Source: Rugalucina vietnamica (Eukaryota; Mollusca; Bivalvia; Lucinida; Lucinidae). From it: a DNA stretch of 64,000 nucleotides. The stretch is from assembly GCA_964017185.1 (NCBI GenBank), contig OZ024884.1, positions 18,384,048 through 18,448,047 of the forward strand, written 5' to 3'. The position numbers and the translations under genes were made by a program. Positions 1 through 64,000 of the stretch are shown in pieces (the first letter of the stretch is position 1; the number at the start of each line of letters is the position of its first letter). A model generated the notes under the pieces. The model was given only the letters and a program-made list of their open reading frames with translations, had not been told where the DNA came from and did not search any database.

Positions 1-493
1 GTGATTGATCTCTGGACATCAGATAAGAATTTTAGATAACATGAAGTAAAAGAATGGGAATTGTCAATTGCAGTCTTAAAGATGCGCATAAAGATCATAT
101 CTTAGTTAATAACCCTGCCATAAAAAGATGGCGACGACAGAAAGACATTTGAAAGAATAGGTTATAAAGATGTGCATGATAAGTTGACAGTAACTGAAGT
201 TTTTATCATTATTTCTCTTCAGCAGTTGAAAAAGTAAAACTTATGCGCCTTCAACATACCTGTATATTTTTCAATATGTTTTTAAAAAAGTTAAAGCTAT
301 CAGTATTTGCTTTTTCTGCAATGTTTCGCATCAGTGAAATACAGATATTAGTCGTGTACAAAATGCGTTATATGCATGTCTTACATTAACAGTACGACGA
401 GAATACATAAAAAGTTTGAAATGGCATTTAACTAAATTTGAGAAACATGAACAAATTTAAACAGTTTCTGTAGTTGATTTTGTCGGCGTGACA
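1..493 (-). repeat. 3' LTR (partial)
   Basis: This matches 2787-3279 base for base as far as I can follow by eye. On the minus strand it starts at 493 with TGTCACGCC and continues beyond the window start, so its promoter and polyadenylation part is missing here. Confidence 0.75.
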
Positions 494-1237
494 CGACTCT
501 CCTGCCTGCTGAGCTTTGGTCCTCCAAAGCTGGATGAAACCAAGGTGGTCGACATTTACCGTCTTATATCACAAAGAAGTAACATGTGAATTGAATGAAA
601 GTAAAGCATGTAACCAATACGAAATGTACCAACACACGCTGAATATGGAACAAAAACACTATTGTCAATTTCTATGTTATTGTCATGATAAACACATTTG
701 AGGTGTTTTTAGTCATGTTTTCCTACGTTCAGTTGCACTGCCTGTCATTGTCAGTTGCCCACTAGAGATTGTACAAGAATTGTCAAGTCATTATGCTTTG
801 CAAAAGTAAGCTCAATATGTTTTGTTAAAAGTTCACCTAAAATGCCTCTCCATAATTTATCCGCTGACGTTCAGCGTCAAACGCACTTGTCTTTAGACAT
901 AAACTAAGGATCACATAGCCATCAGCAAAGTCAGTAAAGTTCTGTTGTTTGGACCACCAGAAGTGAAATAAAATTTAAAAAAAAATGAACCTTTTTAGAA
1001 AACTTTTTGAAGAATAAAAAATTGGGGCAAGAAGAAATTGACGTCAGATTTTGGGAAGCAGAACAGTACCAAAGTTACTAACAGTCCGATCTCCTCATGT
1101 CATCGACTTAACATGCTGACAAAAACTTAAACAGCCATTATGAAGATTGAATAATGGGGAAAGAGATTGAGCTATATTGATAGCTATTGTGAATCGTATT
1201 TAATGTATCAGAGTCTGGAGTGAAATTTGCTGAGCAT

Positions 1238-2150
1238 TTATGACTTTGTGTCCATCCATTGAAAGATTGCTTTCATGGACAGGCGCGAAACACTATATAC
1301 AAGAATTCCTTCTACATGCAATAGCAGTATGGTGTACTTTGCTACACAACTGACAAATGACATTATATGCAGGGCAACCTGAACGCTTGTACAAAAAACA
1401 TGACTCACCCCCACATCCAAAGCATGTTCTTCTTTTGTTTCGATGTCTTGTGTGTTGTGTTGGCCTATGAGCTGTTGGTAGATGCTGCGGCCTTTTCTGT
1501 GGTGGTTGGTAGTGGTGTCTTGGTGGTATTGCGTAGGATCGATGATGATAATCCCGCTGTGTTGAAGGTGATAAAGGGTTTTGTCTTTGCACTGCACTGA
1601 CCCACGAAGCAAGTTGCTGTACAAGGTCGTTGTTTGCTTGTTGGAATAACTTATATCCATGTTAGCAGCTTGGCCGTCGAAGTAGAACCGTATTCCAACT
1701 AGTAACTGATCAGGCGATAGTGTGTTTACTTTACAGAATTCAGCATACTGCTTTAGAACATTTTCTAAGCAGACTTTGTCATCGCAGAATATGTCCTGTG
1801 ATACACTTAACGACATCGTTCTGGGTGGCGAAAAGTTAGCGCTTAGATGTTGAGGTGTGGTACCTGTTTCTGTAGTATCGCCTGGCTGTACTCTTGACGC
1901 AGACGGTTGTATTCGAGGTGACTTTGGCTGGTCGACGAAGGCTCGGCTATGTGTATAAAGTATATTCCGACTGACTGTCTGACCGCCTGACTTCTGTTGC
2001 TTGGAATGATGTTGGGGAATGTAGCTGCACGTGGTAGATTTGGACTCTCCGCCAAATTTCCCGCCAACGAGTTTGTTGTTTCGTTTTACGCGGGAATCTT
2101 TGTGACACGCGAGGACAACCTAAAAGGAATACGTCCAAAGAGTCAAACAC
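1238..2150 (-). pseudogene. degraded gag-like ORF with zinc knuckle
   Basis: Three overlapping minus-strand frames (2150-1947, 2067-1843, 1816-1238) and a fourth (1592-1293) look like one gag reading frame broken by frameshifts. The 1293-1592 frame has a basic His/Pro/Arg-rich stretch followed by a CCHC-like pattern: CFGCGG, then CPAYNVICQLC, then a His and Cys about ten residues on. That arrangement is typical of the nucleocapsid end of gypsy-type Gag proteins. The frame starting at 1816 loses the zinc knuckle near 1592, so a frameshift lies there. No pol follows. The position between two LTRs supports the assignment. I am confident about the zinc knuckle and less so about the N-terminal part. 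Confidence 0.5.
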
Positions 2151-2195
2151 TTAGTGAGCTTATGACGTTTATTCGACAAGCACTTGTAGTGAAGT
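2118..2195. repeat. 78-bp internal duplicate of LTR end sequence
   Basis: This segment recurs at 2655-2732 with one mismatch. On the minus strand the 2655 copy runs into GTAAGT, while this copy runs straight into the gag region (AGGTTGTCC). It is either a tandem duplication of the R/U5 part of the LTR or a trace of splicing in the leader. Confidence 0.7.
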
Positions 2196-2704
2196 CATTT
2201 TATGTACAAATAACATAACAACAACAATGTTACAAATAAATAAACAATACTCAAAACTAAATATCGTGCGCTAAATGTAAATGCATTATATGCTCAAAGG
2301 TGACGAAAACAATTATTTTACTACAGCTACATGCATGCGTGAAACAGTCTCCCAGGCGAAACAAACAATACATGCTAACAAACCTACATGCGTAAAATGC
2401 ATGCATAAAATAGTCGGAGACTAAAGGACACACATTAATTGAGCATAAATGCAAATTACAGGCAACATGCACATGTTAAACAAAAAAATGTAATCAATTT
2501 GTATATCCTAATTTAGGCGCACCCCAAAACAGAGATACCTGCACTGCAGCTTAATAATTGTTACAAAAAAAGAATAAAATAATTTAGATTATTGCAATGG
2601 AAATTTTAGTTAAAAAGATAGGCAAAGAGAAAGATAAATTAAGAAGATTCACTTACCTAAAAGGAATACGTCCAAAGAGTCAAACACTTAGTGAGCTTAT
2701 GACG

Positions 2705-2710
2705 TTTATT
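2705..2710 (-). terminator. AATAAA polyadenylation signal in the LTR
   Basis: Minus-strand AATAAA inside the 78-bp repeated block; also present in the 2118-2195 copy at the equivalent place. Confidence 0.4.
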
Positions 2711-2755
2711 CGACAAGCACTTGGAGTGAAGTGCTGAACTCATCGAATATCCCAG

Positions 2756-2761
2756 TTTATA
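2756..2761 (-). promoter_or_regulatory. TATA box in the LTR
   Basis: TATAAA on the minus strand, within CCAATATAAACTGG. It lies about 50 bases upstream of an AATAAA at 2705-2710, the spacing expected for a U3-R boundary. Confidence 0.45.
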
Positions 2762-3279
2762 TTGGGCAAGTGCAGGAAGCTCAAAAGTGATTGATCTCTG
2801 GACATCAGATAAGAATTTTAGATAACATGAAGTAAAAGAATGGGAATTGTCAATTGCAGTCTTAAAGATGCGCATAAAGATCATATCTTAGTTAATAACC
2901 CTGCCATAAAAAGATGGCGACGACAGAAAGACATTTGAAAGAATAGGTTATAAAGATGTGCATGATAAGTTGACAGTAACTGAAGTTTTTATCATTATTT
3001 CTCTTCAGCAGTTGAAAAAGTAAAACTTATGCGCCTTCAACATACCTGTATATTTTTCAATATGTTTTTAAAAAAGTTAAAGCTATCAGTATTTGCTTTT
3101 TCTGCAATGTTTCGCATCAGTGAAATACAGATATTAGTCGTGTACAAAATGCGTTATATGCATGTCTTACATTAACAGTACGACGAGAATACATAAAAAG
3201 TTTGAAATGGCATTTAACTAAATTTGAGAAACATGAACAAATTTAAACAGTTTCTGTAGTTGATTTTGTCGGCGTGACA

Positions 3280-4750
3280 GAACACTAATTGTTTTTAGAC
3301 TGAAATAAAACAAAAAGATGTCGCTTGTTTCAAATGACAACATGAAACGAGCATTTAGAATATTTAAAGAAAAAATGCATGCAGAATCCTCACAGGATTA
3401 TTAATGACACAATAGAAGGCTGATTTTTTAAATTAATTTTGTTAAATATACTTAACTGGAAAGAAAAGCTTGGGGAAGGTCTAATTTTGCGCCGCAAAAC
3501 TTACATTACGTCACTATTTTCCAATAAAATAATTGCAGTAGGTTTAAGAAAATTTCTATAAAATCAACGCTGATGGTGGAAATTATTTCAAACTTTCAAA
3601 AACTTATCTTACATAATTACTCGTGCAACTGATAGTTAGAATTGTGTAATATCACCTCAACTCGCAATTACAGGAACTGTTGAATTTGATCTTGATGAAT
3701 TTCAAAACAGTGTTTTTCACGTGCGCCGTAGACACCTACCCCTCTTGGAATAAATGCATATAAATCTGTTGTGTAAGGGGTGAATTCATTCATATTTTTA
3801 CGAAATGTTTATTAGATGTATGCAAACAGATCATATAAATTTCATGAAATTCTGCAGACACATTACTGTTTTATCACAAATGTCTACGTATTTCTGGGAC
3901 AGACCCTGTATATACAGTCAATTTATCTTTTGGAAAATATTTATATTTTTATAACTTTCGTTATACCTACTCGAGTTCTATTTCAATGTTGTTCACTTTT
4001 ATGTATTGCGACTGAAAATTTTCCTTTTGGAGTTGCTTTGAACTGTACCTCTAGGTTGGTTTAAACATTATTTGTATTATATATATATATAGGTACAAAA
4101 TACATTATAGACAATGATTTATGATAACAATAACAACGGGGATTCGGATGGAAGTATTGCGACTTTTGTAAACCGTTTCTCAAGTGTTCAAAGTTTTTAA
4201 AATGGAAACCCATGCCAATAAAAACAATTACAGGCTAACCTAACCACACATATTGCACATAAGACAGATAACCTCTAGGTTGGCTATATACCTATGTCTA
4301 CTGAGGGTCATAAAATGATCAATGATAAGGGACAGGACACTTGAAAACCTGGTAGCCCGACATTGACTCTGAATACAGGTAGGGGCCCAAACAGGTAAAA
4401 TCAATATTGATTGCAGCAGGAGGCAGTTTTGTTGCACAGGATATCAGGGATCATAAAACCAATAAACAGTGGATCACAGGTATTATCTTTTAGGGGCCTT
4501 TCTATTGCCCCCTGTTCACCTCATTATCACAGTCCTTTGATCTCTTGACCATATTGCACCATTAGGCGCCATTTAGCTAAAACAGCTGTACCAATAAAGC
4601 TCTTTCAGAAGCTAAGCCTTTAAGCAGTTTGTAAAGAAGAAGAATGGGCGAATTTCAATTTAATTTAAGGAGTCATTATCCAAATGTTGTTCAAGTGATT
4701 TTTGAAGAGCTACTCAGTGGCACAAATAAAACTATGGCAGTGACACTTAC
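3280..4750. other. AT-rich non-coding stretch
   Basis: I see no coding signal, splice-bounded exon or recognisable repeat except a short (TA)n run near 4080-4092. If the DED gene continues past exon D, its next exon is either here and unrecognised or beyond the window. Confidence 0.5.
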
Positions 4751-4900
4751 TTGTCTTTGTAAAACTCTGAATCTCTCTTTTCAGTTCCATAATTTCAACT
4801 TCTCTGCACTCAAGCTTTTTGTCCGCTTCTTCATATAACTCAAAATAGTTTTTCAGCTTCTTTTCAGTTTCTGATTCCAATCCTCTAGACAGAGATTTAT
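4751..4900 (-). CDS. candidate exon D: coiled-coil segment of the DED gene
   Basis: A 150-base (50-codon) stretch is open on the minus strand and bounded by textbook splice sites: a pyrimidine-rich acceptor ending TGTCTCTTCAG before 4900, and a GTAAGT donor directly after 4751. Both junctions fall after the first base of a codon (phase 1-1). The peptide is highly charged, with Lys/Glu heptad-like spacing (ESETEKKLKNYFELYEEADK, then a Glu/Leu/Lys-rich run ending REIQSFTKT). A coiled coil is likely. It lies 575 bases downstream of exon C on the same strand and in the same phase, so I place it in the same gene. Linkage is inference; the splice sites and composition are seen directly. Confidence 0.55.
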
Positions 4901-5089
4901 CTGAAGAGACATCAGATCAAAATTTACATGGTAAAATGTACCTATTGGCCAGTCAGTAAATCAGTTTCCTGAGTGCTTCAAAGAGGGTCTTACATTGGCG
5001 TCCGGTCAGTTAAGGCTGGGTTTTTTTTCGTCAAAAAGTTAGTCAAAATTACTGCTGCAATCAGAGGTACGGCATGTTCCTGATCTAAG

Positions 5090-5330
5090 GGTGTTATTTA
5101 TGACCAATGCAAGACAAAATTGAGGCATTGCATCAGAAATCCAACAATCGGCATACGCAAAAACAAAGGCGCGGATCAGCTGTGCAAGTAGCTGCAGTAA
5201 CTGAACAGATTGTCAGCGCCTTTGGTTTCGCTACTCGGATAGTACAGTTCCTCTTCTGCTTAAATCCGAAATTTCAAGCTTCTAGTGTTCTTATTTGGCT
5301 GTACAGCCCGGTTCATATTTGACCAGGTAG
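5090..5330 (+). repeat. dispersed repeat relic, ICICENK-type
   Basis: Plus-strand frames here give fragments such as FATRIVQF and LNPKFQAS. I recognise these as translations of a repeat common in invertebrate assemblies. A second decayed relative is at 60480-60650 (frame ICICENK). It sits in the intron between exons C and D and is not a gene. Confidence 0.4.
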
Positions 5331-5475
5331 GAACCGAAATGTTTTTTTCATGTACAGGCGCAAATGGGTTTCAATCAAAACAAATAAATATTTAGTTGAG
5401 TACCCCGACCCATAAAGGTCAGTTCTCCTCTTCAGTCATTTGTTTCAACTTCTTAAATCGAATAATTTTAGTTAC

Positions 5476-5784
5476 CAGTTAGGAAATAGTCCTCTCCTCC
5501 AATCGTGATAAAATCAACACCGAAGTGGACCCATTCCCTGATGCAATCCTTGCCTTCAGCTGCCTTTTTGAGATACCGCACATGTTCAGTTTGTATCATC
5601 AGGGTTATCAGCAAACTATTGGACGGTTCGATCCCGGCAATCACCACGTGCTCTGGTGGTACAAACATGAGCCGCGCTGCATCTGCCTTTAAACCTTCCA
5701 GTAATGATCGACTGTACTGGTCTATGTTTTGACCGTCTGTGTTAACGCCTCCAATGTGAATTTTTACGTACGTGTAACCATTCG
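5476..5784 (-). CDS. candidate exon C: unrecognised alpha/beta-like module of the DED gene
   Basis: The minus-strand ORF spans 5881-5468, but its start is unlikely to be real. A strong acceptor (TTTTGTTTCGTTTACCTCGCAG, ending at 5785) and a donor (CTG|GTAACT, at 5475) trim it to 309 bases, 103 codons, phase 1-1. The peptide alternates hydrophobic strands and amphipathic helices: TYVKIHIGGVNTDG, a helix SLLEGLKADAARLMF, then HVVIAGIEPSNSLLITLMI, a Lys-rich helix, and FGVDFITIGGEDY at the end. I cannot name the domain. The IEPSNSLL block looks like a conserved core. Codon quality and splice sites make it a convincing exon. Membership in the DED gene rests on strand, phase and order. Confidence 0.6.
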
Positions 5785-7190
5785 CTGCGAGGTAAACGAA
5801 ACAAAAGTCGTTTAAGTTTATTTGTAGATCAATTATGGCAGATAGACGAATATTGACCGATAGACTTTTGGCTTTGGACATTTCAATTTTATAATGGTAA
5901 ACTATATAAATTCAGATAACATTTCAAGTAAGAAACAATAATTAATGTAGAATGTAGTATGGCAAGGAAGACAAACGCGTGAACTAAAGAATTTAAAGTT
6001 AAATGTGTACACTAGTTGGCCAATTAGGTTATCGTATGAGCGGCAAAGGCCAAGGGGATTTAAGGCCTGATTTTGGCCTCATGTGTCGGTAAAAATGAAT
6101 TTTGGAATTTTAAGGAGAATAGTATTGCAAATAGCTGCATAGAAATACCACTTTTTCCAATTTTGGATCTTGTTTTTAACCATTCAACATTATTTTCAAC
6201 TACCGGCCCACGCGACGAGCAATTTCTTATTATGAAATAATTATGAAGTATCATCCTGAGATATTGTATGCTAAATATCACTTAAAATTAAAAAAAAATG
6301 TATTCAGAAATGGTCAAAATAGACCAAAAAGTGCAGGTTGTGCTCTATCAATGGTTCTTCTGGGCGTTGCCATGGCAACGCTTATAATGGCAACGCTTAT
6401 AAGATAAATGAAGTACTTGTTTGTTTTAACAGAGGAGAAATATGGCTGTTTTGAGAAATAGTTTTCACACATAAATTCCTATTTTTTTAGCAAACTCGGA
6501 GGCCAAAATCAGGGGTTAAATGCCCTAGTCCTTTGATATCATTATTTGTGCGTGATTTGGCTATTCTATCTACTATAGAGGAGTACGATAAAGCGCAGTA
6601 TAGAACAAACGTCTTTTACAGCTAGATGTCTGCGCCATGTATTCGTCAAATCCAGTGAATTATTTACACGTGTATTTCATCCATACAGCTAGCTGGATCT
6701 GTGCTAACAGATTTTTGTTGTAATGTTTTCAGCATTAAACCAATGTCAGAAGCAAGCAAGTACTAAAAACCATTTTCAGCTTATTACGTTGGTGATGTTA
6801 AACGATAAACATCTCTGGGGATTTTTCCCTCCGTCAAGTACAAAGCGAGCCTGAGATAAATTTTCCTCACCCGGCACATTTGCTTTGAAAATATTTCTAC
6901 GGCCATTTTTTCCGTATTTATTATACTGATTCTAATGGTGAAAATGTAATGTTGTAAGGCTGACAGAAAAGAAACTTGAGTTCCCGCCAAACTGTGACCA
7001 TGGGAAAAAGCTGGGATATTTTTTGTCTTTAAGTGACGTTTTTAACTGCGCGACCGACCACCAAAATACTGCTAAACCGCTTAGGTCTGAGGCTTCTAAG
7101 GAACAGTTTACACTTTAAAACAAAATATCGCTTGCCCATCTGGGGTACATGCTGCTCACTTATATGTGATAGAGAACGGAAATTAGAAGC
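5785..7190. other. intronic, no feature recognised
   Basis: AT-rich sequence in the large intron between exons B and C. Two adjacent copies of a GGCAACGCTTATAA word lie near 6374-6404. No splice-bounded ORF was seen. Confidence 0.45.
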
Positions 7191-7199
7191 AAGAGGTAT

Positions 7200-7380
7200 T
7201 GCTGAATGACACAATGCCACAGCGATAGGATCGAATCCCTTTCTGCGCTTATATACTCTTTTCTACGCCATTCGATGCACAACGAGGTCGTTGACACATT
7301 ATTAAGCATTGTGAGGTCAAATATTGTACTTGTAGTTATCTTGAGATTTACCGTCACATCAACAGGCAATGTCATATGAA
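7200..7380 (-). pseudogene. possible Cys-loop receptor ligand-binding fragment
   Basis: In the minus-strand frame open from 7531 to 7160, the segment LPVDVTVNLKITTS...DLTMLNNVSTT...IEWRR resembles the first conserved block of nicotinic-type receptor extracellular domains: Pro-Val, alternating hydrophobics, Asp-Leu, then a Thr-Thr and Trp-Arg/Asp block. After IEWRR the expected motifs are missing in this frame. A neighbouring frame carries GFDPIAVALC, so a frameshift is possible. There is no clear acceptor upstream, no Cys-loop and no membrane segments. It is an isolated relic or chance similarity. Confidence 0.3.
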
Positions 7381-7385
7381 AGCGG

Positions 7386-7968
7386 GACCGATGTGTAAAA
7401 TGTAAAAAATAAGCAATCATCAGGTACCGGTGCAATAAAATGTCCATTCCTAAAAACCTGGTTGGAAAATCAAAATGGTAATAATATACTGATATAAAGA
7501 ACCTGTCGTCAATACCCAGTGAGTAGCACATAAAAACGGCTTACATTTGGATACAAAAAGCAGGAAACAAATCGAACCATAACAAAAAAAATGCCTTGGA
7601 ATGTTAAAAAATGAACCACAACAAACAATACCACCTTAGAGTATGACACAAATTGAACCCCAACAGTAGTAACGTATAAGAACGACCACTAGTGTAAGTT
7701 TCATCCACAAAATTTGATCAGAAACCAGGCGTCGAAACAAGGAACAGCTAGAGGGAAATATGTTTAAAGTTTTATTCCCATTTTATTCCCGTCGACATTT
7801 ATTCTAGTCATACTTAGACAAAACCATTGCATCGAGCTTCGGTTCACTTTGTTTGGATCGGACATGCTGCCGACCGAGCAGCTGTAGCACCTGTACATTA
7901 AATGGAAGAAATAAGTAAGTGTATCAGAAAAAATGTTGACGCGACTTGCCAATCATAATTCAATTCCT
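7386..7968. other. intronic, no feature recognised
   Basis: AT-rich. Around 7555-7660 it faintly resembles the 3' tail of the YLDD reverse transcriptase family, too weakly to call. Confidence 0.4.
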
Positions 7969-7969
7969 C

Positions 7970-9490
7970 TTACACGTATGATGCGCGTAACGTGCGTACA
8001 TTACACGTAATGATTTTAACCAATATGCTGGCAATTCATAAAGGCAGTCATTACGCATATTTAAGTATATACGCGTATTTTTGTAACCAATCGGGAGTGA
8101 AACAGTCTTACGCAAAGAATACGCGTAACATACGCGTAATGAATCAGCCAATAATGTTGAACTTGTATGGTTAAAGCAAAAAAAAAACGGATTTTGCTAA
8201 AACAACTAAAACAATAGATTTATCTAATCTTTTCTCAAACTAAGTCCTACGGTATAAATTTATTGCCTCGAACGAATAACATGTCCGTGATCACACCCAT
8301 GAGAAATATTTTCAGTGCATCTGTTCATCCCTGGATCGGTTCCTGATCTGACACCGAGTTTCTGTAGTGTTCGCTTGCTTTTGGATGTAGTTGAGATAAT
8401 TGAAAACAGATATATAAGAAGGAGAAAGAAACGTGGAAGAAAAACAAGTACAAACCTTACACCGTATAGTGGTGCTTCTACAAAATAGAGGAGGAACTCT
8501 ACTATTAAAGATTGAACAGAACTGAACATGATGGCTACCTACAAAGCGTGAATTTTCACTCCAGTGAAGGCTGGATGTTGACATAATGACGATTACTGGG
8601 TAAGCAAATGCTTCTTGAATCTGCAAACTAAAACATCATACGTAAATTTAAAGTATTTAAAATATAAAAAACTTCCTCTGTTGTTGTTGTATCAGGTATC
8701 CAGCCTTGATAGGCTTAACACCTGCATGCCACAGCCTGGGCACAGGGAAAGAGGATAATTTGCTACACGGTGGACACTGACACCCCGAGACCATCATACG
8801 GTCAAATAACTCCCCAAAAACTGAAGGGATTTAATGTGAATTTCAGAACCGAACGCTGGTCACGAATGTGTCGTGCCAGTGTATCGGTCGGAGCCTGTAC
8901 TTGAATGCGGAAGAAGAGCCCGAGTGCCGGGAGGGAGAACTGCAGCAAGCTTGTTCGGTGTACAGACATACCAAAACAGACATGTTCCCAATCTGCCTTA
9001 GGCGTCCGGGACAGAGGGCTGCTGCCATAGGTCGAAAACCTATGACAAACAAGTTGCCTTGACTTGCCCGTGGGGTACACTGCTTCATCTAAAAATGCCT
9101 GGTATGGACTTATTCTCCGCAGCCTCACAATACTTGAATAAATTCACGCCATTAATTTTCATCAATAAAATCCATTATACTTGCACATTCTTTGTTTTCG
9201 ATGTTATAATAAAATCAACCGTTAGGTACTTAAGCTTTTGTATCCCTTATGATACGCGTAAATACGCGTAAACGTATTGACAATCTGATTGGCTGATCAT
9301 TTATACGCGCAATGTCTGAACCTTACGCGTATCAACGCTTTAATCACTGCTTATGAATATTTATAAGATACGTTACGCGTAAATGCGCGTATGTTATGCG
9401 TGAATGCGCGTAAATAGCATAACGTGCGTAATACGCGCGTTATACGCGTATGATACGCGTAAATGGAGTACATTTACGCGAGCGGGAGTG
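7970..9490. mobile_element. word-array transposon, TACGCGTA type
   Basis: Two blocks (7975-8155 and 9235-9485) are packed with irregularly spaced variants of TACGCGTA and GCGCGTAA. They flank about 1.1 kb of different composition. The outer ends are roughly inverted: CTTACACGTATGATGCGCG on the left, and TTTACGCGTATCATACGCG when the right end is read in reverse. Arrays near the ends like this fit subterminal repeats of DNA transposons, where transposase binds. No target duplication or transposase was identified. Confidence 0.5.
8802..9128 (-). CDS. hypothetical 108-residue ORF inside word-array element
   Basis: This is the longest ORF in the interior of the 7970-9490 element and is visibly GC-richer than its surroundings. 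It has no recognised domain. The peptide is rich in Arg, Ser and Leu with no signal peptide or membrane segment. A plus-strand ORF of 64 codons overlaps it. It could be captured host sequence, a remnant of element coding sequence, or a chance ORF in GC-rich DNA. I favour captured or chance sequence. Confidence 0.2.
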   Translation of the reverse strand: MRLRRISPYQAFLDEAVYPTGKSRQLVCHRFSTYGSSPLSRTPKADWEHVCFGMSVHRTSLLQFSLPALGLFFRIQVQAPTDTLARHIRDQRSVLKFTLNPFSFWGVI

Positions 9491-10230
9491 TATCATTATA
9501 ATATATAATCGTTTTTATTTTCCCGATGCTCAACCAGAATTCTCAGGGTTTTTTTCTAAGTTATTGTGTTAATCGCTTCGCCTGATTGGACATGCAAATC
9601 TAATTGACATTTGCATGACTCAGTCTTATAAATTACCCTGAAACACAACACAACAATGTAAATACAGCCTAAAATTCTCCCGATTTCTACACAGACCATA
9701 CCTTCATAGCGCTGAAATGGATTCAGACAAAATGCGATAACTCCCCGACCTCGTGTTTACACCACAGACGTATGAAATATGTGAGACACTGTACACAATT
9801 CTCCGATGTTTGATTTTTGTCCTGGAGAAAAAGTTATTAATCGAACAACACGGAGCATGCAACAATTGTTTACCTTTTTAGGTGCTCCGATGCGGGACCG
9901 GCGAGTGCTCCGATCGATTTTCTTTCTCAAACAACGACGTGTTATTGTCATATTCAAACAACTCATGCTGGTTTAAGGTTTTACTGCTATTTTCGGGTTT
10001 CCTGCAGAATTTGCGTATGCATTAAATTGACATTGTCAAAACTGATACGAAAACGAAGAACGCGACTACTAAAACAACGCAATAATACCTTGGAACGGTC
10101 TGTAATAGATTATTTGGCGAGAAGCTTAAACATTTATTGTGTTGTTTTATATAAGGCTCATTTTACATTTGGACCAAAATCGAATTTTGCGAAATAATTC
10201 CGAATGTCTAAAATATATGTTTAGCCCAGT
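9491..10230. other. intronic, no feature recognised
   Basis: A short minus-strand ORF (9966-9757) ends its basic segment at an AAAAAG|GTAAAC possible donor near 9878, but the upstream acceptor is poor. I do not call an exon. Confidence 0.4.
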
Positions 10231-10239
10231 AAAATGGTT

Positions 10240-10625
10240 GGAGGACCCAAAACAAATTGCAACACAAATCCTTTTCTGATTTTCCATAACCTTAGCCCTG
10301 TATTATAAACATACTAAAAGTATACCAGAATCGGAAGATATGAAATTTGATTTTTTTCACCATCTTTGTTGAAGAAGTATTTTTATCTCCGCAAAACTAC
10401 CGCTAGAACTGTACTGTACCTGGGTCTATGCATAAATTTAGGTTGAATTTTAAACAAAGAAATACTCCTTAGGCTTCATCTGATATGTTTGTTACAATTT
10501 AGCTGACAAAAGTCTTGAAAATGGGTCAATTACAGTAAAATAAACTACAACAAGCACTGATTTACCCCACCCACTAATGCAAATTTTCGAAATTTCGTAC
10601 TTTAAATTATACAGATTTACAGGGC
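10240..10625. repeat. left arm of long inverted repeat
   Basis: Blocks such as AACAAATTGCAACACAAAT, ACATACTAAAAGTATACCA and CAAGCACTGA-TTACCCCACCCACT recur in reverse order and orientation at 13580-13945. The arms are diverged, with several indels. They are either the ends of one 3.7-kb foldback structure or two copies of a dispersed repeat in opposite orientation. Confidence 0.55.
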
Positions 10626-10779
10626 GTTTGAAAGTGCTTCAAGGAGATAGAAGAAGTAAATGTTTATAATTTAAGATGATAAGAGTGTTCCTAATGTAGT
10701 TTTCTTTTCAAGATGCTATAATCCCAGTTGGTAGAGTGTAGCTGATACACTGGTTCAAACTTTAATTAACGTAATTATA

Positions 10780-11655
10780 TGTTAAGTCAGATATGTCATA
10801 AATCAGACCAATCATCATCATGGCATTGTTGTAGCAATTATTTGATGCCATTTTAAGCTCTCTAGGGCATCACCAACTGTGTTACAAGAGATTTTGTAAG
10901 TAAAGCCCCTTTGCTTTTTTCGAAATGTGTTCTAATTTATAAGGTCTTTGCTATATTCATTTTCAGAATATAGAAATAATATTAAGCTTAAACTAGACAA
11001 CATATGACTAGTGCTTATTTATTTAGCAATTATGAACACCATTTTAAACTCTACATGGCTATCAGCAACTGAATTAAGAGATCTAGAGGTTTTGTAAGTA
11101 TACCCCCTTAGCTCTTTTGTAATTTTGCTCCAATTTGTAAGGTTTTCATTCATATTTTATAAGATAGAGAGTAAAATAAACTTATTCTAGACTGTAGTTG
11201 ACAAGTGGATTTTCTTAAAAGTCATAGCACTATTCTCAGCTCTGTAAAGACATCTGTAGCTAAGGTCCAAGAGATTCTGAACGCATACCACATATATTTT
11301 TTTCGTGGCTGTTCTCCAATCTATAAGTTTCTCCTTCAAATTTAATGAGGTAAACATCAAATAATTTACTTTAACTAAGACCATAATCATTCATTAGTAC
11401 ATAGTCTTAGCAATCATTTCCAGACTTTTTTCAGCAGATGAGTAAATGTGGCATTGTAGGTATACGCCAAAGTTTTCATGAGTTTCCGTTAATTTATAAT
11501 ATTATCTAACATATTAATTAGAAGTCAGTTAATATTAAATCCAACTACATTTCATTAGTGTATTGCCTTAACAATCATTTGACACATGTTTCAGCTCTGT
11601 AGGGTCATTAGAAGTTTGGAAACATGCGATTAACAAAATACACCACCTTAGTTTA
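10780..11655. repeat. degenerate tandem array, unit about 190-240 bp
   Basis: About five diverged units share the same order of words: a CTTAGCAATCATTT-like block, then TTTAAGCTCT or TTCAGCTCTGTAG-like, then AGAGATTTTGTAAGTA, then a pyrimidine run and AATTTATAAGGTTT. Starts are near 10830, 11025, 11215, 11405 and 11570. The spacing is irregular and no unit is coding. It lies between the inverted arms at 10.24 and 13.58 kb. Confidence 0.5.
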
Positions 11656-11659
11656 TTTA

Positions 11660-11870
11660 TTTGTGTGTATGAATGGATGTTTAACGTCCCAGTCAACAAC
11701 TATGATCATGACAGTATGTTGCCTCCATTTTATGGGACTTTTACCCAAAGTCAGTGCGTCCTGACATCCAAAAAGTGCTTCAAATATTGCCCACCAAGGA
11801 AGCCGCTGAGGATTAGTTTATTCATTATTGTCCATAAGTCTATATGGCTTTCATGCACATCCTAGGAGGT
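11660..11870 (-). repeat. possible SINE tail fragment
   Basis: The plus strand reads ATGTTTAACGTCCCAG after a T/G-rich run. In reverse this is the GGGACGTTAAAC end with A-rich tail typical of mollusc tRNA-derived SINEs. The same end occurs at 34720-34750. No tRNA-like head was recognised here. Confidence 0.3.
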
Positions 11871-12648
11871 AGAGGTCAGATAAGATTTTTTACTAAGGGT
11901 AGCTGCCGCAAAGTGGTAGATTGTAGAACACCAAATAAAAATAATCGACAGGTCCTGATTTCGACAGGTCCTGCTTAAGTGCAGTGTTGTGCCTTAGGCA
12001 AGACATATCTACTCCTTTGAGTACTGTTTCTACTAAGGAAGCATGGGTTCTGTCCGAACGTGACTACATAATCGTTAACTAGGACATTTAACCACAGAAC
12101 AAACAAAATATGTGTACTTGACAGCAAATAACTGATGCATGTTTAACCGTTTAACCAACAGTTACTTAGAAACGGTAGAAGGTAGAAATCCTGATATGTT
12201 TACACCAGACCACATATCAAACGGTGTCTGCAATCGTTCATTCAATACTCTATGACAATACACAGTTAAAAGCGTGCTTTCAAATAAAGTATAGCCCCTT
12301 TTCCCGCTTTGTTTTCGACGAATGTGTCCCCCATCCCATTTTCCAAGTTTGTAACCTTTATTCATGAATACGCAAATGAGATTATTTAATGATAAATCCA
12401 TGGGAGAACACTTCATTTTTCTTTCAGCAATGCTATGGCAATTTTCCACGATGACGGTTTGCATCTTAACTTACTAGAAGGTATTTGCCTTTAATTTTTC
12501 ATTTTTTTTTCTCCCTATTTCTCATTATTTTAAATAGGGGTTTTTAATATTCATGAATATGCAAATAAAGTTACTGACATACGTTACCATTGGTTAAATG
12601 GCTCTATGCTGTACATTTAGACCAAGTTCAGGTATAAAAGGTTAGTAG
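11871..12648. other. intronic; one unexplained 100-residue ORF
   Basis: A minus-strand ORF (12464-12162) shows no family signature, and I treat it as chance. The word TTCATGAATA(T/C)GCAAAT occurs twice (near 12361 and 12550). Confidence 0.35.
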
Positions 12649-12985
12649 TGTAACGAACAGCCGAGCCAAGCCACAGCAAACCCCGTCGGTGGAAAAGCAT
12701 GCTCATCCACCAAGGGTGGTTTACCGCGCTATATACTCAACACTTACTCGATTCACACAGTTTCGAGTTTGAAATTTGCATATTTCCAAGGGAGACTACC
12801 CCGTTACATTACTTCCCCCTCCGAGAAGACTCGTCCCGAGTCTTGGCCTGGGGACTACATGGGTAAGGCAACCCCGGTCTGGCGGTTGTCATCATCCCAC
12901 CGCTGCCACCAAATGTAACGAACGGCCGAGACAGGCCACAGCAAACCCCGTCGGTGGACCACCAAGGGTGGTTTACCGCGCTACA
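12649..12985 (-). mobile_element. miniature LTR retrotransposon (TRIM-like)
   Basis: A 337-bp unit has terminal direct repeats at 12649-12733 (85 bp, with a short insertion) and 12914-12985 (72 bp). Both start TGTAACGAAC; the right one ends CTACA. The unit is flanked on both sides by GTAG (12645-12648 and 12986-12989), a 4-bp target duplication. On the minus strand the sequence after the first LTR is TTTGGTGGCAGCGGTGGGAT, which looks like a gypsy-type primer-binding site. Before the other LTR there is a purine run GGAGGGGGAAGT, which fits a polypurine tract. There is no coding capacity, so it must have been mobilised by another element's enzymes (inference). It lies in the intron between exons B and C. 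Confidence 0.75.
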
Positions 12986-13579
12986 GTAGCAGCATGAGCT
13001 ATAATTAGAGATGTTACAGATTTTATACATGTTGGTACTTTCCCATTACCGTAAATCACATTAAGGGTTGCCCTGGATACTATGCTTTTTACAAAAACCA
13101 TACAAATATATATTTTTGAGGACCATTCAGAATTACTTTCCAGGGATCGTAGTGAAACATGTGTCATGCAGTAGTTATTATTCTAAATGGAAGCAATCTG
13201 TTTTCAGTTAGCCCACCGGATCTAAAGTTTACTTAAGTACGATTCTGCACCTAGTGACCTTTGATGCTTTAACCTTGTTATGACGTCATATTGAATTTTG
13301 ACGAGAAAGGAAGCTCATAATCATGGGCCTCATCTTATACACATGTATCTTCCTTTGCATTGAACAGTCTTAAAACATTTGTGTCTACTTAAAAAGAATA
13401 TAAGCCAGCAAACAGTTAACAATTTCCATAAATTCATGAAACCATGCACTGATAAGCCCCAAGATGCTTGACAACGCCACACTTTATGGCCTTTTCAAAG
13501 CCTTTGCTAGTCATTTCCGCTTAAGTGTATATTCTAATATGATCTTGTATTCTACAAAACATTTGGGAATGTTGACATA
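12986..13579. other. intronic, no feature recognised
   Basis: Unremarkable AT-rich sequence. No ORF with splice sites or repeat was identified. Confidence 0.45.
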
Positions 13580-13945
13580 AAATTGCATGTGTATGCACTG
13601 AAATACGAGTGGGTGGGGTAATTCAGTGCTTGTAAAGTTTCAACAACCAATGTTACTGAGCAAAAATGTTCGAATCTACAATCATTAGTGCAAATGTCAA
13701 GTTTTAATCTTTTCAGAATAGAAAATACACAACAATGATGTAAATTCACAATATATTACCACCTACTGATGAATGTTTTGAGTAGCAAAATATGTCAAAA
13801 CGTACACCAGAAAAGACAAAAAAAAATCAAATTTCATATTCTCCGATTTTGGTATACTTTTAGTATGTTGTCTAGGAAGGGTGTATCTCCACAAATATTC
13901 AAGAAACATTTGTGTTGCAATTTGTTTTAGGTTTACCAAAAACAT
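13580..13945. repeat. right arm of long inverted repeat
   Basis: Reverse-complement partner of 10240-10625. The shared blocks TGGGTGGGGTAATTCAGTGC, GGTATACTTTTAGTATGT and ATTTGTGTTGCAATTTGTTT appear in mirror order. Confidence 0.55.
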
Positions 13946-14154
13946 CTTTATTTTGACTAGACTAGTTGGGTACACAGTAACCTTTAACAAGAAAAGATTT
14001 GACTCAATTTCGAAGAAGATGTTGCTGCAGTTACTCTTCTACAAGGCCGAAAAATGTTTCTCAAAAAATGCCCCTCCCTCATCTGTTTTAACCGCCCCTC
14101 ATCTTATGGCTCAAATAAAAAAATGCCTCTTTATTGTTCAAATGTGGTAATTTG

Positions 14155-14371
14155 TAGTAGTCTATACTTGGTATTGGTTTTTGCTATTCATAGCCATGGC
14201 GGCCATCTTGGTCATGTGACCTGGACCATTTATACAAACTTTCATTCCACCTTCCTAAGGATGCGCCACATGAGGTTTGGCTTTGATTGGCCGAGCGGTT
14301 TCTGAGGAGAGGATGAAAAGCGTGGACGACGACAACGACGACGGCGATGGACGACTGAGCTTGGGTATACT
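14155..14371 (+). repeat. dispersed repeat ending AGGTGAGC, left part of a split copy
   Basis: This has CATGGCGGCCATCTTGGTCA, then a TTGATTGGCC-AGCGGTTTC block and a GACGACGG-rich run, as in copies at 27455-28620 and 29765-30408. It is interrupted at ...GGGTA and resumes at 15764-15785 with TAAGCTCAGGTGAGC. The intact target would read GGGTATAAGCTCAGGTGAGC. Confidence 0.65.
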
Positions 14372-15763
14372 AACTGAAAAAAGTTATAAGAGGCCGCCTC
14401 TTATTTTTTTCATCTATTTCGGAAAATAAAATACGGTCAATTAAAATCCATGATCATATGAATAATTCAATGTCTAACAGTGGCTCTGTGACTTTCTGCA
14501 TTCAAAAATGCGTAATATATCTCACACAGACGAAGCATGAGTAAAGGTACTCTCTTTTCATAAAGTCACACTTTATTAACATCAAATTAAATGTCATATT
14601 ATGACGATATTTTTTACATTTGAAGGTACTTGAAAGTGCTGCTGACTGCCATGATGCCAGATAAAATTAAGTCAGATTTGTTGCTGCAATAAGAATCTTC
14701 GTTTCTGTTTTGTACATGCGAGAAGACAGCAACATGAATAACAGGAATTCAGCTTTTGCATGCAATTCGCATACGAACTTTGTCCTTCTTCGGCTGCGTT
14801 ATTATCAGCAGCATGCCATTGAGATTTTCAGCGATTATTAAAGTCTAATACAAGACTCTGATTAACTTTGAAAATTTAAAAAATCGTCCACAAATTTTGT
14901 TATTTTGTTCGTTAAATATTGGCATTGAAACCGGAAGTGTGCGGCAGCCGTGACCTGTTTGTACTCGAAAATAGTCTTAACTCATTCTAGTTATAGCTCT
15001 CATTTCCAGGCCTCATCAAGTGAATTTAACAGGGACTAATAGAGGATCTTGCACGAGTGGTCATTTCATATGAAATTTATCAATCTCGCCGAAGGCTCGT
15101 TTAATAAATTTATTAAACTCGCCGAAGGCTCGTTTGGTAAATTTCATATGAAATGACCACGAGTGTAAGATTTGTTTCATCATATAACTTTTAAAATAGG
15201 ATTTTATCGCCTTCGAAGTGGACATATTTTCAATAAAAATTTGCTGTACATTGTTGTTACGGACGTCGTCAATGACGTTACGTATTCCCGCAAAAGTGTT
15301 AATACACGTGTGGTCATATGATTTTTATGACATGACGTTATCCACTGGAAAACAGCGACGTCATATGATAAACATGTTTAAGAGGCTAGGCACATTGATG
15401 AATGTTCCAAAAAAAATATCAAAAATAGCGATTTTTAAAAATGCGTAAAACATCTACCAGTAAAGAAAATTCGAATGTTGGGTGTTTTTCCAAGCCGCAA
15501 GGGCCCCTTTGATGACACCCGTTCCTTATTTCAATAAATGATGTGCTTTATCCATTTTTTTTTTATTTAAAACAATTATTTATTTTATTTTTTTTTTTTT
15601 TTTTTTTTTTGCATTTTTACTCAAAAAATAGTTAAAGAAAAGTATTTCTGAAAACTTTGAAACTTTACTTACTTGAAAGACACGTCTTTAGGCAAAGAAT
15701 CGTGCAATTTTGAACATCGCTAAGAAACCAAAAATGGGTTTGAAAAGTGGCCTCTTATAACTT
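14372..15763. mobile_element. non-autonomous TIR element inserted at TA (copy 1)
   Basis: This is homologous along its length to 32934-33977. It starts ACTGAAAAAAGTTATAAG and ends GGCCTCTTATAACTT, an inverted repeat. It sits inside an AGGTGAGC-type repeat at a TATA target, consistent with TA duplication as in Tc1/mariner elements. It is about 330 bp longer than the other copy because of the foldback insertion at 15040-15372. No transposase ORF is present. Confidence 0.65.
15040..15372. mobile_element. foldback insertion nested in the TIR element
   Basis: This block is absent from the equivalent place in the second copy (near 33600). Its left part is an inverted repeat whose arms read AGTGGTCATTTCATATGAAA (from 15057) and TTTCATATGAAATGACCAC (ending near 15161). 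Between the arms are two direct copies of CTCGCCGAAGGCTCGTTT. The right part, about 200 bp, is unexplained. The exact ends and target duplication are not resolved. Confidence 0.6.
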
Positions 15764-15799
15764 ATATAAGCTCAGGTGAGCTAAAAATCTCAAAGGTTT

Positions 15800-16260
15800 A
15801 GAGTACATTTGTGTTACGTCCCAGACACGCCGCTAAGCACGAGCTGTAGGCGCGCAGCAAAAACGTTCAACGCGCGTCTCACACACGCTAAGGCCACGCT
15901 ACTGAAACAATATCTCATTAAATCGGAACGCGCATGTAGCGTATACTGGCGAGCCTTAAACGTGCACCAAACAAGCATTTTCAACGTGCCTGGAACGCGC
16001 ATGGAACTTATTCGAAACGTATACTTCAGACGTCCGAAACACGCAGAGCTTCTAGAAAAATTTTAAGCATGTTTATTTTTTATCCCAAACGCGCACGAAA
16101 CACACGCCGCTTTTTAGCGTTGTACAGCGTCGCGCACCGGACGTACACCAAGGGTACCCAACGTACTCGTATCACGTTTTGAACGTGTCTCCGACGTCAG
16201 TCGTTTTTGGAATTTTGCAATTTTTTCAACACGCTCGGCGCGCGTTTTACTTACACGCTA
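15800..16260. repeat. word-rich block, ACACGC/GCGCG type
   Basis: The block is dense in ACGCGC, ACACGC, AACGTGC and CGTACAC words and is strongly CpG-richer than its neighbours. The overlapping ORFs of 85 and 62 codons on both strands are by-products of that composition. Inverted termini are not clear. It resembles the other word-array blocks in style but not in word. Confidence 0.35.
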
Positions 16261-17102
16261 ATGTGTGATTTCACTAGCGATCCAGATGCCGTTTATACAT
16301 GTATGTTAGGAAATTTCCGTAAATTTAGTCGCTTTCCGGCCCAGTTATGTTTTTTATCGATAACCGTGACGTAATGTTCTACAAATAGATATGAACGCAT
16401 GATTCCTCGTCTTAAAAATAGATATCGACTAATCCGCGAATCTGTACTAAAGCAGAGTATTGAGTCGTTTCGACCAAATATAAAATAAAGAATATCACAA
16501 AAGGACAAATTAATAAAGCCAACAGTGCATCACGAAAAACAACCATTATAAATAATTATTCTCACGAATAGACAGTCAATATTAACATTATAAAATAGCT
16601 AAAAAATAATGTTTTGGGCATTCTGTAATTATACTTTAGAAAGCAAAAACAACAATCTGTATCTAAATAGATGGGGGCGAAAAATATAAGTCTCCCACAG
16701 ACCGTGAACTGAAATGGCTGGACAATTTACGCATTATGGCCAATAATCTCACTTTTCAATTCAAAACTTCAATACCATTCAAATTGTTAAGTCGCACAAT
16801 TGACCAAACAATTGATTTTCATTAATAGGATTATACCTTTATTTCCAAAAAATAATAATTTAGACAAATAAACCGTCTTTCAAAAACGGACTATTTTGTC
16901 CCTCGGACGAATATCTATCGTAAGTTTTGCAATACAAAATGACATCTATAATTGGTTATGGAGTGAAGAGCTTGGAGTCATAAAAATAGTTTATCTGCTA
17001 TCTCATGTCATGTAGACTCAGGCGATGGTGGTATCAATGCTATTTTACACTTGCATACTTCTTTAATGTCAACCTTTTAGAGATAATTACGGTTAGACTT
17101 AC
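16261..17102. other. intronic, no feature recognised
   Basis: AT-rich DNA directly downstream of exon B. A 71-codon minus-strand ORF (16508-16293) has no splice sites or family signature. Confidence 0.45.
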
Positions 17103-17321
17103 GCGGTTGGTTTGGGGGTTTCTTAAAGTGTATCACATTCCCTTTCTTTTGTGCATATTCCACTGCTTGGTCAAACAGCTCGTGCTTGTTCATTCTGTAT
17201 AATAGAGCTTGTAGAAGAAGCAAGTTGTCCCTATCAATCAACGAATCCCCTTGGAGAACTTCGAACAATTCAAATCCAGATTTAATATTTTCACGGATTC
17301 GTCTTTTGAGACCTCTATCCC
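17103..17321 (-). CDS. exon B: second half of a death effector domain
   Basis: A 219-base exon, 73 codons, phase 1-1. The acceptor is TTTATTGTTATTTTAG just before 17321, and the donor CCGC|GTAAGT follows 17103. It encodes a basic turn (GDRGLKRRIRENIKSG), then FELFEVLQGDSLIDRDNLLL, LQALLYRM and a C-terminal helix with HELFDQAVEYAQKKGN. This is the helix 3-6 pattern of DED adaptors and initiator caspases: Leu-Phe, a short loop, then Asn-Leu-Leu-Leu, Leu-Leu, and an Arg/His-X-X-Leu helix. DEDs mediate homotypic contacts in death-receptor and innate immune signalling in the cytoplasm. The preceding half of the fold is in exon A. The tail VIHFKKPPNQPR leads out of the domain. No caspase domain is visible in this window, so the product could be a FADD-like adaptor or a larger receptor-proximal protein. 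Confidence 0.75.
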
Positions 17322-17454
17322 CTAAAATAACAATAAACATTAAATAGTAATGCTCAAAAGGAATTATTTGGTTGGTCAATTCAAATGTAGAATCCTTGTT
17401 TAGACATCGCAAGGAAATGAAACTCTAACGCAAGACAGCAGATTAATTGAAAAA

Positions 17455-18236
17455 TGAAAAATCACGTTACAGACGTATAGGATATAACTGAAATGTTATG
17501 CGACAGTCTGCATGCCTAGTTTTTGACCCAATCATGGGTTGATAACTATGCTGCCTTCTTTAATTGCACACCGGTGGGTCGGGCGTCAAACTCTATGATG
17601 ACCCCGACATAAAGATATTCCTTTTCGTTGGTTGGGGCCTGAGCTTCTTGACTGTTGCTTGACCCACCAGGGGTTCAACTGGTGCTTTTCGTTTGCTCCG
17701 GAATTCGTAAGTTATTTGGCGCCCAGGGATCTCCATCGTCGGGCAGCTTACTCAATCTGTTAGTCCTCGTTTTTGATTTACCATGGTGGTTATCATGATT
17801 TATTTGTATGTTCATGACGATTTATCGACTAGTTAGAGATTCACCACGAAAACCGAACAAATAACTAATTGTGCGAACCACTGCAGAAGCTGAGGGTGAG
17901 GTAAGGTACCTGTAAAATCGATTTTAGGCCGCCAGTAATTTTTATTTTACTGATCGTTCAAAAGCAATACTTTTGTGGTAGTTCTAACTGATTTATAATG
18001 TCTTGGTTTTTAAATATTTGTGCTGCTTGCACCTTATGTATGTTTTCATATATTTTGTTAAGTTTAGGTAACTGAGTGGCCACCTATTTAGAAAACAGAT
18101 TCTCATTCGGCTCACGATATGTTTTCATGGTATATGTATCTGATTGTTAACTCAGTTTTTCCCACCTTGGTTTTGGAGTGGGAATCTCTTTCTGATTGCG
18201 CCTTTTCCTGATCGTTGCCTACTTGTACCTTTTAAA
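17455..18236 (+). mobile_element. 3' fragment of YLDD reverse transcriptase element
   Basis: This matches the last ~45 codons and the whole 3' tail of the copy at 43871-45690, including GTTATGCGACAGTCTGCATG and the end ...TGCCTACTTGTACCTTTT. It is diverged, with single-base deletions that break the frame. It lies in the intron between exons A and B, about 130 bases upstream of exon B in gene direction. Confidence 0.75.
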
Positions 18237-18504
18237 ACACACACGTGAAAGGCAAGATGATTAACTGTTCCACAGCGAGGCAGCTACCCGAATAGCTTAC
18301 AGAAAAAAAAAACAGAAGTAAGTTAACTCAGATTCAAAGAAAACTTCAATTTAAAAAAAAAAAACATTTACATTATTTTCTTATCAAAATTTGTTTTGAG
18401 AAAATGAACAGACTCAATTTGAATGCTGTAACGCTGTCGTGCACAGGTTGCTTATGTTTTGTTTTTATTTCTAAGCATTCCTAGTTTCATTATTGTATTT
18501 GTAA

Positions 18505-18770
18505 TCATATAAGTAAAAGGGTACAACTAGGTAATGATCAGGAAATGGCGCAATCAGAAAGAAATTCCCACTCCGAAAACCGAGGTAGGAAAAAACAAAT
18601 TGATAATTAGGTACTTCTACTAAGAAAACATATCGTAAGCCGAGTGAGCAGATATTTTCCAATAGCCGGCCACTCAGTTACCCGAACTTAATTTAAATAA
18701 TGTTCAAACAGCAAAAACATTCGACTCCAAAACATAAAACAAATAGAACCACAACAGAAATTGCTTTAAT
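18505..18770 (-). mobile_element. 3' tail fragment of the same reverse transcriptase element
   Basis: Minus-strand match to the last ~250 bases of the tail (plus-strand word GGCGCAATCAGAAAGAAATT). It faces the 17455-18236 fragment tail to tail. Confidence 0.65.
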
Positions 18771-18827
18771 GACAATACTTAAAATGCCATAAAACATTGA
18801 ATTACTACATAAAAGCGAAAATGCTGA

Positions 18828-19442
18828 AGGGTCTGTCACACACTCGTGAAGACACAAAATGCTACGACTTGATACGAGTTAAAAGTAGCCGCATGTTGTT
18901 CGAATTGCCACGAGTTACGTTAGAAAGGTTAAAATGCTGTCACACACTTAAGCTGTTAAAGCTACGAATCAGCGGGAGTAATGTCCTACGAGTTCTTCAC
19001 GACGTCCCTACGACAAGTTGTGGAAACTCGCGAATACTCGTAGGAATGTCGAAGTAAACTCGCGTGATGGCGTAGTAACTCGTGAGAAGCCGCTTTAATG
19101 TCGTAGCAACTCGTCGGTAACTTGTAGGTAACAATCTTTGACTAGACGCCGAGAACATTCCACGAAATTACTACGAGTTATGTACTATGAGCTAAGAGAT
19201 CAATAAGACTTAGGCTCTGCCTTTCAATGATTTAGACGGCGAGATGAGACGAGAATTATAAACCGGTTGATATATTCGTAGCAATTTCACGACAAGCAAT
19301 GAGTTGCCACGTGCACGAGTTGGGAAGACTTGTGTACGGCAACAACCGACATATGGCGAGTTCTCTAAGAGATACTACGTGTTCACCAAAAAGTGGACAA
19401 AGCTTAACTCGTAACTCCAACTTTTGAGTGTGTGACAGGGCC
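18828..19442. mobile_element. word-array MITE, ACTCGTAG type, TIR CTGTCACACACTC
   Basis: The left end reads GGGTCTGTCACACACTC. The right end in reverse reads GGCCCTGTCACACACTC. The ~615-bp interior is filled with ACTCGTAG, CTACGAGTT, ACTCGCG and related words at irregular spacing, with two internal copies of the terminal word. No coding capacity; the plus-strand 86-codon ORF is a by-product. The target duplication was not resolved. Confidence 0.65.
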
Positions 19443-19499
19443 TACGGGTTAAAATGTAGGTAGTATTAAAATTCAATTTCAGTAACAATGTTTTAATAT

Positions 19500-19700
19500 G
19501 TTTTGATACACCAATATAAATTTGATGTACGACTTAGTCTTTTTTCTGTTTTATTCTTCATCGTCTTGTCCTTCATCATCATTTATAACAATAACATCAT
19601 CGTCATCTTCTTTTCTTCTTCTCTTCTTCCTTTTCTTACTTCGTCTTCTCCTTTTTTTCTAATTTCGTTTTGTCGCCTTAGTCATCGTGTCATTTTTCCT
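19500..19700 (-). other. purine-rich low-complexity tract
   Basis: On the minus strand one frame reads Lys/Arg-rich (RRRRSKKRKKRRRKEDDDD) and then acidic (INDDEGQDDEE, stop). This resembles the basic-acidic tails of some nuclear proteins. The acceptor is weak and simple-sequence DNA explains it as well. I do not add it to the DED gene. Confidence 0.2.
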
Positions 19701-19784
19701 TCATGTTCATAACCATTTTTAAAATGCAGAGTAAGGCATGTTTTACTTGTAATATTGATTTGTGTTATGCTATATTCAACCCAC

Positions 19785-19983
19785 CTTTTAATCTTGTTTT
19801 GATTTCTTCAATGTCATCAGCAGATAGCTGTTTTGCTATATTCGTTAGCAGATCGTTGAATTCATAGTCCACGGGTATATTACATTGTTTAATTGGGACA
19901 TTACTGTGCGTAGTTACGGTCTCTGGATTTCGTAGAGGATGGAATTTCGCCGAGGTTACGTCCTCAACATTTTGCTCGGCCAT
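19785..19983 (-). CDS. exon A: start of DED protein, first half of the domain
   Basis: The ORF opens with ATG at 19983 and ends at a AAAAG|GTGGGT donor (19784), after 66 codons plus one base (phase 1). Residues 1-38 look like an unstructured leader (MAEQNVEDVTSAKFHPLRNP at the start). Residues 40-66 read YEFNDLLTNIAKQLSADDIE followed by EIKTRLK. This is the helix 1-2 signature of a death effector domain: a Phe/Leu-Leu core, 'X-Leu-Thr/Ser-X-X-Asp/Glu-X-X-X-Leu/Ile-Lys'. The split Gly codon (G|GG) is completed by exon B, giving LK-GDRGLKRR, which fits the end of helix 2 and the following turn. Just upstream is an A-rich/T-rich stretch with possible acceptors (CAG, TAG), so a 5' non-coding exon is likely. 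The GTGGGT donor is less than ideal but acceptable. Confidence 0.7.
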
Positions 19984-21014
19984 CTAGAATTTTTTTTTCT
20001 GAAAAAAAAAAAATAAATAAATAAATAAAATAAATAGATGCACAGACAGTTTCGTTCGCCATAACATTTACTGATACCCATTGCCATAGTTTGATATTTA
20101 TTCAGAAAAAAAAACTTATTTGATTTGTAATAAAATTTTGCCGTTGTTGTTTTTCAAAAGACTTTCGCCACAACTTTTACTGATACCATAATATACACCT
20201 CAAAATACACTGAAGAGCTTTAAAAACGCAAAAAAGAAAATTGGATTTTTTTTATTGCGCCAAGGACATTTTTAGTCTTCCTTAACAGGTGAAATGGGTA
20301 GATAACTGTACTCTACTTCTATTTTTACATGAAATCGGCATTTGTAAAGTCACTGACCCCCACAGCAATAGAAAGCCATTTTACACTTTTGTCAAGTGGC
20401 GTCTCGTTGAATTAATGAAGAAAAATATTTGACAATTTCACACGGAGCTTGTAGTTATCCATGTATAAAAAACACTTTAGTTTTAGTTTTGTCTCATTTT
20501 TGATCATTCTACGGGACTTTGAAAATGAAATATCCAACACAATTGAATTTTTACAAACTTTATGGCGTATATGTGACGTCACGTGGCGTCATATTTACCA
20601 TTTTTCATCTATACGGCACTGCAGCAGTCCCTCCCAGGCTATTGGGACAGGGAAAGTTTGACGCCGGTCTGATCAAATGAACTTTTCACGTCAAGGCACT
20701 AATGCCTCTAGAGATTTGACGTAAAGTGGCTTTATTACGTCGATTACGTCGACCATGACCATTCAGACAAGGTAGCATTATTGCCAGACAATCAATGCAA
20801 CTAGCAAAACCTGTATTTATGATAAAACAGCAATGCTTTTTATGCCAAGAAGCAAATTGTAGTCGTGCTCAATATTATTTTCAGTTTTGGGTTTTAGGGG
20901 TATTGCTACATGAAGGACTGTTGCTTTCACATTACTCATTATTTTGATACGAAAATCACAACATAGTTGTCAAATTTCATCAAAATCGAACCACTATAAA
21001 TATGAGAATACATT
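19984..21014. other. upstream of the DED start; no feature recognised
   Basis: Contains an (AAAT)n-like run at 20011-20035 and several homopolymers. I see no TATA box or CpG cluster that would define the promoter. Confidence 0.4.
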
Positions 21015-22640
21015 TGAATTACAACTTAGAGCTTTTCAGTGTAATCTAAGGGCCAGAAATTTAATTTTGCAGATTTTGTTAATGTCAATTTTCTTTTTTA
21101 TGATATATAATAAATGTTCAATGAGTACCCTATCCAATAAATCACCAAAAGCTTAAAGTCAAGTGACAATAAACATGTCAGTGATCATGGAACAACACTA
21201 CCGCTAAAATTCGCTATTTTACACGTGGTGGGTGGGGCAGTAAATTTAAGAAATTGTCTTCTTCTTACAACATTATTGCCGTAGATGTCAGCTTGATATT
21301 GGATAAGTTGAGCTTGGGCCTCTATAACTTCCATGCAATGAGACTGGAAGTTCTAAATCAACTTCCGGATGTCCGCAAACGGAATCATGCCCCGATCGTA
21401 TCCCAGCTCATGTTGCATGCTTTCTCCCGTCACAAATTGAACATTAAAGGCCGCAATTCATTTCTGTAGACAATCCCACACGTGCTCAATCGGGCTCATG
21501 TCAGGAGGACATGCTAGCCAGTCCATACGCTGAACTTACTCGCGTCCAAGGAACCGTCTATTCCATCGAGCCCTTCGTAATTGGTCGTTATCGGCCATTA
21601 AAATAAACGCAGGACCCAATGAAACAGCAAATGGTTAAACGATGATGCCAAAAGCTCTATATCCGTATTGCATGTCAGTCAGCGACCCGTTCTGAACACT
21701 GTACAGCTCCATTACACACCCATCCCACACAAGCAGATTTGGTCAGCCAAACAAATCGTGTTCCAATATCACAAAGTGAGTTGAAACTCTCAATTGTCTG
21801 ACACTACTCACGTTGTCTTCAGTCACTGACATCTAAGCTGATTTTCGACACATCAGACCAAAGAAGCTGCCTAAAATGAGCCAGTAGAATGTTCTGATGT
21901 TTCTGATGTAAATATGCAGTCGAAGTCATCTGGATTGTTGGGTCACTGTGAGGGTACAAGAGGCTTTCTTGCATTAATTTTAGATTGTGCAGACAGATAT
22001 TTGTTGTCTGGTCACAAACATGATTCCAAAAAGCATCATGGACTTGAGTTTTAGCGTTTTTGTGGTGTCAAACATGGGTCGGATGGCTAAATTGACAATA
22101 AAATGGTAATTAAGAGCCGTAATATGGACTGGCGAGCAGGCTTTCTTGGCCTCAAATCGGTTGAGCTGTTGTTGGACCGTCTTCAGAGAATCATTCCTGC
22201 CCGTAATGCTCGATTTGGAACGCGAGAAAGTCTGGAAATTAAAATGGTAAGCGGGTGTTGTTGGATTCGTCTTGCGGGCAACCGGAAGTGAATTTAAAAC
22301 TTCCTGTCACACTGCATGGAGGTTAAACAGCTTCATGCTTTATATGCCCGTTACTGGGTTCATGTTTACGGTCATATTCTTGTAAAAATCAGTGTTTTGT
22401 AGAATTCACTTCCCCACCCACCATGAGTAAAATAGCGAAATTTTGAGGGTAGTGTTGTGTCATGATCACTGACAAGTTTATGGTCGATTGATCTGAAGCA
22501 TTTTGGGGGTTATTGGTTAGGGTACGCATTGAACATTTATTATACATCATAAAATAAAAGAAATTATTTAACATACATAAAGACTGCAAAATTAAATTTC
22601 TGGCCTTCAGATTATTTTGAGGAGTATAGTATGATATTAT
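21015..22640 (-). mobile_element. Tc1/mariner-type element with ~190-bp inverted ends
   Basis: Left flank 21050-21240 and right flank 22407-22606 are inverted copies. For example, GGCCAGAAATTTAATTTTGC is mirrored by GCAAAATTAAATTTCTGGCC, and CACGTGGTGGGTGGGG has a diverged mirror at the inner edge. The arms bracket a degraded transposase. The outer limits are approximate because the arms fade out. Confidence 0.65.
21440..22280 (-). pseudogene. Tc1/mariner transposase, decayed
   Basis: Minus-strand frames with several stops and shifts give the family's landmarks in order: a SRL/RR helix-turn-helix region near 22250-22180, LLWSDVSK (the first catalytic Asp block, normally 'SDES'), then FILMADNDQLRRAR (second block, normally DDNARPH), then MDWLACPPDMSPIEHVWDCL, the hallmark block before the last catalytic residue. 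Stop codons after FLGRE and after CLQK, and frame changes upstream, rule out activity. These enzymes cut and paste elements at TA. Confidence 0.7.
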
Positions 22641-22715
22641 TCATTAATAATCAAAACGCATATTTGATGTGTATCAATAAAGCAGAATTTACTGTCATTG
22701 TCCGATATTTACAAC

Positions 22716-23002
22716 AGGAAAACATGTCCATGAAAAGTATTCCCCCTTGAACCCCACTTTTATATAGAAAAAGTGGGGTTTGCAGTGTAATACCTAGTTT
22801 TTCATACTTTTGCTCCAAAACATAGATTGTGTGTACTTGTTAGAACCGCCTAGCTGAGGTGGTTCTAATGTGTACCCACAATCTATTTTTTGAGCAAAAA
22901 CGAGAAAAATATCGAAAAATTCAACTACTGAAAATTTTCATTTTTAAAAACTTAAAAATATTTGTATATTGCATGGGCATGTATTTGTAATGGCAATTGC
23001 CT
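22716..23002 (-). mobile_element. palindrome-centred MITE, copy 1
   Basis: The ~280-bp family has TIRs of CAT-A-GAAAAC(A/T)TG(T/C)CC type, a TATACCCC/GTGGGGT segment and a central palindrome (GTGGGTAC-CGTTAGAACCGCC mirrored). Here the centre reads AGAACCGCCTAGCTGAGGTG. Six more copies: 31836, 37478, 52777, 61921, 62188 and 62905. Confidence 0.7.
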
Positions 23003-23334
23003 TACTTAGATGAAAGTGTCTTTCGTGACGTTTTTCATATCCTGATGAAAGCATTGAGTTTTCACGTGACCGTCAGCAACGCCTATTGGCGGAGCTACTT
23101 CATTGCCAGCCAATGTCGGTGTTTGCTTACTTTTTATAAGCACAAAAATTCGGCGGTTTGGCTGTTAAAAAACTCAGTTTAGTCCGATTTAATGTCAAAT
23201 AACCGGAAAATTAGCGATAGTATGTGAAAATAAAATAATTGATTGAACGTATAAAATGTAAATATAGTATTGAAATTCAGATTTGTATCTTTCACTCGAT
23301 GATCGAAAACATTAGCAGTGTTACAGTAGCAGTG

Positions 23335-25015
23335 TAGTTTTTTATGTTCTAAAACGAGTTAGACTTTTGTTTTCGTAACGTTTTGGATTCGTTAAACTCG
23401 CGTTATGGTTTCGTTTCGTTTTTAACCGTTTATAATTTTACAAACGCTTTTTTATAGTTGCCAATCGTAATTGTCTTTTAAACCCCGTTTCGATCACAGG
23501 TAACATTATTTACGTTTAATTATTCAGCCAATCAAAACCGCGTTTCAGTTTAACGATCAGAAAACGGTATTAGCGTTTGACCAACCAATGTTTATACCGA
23601 ATAATTCCAAACGGAGTATCGTTTAACCAATCAGTATGGTTTCAGATAGAATCGCTTGAAACCATTAAGCCTTCAACCAATCACGAGAGTAAAACGTTAT
23701 TAGATAATTGCGTTCAGCCAATCATAATACATGGTTAGCGTTTTGCCAATCGGTGTATAAGCGAAAACAAACACTAAAGTAAGTAAAACCGTTTTAATGA
23801 TAATAACAACAATAAACCTCCATTATAATTAATGAATAAAGGGGTTAGTGCAAGAACATGTGTAAGTCCACTTTTGCCGAAACTTGAGTTTTGGTACCAC
23901 TGCATTCTACATACAAAAAAACTACATTCTGATCAATATATAGTCAAGCCTTTTAAATTTTGTTCGTGTGAAATTTGTATTTTGAAATTTTTCAAATGGT
24001 GCTAAGTCTATTTTCTGTACAAGAATATGCCTAAGCTAATATACTGCACATAGTTTGATGCAAGAACATACCTAAGTCCAAAGAAGATGTTACTATCTGC
24101 TAATGTAAAAGTAATATTTGTTCTGACATGTGTTTTGCACTTCAAAACATCCACATTGCATTAGGCAAGTGAGCAATTTTATTACTGTAAAATTATGTAT
24201 TTTAACAAAATTCTAGCCAAAACTGGTATGGAAAAAATTGAGGTTTGGACTTAGACACGTTCTTGCATTAACGCATCTCATAGAAAAATGAATTTCTTAA
24301 TGTTCGACCGTATCTTTTTACGAAATGTCATGATATTTCACTATATTTGATAAGACCAATCCAATAATTTGGTACTATTTTCATATGGTTGTCAAACCAT
24401 TGTCAAAATTTTATGTTCGCGTTTTTCACGAAATTTACAAAAATAGACTTGGACACGTTCTTGCACTTACCCCTTCAAATATCCATGATTAAAATGATGT
24501 AGTAACTGTCAAATGGAACCAAATGAAAATAACAAGAGTCACATGTGTTCACGTTAGTAGTATCAATGGCAATGAAACAAGCAGCAACGTTGAACATGCG
24601 AGTTAAAATGATTACAATCATGGGCATTGTCATAAACATGCCACTAAATGCGGATTAAAAGCGTCAGTAAAACTTGGATATAATCAAAAATGCAGGTTAT
24701 TCGTTAGCTCGATTTAACGATCTTACCTGTGAAGCGATATTATTGGTTATTGGTTTATCGTTTATCTTATTGACAAACGCTTAAACGATCGATACGCATT
24801 GGCTGAACTATATAACGATTAGTTTTACAAACGGTTTTGGCGAAACGCGAATGAGAATTTTTATTGGCTTAACGATACACTTTTGTTTTCAAAAGGTCAA
24901 GCGCATTGTAATTCCCGTTTTGTTTGGCGTTTTCGTTCGGTTTTCGGTACGTTTTTGCATCGTTTTCTTTTCCTTATCGTTGACTCCCTTTGAATGTTTT
25001 CACTGCTTCCAAAGG
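23335..25015. mobile_element. word-array element, AAACG/CCAATCA type
   Basis: Two blocks (23340-23790 and 24690-25010) are filled with GTTTAACG, AAACGCG, CCAATCA and related words. The ends are partly inverted (TTACAGTAGCAGTGTAG left; TTACAGTTACAGCGGATAA right in reverse). A separate MITE occupies the middle (23836-24476). No transposase found. Confidence 0.45.
23836..24476. mobile_element. MITE with TIR GGGGTTAGTGCAAGAAC
   Basis: The left end AAGGGGTTAGTGCAAGAACA mirrors the right end in reverse, AAGGGGTAAGTGCAAGAACG. Internal relatives of the same terminal word (GCAAGAACATACCTAAGTCC, GGACTTAGACACGTTCTTGC) lie near 24061 and 24246. About 640 bp, non-coding. Confidence 0.7.
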
Positions 25016-25029
25016 ATCAAACTTTTTTA

Positions 25030-26415
25030 TCCGCTGTAACTGTAATGTCCCCGAGAGGCCCGTCGGCCTATACAGATATTAGACCATCTGAATGTGTTTT
25101 TGTTGTTGTTGTTGTTTTTTTAGTTAGTGAAACTTAAAATCTGAATTATAACCGTTTATTTACACTAGACAACGTCCTATGTTCCTTCTATGCGGTGGGT
25201 CTGTGTTGAAAAGTAATCGTGTTTTTGAAGTATTTACAAATGCTTAATAAATCCTACAATGATCACTTCTTATCTGAAGGAAGTAAATATCAAAACTGAA
25301 ATAGAAACGATCACGCATTTTATCTTTTGCAAATTAAATATTTACCCTACAGGGTGTTTCAAAATATGTGTCCCCATTTGCAGTTGATTTACATGTATGT
25401 AAATGAATCGAAACCGCTTGATTTGTGCGTATTGTTTTGAAAAACATTATTAATCAAATAGATATTGTTACTTTTACTTCTAAATTGCATCTTCTTACTC
25501 AGATCGCACATGCGTTAAAAGGGAAATAACGATTAAATTCAAGTTCAAGCTTACCAAAAAGCTTGTTACCATTATAGCAAACTTACTGTCGCGACATATG
25601 ATCGCGATGATACGTTTTCCGGCTTTGAAGATGGTGGGAAAATGATGTAATTGCACAACAATGACACCATTTAGAACACAGACTAAATTCTTGAAGCTGG
25701 TAAGAATAGGGAACTTTACTGATAATATATTAAATAAAACTTTATTACTATATAATACCGCCACAGTTTTTGAATCATTCTCGAATAAATAGATATTATA
25801 CCTGCGAAGGGGGTCACAAATTATAAAACACCCTGTTAGTATATTGTTTTCATATCAGCTCTGTTTATTTCATTTTGTGGTTATCGACAATTTATTAGTA
25901 TCATGCTAAGATTCGTACTTATGGTAGGTGCCATTATGTTGAAATTTATTACGTTGAGATAAGATTACTCATTTAATGATATAATATGGGCTTGGCATAG
26001 ACATATGGATCATCACGTTCATACTTGGCTTTTGCAAACGAAAATAAAAAGTCTGATAATCCTATTAAAAATGATGCCAAAAGCTGATAATAGTTTTTTA
26101 TTAGAAGTATACTCCACACAGCTACACGTAAGTAAATACATTTTAAGGAATCGGTAGTAAAGTCATTCATATGTCCCATTCAAAAGTAGACAGACGTATA
26201 TCATCCATAGTGCAGATTATATATTTACCATTTGGTCCTTTGAGATCAGAAAGGGTATTATGAGAAATCAGAAATTTATTATCGGTTTAGAATCATTTTC
26301 TAACCAACGTTTAATATATTTGGTCCCATTTGGATCATACTAGTCTTTGTTTTGACTACCATCTAGAAAGTTTCAAATTTACTGTAATTCTTTTTGGCTC
26401 AATGATGCCAACTCT
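25030..26415. other. no gene recognised
   Basis: AT-rich. Short minus-strand ORFs (25764-25495, 26179-25973) have no signature. The piece 24976-25020 resembles sequence that follows the hammerhead at 27117 but lacks the ribozyme core. Confidence 0.4.
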
Positions 26416-26464
26416 ATAGGGTCACTGATGAGGCTTGAGTAGCCGAAACCGCGGTATGGCCTAT
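26416..26464 (+). ncRNA. hammerhead ribozyme motif 1
   Basis: All core positions are present: CTGATGA (26425-26431), a stem II GGC/GCC pair closing TTGAGTA (26432-26444), GAA (26445-26447), stem III as the palindrome ACCGCGGT (26448-26455), and cleavage-site A at 26456. Stem I closes with CA/TG next to the core and ATAGG/CCTAT outside, leaving a small internal loop. Self-cleavage after 26456 is predicted. The very short self-complementary stem III is the form known from Penelope-like elements and animal retrozymes, which are thought to act as dimers. Confidence 0.8.
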
Positions 26465-27071
26465 CTTTTTTCTCATTAATATACTCACTGTTCTTAAAGG
26501 ATCCTAGTTTTTTATCTATATGCCATTATTCTCTTGGAACTGCTTTGCGTAATTCTAAGAAAAGGAATGTATCAATCCCTTGTTATATCGACATCTTTGC
26601 TTTGAACACGTATGTTTGTGTCACTTTCAAAGTTTTGAACCACGCTGGTTTCAACGCTAAAATAGCGAGTTTTCAACTATGGCGGCGACAATAACAATGC
26701 GGCCACTGTACTTAAAGCACAAATAAGTAAATATAGTTTGTTTATTTCCCAGTAATTGATTTTCTTTCTATTGTCTTATCGTTGTTGTTTTATTAATTAT
26801 TCTTGAATTATATCTAATTTATGTACCACGAATGACGGTAATTTTAAAAAGAATGTTTATCAGTCTTACATGTACTTGTAGTTATCTACACTTTATCTTC
26901 TTCTCTGCTTCAAACAATAACACGAACTCTGGAACCAAATTTGTCCTGCCAATGTTCATTCGCATTTTTCGAAAATACTCAACATATTCATTATGTTGCA
27001 AAAACGTTCACGAAAATTTGACTTGAAGGCGATTTTGACTTGATGCCTGGCTTTCGCTGCCAGTTTGTAAA

Positions 27072-27117
27072 GGGTCACTGACGAAGGTTCATTACCCGAA
27101 ATTGTACAATATGGCCC
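27072..27117 (+). ncRNA. hammerhead ribozyme motif 2
   Basis: Core CTGACGA (27078-27084), stem II with GGT/ACC (27085-27097), GAA (27098-27100), stem III palindrome ATTGTACAAT (27101-27110) and cleavage A at 27111. Stem I is GGGTCA/TGGCCC with one mismatch. Flanks resemble motif 1: an AAAGGATC block follows about 40 bases after both. The cleavage sites of motifs 1 and 2 are 655 bases apart in the same orientation. Confidence 0.8.
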
Positions 27118-27454
27118 ACTTTCTCGCTTTCAATGTTTTACTGCTTCCAAAGGATCTAACAATTATTTTTATTTAATGTGGGCATCTGCATAAAATGCAT
27201 TGCCAAAATCGCTGTTCGTGTGAAAACAGCATTTGGCCTTTGCATGGCATGTCTAGTTTGTTAATAAAGCTGCATAGAATACTTGTTTGTTTGTGTGTGT
27301 TGAGGCTGAACGTCCCAGTCGCATAGAATACAGTGCATCTTGTATTTTACTTTATATTTTTCGCATAACGGCTTCTAGAGCTGAAATGGTCTTAAGAATT
27401 GTTACAGCTATCATTTTGGACGCTATTTTGAATACCAGAGGACCAATGGTCCTG

Positions 27455-28620
27455 TAAACGCTCACCTGAGATCTGCTGCATAAACCAATAAACATGTTTA
27501 AATATTATGGTATTTAACTCCAGTGCAGGGGCAGATGAAGCCCTAAGGCCATTTTCTTTTTTCAGAATCTTCTATATTCTGTCCATTTGCCAATTTCCTG
27601 CTGGCTTTTTCCTTCAAATGACATTATAACAGTTTCCCAATTCAAATGCATAGGCAACCCATGTTGACCTTGCCATAAACTTGGTCAAGGTCATTACAGG
27701 GTCATGATTTATATGTACATTGGAGTACTTTAGCCATCGATGCTTCACGCCAAGTTTCATTGAAATCGGTCTATGGGTTTCAGAGAATAAGATTTTTGAT
27801 GGGTTTTTACCATATATGGCCATGGCGGCCATCTTGGTCATGTGACCTAGATTATTTATATACACATTGATTCCCCCATTCTATAGATGTTTCACATAAA
27901 TAGATGTTTTGATTGGCCAAGCGGTTTCAGAGGAGAAGACGTTTGAATATTATGGAGATATACATGTATACTGCCCGGGGTGGGGGCACATGAGCCCTTG
28001 GGGTCCATTTTTTTCAGAATCATTAATATTCAGTCCTACTTCCAATTTCCTGCAAGAAAATCACTTTAAATTACATATTAAAAGTTTTCCCCATTCAAAA
28101 TGCATTAGCGACCTATGTTGACCTTGCCGTTAAATAGGTCAAGGTCATCACAGGGTCATGATTTATATATACATTGTAGTGCTTAGCCATCGATGCTTCA
28201 TGCCAAGTTTCGTTGAAATCGGTCCACCAGTTCTGGAGAAGAAGATTTTTGAAGGGTTTTTACCATATATGGGCATGGCGGCCATCTTGGTCATGAGACC
28301 TGGATTTTTATATATATATATATATATTTGTTACCCCTTCCTATTGATGCTTCACATAAAATTTGGCTTTGATTGATCAAGCGGTTTCAGAGTAAAAGAC
28401 GTTTGAATATTATGGAGATATACATGTATATTGCCCCGGGGTAGGGGCGCATGAGCCCCTGGGGTCCATTTTTTTTTCAGATTCATTAATATTCAGTCCC
28501 ACTGCCCATTTCCTGCAAGAATTTCACTTTAAATGACATTTTAAAAGTTTTCCCCATTCAAATGCATTGGTGACCTATGTTGACCTTGCCGTAAAATAGG
28601 TTAAGGTCATTGACTTTTTT
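27455..28620 (+). repeat. AGGTGAGC-type dispersed repeat, tandem units of about 460 bp
   Basis: GTTTGAATATTATGGAGATA starts at 27941 and again at 28401, so the unit is about 460 bp; an earlier diverged unit begins near 27500. Each unit has a CCATTTTTTTCAG block, TGACCTATGTTGACCTTGCC, AGGGTCATGATTTATAT and GGCATGGCGGCCATCTTGGT. The left border carries GCTCACCTGAG. The short ORFs in it are not genes. Confidence 0.7.
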
Positions 28621-29400
28621 TCTATAAATTTATATATTAGATGTTCTATGAATTTATAGATAATTTATAAGTGTATAGATACTCTATAAATCAATGCTTC
28701 TCCTCTATTTGATAATGTCAAACAAAAAGTAAGTCTTAGTTTTATTGATATTGATAAAATATAAAAATTAAAATCCATCCGATATCCATATATAAAACGT
28801 AGTTGATAGCTATTTGCATATGTCGTACGTCGTAAATTAATTGCGGCCATGAAATATAGCGTTACGAGTATGCACAAGAGACTAATTTCTCATCTTCTTA
28901 TTTATTTGGCAACTGAAGAGTCACGATAAGTTTGAAGCCATCATTCGACAGAAAGCTATGAGCTCATCAGCAGCTCTTTTCAGAGAGTTTATCTTATCCG
29001 TTGATTTTCAAACGCATGACTTCGAGAAATAATATATCTAACAAATGTGCATCCCCAAATCGTATTAAATGGGCCAGTACATGACGTATTCGTTTTAATT
29101 AGTACACATGCTCCATAAAAGCACACACTGTGTTCGTTTCCGAAAAACATAACCTGTTCATAAGCGCCCAGTGCTTGATAAACATGTTGATATTTTACAC
29201 ATTAATACCCTATGAACCGCATAAAGATAAAAAAAAAAGACATAGACTCTAAAAATAAAATAAAAAAATAAAAATAAAAAAAAACTATAGATTCACTGTT
29301 CGCCAGAAATCAAGCTGTGTAGCTCTCTCCGGTAGATGACAAAATTTGCGCGATAGTGGTCGGTATTTTGCATGTTTGTTGGCAGTAGGATTTGTTTATA
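28621..29400. other. no gene; a dispersed repeat fragment and poly-A
   Basis: 29085-29200 resembles 63800-63920 (TATTCGTT-TAATTAG-ACACATG and following). A-rich simple sequence lies at 29229-29285. Otherwise unremarkable. Confidence 0.4.
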
Positions 29401-29630
29401 TGCCACCTTTTACCGTCGATTGCTTTTACACATGAATTCGTGCCGTGTTATGCCAAAATTACCACAAAGATAGAGCATGCGGAAGGCATTATTTTGGATG
29501 TCATTTAAAAAACAAATCCAAAAAGCCTGGGATGCCTTCCGCATGATCCTAGAAACAGCGTTTGTGATAATTTTAGCATAACACAACATGAATTCATGTG
29601 GAAAAGCAATCGGCAGTAAACTGTGGCACA
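29401..29630. mobile_element. foldback MITE, 80-bp arms
   Basis: The left arm (GATTGCTTTTACACATGAAT, AAAATTACCACAAA, GCATGCGGAAGGCAT) is mirrored on the right (ATGCCTTCCGCATGATC, TTTGTGATAATTTTAGC, ATTCATGTGGAAAAGCAATC). The whole 230-bp unit can fold into one hairpin. Non-coding. Confidence 0.7.
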
Positions 29631-29764
29631 TAACAAATAAAAAATTATTTACCAACTTGATTATAGTGCGGAAACTTAAATACATGGGAATGGTATGGAA
29701 CGCCTCTTAATAAGATACCGATATAACTATGATCTAATTTCTGACAAGTAGCCCAAGAAAATCG

Positions 29765-30408
29765 ATTGCTCACCTGAGAGTCAGAAAGTGCAGTCACTGT
29801 ACAAAAGAAAAGGAGTTTGAAAGTTTACATTATAGGGACATGTGGGTTATCTTGGTCATGTGCCCTGGATTTTATATAACCATCTTTTGCTCTGAAACTT
29901 CTTGGCCAATCAAGGCCAAATTTTATATGAAACATCTATATGAAGATGGAACCAATATACTTGTATACTGCCAAGGGATGGGAACAGATGAGCCCCTGAG
30001 GGCCATTTTTTTTCAAAATTATTAATATTCAGTCCTACTGCCCATTTCCTGCATGATTTATTCCACTAAATGGCAGTTTCACAGTTTAACAGTTTTTTTT
30101 ATTACAATGCATAGGAGACTTTTTTTTCAGAACTACTGATATTCAGTCACACTGTCCATTTCCTGCAAGATTTTTCCTTTAATTAATTGATATTGTTTTT
30201 AACAGTTCAAATGTATATGCAACCTATGTTGACCTTGCCGTAAAATATGACAAGGTCATCACAAGGTCATGATTTATATACACATTGTAGTAGTTTAGTC
30301 ATCGATGCCTCATGCCAGTTCAGGTCCATCAGTTCTGGAGAAGAAGGTTTTTGAAGGGATTTTACCATATATTAACAAGGCGGCCATCTTCATGTGACTC
30401 GGATTATA
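29765..30408 (+). repeat. AGGTGAGC-type dispersed repeat, left part of a split copy
   Basis: It begins with GCTCACCTGAGAG and carries the family blocks through CATGTGACTCGGATTATA. It stops abruptly at 30408 and resumes at 37041 with ATATACAGTATTTCCCCC, the sequence that follows in intact copies (compare 27843-27880). Confidence 0.7.
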
Positions 30409-30587
30409 CCGGCTGAGTCAAGATCAGGGGTTACTTCTATTGCATAGGTCATGTTATGCGCGTATAATTATATAGGATATTATCCAAGAATAAACGTTTT
30501 TATTTTACCATAACTTAGGCAATGAGATTTTTTGCGATATATACCAATATGATATTTTATAACATTTTGCCATAGCAAGGCTATTTA

Positions 30588-31150
30588 CAGCCCTTTTCAC
30601 TCGAGTGTGCTGTTTGAGCATTTAGGTCAATCAAATTTGTTCACTTAAGTTTGCTGTTTGTTTGTAAATTAGATAACTTTTTATTCTATTTTAGAACTGA
30701 AAAGGTGTCCCAGATGTCAGGTGTTCTTAAAATCTATTCAGCATTTATCTTAAATTAGGTAATGATGTCACCTCTTCTGATAAAAACATTGTAATTGCTT
30801 GGTTAAAGCACATGTTTATTTCAAAATTCTTTGCACAACATATCAAATGCATATTAAGAACATAAATTTGTAACAGGATAGAGACAAAAGCAGAATTTTA
30901 TCAGTTTAAACAGTAACAGTTACCTGATCGGTATCTACATGGCAAAAATTCCACATAGGAAGTTAAAATTTTCACTCGAGTTTGCCGTTTTCAAAGGTCA
31001 TTTAGTTTGGAGCTGTCACTCAAATCAGCAGATCAATGAATCAAGATGTCTCTGTGGACAACATGAAAAGAAACTCAGATCTTCGGAACACATGGTCTTC
31101 TTGTGTGATGCAAATGCTCAAACGGCAAACTCGAATGAAAGGGGCTGTAT
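30588..31150. mobile_element. MITE with TIR TTTTCACTCGAGT
   Basis: The left end CAGCCCTTTTCACTCGAGTG and the right end in reverse, CAGCCCCTTTCATTCGAGTT, match for about 40 bases including GTTTGAGCATTT. The word TTCACTCGAGTTTGCCGTTT also occurs inside (near 30973). The 90-codon plus-strand ORF in its right half shows no family signature. Confidence 0.6.
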
Positions 31151-32933
31151 GTCAAAAAGTCACAAATTTTCACTCGTTATGATGATGCATTTTATTTTGG
31201 GTGTTTTGTAAGCTGATTTGCTGTTCTGTTAAAAATAAGTAATGTCCCGTTTTTATCTAATATTACAGGCACATATATCCTTTGTAATATGCTTTTTACG
31301 AAATTAACAGTTACAAAGATATGGCGTATGAAGTGAAACTGTACTTTTGTTATGTTTTCTATTAATAAGGATAAAATGGTCATATTGTTCTTACACTGAG
31401 GACCAGTTAAACATATCTGACGGTTTTGTCAAGAAACCATAAGACTTCTGATATGGTCAAACATATATTTTGCATGGCCTGTAGAGTTCGTAGCCCCGTG
31501 AGAAATAAAATGTTAGTTGCAGCCAAGGTTTCTTCCAAATTTTATATGCATTCACACAAGTTACATTGTGTTGAATTAACTGCAACATGGAACGTTGCCT
31601 AATCTAGTCTGCATATGATCTCATTTAATCAGTCAAACACTGTTTTAAAGCTCCCGTACTGAAATATCCCATTACCGTCTATGGTGAAATTCGAAAACAG
31701 ATGAGAACCCAAAGAAATGCCGATTTCAAAAGCAAAAGCAAAATATTCTAATGAACTTACACGCAGCCCTTGTGCGAATTAATCAAAGTGGAAGAGTCTT
31801 TCGTCGGCCTACCCAACGAGTTGAAGTCTCATTTACATTACGAAAACTTGCCCATGCAATATACAAAGATTTTTTAAGAAGAAAAATTTGAAATGTCTAT
31901 TGGAAAAATTCTGATAGTTTTAATATGTTTGCTCAAATCATAGATCGTTGGTACACGTTAGAACCGCCTCGCCGAGCCTACAATCTTTGTTTTCGACCAA
32001 ACATAAGAAAAGTAGGCATACCCCTGCATACCCCAGTTTTGCTATATAAAAGTGGGGTTTAAGGGGGTATTCATTGCATGGACATGTTTTCCTGATGCAA
32101 ATTTCATATTAGTCTACGCATTCAAAAATAATCAAAATGTGAATTTTGACTGAATACAATTTGTTCATATACACATAAAACATCTCTTGTACTGTTAACT
32201 CGATTTCTTGTTTCTAAAGTTTATCTCCAGTATGTAATCGTTACATTAATGGAAAACAGTGCAATTTTATGACCTTTGCATCGAAAGAAATGCAAGGCAT
32301 CGCTACATACTTTTTCGAATGATGTAAATGAAATTGTAACACTACTAGGTCACCTAATTCCGTTCTATCACAAACGTATTCGTAAGCCTGGTGCCGTACA
32401 TGTACAAATTATTAAAACTATCTGTTTTCATTTTTCTTTTAAAGGATTTTGGAAGATGACCAAGAAATTTTCAAAATCTCAAGTTCCAGGCACTGAAAAG
32501 TAGTATATTTCCAGCTGAGAACTATGTTTCTATCATTATTTCCTTAGAAATACAGTAGCATTGTTACGTAAGCACAGGGCCCGGGGCTGCACCGGCGGAC
32601 TGGCAACGAACATTGTTGTCATTGAACATTGTCGACTCTCTGTTGCAGCTTTTAAATTCGGTGATGGACAAATGGAAATTCCCTTCTCAGTTAGAATTAA
32701 TATATATATATATATATTTTTTTATTTTAAGCTTAGTCAGTGTTAGCAATTATGACTTCAAAGGAAAATAGATACTGTTTTCCTTTTGTGCACAACACAG
32801 GCTTTGTGCAATTTCGCAGATGGGTTCGGTATCATCCTCAAAATAACACAAGGCGGAAGACATAAAGTATCTAAAGTTGCATGTTAATACATACTAAAGA
32901 AATTTGAACAAGAATACGATATAACAGTAAATA
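31151..32933. other. interior of composite transposon, mostly unassigned
   Basis: Apart from the MITE at 31836-32095, a GC-rich patch at 32570-32610 and a (TA)n run at 32700-32716, I recognise nothing. Short ORFs of 60-75 codons lack any signature. Confidence 0.35.
31836..32095 (+). mobile_element. palindrome-centred MITE, copy 2 (half palindrome lost)
   Basis: Ends CGAAAACTTGCCCATGCAAT and CATGGACATGTTTTCCTGAT. One half of the central palindrome (GAACCGCCTCGCC) is present and the mirror half is missing. Confidence 0.7.
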
Positions 32934-33977
32934 CACTGAAAAAAAGTTATAAGAGGCCACCTCATATTTTGTCTTCTAGTTCAGAAAGTAAAATACGATC
33001 AATTAAAATTCATAATCATATGAATAAACCAATGTCTAACAGTGGCTCTGTGAGTTTCTGCATTCCAAAATGCGTGATACTTCTCACACAGACGAAGCAT
33101 GTGTAAAGGTACCCTATTTCAAAAAGTCACACTTTATTAACATCAAATTAAATGTCATATTATGACGTTGTGTTTTTACATTTTAATTTATTTGAAAGTG
33201 CTACTGACTGCCATGATGCAAGATAAAATTAAGTCAAAAGTGTTGCTGCAATAAGAATCTTCGTTTCTGTTTTGCACATGCAAGAAGACAACAACCTGAA
33301 TAACAGGAATTCAGCTTTTGTATGCAATTTGCATACCAACTTTGTTCTTCTCCAGTTGCGTTATTATCAGCAGCACGGCATTGAAATTTTCAGCGATTAT
33401 TTAGGTCAAATACTAGACTCTGATAAACTTTGAAAATTAAAAAAATCGTCCACAAATTTTGTTATTTTGTTCGTTAAAAATTGGCATTGAAACCGGAAGT
33501 GTGCGGCAGCCTTGACATGTTGGTCCTCGAAAATGGTCAAAAACAGTTCAGTCGAATTATATCTCTCATTTCCAGGCCTCATCAAGTGAATTTAACAGGG
33601 GTCAACATGTTTAAAAGGCACATTTATGAATTTTTCAAAAAATCTCAAAATTGGCGATTTTTAAAAATGCATAAAAATTCTACCAGTAGAGAAAATTCGA
33701 ATGTTTGATGTTTTTCCGAGCCGTAACGACCATTTTGATGACACCCGTTCCTAATTTCAATAAATGGTGTGCTGTATCCAATTTTTTATTTAAAAACATT
33801 GATTTTTGCATTTTTACTCCAAAAACGCCTTTAGTAAAAGAAAATTATTTGTTAACACTTTGGAACTTTACTTACTTGAAAGACACGTCTTTTGGCAAAA
33901 AATTGTGCAATTTTGAACTTGGCTTAGAAACAAAAAATGAGTTTGAAAAGTGGCCTCTTTATAACTTTGTTTCAGTG
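32934..33977. mobile_element. non-autonomous TIR element with TA duplication (copy 2)
   Basis: 1,044 bp. The left end CACTGAAAAAAAGTTATAAG...AGGCCAC is mirrored by GTGGCCTC...ATAACTTTGTTTCAGTG. TA lies on both sides (32932-32933 and 33978-33979). It is collinear with 14372-15763. Non-coding; the 75- and 91-codon ORFs are not conserved in the other copy. Confidence 0.75.
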
Positions 33978-33979
33978 TA

Positions 33980-34511
33980 GATGGGTTGCGTGATCCTGTC
34001 TTCACTTAATAACGCATAATACTTATAACAGCCAAGAATAAAAATAATTCAACATTAAGATCAGGAAGAATTGTTTAAGCTAATAAAAATAATTTAACAT
34101 TAAGATCAGGAAGAATTGTATAAGCTGACATTTGAAGCAATACAAATGTTTTGCATTAGTACAAAAACAACAGTTTATAAGGTATTTGTAAGACAGACCG
34201 TGTATTTCAAGGAAAAATATAGATTATTACTTTGTCCTAATTTGCGCACGGACAATTCCGGAATCGAACAGATTTTTGTGCATTTTTTTAAAAAAGACCC
34301 ATTACAAACCTTATCACGTTCGGGGTCGGGCTGGTGCAGTTACAGAGGCTTGAACTTGAAGCTTCTATATTTGCAAATTTGCAGTGTTGCAAAAATGCGA
34401 ACAGCAAGTCACAAACTACATGTACATGCACTAGATAGACCAGTGCTCTATGTTGTTGCACCATACTAACGATATATTTTTTTACAAACGTTGGCAAATG
34501 GTGGGGAAAAT
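33980..34511. other. no gene recognised
   Basis: A 45-base near-direct repeat occurs: AACATTAAGATCAGGAAGAA at 34051 and again near 34097. Nothing else was seen. Confidence 0.4.
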
Positions 34512-34751
34512 GGCGGCCCCCGTAGCTGAGAGGTTAAGAGCGCTGTTTCTTAATCACTCGATCATCTCACCGCTGTGCCTGGTGTGGGTTCGAGCCCCAC
34601 TCTGGCCACATGTGAGACAAGCCAAGTTCTGCTTGTGGGTGTGCCAGGTGGTTTTTCTCGGGGTTCTCCCGCTTTCTCCCCACCTACTGATTGGCCCGTC
34701 TCATATGAGCTGAAATAATCTTGAAAGGGACGTAAAACTGAATTAAAAAAA
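34512..34751 (+). mobile_element. tRNA-derived SINE
   Basis: The head GGCGGCCCCCGTAGCTGAGA has the box A pattern (GTAGCTGAGAGGTTAAGAGC), and GGGTTCGAGCCCC is box B, giving an RNA polymerase III promoter. A ~150-bp body follows and the element ends GGGACGTAAAACTGAATT plus A-run. A second copy is at 39806-40018 in reverse. Confidence 0.8.
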
Positions 34752-34869
34752 AGATGGGGAAAATAATACATGTATACCGACATGTAACATGTTACACTGA
34801 ATGCAAAGTGGGCGTCTAAGTCAAGTGAGATACTGAGTGCTAGCTTCGAAAAAGGCTCATTCAAAATAA

Positions 34870-34955
34870 GTAAGGAACCCGAAGTTATGCATCGAACCCC
34901 CGACCCCTGGTTATAACACCTGGTTTACAGGTCCAAAACTGAAGCCATGAAGGCT
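34870..34955 (-). repeat. tRNA-like relic
   Basis: On the minus strand TGGCTTCAGTTTTGGACCTG followed by GGGGGTTCGATGCATAA gives box A-like and box B signals at tRNA spacing. It does not fold as a full tRNA, so it is a SINE head or pseudo-tRNA. Confidence 0.4.
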
Positions 34956-35003
34956 TCTACAAGCATAACATACATGCTTTGGACAAAATGGGACATTTTT
35001 AAC

Positions 35004-36565
35004 AAGGTACAAGTAGGCAAAGATCAGGAAAAGGCGCAATCAGAAAGAGATTCCCACTCCAAAAACCGAGGTGGGAAAAAACCAAACTAACAATCAGGCA
35101 CTTATACCATGAAACATATCGTAAGCCGAATGAGCAGCTATTTTCCCAATAGGTGACCACTCAGTTACCTTAACTTAATTAAAAATATGAAAACATACAT
35201 AAGGCGCCAACAGCACAAAAAATGTTAAACACCAAGACATAAAACAAAAAGAACCACCACAGAAGTATCGCCTTGGAACGATCAGTAACACAAAATAACT
35301 GGCGGGCTTAAACCGGTTTTACAGTTTCCTAACCTCACCCTCAGCTTCTGCAGTGGTTCATAAGATTTAGTAAGTTCTTCGGTCCTCGTGGTGAATCTCT
35401 AACTAGTCAATGAATCATCAAGAACAAACAAATAAATCATGATAAACATCCTGATGAATCAAAAACAAGGACTCACAGATTGAGTAAGCTGCCCGACGAT
35501 GGAGATCCCTGGGCGCCGAATAACCTACTAACTCCGGAGCAAAAGAAAAACACCAGTTGGACCCCGGTGGGCCAAGCAACAGACAAGAAGCTCCGGCCCC
35601 AACCAACTATAATGAATAGCTTTAAGTCGGGGCCATCATAGAGTCTGACGCCCGATCCACCGGCGTGCAATTAAAGAAGGCAGCATAGTTATCAACCATG
35701 AATGGGTTAAAAACTAAGCATGCAGACTGTCGCATAACATTCAAGTTATAATCTATACGTCTGTAACGTGTTATGATTTTTCTGAACTGAAAAGAAAAAT
35801 CATTAATTCCTACAAGTTTCTTAAATTTGTAAACTAAGTCACCATAAAATTCAGGTTCCGAAAGGCCCTCACTTAAAAGCGTCTTTAATCCAACATTATA
35901 TTTGGAAATCAATTCATATTGTCTACGATAAAATTCAGAAAAGGTTTTTCGAAGTTTATGATACCGATAGCCCTGTTGGAGAAGTTTTGCCGTTAAACAT
36001 TTATTTCGAGCGTTGAAGTCTGTAACATGATTGCAGACTTTAGCAAACCTAATAAGTTGCGAAATGTAAACACCATAAGAAGCACGACGAGGAACGTCAC
36101 CATCCAAGAAAGGAAAATTTACTATATCAAAATCAAAGTCATCGCGCTTATTATAAATTTTAGAAGAAACAAATCCATTTGCAACAGAAAGATGTAGATC
36201 TAAAAAGGGGGCTTCGGTATCTGAGATATTGGCTTCGTTCAACTGAAGTTCAGGTGGATAAATTTGATTGACCATACCTTCAAAATAAGGGTTGTCAATG
36301 TTCAAAAGGTCATCGAGGTACCTAGATGTGGAATTAAAAGCCTCGATAACATCAGCTTGATTATCATGGTTAAGAGAATCCATGAAATCTCTTTCGTAGC
36401 AGTATAAAAATAAATCAGCTACGAGAGGTGCGCAATTTGTACCTATCGGAATTCCAACAATTTGTCTGTATAACTTGGTCCCAAATCTAATATAAATATT
36501 ATCAAGGAGATACGACAAGGCGTCGCACACATTCTGACATGACCAAAGTGTATACCGACACTGTA
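35004..36565 (-). mobile_element. YLDD reverse transcriptase element, 5'-truncated copy
   Basis: It starts (gene direction) at 36565 within the reverse transcriptase, runs through the stop at 35622 and continues through the full 3' tail, which ends at GGTACAAGTAGGC (35004-35016). Homology to the 43871-45690 copy stops sharply at 36565, so 5' truncation at insertion is likely. Confidence 0.75.
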
Positions 36566-36605
36566 AGTTATGTAAATAGTGTAGATACCCTTTCATTTGA
36601 TACAT
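35622..36605 (-). CDS. reverse transcriptase, YLDD family, N-terminally truncated
   Basis: 327 codons, uninterrupted. Key motifs: GIPIGTNCAPLVADLF at residues 51-66, catalytic YLDD at 96-99, then conserved blocks with TEAPFLDLHLS, YNKRDDFDFDIVNFPFLDGD and PRRASYGVYISQLIRFA. The C-terminal part is basic (RKIITRYRRI) and ends MRQSACLVFNP...MMAPT. The first ~20 residues (before RYTLWSCQ) have no homology in the sister copy and are read-through from flanking DNA. The family copies RNA into DNA during retrotransposition. The YxDD loop and lack of any LTR or DDE part suggest a Penelope-like or related non-LTR retroelement, but I cannot settle the clade. No endonuclease domain is visible. Truncated and probably immobile on its own. 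Confidence 0.8.
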   Translation of the reverse strand: MYQMKGYLHYLHNLQCRYTLWSCQNVCDALSYLLDNIYIRFGTKLYRQIVGIPIGTNCAPLVADLFLYCYERDFMDSLNHDNQADVIEAFNSTSRYLDDLLNIDNPYFEGMVNQIYPPELQLNEANISDTEAPFLDLHLSVANGFVSSKIYNKRDDFDFDIVNFPFLDGDVPRRASYGVYISQLIRFAKVCNHVTDFNARNKCLTAKLLQQGYRYHKLRKTFSEFYRRQYELISKYNVGLKTLLSEGLSEPEFYGDLVYKFKKLVGINDFSFQFRKIITRYRRIDYNLNVMRQSACLVFNPFMVDNYAAFFNCTPVDRASDSMMAPT

Positions 36606-36649
36606 TTTCTACTCATATTATGACAGCTCTTACGTTGTCTTTACTTCAT

Positions 36650-36960
36650 CTATGTGCAAATAATAATTTGTAAAATATGAAAGTCAACTGGCAGCAGCTA
36701 TTTTATGTTAAAAATGCTATAATAAGTTGACTGGCAGCAGCGATTAATCCTAAAATGGCTGGTGACGGTCAACTTGCAGCAGCCAATTTAATGTAAAATT
36801 GCTATTACCAGTCAACTGGCAGCAGCCAATTTAACGTAAAATCGCTATTACCAGTCAACTGGCAGCAGCCAATTTAACGTAAGTAAAATCGCTATTACCA
36901 GTCAACTGGCAGCAGCCATTTTACGTAAAATCGCTGCTGTCAGTCAACTGGTAATAGCCA
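36650..36960. repeat. tandem array of ~43-bp unit
   Basis: About six units based on GTCAACTGGCAGCAGCCAAT followed by TTAACGTAAAATCGCTATTACCA. The best-conserved pair is at 36811-36896. Units read in opposite sense at the ends (GTTGACTGGCAGCAGC; CAACTGGTAATAGCC), so the array is partly self-complementary. It lies just inside the right end of the 30409-37040 transposon. Confidence 0.75.
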
Positions 36961-37040
36961 CTCCGAAAATGAAAAATACGAAGCTCTTGATTTTTGCCTC
37001 GAATGCAACACAAATAACATCCCTGATCTTGACTCGGCCG

Positions 37041-37207
37041 ATATACAGTATTTCCCCCTTTCTAAAGATGCTTAATATAAACTTGGTTTAGTTGGCCTGA
37101 GTAGAATACCTTTGAAAATGTGAACGACCGGACGGACACACGGACGGACGCCGGCCTGAGTACCATCTCATAAGCTCTCCAAGTGCCTTCAGATCAGGTG
37201 AGCTAAA
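37041..37207 (+). repeat. AGGTGAGC-type dispersed repeat, right part of split copy
   Basis: Continuation of 29765-30408. It carries a GGACGGAC-rich run and ends ATCAGGTGAGCTAAAA, the family's right border (compare 15764-15790). Confidence 0.7.
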
Positions 37208-37477
37208 AGGTAAAAAAGTCATAAATAAGACGTTAAAAGTTGAGTGCATAGTTAAACGAAACTTTATGGGATGTGTAAATGCAAACAAACAACTAACGAC
37301 GTCCTTGTGTTTTAATATGCAATATTTTATATGTTCCCCTATAATGATATAAATAAGTAATAAATATTGATAAATTATAAGACATAACCAATGCCATAAT
37401 TTAACAATAAAATGACGAATCGATTTTAGTCTGTTGTAGAGTGTTTCCTTATCCACCTATCCATTCTGGAACTGAAC

Positions 37478-37765
37478 ATCGGGATAGCATGTCCGCGAAA
37501 TGTATAACCCCTGATACCCCACTTTTGTATACATAGTTAAACTGGGTTGTACAGGGGTAAACCTATTTTTTATTATTTTTGATTCAAAACATAGATTGTG
37601 GGTACTCGGTAGAGCAGCCTCGCCGATGATGTTTTAAACCAACAATCAAAGCTTTGAGCAAGTATATGAAAGCTACATGAAAACTATTAAACAAATTCCA
37701 CTGAAAACTTTCAATTTTACAGTTTTAAAATTTCTATTTGTTGTATTGGAGTCTTTTCGTAATGA
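37478..37765 (-). mobile_element. palindrome-centred MITE, copy 3 (decayed)
   Basis: Carries GGATAGCATGTCCGCGAAAT, a diverged ACCCCACTTTTGTATA block and ACATAGATTGTGGGTACTCG. The right half of the palindrome is scrambled. Confidence 0.6.
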
Positions 37766-37799
37766 AATAATAATTTGCCTGACTTGACTTGACTTGCAT

Positions 37800-39058
37800 G
37801 CAGCTTTCACTCTAGCACGCGATCCGTTGCGATCATCACGATTAGCCAATCTTATCGAATCGTTGAACTTCTCTAGATACGAGATGATGCGACTTCATAC
37901 GTGCTGATGAGACTAGTTTTGATTTGATGCGTTACAGGCACAATTGAAAACCAGATCTGTTACGACAAAGCTGGCTGATCAGCTATAACTACTTTTCGAC
38001 TCCGATTATCACAATAAGGGTTTACGATTTGATACGATCCATTGCGCCCAGATACGTCCGGATACGTTTCTACACGTTTATCAGGACACAATACGATGTG
38101 CTGCGATAAATCTCACGATAAGGACATGGATAGTCACGATTCAAGACACGATTTGACGCGATACTAGTGTTAAAAGTGCTACCGAGCATCGACTCTTTCG
38201 CTTGAACTTGTACACGATTGAAACTGCATTTCTAAGCCTTAATTGATGCCAGGAGTGCATGGTGGCGATTGTCTGACTGACTTACGCCAAAGGAGTGGGA
38301 CTGCATTCAAATTTCTCTATTTTAAATCGCGTTCTAAGTTTGCAACTTCTCGAATAAAATATACAAGTTTGATCCTTTAGAAGCTGTTGAGGTAGAACGG
38401 GTCATATTGCGCAATTTTAGGTACTGAACCCTCATCAGTGACCCTTTTTAAACCGGCGAAGATAGCCAGCTACATTTAAAAATATCCTGCAATTTCAAAT
38501 CATGTCTGTCAGTTATTTATCTCTTTACCATTTGAAAAGTGCTTAAAAGCCATTAAAGGAATCGATGATATCATCTTGATAATCGTGCAGCAATCGTGTC
38601 TATAATGCAGGAACTCGCAACTAATCGTAAACACCAATTGTTAAGCGCAATTTCTCATATCTACCCTTATCGTATCGTTTCAGATCATATCTACTCGTGA
38701 ACCAGTCTTATGAGATTATCAACAATGCACCATGACAAATCGCAACATATCGTAGATATTGTGCCACATCGAGGCGCGTTCCTTGTCCAAGATTCGTTGC
38801 GATAATCGCGATTGGGATGCGCGAGTAGATTCGATATGTTGCGTTTGTTGCGATGTATTACGACCTGATGCGATGGACACGATTGATTTATGAACCGGGT
38901 TAATTCTGGAAAATTTTTGGCTGTCAAAAATTCTACCACGATTAACCCGGTTGCCACGATTGACCTCAAGATGTGATAGGATCGGATAAGATCCGTTACG
39001 ATAATCCTGATTCCCTATGATGAATCGTGGTAAGTGTGAAAGCGCTATTATCAGTACT
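37800..39058. mobile_element. word-array element, CACGAT/GCGATAA type
   Basis: Dense in ACGATTC, GATACG, TTGCGATAATCGCGATT and CACGATT words, in two blocks (37800-38260 and 38560-39050). The ends are roughly inverted (GCAGCTTTCACTCTAGCACG left; AGCGCTTTCACACTTACCACG right in reverse). The hammerhead relic at 38399-38444 lies in the middle. No transposase. Confidence 0.5.
38399..38444 (-). ncRNA. hammerhead motif 3, core mutated
   Basis: On the minus strand: stem I GGGTCA/TGACCC (perfect), CTGATGA (38432-38438), stem II with GGGT/TACC, then AAA where GAA is required, stem III palindrome ATTGCGCAAT (38406-38415) and cleavage A. The G-to-A change hits the residue that acts as general base (G12), so it should be inactive. 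Flanks (TTCTAAAGGATCAAAC) match motif 2. Confidence 0.65.
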
Positions 39059-39080
39059 TTGAATGAGCGTGTTTAAGATA

Positions 39081-39770
39081 TACTGAACAAAAAAAGAAAC
39101 GCAACAATTATATTTCACTGAATTTTGAGCAACCTATGATACAATCAGAAATCATTGCATTTTCTACTTCTGCATTAGATATCAGGCTTCCGAATGCAAG
39201 AAGCCGATTTTCATTTTGATGCGTATTTACGGAGTTATTCGATGCCGACCATGGGCATGCTGAAAGTGGAAAACCACACAGTTCGCATGCGCAAACATTA
39301 AAATAATGGTAGGATTTAAATCCGCTCTAAGCCCGCATTTAAAATCACAATGTACCACTCAGCAGATAACTCACACGTTAAAGAAATAAAATGAATAAAA
39401 CGGAAATTATCCCCCTTTCAATTAAACATATAGGGGTTTTGATGGTTTTAATTACGAGCTTGTGTGTCCTTGAACTTTATTTCTTTTTCTTGAATTTTAA
39501 TTAGGGAGCAGCTGACATTGTTTCTTGGTGATTTGGAGTTTCAAAAGTGTGCGCATGCGCAGAGCAGATTGGTCACAATTTGCATTATTTAAGACGACAC
39601 AAATTTCTCATTCAATTTTTATCGAAATTAAAATCAGTTTTTTGCATGATATACCCTAATATCCCATAAATGGGAATCAAAGAGCAACAGACCTGAAATT
39701 ATCAACGCTTTACCCTTAAACTCAAAAATCCTCGGTGGCCTATTGTTGCGTTTCTTTTTTTGTTCAGTAT
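39081..39770. mobile_element. mariner-type MITE, TIR ACTGAACAAAAAAAGAAACG
   Basis: The left end TACTGAACAAAAAAAGAAAC and the right end GTTTCTTTTTTTGTTCAGTA are exact mirrors over about 25 bases, extended by GCAACA/TGTTGC. Ends abut TA, as expected for Tc1/mariner targets. About 690 bp, non-coding. Confidence 0.75.
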
Positions 39771-39805
39771 ATATTGACTAAAGAAAAATCTAGGTTTGAT
39801 ACATA

Positions 39806-40018
39806 CACGTTAAACTTGTTCTTTCAGCTCATATGAGACAGATCAATTAGTAGACTTGGCGAAAACGGTAGAACACCCAAGAAACACAAACTGGAACACC
39901 CACAAGCAGAACTTGGCTTGTCTCACATGTGGCCAGTGCGGGGCTCGAACCCACATCAGGCACAACGATGGGATGATCGAGTGTAAGAATCAGCGTTCCT
40001 AACCATGGGGGCCGCCAA
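39806..40018 (-). mobile_element. tRNA-derived SINE, second copy
   Basis: Reverse copy of 34512-34751. Plus-strand GGGGCTCGAACCC is box B in reverse, and GGGGGCCGCC closes the head. Diverged in the body. Confidence 0.75.
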
Positions 40019-41513
40019 AGCATTTTATTATCTAGAGTTGGATATTACAGAATGACGACGAATAAATAAGTCCACACCTCGAAGCAATATATGGATTTTA
40101 CTCATAAGATAAATTTACTTACGGAAATCAGTTAGCCACATACAACACTGATGTTTATCGTATAGTTTCTATTGTTTTGAAGCGCACCTTTTATATTGGT
40201 TGGTTCTTTTATCATTTTGATTGGACGACATGTAGTCGATTTATAGATGTATGGTAATAAGGCGATACCTTTTTTCGCACGAACAGGTAAATACATTGTA
40301 AGTGTAAACAACTGTAATCAGTGCACATGCATTCTGCACCTTGGATATCGTCGCATGTTGAAAAAAGCAGTAGTATTTAAACCTTTGTGGTCAATACGTC
40401 ATACCTATAATCCCTAAAATGCGGATAAGTCGAATTTCGTTGTTTATATCGGTTTCCTTAGATCTCTGGACGATTTATATTTTTCAATAGACGACGGTTG
40501 CGAATGTGCGTTTTAAGACGTTTTAAGAAGTTCAATGTCGCAGTTAAATGATTGCCAGAGATATGCATTGTTTGACAACAAAGCGAAAGGTAAACCGCTG
40601 ATAGCAAAGAAATATAGTTATGAAAAAGTCATTTGAAATTTTGAATTATAGTCAAAATAATAATAATAAAGTTCCATACAGTTTTGAAACAACCAAAACG
40701 TCAAGTAGGAACTGATACAAGAACGAATTCCAGTAAAGTGGTAATAATGGGCAACGATCAGGAAATGACTCAAACAAAACGAAATTCCCACTCCAAAAAC
40801 CGATGTGGGAAGAAACTTGGTCGTCATTTGTAAAACCCTGACTGTAGAGCATTCGTTTTATTTGTTTGGAATATAGGCATTAGTGGTGGCCAAACGAAAA
40901 TGATTTGCACGTGATAAATTACGAAAATTACGTTGTGGCGACGCTTTGGGGGGGGGGGGGGGTTCGCATTCTATAAGACCGATGGCCAAATTTGACAGGT
41001 CTGCTAACATTATTATGGAATATGAAAACCACTCTTTATCAACAATTTAGTCACTCAAAACAGGGAAAAACAAACAAAATTTAGAAACTAATAATTTATC
41101 GTCGGATAAATAAGCACCCAAAGGTCCTGAATTTGACATTTTTCTCTATTATGGCTGCTACGTTATTGCCTATCAGTTGTGTTTGAAAGTGGAGTGTCAT
41201 AAAAATTGGCACTGACTGTGACTACCTGATGAGTACCAATATGTTAAAATGAGGACTTTTTGCCAAAAAATGATTCGCGGTCGCAAACATGAGCTAAGAT
41301 AAAGAGTTAAACCCATCGGGCTTTAGTTCAGGAACTAACAAGTGTTATTGGCTACATTTTGTTTCGCAGCCAGATACTTTATGGGGCCAGATACTTTATG
41401 GGAGTTGGAAGGTACACGCCAAATCATGCCGCGGTTATGAGGTATACTGGATGGAAATACAAATTAAAACTGAGATTCTTTAAGAGCAGTGAATATATTA
41501 ATGAGAAAGGGGA
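40019..41513. other. no gene; minor fragments
   Basis: 40735-40825 is a short minus-strand piece of the YLDD element tail (CTCCAAAAACCGATGTGGGA). A G-run of 14 lies at 40950-40963. A 93-codon plus-strand ORF (41359-41640) overlaps a hammerhead relic read backwards and is not a gene. Confidence 0.45.
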
Positions 41514-41560
41514 TTGGCCATACCACAATTTCGACTATTTAAGTCTCGTAAGTGACCCTT
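41514..41560 (-). ncRNA. hammerhead motif 4, relic
   Basis: Minus strand: GGGTCA, then CTTACGA (one core base changed from CTGACGA), stem II GACT/AGTC, GAA, a broken stem III, A and TGGCC. The downstream ATTAATATATTCACTGCTCT matches the flank of motif 1. Predicted inactive. Confidence 0.55.
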
Positions 41561-41671
41561 TAGATTTGGCAACAAAGAAAATTACTGAAATTTTACCACA
41601 TGGCAGAACACTAGCTGCAGTAATAGCAATTGAAAATTAAAACTGAGAGCAGTAAATACAATAATGAGAAA

Positions 41672-41698
41672 AGGGATGAGCCATACCGCGGTTTCGAC
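41672..41698 (-). ncRNA. half hammerhead (motif 5) fused to reverse transcriptase fragment
   Basis: Minus strand carries CGTCGAAACCGCGGTATGGC, i.e. the end of stem II, GAA, the ACCGCGGT stem III and the cleavage A. The CTGATGA half is missing; in its place the YLDD element fragment starts at 41699. Confidence 0.5.
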
Positions 41699-41826
41699 GA
41701 GATTTCAAAGATTTTCTTAACCATGACAATCAAGCTGATGTTATCGAGGCCTTTATTTCGACTTCTCGGTACCTCGATGACCGTTTGAACATTTACAATC
41801 CTTATTTTGAAGGCATGGAAACCCAC
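41699..41826 (+). mobile_element. YLDD reverse transcriptase fragment
   Basis: About 128 bases match the coding stretch around the catalytic site (ACCATGACAATCAAGCTGAT; the YLDD codons read YLDDR here, from TACCTCGATGACCGT). Frame-broken. Confidence 0.65.
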
Positions 41827-42130
41827 AATTATTCGTCAATGGGAAGTCGTGATAAGGCAATGGCTACGCATGAAAGAAATAGATTAAATACTAGGAAAAT
41901 CAGATACGATAGATTAAATGCTAGGAAAATTTTCGACTGGTACCATAGAGTGAAAAAGATATTCGAAGAAGTGTACGTGGGATTATAAAAAATTACGTGG
42001 CCTTTTCCCATAACTTGACAACGGTTCAGGCAAACGTATTCAATTTTTTAGCTGACGATAAACTTGCTTTAATCCACTAGATTCTGAAAGTTTGGTTGAT
42101 CTTAAGTGTTTTATTAGCGGTTGGTGATGG

Positions 42131-42513
42131 TTTTACTTACCCCACCCTCCCCATCACGGAGCACGTCAGAAATGACGTTAAGCTTGGCACTGCAGTATCG
42201 CATTATTTTTGCGTTTTCTTCAAAACGGTTTTGCAGATCACAGCCAAACGTGCCATGTATCTTAAAGAATCCATAACAAAACAATTTATGCTCGCTCAAA
42301 CATTAGAGTGGACCGGTTTTGCACCTACGTTGTTTTGCTTAGGCATACATGTTTGCTTTTTCGGAATTTTTAAGCGGTGTCTGAATTTCATGCAACACAG
42401 ATCAACCGGCAATATTGTACAATTCCCATTTGAAACAAATCCTAATTCCATATTTGCCGGTAACACATCAAGATCCTTTGATAAAGCATTACAAGTGAAA
42501 CATTGCCTGCATG
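42131..42513 (-). CDS. candidate unrecognised exon(s)
   Basis: On the minus strand a good acceptor (ATTTGTTCAAACATGCAG) is followed by an open frame (QCFTCNALSKDLDVLPANME, then a Cys-rich run) that stops near 42295 unless it splices at AACAAC|GTAGGT. A second open segment of 39-40 codons begins after TTATGGATTCTTTAAG near 42262 (HGTFGCDLQNRFEENAKIMR...) and ends at GGTGGG|GTAAGT (42134). The composition looks coding but no family is recognised. The implied intron is only about 70 bases, unusually short, so these may be unrelated or chance. The 140-codon plus-strand ORF over the same bases has no support. Confidence 0.25.
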
Positions 42514-43187
42514 TTTGAACAAATAAATATATATCAAAAAATCATATCAAGACAAAATGATATAATAAATATCAAAAAGTCAAATCCGTCATTTAAAGTG
42601 TTCTAATATCTAAATCATAATGTTAAAAGTCAGCATCAATATGCCCAGTCCAAATTTATTCTCAAATCAAGGCAATACATAAATAATTTTATGCAGATTG
42701 GTAATTTAAACCATGCTCCAATAGTGGACAAATTTTTTAACATACAATTAGCAGTAAAAATGTAAAAATCAGTAGCCCTAAAAAGCGCATTTTGTGGTTC
42801 AAAATCAGTGTTTTTGCGTCGACGTCACTGACGTCATCGGTGTACTCCATGATGGCCAAAGTGGGTGTTTTCATTTCACAATTATAATTTTGTAATGGAT
42901 GGAGGGATTGTGATGAAATTTTGCACACTGCTGCATATTACATGGGTCCACGAGGATTGAACGTTTGAGTGGAGTCGAGTCATATAATCATAAGTTACAA
43001 GAAAAGTCCACGTAATTTTTGATAATCTCTCGTAATGTCCCATTGCACCACTCATTCATTCGATATTATCTGCCGTGGTTGGAAGGTCGGAATGGCAGAT
43101 CACATAGTGCATAGCTTCTATAAATAGCAAAGCTATTCGATACTATGTATCATATAAGTACAATCTCTGACATTCTGCGTCAGGTAG
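42514..43187. other. no gene recognised
   Basis: AT-rich. The piece 42880-42960 (TGTGATGAAATTTTGCACAC) looks like part of a dispersed repeat but has no second copy in the window that I can find. Confidence 0.35.
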
Positions 43188-43275
43188 TCAACTCTTTGGC
43201 TGAGTGGTTAGAGCAGTGGATTTCTATCCCAGCTATCCAAGTTCGAAATCTCATCAGGAACCTGAGATTTTTTTT
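43188..43275 (+). mobile_element. tRNA-derived SINE head
   Basis: TTGGCTGAGTGGTTAGAGCA is box A and AAGTTCGAAATC is a slightly altered box B at tRNA spacing, followed by a T-run. It is a different subfamily from 34512. No full tRNA fold (the acceptor stem does not pair), so not a functional tRNA. Confidence 0.6.
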
Positions 43276-43396
43276 TCAAACACCATCTCTTAGTTACAAA
43301 TTTTCATATTCTGGTAAGAGAAGTTAATATAATTCAGAAACAAATTAAGTGACGTTTCAAGCAAAAATATTAAGTTATCTACTTAACGATAAGTGC

Positions 43397-43810
43397 TTAG
43401 CATCATGGCAAGAAGATATAAATCGGGAGCATGCTTATCCACATACGATTTTCTACTCAGTATACCATATTGCCACATAATTTGATTAAAAACAACTTCT
43501 CGATTTGATAGAGTGGACCTTCAACAGAGCATTAAAAAACTATAGTTCACTTTATTTGGCCTGTAATGACAGAAAAGCTGTTTTCACTTCCTCTGTTCAA
43601 AGTCGGTATACACTTTGGTCATGTCAGAATGTGTGCGACGCCTTATCATATCACCTGATTAATATTTATATTAGATTCGGGACCAAGTTATACACACAAA
43701 CTGTTGGAATTCCGATGGGTACAAATTGCGCCCCTCTCGTAGCTGATTTATTTTTATACTGCTAAGAAAGAGACTTCATGGATTCTCTTAACCATGACAA
43801 TTAAGCTGAT
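43397..43810 (+). mobile_element. YLDD reverse transcriptase fragment
   Basis: Covers the part from the first catalytic block (decayed) through GIPMGTNCAPLVADLF, with a stop right after LFLYC and frame damage. It lies just upstream of, and in the same orientation as, the fuller copy at 43871. Confidence 0.75.
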
Positions 43811-43870
43811 ATTATCAGACACACTGTGAATGCCCCTACGGTACAATACCACATGGCGATGGCTGCCTGG

Positions 43871-45690
43871 CAATGTCCCACCCGGTGTTCACCAAAAGAG
43901 GTGTGCCGAGAAATGACATCAGGAACCGTGGTAAGTACGAGAGCAGTCTGACAAGCTTGTCCACATATGATTTTTCTACTCTGTATACAACATTACCACA
44001 TAATCTAATTAAAGAAAAACTTCTGGATTTGATAGAGTGGACCTTCAAAAGGGCATTAAAAAACTATGGTTCACTTTATTCGGCATGTAATGACAGAAAG
44101 GCTTTTTTCACTTCCTCTGACCAAAGTCGGTATACACTTTGGTCATGTCAGAATGTATGCGACGCCTTATCCTATCTCCTTGATAATATTTATATTAGAT
44201 TTGGGACCAAGTTATACAGACAAATTGTTGGAATTCCGATGGGTACAAATTGCGCACCTCTCGTAGCTGATTTATTTTTATACTGCTACGAAAGAGATTT
44301 CATGGATTCTCTTAACCATGATAATCAAGCTGATGTTATCGAGGCTTTTAATTCCACATCTAGGTACCTCGATGACCTTTTGAACTTTGACAACCCTTAT
44401 TTTGAAGGTATGGTCAATCAAATGTATCCACCTGAACTTCAGTTGAACAAAGCCAATATCTCAGATACTGAAGCCCCCTTTTCAGATCTACATCTTTCTG
44501 TTGCAAATGGATTTGTTTCTTCTAAAATTTATTAAAAGCGAGATGACTTTGATTTTGATATAGTAAATTTTCCTTTTTTGGATGGTGACGTTCCTCGTCG
44601 TGCCTCTTATGGTGTATACATTTCGCAACTTATTAGGTTTGCTAGAGTCTGCAATCATGTTACAGATTTCAACGCTCGAAATAAATGTTTAACGGCAAAA
44701 CTTCTGCAACAGGGCTATCGATATCATAAACTTCGAAAAACATTTTCTAAATTTTATCGTAGACACTATGAATTGATTTCCAAATATAATGTTGGGTTAA
44801 AGACGCTTTTAAGTGAGGGCCTTTCGGAACCTGAATTTTATGGTGACTTGGTTAACAAATTTAAGAAACTTAAAGGAATTAATGATTTTTCTTTTCAGTT
44901 CAGAAAAATCATAACACGTTACAGACGTATAGGTTATAACTTGAATGTTATGCGACAGTCTGCATGCTTAGTTTTTAACCCAATCATGGTTGATAGCTAT
45001 GCTGCCTTCTTTAATTGCACGCCGGTGGGTCGGGCGTCAGACTCTATGATGGCCCCGACATAAAGCTATTCATTTTAGTTGGTTGGGGCCGGAGCTTCTT
45101 GTCTGTTGCTTGGCCCACCGGGGTCCAACTGGTGTTTTTCTTTTGCTTCGGAGTTAGTAGGTTATTCGGCGCCCAGGGATCTCCATCGTCGGGCAGCTTA
45201 CTCAGTCTGTGAGTCCTGGTTTTTGATTCATCAGGATGTTTATCATGATTTATTTGTTTGTTCTTGATGATTCATTGACTAGTTAGAGATTCACCACGAG
45301 GACCGAATAACTAACTAAATGTTATGAACCACTGCAGAAGCTGAGGGTGAGGTTATGGCCATGTAAAACCGGTTTAAGCCCGCCAGTAACTTTGTGTTAC
45401 TGATCGTTCCAAGTCGATACTTCTGTGGTGGTTCTTTCTGTTTTATGCCTTGGTGTTTAAAAATATTTTTGGGCTGTTGGCGCCTTATGTGTGTTTTCAT
45501 ATCTTTAGTAAAGTTAAGGTAACTGAGTGGCCACCTATTGGGAAAATAGCTGCTCATTCGGCTTACGATATGTTTCATGGTATAAGTACCTGATTGTTAG
45601 TTTGGTTTTTTCCCACCTCGGTTTTTGGAGTGGGAATCTTTTTCTGATTGCGCCTTTTCCTGATCTTTGCCTACTTGTACCTTTTTCATA
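43871..45690 (+). mobile_element. YLDD reverse transcriptase element, fullest copy
   Basis: Coding part 43873-45063, then a ~630-base 3' tail that is also present in the copies at 17455, 18505, 35004, 40735 and 48175. The tail ends GATCTTTGCCTACTTGTACC. Short conserved ORFs in the tail (for example 45079-45267) are shared between copies but look like by-products of sequence identity. No LTRs or target duplication found. Confidence 0.75.
43873..45063 (+). pseudogene. reverse transcriptase, YLDD family, one nonsense codon
   Basis: Residues 30-40 carry the first catalytic block (STYDFSTLYTT); the GIPMGTNCAPLVADLF block, RYLDDLL and the thumb-like basic region follow as in the 35622-36605 copy. 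The frame is open for 220 codons to TAA at 44533-44535, where the sister copy has AAT in YNKRDDF. Beyond it the same frame continues uninterrupted to the normal stop at 45063. One base-level lesion thus separates this from an open frame of nearly 400 codons. The N-terminus is not complete: no start with a leader domain is visible, and upstream sequence lacks a GIY-YIG or other nuclease. Confidence 0.8.
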
Positions 45691-46742
45691 GCGTACACAT
45701 CTCTTATAAAAATTTTGTGCATTTTTTCTTCACTGAACCATGAATCTGGCATATGGTTTCAACTATAAAACTGGGCAATAAAGTGTTCCTGATGCTGCAG
45801 CTCACTGCAGGGGGTGTGTAATTAGTTGATCATGTCAGATACAAAAGTATTTTCATCAAGGTGCAAAATTGTTAATATTTCATGTAGAAAACGGATTAGA
45901 AATGCTATGTTATTCAAAAAATTCTGATTATTATGAATTTTTACTTTGTTTTTGTCTAAAATGTACAATTAAATATTTTGATTTTTATATAGATATATCA
46001 ATTATCAACAGATAATTAATCACGAGATAACCATACGAAAATGTGCATAATGACCGCAGTAGCACTGGGGGAGCTAATTATTTTATTACCTTATAATTTG
46101 CACTATCTGTACCCGAGATACCTTTCATCTCAGGCAGAGTGAAAGGTATCTAGGGGTCCAAAACAATAACACATGTGTACGCCATGTCTTTGGAAGTGAT
46201 CTCTGTGGAAGCGGTCACTATGGCGACTATCAAACGTTCAATCACGGAATTACTTTGCAGGAAGTGGTCCATATCAAGGTGGTCCGAATGGAAGAGGGCC
46301 CTATGGAAGTGGTCCGTATGGAAGCAGTCCCTAAGGAAACGGTTCATACCGAGGCGGTCCTTCCGTGAAAACCCCTCGTGGAAGTCGCTTTCGTGGAAAT
46401 GCTCGAAACAGCGGCTAGAATCGTAGAAGTGACCATGTTGGCATTTAAGGACAGGTTAAAGAACATACCGTTCATAAAAACATCTCCATATAAAAACTAC
46501 CTCTGATTTGCACCTTACAGATAGTGAAAATGGGGAAATCAGGGGTTGGTGTAGAATTATTGATTTTTAATATAAGTCCACAAAATCATAAATTGTGGGT
46601 TAATGCTATTACCAATTGATGACGTTATCATGACTGATACTCAAAATGCATGATTTTATGAACAAAAAGTGTTATTAATGCAAAAATGCAACCAAACTAA
46701 GGTGAATTTTAGAACACTTTGGGCAAACGGAAATGTCTCCGT
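45691..46742. other. mostly empty; Gly-rich relic inside
   Basis: Apart from 46190-46420 there is no gene or repeat I can name. Confidence 0.4.
46190..46420 (+). pseudogene. Gly/Pro/Tyr-rich low-complexity coding relic
   Basis: One plus-strand frame reads GSGPYQGGPNGRGPYGSGPY, then GSSP, a stop, then GNGSYRGGPS and RGSRFRGNARNSG followed by a stop. A neighbouring frame upstream gives FGSDLCGSGHYGDY. This is the style of Gly-rich tails of hnRNP-type RNA-binding proteins. The internal stop and a frameshift before 46260 suggest a decayed exon or retrocopy. No RRM is present. Confidence 0.35.
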
Positions 46743-46927
46743 AATCATTTGTCTTCGATTACACGCTTAATATAGAAATAATCATTTGTCTTCGATTGCA
46801 CGCTTAATATAGAAATAATCATTTGTCTTCGATTGCACGCTTAATATAGAAATAATCATTTGTCTTCGATTGCACGCTTAATATAGAAATAATCATTTGT
46901 CTTCGATTGCACGCTTAATATAGAAAG
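46743..46927. repeat. tandem repeat, 37 bp x 5
   Basis: Five near-identical 37-bp units (ATCATTTGTCTTCGATTGCA, then CGCTTAATATAGAAATA). Unit 1 differs by A for G in the TTCGATTACACG stretch. The sequence homogeneity implies recent expansion. Confidence 0.9.
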
Positions 46928-48174
46928 TACTGTCGAGTATAGTTAAAACTCAGTTTCGTAAAAATTAATCATTCTTGTCACACCATTATTATATATACAC
47001 GCAAGCTGCTTTGAATCTACTGTGGAATCTAGTCCGGCCAGGCGCTTTGTTGGTAGCTTGTTAACCATTGTATTGCTGACAAAAGGGTGATGACTTAAGC
47101 ATCGTAATACCGAAAATCATTTTTGTGGCAATCGCTTTGATTTTTGTTGCGAATTATGCCTGGAACTATCTAAGAACAGCGAGTGAACTAGACACATAGA
47201 AAATACGCTTACATATGTACAATATTTACTGACGGACTCAGTCAGTAACAACATCAGATAATTTCTGTTTGGAACAATTTACAGATCGGTAACTATCTTG
47301 TATGCCTCAACGCAGTGAAATTTTCATTTCCACCGATGTTTATTATACAAACCATGGGCATTATAATATTGCGATTGGACAACAGGATCCAGTAATACTA
47401 TAACGCAAGCCTTTATTTTGTGTTTGTTTATCTTCTCACTCGCTCAACAACCTCTGCTCTCATTGTCTCTGGATTTACTCGGTACACTTTGAATCAATAT
47501 TTGCCTAAAAATTAAAACAATCTTTATAAACATAAAGCGTGGGTTGCTCATGAAATATAGAGGTCTACACTTTCGGTAAACTCTACAACTAATGGCCAGT
47601 CCTTGCTACTGGTTGCGCTGTCTCATTTCTGTTTAGAACAACAGTTTGTGTAGGACTATGGCAAAATTGTGAAGAACGAGAAAATATCACTGTGACAATA
47701 ACACTTATACAAGTTTCAGGTGGTAGTTCCCCTTTTTCTGATAACATATAGTTACATTGCTCTAGATGTATGCTCAGATTAATGATTCAAACATCATAGA
47801 TTGTCAGATTCTAGATACATGTATACTATAAAAAGTAGCTCAACGGTTACCATGTATTTCACTGACAAAATAGTCATAAATACTACATGTATGGTATAAA
47901 TGAAGGTCATGAACATGTAACACCATAGACAGGCTTTGCCCCAGATTTCTGACACTTCCCTCCGCGACTGAACCTCTTCTTCCTGAAAATGTCCATGGCC
48001 GTTGCATTATCATCGAGATAATATACATGTTCTACTGAAAGTTTACTAGGGATCGTTTTTATTTTTGTTCACATAACATAAATATAATCCGCTGTCCAGG
48101 CTGACGTCAAGTTTCTTTTAAAACAATTCAACAGCGAACCTATATCAAACTATGATTGGTTTTATCTGAAGGAA
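46928..48174. other. no feature recognised
   Basis: AT-rich, no ORF above chance, no repeat seen. Confidence 0.45.
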
Positions 48175-48640
48175 CAAGTAGGCAATGGTCAGGAAAAGGC
48201 GCACTCAGCAAGAAATTTCCACTCCAAAAACGAGGTGGGAAAGGTAAATTGACAGATAAGATACTTATACCTAGAAAAACATATCGTAAGCTGAGTAATC
48301 ATACGGTTCAAACAGCACAAAAATATGACTCCAAAACATAAAACAAGTAGAACCACCACAGAAGTATCGCCTTGGAACAATCAGTAATATAAAGTTACTG
48401 GGGGGCTTAAACCGACCATAACCTCAACCTCAGCTTTTGCAGTGGTTCACAACATTTAGTTAGTTGTTCGATCGTCGTGGTGAATCTCTAACTAGTCAAT
48501 GAATCATCAAGGGCAAACAAATAAATCATGATATAATACCGTCATTATGACTGAAAAACGAGGACTCACAAAATCAGGTAGCTACTCGACGATGGAGATC
48601 CCTGGGCGCCGAATAACTAACGGAGCAAAAGAAAAACGCC
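48175..48640 (-). mobile_element. YLDD element 3' tail fragment
   Basis: Reverse copy of most of the tail (GTCAGGAAAAGGCGCACTCA to GGCGCCGAATAACTAACGGA), with several small deletions. Confidence 0.75.
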
Positions 48641-49513
48641 AGTTGATCCACTTTTTCTCTTTGGGCATGACGAAATAGTTGATCAGGATTTCGACCCATG
48701 GGTTAATCGGCCACTATGGAACGGTTATCACGAAAAGGGAGCTATAGACAGGTAAACATATCGTGAATATATCATATGATCATTGTAGCGTAACTTCCAT
48801 TTCTCACGGTACACCAGAAACGTGGATATGAAAGCCGATGTCGAGCCGAGCTGCCGAGCTTCGTTTGCCAAGCCAGGTCTATTTTGGTCTCATAAACCGA
48901 TTTGGCCTGGATGAGGGCACACAAAGTCACCATTTTAAAAAGTGGACATATTCGAACATAATATGAGATTGCGAATTACTCCGATCTAAAAGTAAATGTT
49001 ATTGATGGTGCGGCAGATCGCCACAAAAATACACGTATGGTCCTACATTGAAAATATTGCTGAGAAAGAGCAAGCTTTTTCGAAACACCTACAGTCGTAT
49101 TATGTTTTATTAATTAACTTAGTATATAGTACTTATACAGAGAATTTGGTCTGTGTCATACTGGTGATGTTTCTTTTTTCGTATAGTCTATACTGGATTT
49201 CACCTCGACCTAATACAGCTGACCTCGCACTAATACGGTTGACCTCGTATCTATATGGATTGACCTGCTATCTATATGGAAATCCCTACACCTGATTGGT
49301 CAAAATTCACGTGCAAGGTCACGCGCCGCGTTGAATGTGTTGAAACAAAAACACTGGCGGCGATTCAGCCGATCGAGTAAAATAGTGAACAAACAAGCAA
49401 AAATCATGTCAGCATCTTTGAAAAGAATGTCAGACATGGGCGCTAAGAATGGCGAAGGTATGCTTGAGGTGCTAGCGGGTGATATGGGTCGATATGGACT
49501 TTTGACAGTTAAT
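48641..49513. other. no gene; short tandem-like run
   Basis: 49200-49290 repeats a 'TGACCT-TATCTATATGG' theme four times with drift (GTTGACCTCGTATCTATATG). No gene. Confidence 0.4.
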
Positions 49514-49662
49514 TAATAAAAATCTCATTAATCAAGTTATTTCGTATTGGACCAGTAACAGGTCCTCGGTGAGCTGTATTGGACCTCGGCCTTCCGCCTC
49601 GGTCCAATACAGCTCACCTCAGACCTGCAACTGGTCCAATACGAAATAACTTGATTAAAAAC
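49514..49662. mobile_element. long hairpin (foldback MITE)
   Basis: AATCAAGTTATTTCGTATTG, GACCAGT, CTGTATTGGACC on the left are mirrored on the right (GGTCCAATACAG, ACTGGTCCAATACGAAATAA, CTTGATTA). The centre is TCGGCCTTCCGCC. Nearly perfect palindrome of about 145 bp. A half-similar sequence is at 58950-59010. Confidence 0.75.
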
Positions 49663-50550
49663 GCATTTATTTTGGTCTCCTTTAACATAATATTTCATAT
49701 ACATATTTATATGTATCGAGGTAGCTACTGTATCGCGTCATTTGCATATCACGTGAATTTTCGAGCCCAGTGGACGCTAGTGATTGTTTACGTTCTACAC
49801 CTTTCAAGGCAAATGTCAAACTCGCATTTCCAGCAAAAATAAATGTGTAAAATATCAATAATTCTTGTAAGTAAATTTAAACCTTTACAGATGTCAGTTA
49901 GAAACCCGTGTTTTTGTATATACTGGTTACCCCCTTCCTATAAAATACCTCCGTTGTTTTTTATTTTCTGCGAGCTGCGATCTGTCAGAAGGACGTCTGA
50001 GATCACTGTCATTACTAGGTCATTTTGGTGAACCCCGCTATACAGATGTTACTTTTGTCACACAGGTATAAAATATCATGGTCGCACAAATGCGGAAGTC
50101 ACGCAAGTAATTTCATTATAACAGGGTTGCAGGGGAAGGGTTTTGAAAGTTGCTGAGATTTCAATTATTGATTTTGTGTATTTGCTATTTTCCGTTTACA
50201 AATAAGGGCCGCGATACAGTAGGGAAGCAGTATACGTTATTTACATTGGTTACATGAGTAAGGAGTCCTTATTATTAACATGTGCCGTAACGGTTACATC
50301 CAAAGATAAATTTTATAACACTATTTTTGGAAAGAGCTTCTCAATCGGATGACCGATAGTTTTCAGAGTATAGCTACTTAATGTGTTTTAATACTTTGGG
50401 CACTTCAAGGCTTAGGTTTTGGGGCTGAACTACGAAACTTCTTATCAAATAACGTGGGAATACCACAGCTGATCAGTGCCTTAGCGCTTCAGGGACAGTA
50501 CAATTCCTTTTTCTTTCTAATATGGTATTTCAAACTTCTAGTCGCCTTCT
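49663..50550. other. no feature recognised
   Basis: AT-rich with scattered CpG, no repeat or splice-bounded ORF. Confidence 0.4.
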
Positions 50551-50560
50551 GTGATCTTAC

Positions 50561-50661
50561 CGGCAACTCCGTTTGTGCCAGATCTGGTCGGAAACCATGA
50601 AAACCGGTTTTCTCGCGTAGCGGCTCCAATGTATTGCACTGCATGAGACATTTCAGCTCGG
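50561..50661 (-). other. exon-like 101-base segment, possibly a dispersed repeat
   Basis: Bounded on the minus strand by TTTGTTTAGACTATTACCTAG (acceptor) and GTTGCCG|GTAAGA (donor). Two frames are open; one gives AEMSHAVQYIGAATRENRFS and on to WFPTRSGTNGVAG. That peptide resembles translations of a common invertebrate repeat family, the same group as 5090-5330, so I doubt it is a host exon. Confidence 0.25.
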
Positions 50662-52776
50662 CTAGGTAATAGTCTAAACAAATTATGAGAAAATGTCAGA
50701 AAAGACATAGTTATGAAATATAATAATTATGCACAAATGTGAATTATCGTTTCTACTTATTTTGAGATTAATTAATTGAAACCGTCAAGATGCAATAATG
50801 AACCACAGCATAAAATAAACTGTTTACGTGTACCAAAGATAAAGTAGCCGAAAAGCATTTGATTTGGAGCAGGCTGGTTGGTACAAGTTTTTGTTCGCTG
50901 CATGTTAATTACGTCTTATAAATTTGAAAATGCCTATTTCTCTTTACCGACATTCGCCGATTGAGCCAAACATGGTATAGACACTAAAGACGGACCATTT
51001 CATGACGGAGCTACTGTTATGAAGAGTAATCAAGCATCTTCCCTACGACCAGACACTAGACATTATTTGTAATGTGGCTTTGGAATATTTAACAGGTCTC
51101 TAGGTATGAATATTCATGAAAATATTTAATTCAATTTTTTAAAATGCACTTTGTCAAACTTTGATTTGAATTTTTTTTTTTTTTTTTTTTCATTACCATT
51201 TTTTGCAACATATGTAATATAATAATAATAGATCATTTCATTTTTTTGTTCTATAATATTCTAGCGTCTAACTTTTCCGAAACCACTGGGCCATTGTATT
51301 TGTTGGCATAATTATGGTTTTACCTTCGAGCACACTAAGATGATACAGTTAAATGGTTAAATGCATTTAAAACGTAAAATTTAAAGCTCATGCCTAGATG
51401 CCATTTTTCTTTGAATATAAATTTCAGTTTCAGAGTATGCCACGGCCAGTCTATATCAACAATTAAACTTAAGTGAATAATTTTTGCAGGATATGTTCTC
51501 TCATGTTCTACAAATAAATAGTACAAATATCATTTTTTTCGGAGTAATTTTCTGCTCATCATTGCACCGCTTTCTTTAAACCATGCCGGTATCAGAGGGT
51601 CGCCTCCTTTAGAGTGACATATTTCATTTCATTCAAGAAGAGACACTCATTTTTATCACAGATAACAGCCAGAGAAATGGTATTTCAGATACAGGTATTT
51701 TAAGACATTCTGCAATGACAGATACTGAGAAATAAAATGAGTGACAGAACTTTCTGACCGATCCTCGTACAGACACCAACATACGATTCATTTATCGAGT
51801 TTGTACCGTTGACTCCATAGGCTTGGTGAAGTTACAGTAGTACTTAGACAGCTGGCAACTAGTTGGTCTAGGGCTGAGCCTGTAAACATTGTAACGTCGC
51901 AGACACTTTGGGAGATTTTATGTACTTGTATATGACAACTATAAAGCTGGTTTACTTGTTTTTCAAACAAACGTTTAACGTTTTTGGAGTATCTTTGGCT
52001 AGTCCTGTATAAAAAAATCATATTTCGGTTGTATTTTAGACGATTTCTAAAATTGCGATAAACATAATTAGTTTAACAGGTCTTGTCAGTGTCATAACAT
52101 TCCTCTTACTTTATATTCCAATCTAAAATAAGCGTATCACGGAAATTTGCCAGAACAAGAAAATGTTTTAACTCAGCGTAATGTTTTTATTTATGCCAAC
52201 GGTGACTCCGTAGTAGAAACAAACGGCACAAAAACGAACAGCACAAAACAACACAATTGCCAGTTCAACAACAAATCCAAACAAAGATTTTCTCATTATA
52301 AGCCAGCTTAACGTATGTCATAAGATGTAAACATGTAGTTTTGGGCTGTTTTTGACACAAGATTTTCTAAGCTCGCATTATACATCTTAAAATATGTTTA
52401 CAACATCGAGGTTAATGCTACTCAATGTCCATTTGTGAGTGGGACGGGTCATTTAAGGTCAAAATCCTGGATTCGGAACTGATTTGTTTTTCCGTAAGCT
52501 AATTCGATCTCAAGCTTAAAAGCCTCGTAACACATAAGAAAAATCTTTCGACGTAGACTTGAATGTGTTTAATTGCGAAAAATAGATTTATTGTTTCACA
52601 TCCCGGTCAACATATATGGTCTTGTCGGGACGTTAGCTGTTGGAAGAGACGTCAAGCAATAACTCAAACAAACAAGAATTCCTTTTTCGCAATAAAACTT
52701 AAATCTACGCAAGTCTTCGTCGAGGATTTTTTGCTGATGTGTAACGAGGTCTTTAGGTTGTGAAATTCATAATCAT
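50662..52776. other. no gene recognised
   Basis: A T-run lies at 51172-51190. 52590-52660 has a SINE-like phrase (CATCCCGGTCAACA, GGGACGTTAGC) too short to call. A 77-codon minus-strand ORF (52021-51788) has no signature. Confidence 0.4.
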
Positions 52777-53010
52777 TAGGAAAACACGCCCATGCAATAT
52801 ACAGAATTTGCTTAAGTTGTAAAAATTGAAAACAATTCAGTAGAATATTTTGGATATTGTCCTTATTTTTGCTTCAAAACATAGATTGTGGGTACTCGTT
52901 AGAACCGCCTCGCCCGAAATAGGTATACCCCTGCATTCCCCAGTTTTACTACATAAAAGTGGGGTTTAAGGGGGTATGCATGTCACGGACACGTTATTCC
53001 GGTATCATTT
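52777..53010 (+). mobile_element. palindrome-centred MITE, copy 4 (half palindrome lost)
   Basis: Ends GGAAAACACGCCCATGCAAT and CACGGACACGTTATTCCGGT. The centre has GAACCGCCTCGCC without its mirror, as in copy 2. Confidence 0.65.
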
Positions 53011-53157
53011 GACAAAAATGAATAAATCCCAGGTTTTGACACAAAGTAAACAACAACACATTTTATACAAACAACTTTGGTTACGACTGTGTTTGTTCTT
53101 GGTCATTTCTTACTTTATTGTTATGACTGTGGTGCTTGCTGTGTATAGATAAAACAC

Positions 53158-53337
53158 CTTGACCGTGCCGCTTGAACCCACGTGACTGGATCGAGCGCAT
53201 ATTGTTATTAGGTAGAGCAAATTCAGACATGTCGTGAGTATGTGATAATCATAGTGTTCCGGGCAAATTACCTATTTCTCATCATGAAATCTTCGCAAGA
53301 ATATGAAAAGCGTGTATCAAGCGGCACGGTCACAGAA
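53158..53337. repeat. short inverted repeat pair
   Basis: TGACCGTGCCGCTTGA (53164-53179) and TCAAGCGGCACGGTCA (53317-53332) are exact mirrors 140 bases apart, directly next to the CACTA-type element. Possibly a small MITE. Confidence 0.55.
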
Positions 53338-53359
53338 TTTTACCTAACACTACTGTATT

Positions 53360-54170
53360 CATTTGCCATTAAAAAGGCATTAATTTACCATTAAAATGAC
53401 ATTAAAGTGACTAAACCCATTAATTTTTGCCATTAATTCTTGTTTAATTATTTTTAATGGGATTTTGCTACACCATTAAAATAGCATGACATTAATGTGC
53501 AGATGCCATTAAACTAATGAACAAAACTGTCCCCCAGCAATGTTGAAACTTTCATGGCCATTAAAAGTCAGTTAATTCTTTTATAGAACTGTTTTAATGG
53601 CACATTAAAGGTGGTTAATTTAATGGTTAGTACCATTAAAGTAATGGACAATACTATCCCAGACGATATTTAAACTTTCATGGCCATGAAAAACTAGTTA
53701 ATTCTTAAAGAAAGTTGTTTTCATGGCAAATTTACAGGAATTAATTTAATGGTGAAAAAATTAATGGCATTTAAAATAATGGCCCAGTTGATGTTCAAAC
53801 TTTCATGGCCATAAAAATCTAGTTAATTATTGTAGAAAGCTGTTTTCATGGCAAATTAAAGGGAATTAATTTAATGGTGAAAAAAATTAATGATGTTTAA
53901 AATAATGGCCCAGCTGATGTTCAACTTTCATGGCCATAAAAATCTAGTTAATTCTTGTAGAAAGTTGTTTTCATGGCAAATTAAAGGGAACTAATTTAAT
54001 GGTGAAAAAGATTAATGACGTTTAAAATAATGGCCCAGCTGATGTTCAACTTTCATGGCCATAAAAATCTAGTTAATTATTGTAGAAAGTTGTTTTCATG
54101 GCAAATTAAAGGGAATTAATTTAATGGTGAAAAAAATTAATGACATTTAAAATAATGGCCCAGTTTATGT
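53360..54170. repeat. left subterminal array of CCATTAA words
   Basis: Dozens of CCATTAA, TTAATGG, GACATTAA and ATTAATTT words. From about 53660 it becomes a true tandem of ~120-bp units (TTTCATGGCCATAAAAATCT, near 53804, 53926 and 54050). Confidence 0.8.
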
Positions 54171-54174
54171 TCAA

Positions 54175-55195
54175 ACATATGTCCCCCCTCTCTGCCCCAA
54201 CCCACTTTTAATTTTGTAAATTTTAACATATAACCCTGAAAAATATATACCAACAGACATTTTAAATCAAAACCAATATATACCAACAGACATTTTAAAA
54301 TATCACGTTTCAGCTTTCTATATTTATAAAGTTTGAAGTTTCACGAAATTTACCAATCTACAATCCCAAACCAATCCCTGCCGGTATCAACTAATATGCA
54401 AACTTTGAAGAAAATCGGTCAAAAACTACTCAAGTTAGAGAGCGGAAACGAACAAAATGCAATTTTTAACATCAATCAAGGGCCATAACTCTGAGGTCAT
54501 TTGACGAAATTTACCCATCTACAATCCCAAACCACTCCTTGTCGGTATCAACTCATATGCAAAGTTTGAAGAAAATCGGTAAAAAACTACTCAAGTTAGA
54601 GAGCGGAAACGAACAAAATGCAATTTTAACCTCAATCAAGGGCCATAACTCTAAGGTCATTTGACGAAATTTACCCATCTACAATCCCAAACCATTCCTT
54701 GCCGGTATCAACTTATATGCTAAGTTTGAAGAAAATCGGTCAAAAACTACCCAAGTTAGAGAGGGGAAACGAACAAAATGCAATTTTTCACCTCAATCAA
54801 GGGCCATAACTCTAAGGTCGTTTAACAAAATTTACCCATCTACAATCCCAAACCACTCCTGCCGATATCAACTTATATGCAAAGTTTGAAGAAAATCTGT
54901 CAAAAATTACTCAAGTTAGAGAGCGGAAACGAATGGAGACACCTGGATTTTCAAACAGTTAATTGACCTTTGTGACCTTGAAAATTAGGTCAAGGTCACC
55001 AAAATCTAATCACTCCATTCGGCTGTCCCAATGAAGTTTCTGTGCCAGTTTTGTCTAAATCCATCCAGTGGTTCAGGAGATATTGTGCAGACAAAAAGCT
55101 ACGCCGCCGACGCTGACGCCGACGCCGACGCCGACGGGATCCACACCAAAAAAAATATGTCCCCCAACTCCTTCGGAGGGGGGGACATAATTATA
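54175..55195. mobile_element. MITE-like element with four ~162-bp core repeats
   Basis: The ends ATATGTCCCCCC and GGGGGGACATAATTAT are inverted. Four tandem cores each contain AAATTTACCCATCTACAATC, TTTGAAGAAAATCGGTCAAA and GAGAGCGGAAACGAACAAAA (starts near 54342, 54503, 54663 and 54828). A (GACGCC)n microsatellite (55100-55135) lies near the right end. Tandem cores plus a microsatellite between short inverted ends is the plan of the bivalve pearl-type elements. It is inserted in the CACTA-type element. Confidence 0.75.
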
Positions 55196-55837
55196 TTGGG
55201 AAGGAGCCACCGCTTCCTGGTTAGTTGACCTAAACTTTGCGAGCATAAATTGACTTGCTCAAGGACAATACATGGCATTAGGGAGTTCGACCCCAGGACT
55301 CTTCTCCAGACTCTTATGCTCTAGCACTGAGCCTCAGCGCTCTCTAATACAAAACAAGGAGAAAAAAAGAACAAAAATAACTGGCACAGCTGTGAAGTCT
55401 CAAATTAGAATGTATACATGTACATATCTTTGTGCAGAACACATTCAATGTAATTCCTTTGATCATAACAAACATGTAGCAGTTCTTGATCATTGTTACA
55501 TGTTACGATTAAATGGGACTAATCCCACTCCCACTGTTTAGAAACCAAATTTGATTATCCTCTGGTGAACAAAATTGATATTCCCATCCGACTTTGTTGT
55601 AAAAACTTGGACCAACTACCTGCTATTGTAGTCAACAACTATACCATTTGCTGAATGTGTGCTGTTGTCTTATGATCGATCTGTTTATACTCTACTCATG
55701 GGGTGCACCTTTGCAGGCGGAAACTAAACTTTTAAGTGTCGAAATGACAAGAAACCATTACCTGTCAAACACCAATCAAGTGCATCTGTCAAAAATTTTA
55801 AAATAAAGTAAATACTTTTCAGAATTAAGCCAGTGAT
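55196..55837. other. CACTA-type interior, unassigned
   Basis: A plus-strand 89-codon ORF (55272-55541) has no signature. Confidence 0.4.
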
Positions 55838-57155
55838 GTTTCTGCTTCTGCTTCTGCTTCTGCTTCGGTACAGTGCAGGGCCTTTTACAGCGTTGTGCAC
55901 CGGGAGAGAGATTTAGTCGCGCTTGTTAAGGAGGGTTTTGAAGCCCTCAACTGTCTCTGCATGCACGACCGCTGTTTCTAGATGGTTCCACTCAATTATA
56001 GTCTTCACGAAAAATGAGTTCTTTAGCTGATCTGTCTTACACTGCTCAATAATAAATCCTCTGTCGTTGTTCACAGAATGTTTTTCAACTATGTTCACAC
56101 TTTTATATCCCGGATATGATTTAGGTTTTATATGTCTTTTAGGTTTTTGAGATTTCAGAAATTCATCTGGGTTGATGGCTGGTACCAACCCCTCGACCAC
56201 CTTAAAAAGAAAGATAAGTCTGCAACTACTGCGCCTACGTTCAAGTGTTTCCAGTTCAAGTGTTTCAAGCATTTTAGTAACACTGCCATCTTCGCGTGAG
56301 TGATAATCCCCAGTTATGAAGCGCGCAGCCTGTCTTTGAACTCTTTCCAACTTTTCAATGTCTTTGGTAAGATATGGATCCCAGATTATAGAGCCGTAAT
56401 CCAGCACTGAGCGAACTAATGAAATATAAGCTGTTTTGCGACAGTCTGTAGGACACATTTTTAAGTTACGTCGAAGGAAACCAACTGTTGAGTTTGCCTT
56501 TTTTGTGATTTTTGTTATATGAGATGACCATTTTAGATTTTCAGTTATTGTAACTCCTAGATATGGATTCTCATCTACTTGCTTCAGAATGTGGTTATTG
56601 AGACTGTAGAAGTGAGATGATCGGTTGTTGATGCTCATTATATAGCACTTTTTTGCATTAAACCGCATGCCCCATTTATCAGCCCACTTCTCCAATTCAA
56701 GAAGATCATTCTGTAGAGTGATGTGATCAGCCTGAGATTTTATTGGTCTGTATATTAGGCAGTCGTCCGCGAAAAGGCGTACTTGAGATTGTACCGCTTG
56801 TGGTAGATCATTTATGTGACACAGGAACAAAATTGGGCCCAATACTGTCCCTTGTGGAACTCCGGAGTCTACTGTGACCTTCTCTGATGCCTCCCCCTCG
56901 ATAACCACTTGCATATGTCTTTTTGTTAGGAAATTTCTGAGCCAATCATGGAGAGAGCCGGTAATTCCATAACTTTTCAGTTTACATAAAAGTTCTTCAT
57001 GGGGTACGGTATCAAAGGCCTTGGAAAAATCCAAGACCGCGACATCTGTTTGTAGCCCCTTATCATTAAAGTGTAGAAGTTCATTCAACGTAACCAAAAG
57101 TTGTGTTTCACATGAATAACCTGATCTAAAGCCATGTTTGTCATGCGGAAACCGT
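55838..57155 (-). mobile_element. LINE, 5'-truncated, with (GAAGCA)n tail
   Basis: The reverse transcriptase frame is followed by a ~75-base 3' end and a tail of GAAGCA repeats (55843-55866 in reverse). Short microsatellite-like tails are typical of CR1/L2-type LINEs. The 5' break lies near 57155, inside the reverse transcriptase domain (HGFRSGYSCETQL is still readable upstream of 57097). Confidence 0.75.
55913..57097 (-). CDS. LINE reverse transcriptase, C-terminal two thirds
   Basis: 394 codons without a stop. Catalytic blocks: LDFSKAFDTVPHEELL (residues 22-37), SGVPQGTVLGPILFL (78-92) and LFADDCLIY (108-116). The thumb region follows (FNAKKCYIM, NPYLGVTI), then a RQAARFITGDY block and a C-terminal part usual for CR1/jockey-related elements in animals. 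The listed start is not the true start: homologous frame (HGFRSGYSCETQLL) continues upstream to about 57155, where the element is truncated. The endonuclease and ORF1 are missing. Its clean frame suggests a fairly recent insertion. Confidence 0.85.
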   Translation of the reverse strand: MVTLNELLHFNDKGLQTDVAVLDFSKAFDTVPHEELLCKLKSYGITGSLHDWLRNFLTKRHMQVVIEGEASEKVTVDSGVPQGTVLGPILFLCHINDLPQAVQSQVRLFADDCLIYRPIKSQADHITLQNDLLELEKWADKWGMRFNAKKCYIMSINNRSSHFYSLNNHILKQVDENPYLGVTITENLKWSSHITKITKKANSTVGFLRRNLKMCPTDCRKTAYISLVRSVLDYGSIIWDPYLTKDIEKLERVQRQAARFITGDYHSREDGSVTKMLETLELETLERRRSSCRLIFLFKVVEGLVPAINPDEFLKSQKPKRHIKPKSYPGYKSVNIVEKHSVNNDRGFIIEQCKTDQLKNSFFVKTIIEWNHLETAVVHAETVEGFKTLLNKRD

Positions 57156-59214
57156 GGCTAGTTCTTTAGTTGAACAAATAAGTGTTGGAGATATATGTTA
57201 TATGGTTACTGTTCAAAGAGAGATGTAGGTTTGCTCTCGCAGTATAAATATTCTTAAAATTTGAAAATGTGTTTCGGCCCCATAGGGATTTGACCCTTAT
57301 CAGTTCGGCCTAACACTCTAAAATCTTAGTGTAGTAAAATCTTTGTTGATGTTGTAAGGAGAGTAGGTAGGGCATGGCAAAGAGCTGGGTTTTGACCAGG
57401 CGTTCCCCATGGGGCAGGGCTTTTAGCAGCGCTTTGATAGATAAAAGTCTGCCCAGCTATGCCCCGTAGGGGTTGGGGGGGAGTGGGGGCAGTGGTCAAA
57501 AATGACTGGATGATAATGTAGGTGCATCAAGTAAGCCATTACAGGACCATTGTGCTGGTTTCATATGCTGTAAATATTTTGAGTGGAATCCTTAAAGTTT
57601 TTGGTTGTTTACTTCTTATATTTATGTCCATACGATCAACGTCATGAGAAAACCAATGTTGTGGTTTCAGACCAGGTCTGACTCAATACAGACTGTGCAG
57701 CGACATAACATGGCTAGAAACCGGAAATTTTGGATTTAGTTCATAGAAGAATTTATTATACCTGTAGTGAAAACAAAAGCGCTGATCTGCGAAGCTGATA
57801 TGTACCTTTGGTTTTAGCTCGGCTGTACGAAAGTACAGGAAGAGTTATTGACTCACCCGGTGTTGGCGTCCGCATTGCTCAAATGCTAAAGTTTTGAGAA
57901 GTCTGCATCTCTCGAACATGTGGATGGACTTAGTTTATAATTTGCCTATTGTTAGATATTAGTCTGAAGTTTTATACTGCACCATCCTTACCTTGCAGTC
58001 AAGGTCACAGACTTAGAAATTTTATGTTCACGTTTTTGGTTAAAGTTTTTAGAATAGAAGTCTATTATCTCTTGAAATTGTGGATGGATCTATACGATGT
58101 CGTGTAACATTTTGGTTTGAAATTTTATGCTGTACCATCCCGACCCACCTCGGTGACAAGGCCACGGACACTATTCCTCTTGTTACGCTGTACCATCTCA
58201 ACCCAACTCAGTGACCTTGAGGTCAAGGTCATGGGCATTAACATTTTACTTACAATGTTACCCTTTTATGCGATTAAATTTTATTACTTCTAGAGACAAA
58301 CCAGGCCTGCGACAGCTCTTATTGCATGTGCAAGACATTGGTTTTCTCATTATGCACTCAATTATGTTTTCTGCTTTTATTTTTACTTGCAGTTCAAACT
58401 TGTCAGGTGAGCATTTACAGGACATTGGTACATGTGCATGTACCCTAGTTGTTTCTAAGTATTTCTTTATATGCGTTCTGTTATGTTGATGAATGTTCAA
58501 GGAAATGTTTCTTTAAAAAAAAAGAGTCTGTTAGATTTTCAAATGGAAGATACATTATCATACAAAGCAAATTCATGAAAGATTATAAAGCAATTTTCAG
58601 GGATTCCGTTGGCTCTGGAAAACATGGAAAATGCCTAAAAAATCCATACGTTGAAAAGCCATGGATTATTTAAATGTTTCTGGAAACAAGACTTTTTTTG
58701 GGGGGTGGGGTGGGGGGGGGCTTATCTAGGGTGAATCTTGGTCTGTGTGTCCATCCACACTTTCAGTCATGTTTCTAAGTATTTCTTGTGTTGATACATG
58801 TTCTATAAAATGTTTCTTTTAAAGAAGAACAAAGTCTGTTCATGTTAGATGTTTTTCTTTATTTCTTAATATCTTAGACAACGTCCATGATAACAGTGTA
58901 ATTTTTCAGTACGAATATAGCGATAACATCCCATTTTGAAAGTCATAGGCCGTTGGCCTCGGAGCTCGTACAGCAGATCTCCCACCTGTAACTGGGACAA
59001 TGCGAAAACTCTTGAATCATAATATTATAATAAATGCTGCCATTCAAAATACATGTATACCTGGAAATATTTTATGATATAATTGTTTATAATTTTTTCT
59101 GTATTCTGTAACATTTCTACGGGTGCTGTACGGGCATCGTAAGCTAATCACAAACCAAATGTAACCTAAGCATAAGTCTTACTCGGCCATTCATGCAAAA
59201 GTCAATGGGTACCA
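57156..59214. other. CACTA-type interior, repeats without genes
   Basis: 57268-57315 is a stem-loop (GTTAGGCCGAACTGATAAGG in reverse) recalling, but not meeting, a hammerhead. 57380-57480 pairs GCCCTGCC-like and GGGCAGAC-like segments. 57900-58240 holds two drifting copies of a 'GTGGATGGA...TGCACCATCC...GTGACC' repeat. A G-run is at 58697-58720. 58950-59010 recalls the 49514 hairpin. Confidence 0.4.
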
Positions 59215-60005
59215 TTTGCTGTAAAATTAATAACAAAAATGTTATTCAGTTAATATAAGAAGTCAAATAACACCATTAAAACTGAACGAAGCCATTAACT
59301 TGTTAAAGGTATAGTTCATCATTAAGTTAATAGGCGCTGTTTGTTGTCAAATCGAGGGCAGACCAAATCACCATTAACAAAATGGGCCATCAATTTAATA
59401 ACCATTAAGTTAATAGGCTTAATTACCTGTTAAGTTAATGGATACAAAATAGATGTTTACCATTTAAGTATTAATGGTATTGCTCATCAAAAATTAATGG
59501 GATCTTTGTGCCGTCAAATTAATGGCATACAGAAATCAAGTTCTACCAAATTGGCATAAATTTTAATGGCTGATATTTAATGGATATTTAAGGCTCATTA
59601 TTTTGTCATTAAAATATGAGTTTAAGTGTCTTTAATTTGCTTTTAAAATGACCTGTGAAAAATTAACGGCCCCATTAAAATGCTATACATTAAGAGCCTT
59701 TTAAGCAGTTTTTAATGCTGATGGCTACCATTAAATATTCTAAAGGTGCCTTTACTTTAATTGGAGTGATTTTTAAGGCATGAATTTAACAGATTTTAAT
59801 GGTCATAAAAGTAATTGGCAATTTAACAATGCTGTTAACCTAATGGCATTTTGATGCTATTTTAATGACTCTTAATGTATAGCATTTTAATGGGGTATTT
59901 TAATGCTCTTTTAACAAAATTTTCATGGGGAGAATCTTTGAAAATGCTGTTAAATTTAATGGATTTTTTTAATGCCTTTTTAAGTGACTTTTGATGGGGA
60001 TGTGT
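59215..60005. repeat. right subterminal array of CCATTAA words
   Basis: TTAATGG, CCATTAA, TTTTAATGG and GTTAATGG at irregular spacing, mirroring the left array in content though not in exact order. Confidence 0.8.
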
Positions 60006-60017
60006 GCAGTAGTGTAA

Positions 60018-61920
60018 GTATATATTTAAAACGTGCAACAAAGACTCGTCAAAATTATTACAACTCATTATTTTTTTTGCCTTTACGTCAGACACTGTAT
60101 ACTTAAAAAGTACAATCCGGTACACTTAGAACATTTACCAACAAACGCCATGAAAATTTCATTTATTATACTAAAAAGATCATATGTCAAAAATGAAGGC
60201 GGTTCATAATTGTCATGAGCTGAATCCTGCAAAAATGAACATTTATGAAACAGTCTGTTGAATGTTTTCTTTAAATAGAAAATAGTGAAAGGACAAACAA
60301 GCCGCCCCAAAAGTTACATGAAGTTTGCAAACCTGAAAATAAAACAACAACATTTTTTTTCACTTATTCTTGTTTTCTTGTTATTGTGACACGACATTTT
60401 CTCACTTAGCCTGTCCATAAACATGTTAATTACGTAAACGGCTAAGAAGGTCAAAAATAAAGTAAGCAAAATGAGCTGCCGCATCAGAAAAAACAATAAT
60501 CTGCATATGCGAAAACAAAAGCGCAGATCACTGATCACTAATTTTGCTAAACGGATAGTAAAATCCCTCTTCTTAAATTCGAAAGTCTTCTTCTTTGATT
60601 GTACGAGGCGGTTTGTGTCAGACCGGTTTGAAAATCTAGATTGTTAGTTTTCTCAAGCGAAAGCTCATTAATGTTTTAGGTCAAGAAACTATATTGTTTA
60701 TATTTCGACATTTTTGTGAGTCTGGATATACATGTAACATTTTATTTTTCTGTATATAAGTAAGTATACTCATTTGCATTGAATACCTGTTTACTAAATC
60801 TGCAATTCACATATTAAATAAGACCAATTAAATGTGCAAATTAAATCACGTGGTCGCATTTACACTTTTGCACTTTAACGCAGGATAATACGCTTTTATG
60901 CAGAGAACAACGACCTAATTTTATACACGTTGACGTTATGACGTTAACGCCAAGCTCAGTCTGTTCGTCCTTTCTAGTTTTAATGCTCCAGTTTAAGCAA
61001 ATCAAGCGATACACGGATTGAAATATGTATGGTTCGTAACCTGCATAAATTTAGTATTGGGAGTAAGAAGAAACATGTTTCAACGTGTGCTGGTCCCAAT
61101 GTTATGTTTTTCATGCATAGCTCAGCTAAGAAGTAATCTCACTGTCGTTTCGAATTCGTTTTGCTGACAGGTCAAGCTGGCTGCTCTAGAATTTTTATTG
61201 TTACAATCATTATGGTTAAACTCACTGATGGTTTGAGGTACTGCTTGGAGAAAACTGCATGTCCTATATACATGTATATATTCGGAAGCAACATGGTACA
61301 GTGCATTTTCTTTTTCTCGAGCAAGCAATTAGATACTAACACACATACATACCTAAAGCATCTATGCCCCCAACTGTATGTTGGATCACATAATATCTTT
61401 GAACTCCACTTTCTGTGAGTAAAAAGAGAAAGAGAGAGAGAGAAAAAAAGAAAAAAAATGCAATTAAATACGTCAATCACCATTTTATTAAGCATTTAAC
61501 TTCACATTGTTGAATGTGAAAGAAGTCTGTGGACATTGTCAATAGCATTTTGCAACTTTTATACCAAACTTCGATTTTTAAGGCATATGTTTAAAAGTTC
61601 GCAATGTACGTGTGTTTCTTCAAACGAACTTTGGGCTCTGAGCACCTTTAAAAGATACTAGACCACGTTTTGGCAACTATTGATAATTAGAGATGTTATG
61701 CATTTTTATCGCCCCCGCCCCCCTCCCCACACACACACACTTTCAACCCGAAGCCCCATTTCAAAGCCCGACAGAACTATTGCCCGCGGTTTGATAATGA
61801 TCGAGTTTTGCTACTAGGGTCGATTACCTAAGTTCTACGTTTCATCTTCTTTTATCTTCTTTTACGTGGTCAAAAGTCAAAAGACGGAATTTCTAGTTCT
61901 GCCATATCATTATGAGCAAG
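60018..61920. other. no gene; one repeat relic
   Basis: 60480-60650 is a decayed copy of the 5090-5330 repeat (frame ICICENK). (GA)n and A-rich runs lie at 61425-61460, and (AC)n at 61728-61741. No gene. Confidence 0.4.
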
Positions 61921-62193
61921 TACATCAGGACAACATGTCCGTGGCATGTAAACCCCCTTATACCAAGCTTTTTTATAGCAAAACTGGGGCCTACAGGGGT
62001 ATTCTGTACCTTTATTTCTTAATTTTCTTCCGAAACATGGATTGTGGGTACTCGGTAGAACCGCCTAACGTGCACCCACAATCAATGTTTTGAGGATACA
62101 TATTAAAATTATCAAAACATTTCCAATGAATTTTTCATTTTTTAATGCTGAAAAAAATTCTCTGTATTGCATGCGCAAGTGTTCGCATTATGA
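61921..62193 (-). mobile_element. palindrome-centred MITE, copy 5
   Basis: Left CAGGACAACATGTCCGTGGC, centre ATTGTGGGTACTCGGTAGAA with a shortened mirror, right ATTGCATGCGCAAGTGTTCG. It abuts copy 6, sharing CATTATG at the joint. Confidence 0.65.
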
Positions 62194-62468
62194 AAACTTA
62201 CCCATGCAATACACAGAGATTTTTTTCAGTTGTAAAAAAATGAAAATTTCATCAGAAAAATTTTGATATTTTTCTTATTTTTGCTCAAAACATAGATTGT
62301 GGGTACACGTAAGAACCGCCTCGGCGAGGCGGTTCTAACGAGTACCCACAATTTATGCTTTGGAGCAGAAATAAGAAAAATAGGTATACCCCTGCATACC
62401 CAAGTTTTGCTATATAAAAGTGGGGTATAAGGGGGGTATACATTTCACGGACATGTTTTCCTGATGGT
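62188..62468 (+). mobile_element. palindrome-centred MITE, copy 6
   Basis: Near-complete: GAAAACTTACCCATGCAATA left, full centre palindrome (GAACCGCCTCGGCGAGGCGG), CACGGACATGTTTTCCTGAT right. Confidence 0.8.
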
Positions 62469-62904
62469 AATACATAGTCACATGTATGAGCAAGTAGAGT
62501 GTAACTGCAAAAAAAAAAAAATAAAAAAAATAAAATGAATTAACTACCAGAAAAAAATGTAGCGATCAAAATACTAATTGTTTTCACTTTGTCATTCTGT
62601 GTCTAAAGTGGAGTAATTAATTCCGTTTAAAATAATGCAGACCAGCCGTGAAACTGCGAAGTTGTATGAGCGAACTCTTCGTAAATCATTCATATAATGT
62701 ATTTTAAGCTAATAAAAATGTCATCTACAAGAATTTAGAATGTGTTTTAAGCCATTTATGCTTTAAACAAGAGAACACAAAACAATTCAGGTAGCCGAAA
62801 AAGAAGTTCATCACTTGGTACGAAAGCGAAAGTGTACAAAAGTTACCCACAGTTTACACCTACATTCGAGGTAGGAGCGATGAAGCCCTTTTTTGCGTAA
62901 CATC

Positions 62905-63182
62905 ACGAAAACTTGCCCATGCAATAAACAGAGATTTTTTTAGCTTTAAAAATTGAAAATTTTCAGCTGAAAAATTTTGATATTTTTTTTATTTTTGCTC
63001 AAAACATAGATTGTGGGTACACGTTAGAACCGCCTCGCCGAGGCGGTTCTAACGAGTACCCATAACCTATGTTTTGGAGCAAAAATAAGAAAAATAGGTA
63101 TACCCCTGCAAACCCCAGTTTTACTATATAAAAGTGGAGTTTAAGGGGGTATACATTGCACGGCCATGTTTTCCTAATGGAA
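62905..63182 (+). mobile_element. palindrome-centred MITE, copy 7
   Basis: Best-preserved copy: CGAAAACTTGCCCATGCAAT left, perfect centre GAACCGCCTCGCCGAGGCGG, CACGGCCATGTTTTCCTAAT right. Confidence 0.8.
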
Positions 63183-64000
63183 TGAAAAATGAAGTTGTGA
63201 TGCACATGCTTTCTTGCTTTCAACCGAAGTTACAATGAATACGTGTAGAGCCAATGTCTTTGTGCATTGATTCTAACTTTTCTGCGCAGTTTAATAAATA
63301 CACCAACATATCATCTCCATAAGATGACTGTAGCTCTTCTTCGTAGGCTGATTTTCACTGTACAATAAGCAAATTTTATGGCACTTATTCAAAATTGTCG
63401 AAAATGCCGCCTTCAATTCATAAAATGAAGTAAAACCATATGAAAGGAGCCGACCTAGAAATGCTTTTTTGCGACGCTCCTGCGTCGCTCTTATGGTAGA
63501 ACCGTGGTAAAATGTTCCGTTCTATTCTGTTTTTCTGTACATTGATAGAGGAAAAATCTTTTGTCAACCGGATTCGGAATTGTTAATTTTGACGACATCG
63601 TGCCGATTTCAACAGGCACTGCATTATACTATAACTGATCAACTAACTTTCCATATTTGTAATGGTTGGAAATGGTCAGCAGGGATATGTGTGGCTCACA
63701 TGTATATTAAAATTATCTGTGCAATGGGATTAGAGCGTCGCGACAAAGGTAGTGAATATTTCATATTATAGTTGTGTATTATCGGGTTGAGATTTCAATT
63801 ACCGTATTCGTTCTAATTAGCGCACATGGTCCGATGAGCATACACTCTGGTCGTTTCAGAAAAAAAAACATGTTCACAAGAGCGCAATGCCAATTTTATA
63901 CATAAATATCGAATCAATCGCATTAACGATTATCCTATAATGGCCCAAAGCTATTTCGTCATGATACAAGCTGCTTTGTTACATTTACATGTAAATGACA
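63183..64000. other. no gene; one dispersed repeat fragment
   Basis: 63800-63920 resembles 29085-29200. The remainder is unassigned. Confidence 0.4.

Follow-up and report, generated by a model that had tools for sequence, protein, structure and literature searches.

A six-exon gene with four exons on the minus strand of the window (here the whole 64,000-nucleotide stretch of Rugalucina vietnamica DNA that was analysed) is best explained, on balance, as encoding a 434-residue adaptor that bridges partners through a leader, a death effector domain (DED), a TRADD-N domain and a coiled-coil-like tail. Exons A to D and two further exons just beyond the window edge, E and F, almost certainly form one intact gene: joined, they give 1305 coding bases (434 amino acids plus the stop) free of internal stops and frameshifts.

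Gene structure and genomic copies

The first-pass annotation had placed exons A to D in this stretch as open frames with usable splice sites and phase-1 junctions, and our analysis bears this out; all four lie on the minus strand and every junction is in phase 1. The coding part of exon A (19785-19983) carries the ATG, a leader of ~40 residues and DED helices 1-2, assigned from the residue pattern, and ends in phase 1. Exon B (17103-17321) supplies DED helices 3-6 and the linker HFKKPPNQP, exon C (5476-5784) a TRADD-N-type domain, and exon D (4751-4900) the first helical, coiled-coil-like segment of the tail; each of the three is phase 1-1 and is directly preceded by an acceptor AG, and the donors after exons A, B, C and D read GTGGGT, GTAAGT, GTAACT and GTAAGT. 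An in-frame TAG abuts the ATG on its 5′ side. Exon A probably starts upstream of this ATG, behind an AG at 20000-19999 that is directly followed by its probable 5′ UTR end (19984-19998, minus strand); an AG also lies upstream of the ATG in two further copies of the gene, at 15 nt in a paralogue and at 10 nt in a copy on C6.

Exons E and F were located with the corresponding paralogue peptides (E-values of 2.6e-5 and 5e-4, respectively), and complete the frame through to a stop. Exon E (C16:18382155-18381910, minus strand), 1.9 kb outside the window, continues the tail, and exon F (C16:18381296-18381115, minus strand), which starts 2.75 kb outside, carries the stop. The introns of the gene are rich in repeats, including, among the matches listed, a recent repeat-flanked insert.

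The paralogue (C16:12236803-12239102) lies 6.2 Mb away and holds homologues of exons A to D in the same order and on the same strand within 2.3 kb (tblastn E-values of 1e-16, 6e-29, 5e-53 and 1e-11 for A, B, C and D). Its splice sites occupy homologous places with identical phases, supporting the earlier assignment of C and D to the same gene as A and B, and in both complete copies (window gene and paralogue) the frame runs uninterrupted from exon A to the stop in F. In the third copy, on C6, exons A, B and C follow in order, and no further exon was recognised under strict splice-site rules between its exon C and C6:32100000, an interval that gave five candidate exons, the best of them a reverse-transcriptase-like frame. 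Searches of the 1.09-Gb genome found four B exons and three C exons, and three gene copies is a lower bound; the fourth B-like exon (C6:68654556) has no recognisable C within 1.5 kb, in a 3.2-kb locus (best E 0.08, not significant). Gene models for all three copies are collinear and in frame from A to C, and every C exon found stands behind a B. The copies look like whole-gene duplicates, and exon shuffling, suggested earlier as the way in which immune genes of the lineage expand, is unsupported and was set aside as their source, given the constant A-B-C order.

The gene is under purifying selection. Between window gene and paralogue, omega is 0.339 over 412 codons (bootstrap 0.252-0.447), with values of 0.229 for exons A-C (243 codons), 0.205 for exons B+C (177 codons) and 0.456 for exons D-F (169 codons).

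Domain composition of the predicted protein

By profile search, exons A and B together encode a DED, split between the exons as the annotation had read it: the joined peptide scores 48.1 bits against PF01335 (E 1.4e-12, model positions 1-81 of 82; cut-off 35.9), and exon B by itself 35.1 bits, just below the cut-off. Scores are 46.2 bits for the full window protein, 44.0 for the paralogue and 50.1 for the C6 copy, and the best-matching solved sequences are PEA-15 (E 1.2e-4) and, close behind, FADD (E 3e-4). At the position of the E/D-RxDL charge motif, named as a DED feature in the available text of PMC4558505, the window gene and paralogue have KHEL, which retains the charge with different letters, the C6 copy has RRDL and the B exon at C6:68.65 Mb has RHDL. 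The suggestion that B, C and D could each be skipped or duplicated stands as far as their phase 1-1 symmetry goes; with an intron falling inside the DED, however, loss or duplication of B alone would disrupt the domain, and exon C is the only phase 1-1 exon that holds an entire domain.

Exon C, taken at first for an unnamed, novel module, is very probably a TRADD-N domain, a type represented in Pfam by NCOA6_TRADD-N (PF13820) and TRADD-like_N (PF20694), and this domain probably belongs to the NCOA6 clade. As a single sequence, the window's exon C has no Pfam match and none among solved structures (E up to 1). The C6 exon C, about 38-40% identical to it, scores 23.2 bits against NCOA6_TRADD-N (PF13820; cut-off 22.5) as an exon, falling below the cut-off in the joined protein (20.1 bits) and in the genome search (21.9 bits). 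A profile of the three exon C copies ranks this genome's NCOA6 TRADD-N first of 5001 (22.0 bits, E 4.1e-5) against 9.6 bits for the best of 5000 shuffles, and hhalign gives the pair a probability of 80% (E 1.4e-5); a two-copy profile did not separate NCOA6 TRADD-N from shuffles. The stretch IEPSNSLLITLMI of exon C (5594-5632, minus strand), which spans the second and third strands of the domain and the turn between them, aligns with VEPWNSVRVTFNI in the NCOA6-type gene of the same genome.

Structures were predicted for exons C and D singly. Single-sequence AlphaFold2 gives exon C a beta-alpha-beta-beta-alpha-beta-beta topology (pLDDT 81, pTM 0.73), which as predicted forms an RRM-like two-layer alpha+beta sandwich with a four-stranded sheet. 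Among 350,542 PDB chains searched with Foldseek, the TRADD-N structures 1f2h and 1f3v ranked fourth (E 0.036) and eighth (E 0.066); the Foldseek and VIA rankings by themselves do not single out TRADD-N. The uS motif of TRADD-N domains places a serine in the beta2-beta3 turn (PMC8195603, section 8, in its available text). Ser56 of exon C (5615-5617, minus strand) lies at this turn, between predicted strands 46-53 and 57-64, and all four aligned sequences keep a serine there. It follows N in the window copy and in NCOA6, S in the paralogue and A in the C6 copy, so that the tiny residue of the motif is absent from the window copy and NCOA6. No relative of exon C was confirmed among pattern matches in viral contigs (50) or in bacterial and archaeal genomes (23).

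The tail encoded by exons D-F is coiled-coil-like with a basic end. Exon D, already read as a coiled coil in the first pass, is predicted as one helix (residues 2-48, pLDDT 92), and few shuffles equalled the heptad excess of window D (28/5000), window E (39/5000) and paralogue D (26/5000). The stretch of exon F best kept between window gene and paralogue is KRRP(W/Y)SSGT. Searched against Pfam (E up to 0.1), the 434-residue protein shows neither an enzyme nor a sensor domain.

Proposed role and alternatives

Membership in a cell-death or immune family, proposed earlier, agrees with this composition, and we infer that the protein likely serves as a scaffold on which DED partners are linked with TRAF-like ones. 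The bridging mechanism itself we judge about evenly poised: the tail would self-associate, the DED would co-assemble with the DEDs of FADD- or caspase-8-like proteins, and a MATH (TRAF-type) partner would dock on the sheet and the conserved turn serine of the TRADD-N domain. One molecule would thus couple the caspase arm and the TRAF/ubiquitin arm, jobs that TRADD and FADD divide in vertebrates. Possible partners are encoded at C16:17.11 Mb, where a caspase-domain match lies 16 kb from two DED exons on the same strand, and at C6:65.14 Mb, where a weak DED match (30.9 bits, below the cut-off) lies at most 0.5 kb from a caspase domain. More tentatively, the protein may be a one-molecule bridge with neither sensor nor effector, in which the DED-TRADD-N part stays under purifying selection and the tail diverges to tune assembly.

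An effector-less DED protein could instead act as PEA-15 or FLIP do, ending or diverting DED filaments and restraining caspase-8-like enzymes. The single DED, the absence of any Pfam enzyme domain (434 residues, E up to 0.1) and the top match to PEA-15, with FADD close, fit such a decoy or cap, but the TRADD-N domain and the coiled-coil-like tail, each a module for binding or oligomerisation, would suggest assembly in preference to capping, and we consider this reading unlikely. Also improbable in our estimate is a nuclear regulator resembling DEDD2 or NCOA6, directed to chromatin or the nucleolus by its TRADD-N domain and the conserved exon F motif: nucleolar DEDD2 joins a DED to a TRADD-N, and the NCOA6 domain sits in a transcription coactivator (PMC8195603, available text), but a short basic stretch carries little weight as a nuclear signal, and the same text characterises the bivalve expansions of the NCOA6 clade as apoptotic or immune and many of their members as receptor-like. 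Two adjacent genes, with A+B one DED gene and C+D part of another, might be suspected from the B-C intron of 11.3 kb in the window and 21 kb in the C6 copy; this was rejected as very improbable on the 0.5-kb spacing of B and C in the paralogue, with matching phase-1 sites, the recurrence of A-B-C on C6 and the unbroken A-to-F frame in both complete copies. A decaying duplicate with relic exons, which the repeat content of the introns might favour, is likewise rejected, with hardly any probability left to it by 1305 open coding bases, an omega of 0.34 (upper bound 0.45) and a usable donor and acceptor at each joint.

Relatives and significance

The bridging adaptor that we prefer is a further DED-TRADD-N protein, in a layout that had at first seemed unfamiliar. 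In the available text of Kaur et al. 2021 (PMC8195603), the pairing is already described in vertebrate DEDD2 and in expansions in bivalves, cnidarians and amphioxus, with 50-66 NCOA6-clade DED-TRADD-N proteins reported in Crassostrea. As described there, these bivalve proteins share with the window gene a constant DED-then-TRADD-N part, a variable C-terminus and gene duplication; they differ in that here the tail is coiled-coil-like, no effector or receptor part was detected and at least three copies were found. No coiled-coil-tailed DED-TRADD-N is described in the literature searched; in the main text of PMC8195603 the word "coiled" occurs once, in another context. DEDD2 (FLAME-3) likewise combines an N-terminal DED and a TRADD-N in one protein, although its TRADD-N is assigned to the other clade in the available text of that paper. 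FADD and PEA-15, like the window protein, have a single DED and no enzyme domain, but they are not known to carry a TRADD-N domain. With TRADD, the common features are the TRADD-N fold (predicted here), the beta2-beta3 turn serine and the adaptor logic.

As exon C shows, an exon that seems unnamed can encode a known domain that Pfam misses when one sequence is scanned alone. The gene offers an intact, selected example of a DED-TRADD-N protein of minimal layout, and few copies were found in its genome. Since its relatives in the available published text belong to large families rich in additional domains, it is a tractable case for asking what TRADD-N domains do outside vertebrates.

Exon structure and gene unity

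The four exons of the first-pass annotation were confirmed when their positions, phases and splice sites were re-read on the minus strand: A (19785-19983, 199 nt, followed by GT), B (17103-17321, 219 nt), C (5476-5784, 309 nt) and D (4751-4900, 150 nt), the last three each preceded by AG and followed by GT, with phase-1 junctions throughout. The proposal that joining A to B yields a death effector domain (DED) was borne out by a Pfam profile search (48.1 bits vs. a cut-off of 35.9, model positions 1-81 of 82), and the A/B intron appears to fall inside this domain, between helices 2 and 3 as read from the sequence pattern. The solved sequences closest to A+B are PEA-15 (E = 1.2e-4) and FADD (E = 3e-4). 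Exon C most likely encodes a TRADD-N domain.

Membership of A-D in one gene was tested by comparing the window exons with other copies in the same genome (1.09 Gb, 47 contigs), in which the window spans C16:18384048-18448047. Searching with exon B DNA found one more site, 82% identical, on the same contig (C16), and an exon C protein search matched 0.5 kb beyond it and at a third site on contig C6. In this C16 paralogue, A, B, C and D are collinear on one strand (12236803-12239102; tblastn, 70 kb searched), and reading onward gave two further phase-1 exons and a stop, for a total of 414 residues. Paralogue peptides matched exons E and F of the window gene, outside the window (E-values 2.6e-5 and 5e-4), completing a 434-residue frame with a stop. 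The collinear paralogue and this frame strongly support the single gene claimed earlier. Of the aligned residues, 43/67 are identical in A, 56/73 in B, 78/103 in C, 23/50 in D, 27/73 in E and 18/46 in F, where KRRP(W/Y)SSGT is kept in both copies.

For exon D, a single predicted helix (residues 2-48, pLDDT 92) and a simple heptad test, in which 28 of 5000 shuffles reached the real score, agree with the suggested coiled coil, and we term the tail coiled-coil-like. Corresponding shuffle counts were 39 for window E, 26 for paralogue D and, higher than these, 209 for paralogue E (controls: DED 1272, C 3000).

Copies, selection and probable mobile elements

Own-genome searches found at least three sites for C, four for B and two for D, and at least 12 DED matches among 21 candidates scored (nine above the cut-off), all counts being lower bounds. 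On C6, exons A, B and C follow one another at 32043124, 32048566 and 32069414, all joined in phase 1; no tail exon of this copy was recognised when strict splice-site criteria were applied as far as C6:32100000. A frame about 0.8 kb upstream of its exon C (L017:1-700; exon C at L017:1501) resembles, we presume, an adenain-type cysteine protease. A fourth B-type DED exon (C6:68654556-68654765) has an RHDL motif and a NVVYFMSPPDVP linker; no C exon was recognised beside it within the 3.2 kb locus, and its gene may or may not include TRADD-N. Separately, a 182-residue frame on C17 (32879376-32879525) scores 25.7 bits for TRADD-like_N (cut-off 23.7) and is possibly a DEDD2-type gene.

The selection ratio omega between window gene and paralogue is 0.339 overall (412 codons; bootstrap 0.252-0.447), and 0.229 over A-C (243 codons); it is 0.205 for the 177 codons of B+C and 0.456 (0.274-0.707) for the 169 of D-F. 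The DED and C parts are therefore held, and the tail is looser. Expansion by exon shuffling, as first suggested, is not needed, because the copies resemble whole-gene duplicates and B alone is not a domain.

Two 798-nt direct repeats, 100% identical (window -304..493, extending outside it, and 2482..3279), lie about 2 kb apart within the D/E intron with apparent TG...CA ends, and suggest that a short LTR-type element inserted very recently; the open frames that they enclose (1238-2119 and 1293-1661, both minus) matched no Pfam family. Two reverse-transcriptase-like frames that closely resemble each other and point in opposite directions (35622-36608, minus, without a match in a Pfam scan; 43490-45063, plus) are presumably Penelope-like from their appearance, and a 92% alike relative lies upstream of the paralogue. 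A 414-residue minus-strand frame (55913-57157; RVT_1, 106.8 bits, Pfam) is probably a LINE-type element.

Relatives and proposed function

PMC8195603 describes bivalve, amphioxus and cnidarian proteins in which a DED with TRADD-N after it forms the constant unit and the C-terminal domains vary, reports Death-like domains preceding TRADD-N in a sponge, and assigns DED + TRADD-N to DEDD2. The window gene is of this published kind, and its domain pairing was already known; compared with those proteins, its tail is plain and coiled-coil-like and its copy number low, a form of which no description was found among the literature listings searched. The guess of a bivalve source fits.

DEDs stack with one another, coiled coils self-associate, and in TRADD it is the TRADD-N domain that binds TRAF2, at its MATH domain. 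By analogy, the protein would oligomerise through its tail and act as an adaptor that unites partners of the DED and TRAF types. Candidates for the DED side are encoded on C16, where DED exons (17111881 and 17113224) share a strand with caspase-domain matches (17129148 and 17130584, the latter with two stops counted inside), and on C6, where a weak DED match (65144488; 30.9 bits, below the cut-off) adjoins a caspase domain (65143353). The protein may instead act as a PEA-15- or FLIP-like decoy, or may have a DEDD2- or NCOA6-like nuclear role. The simplest reading is that of an oligomerising adaptor joining DED and TRAF-type partners.
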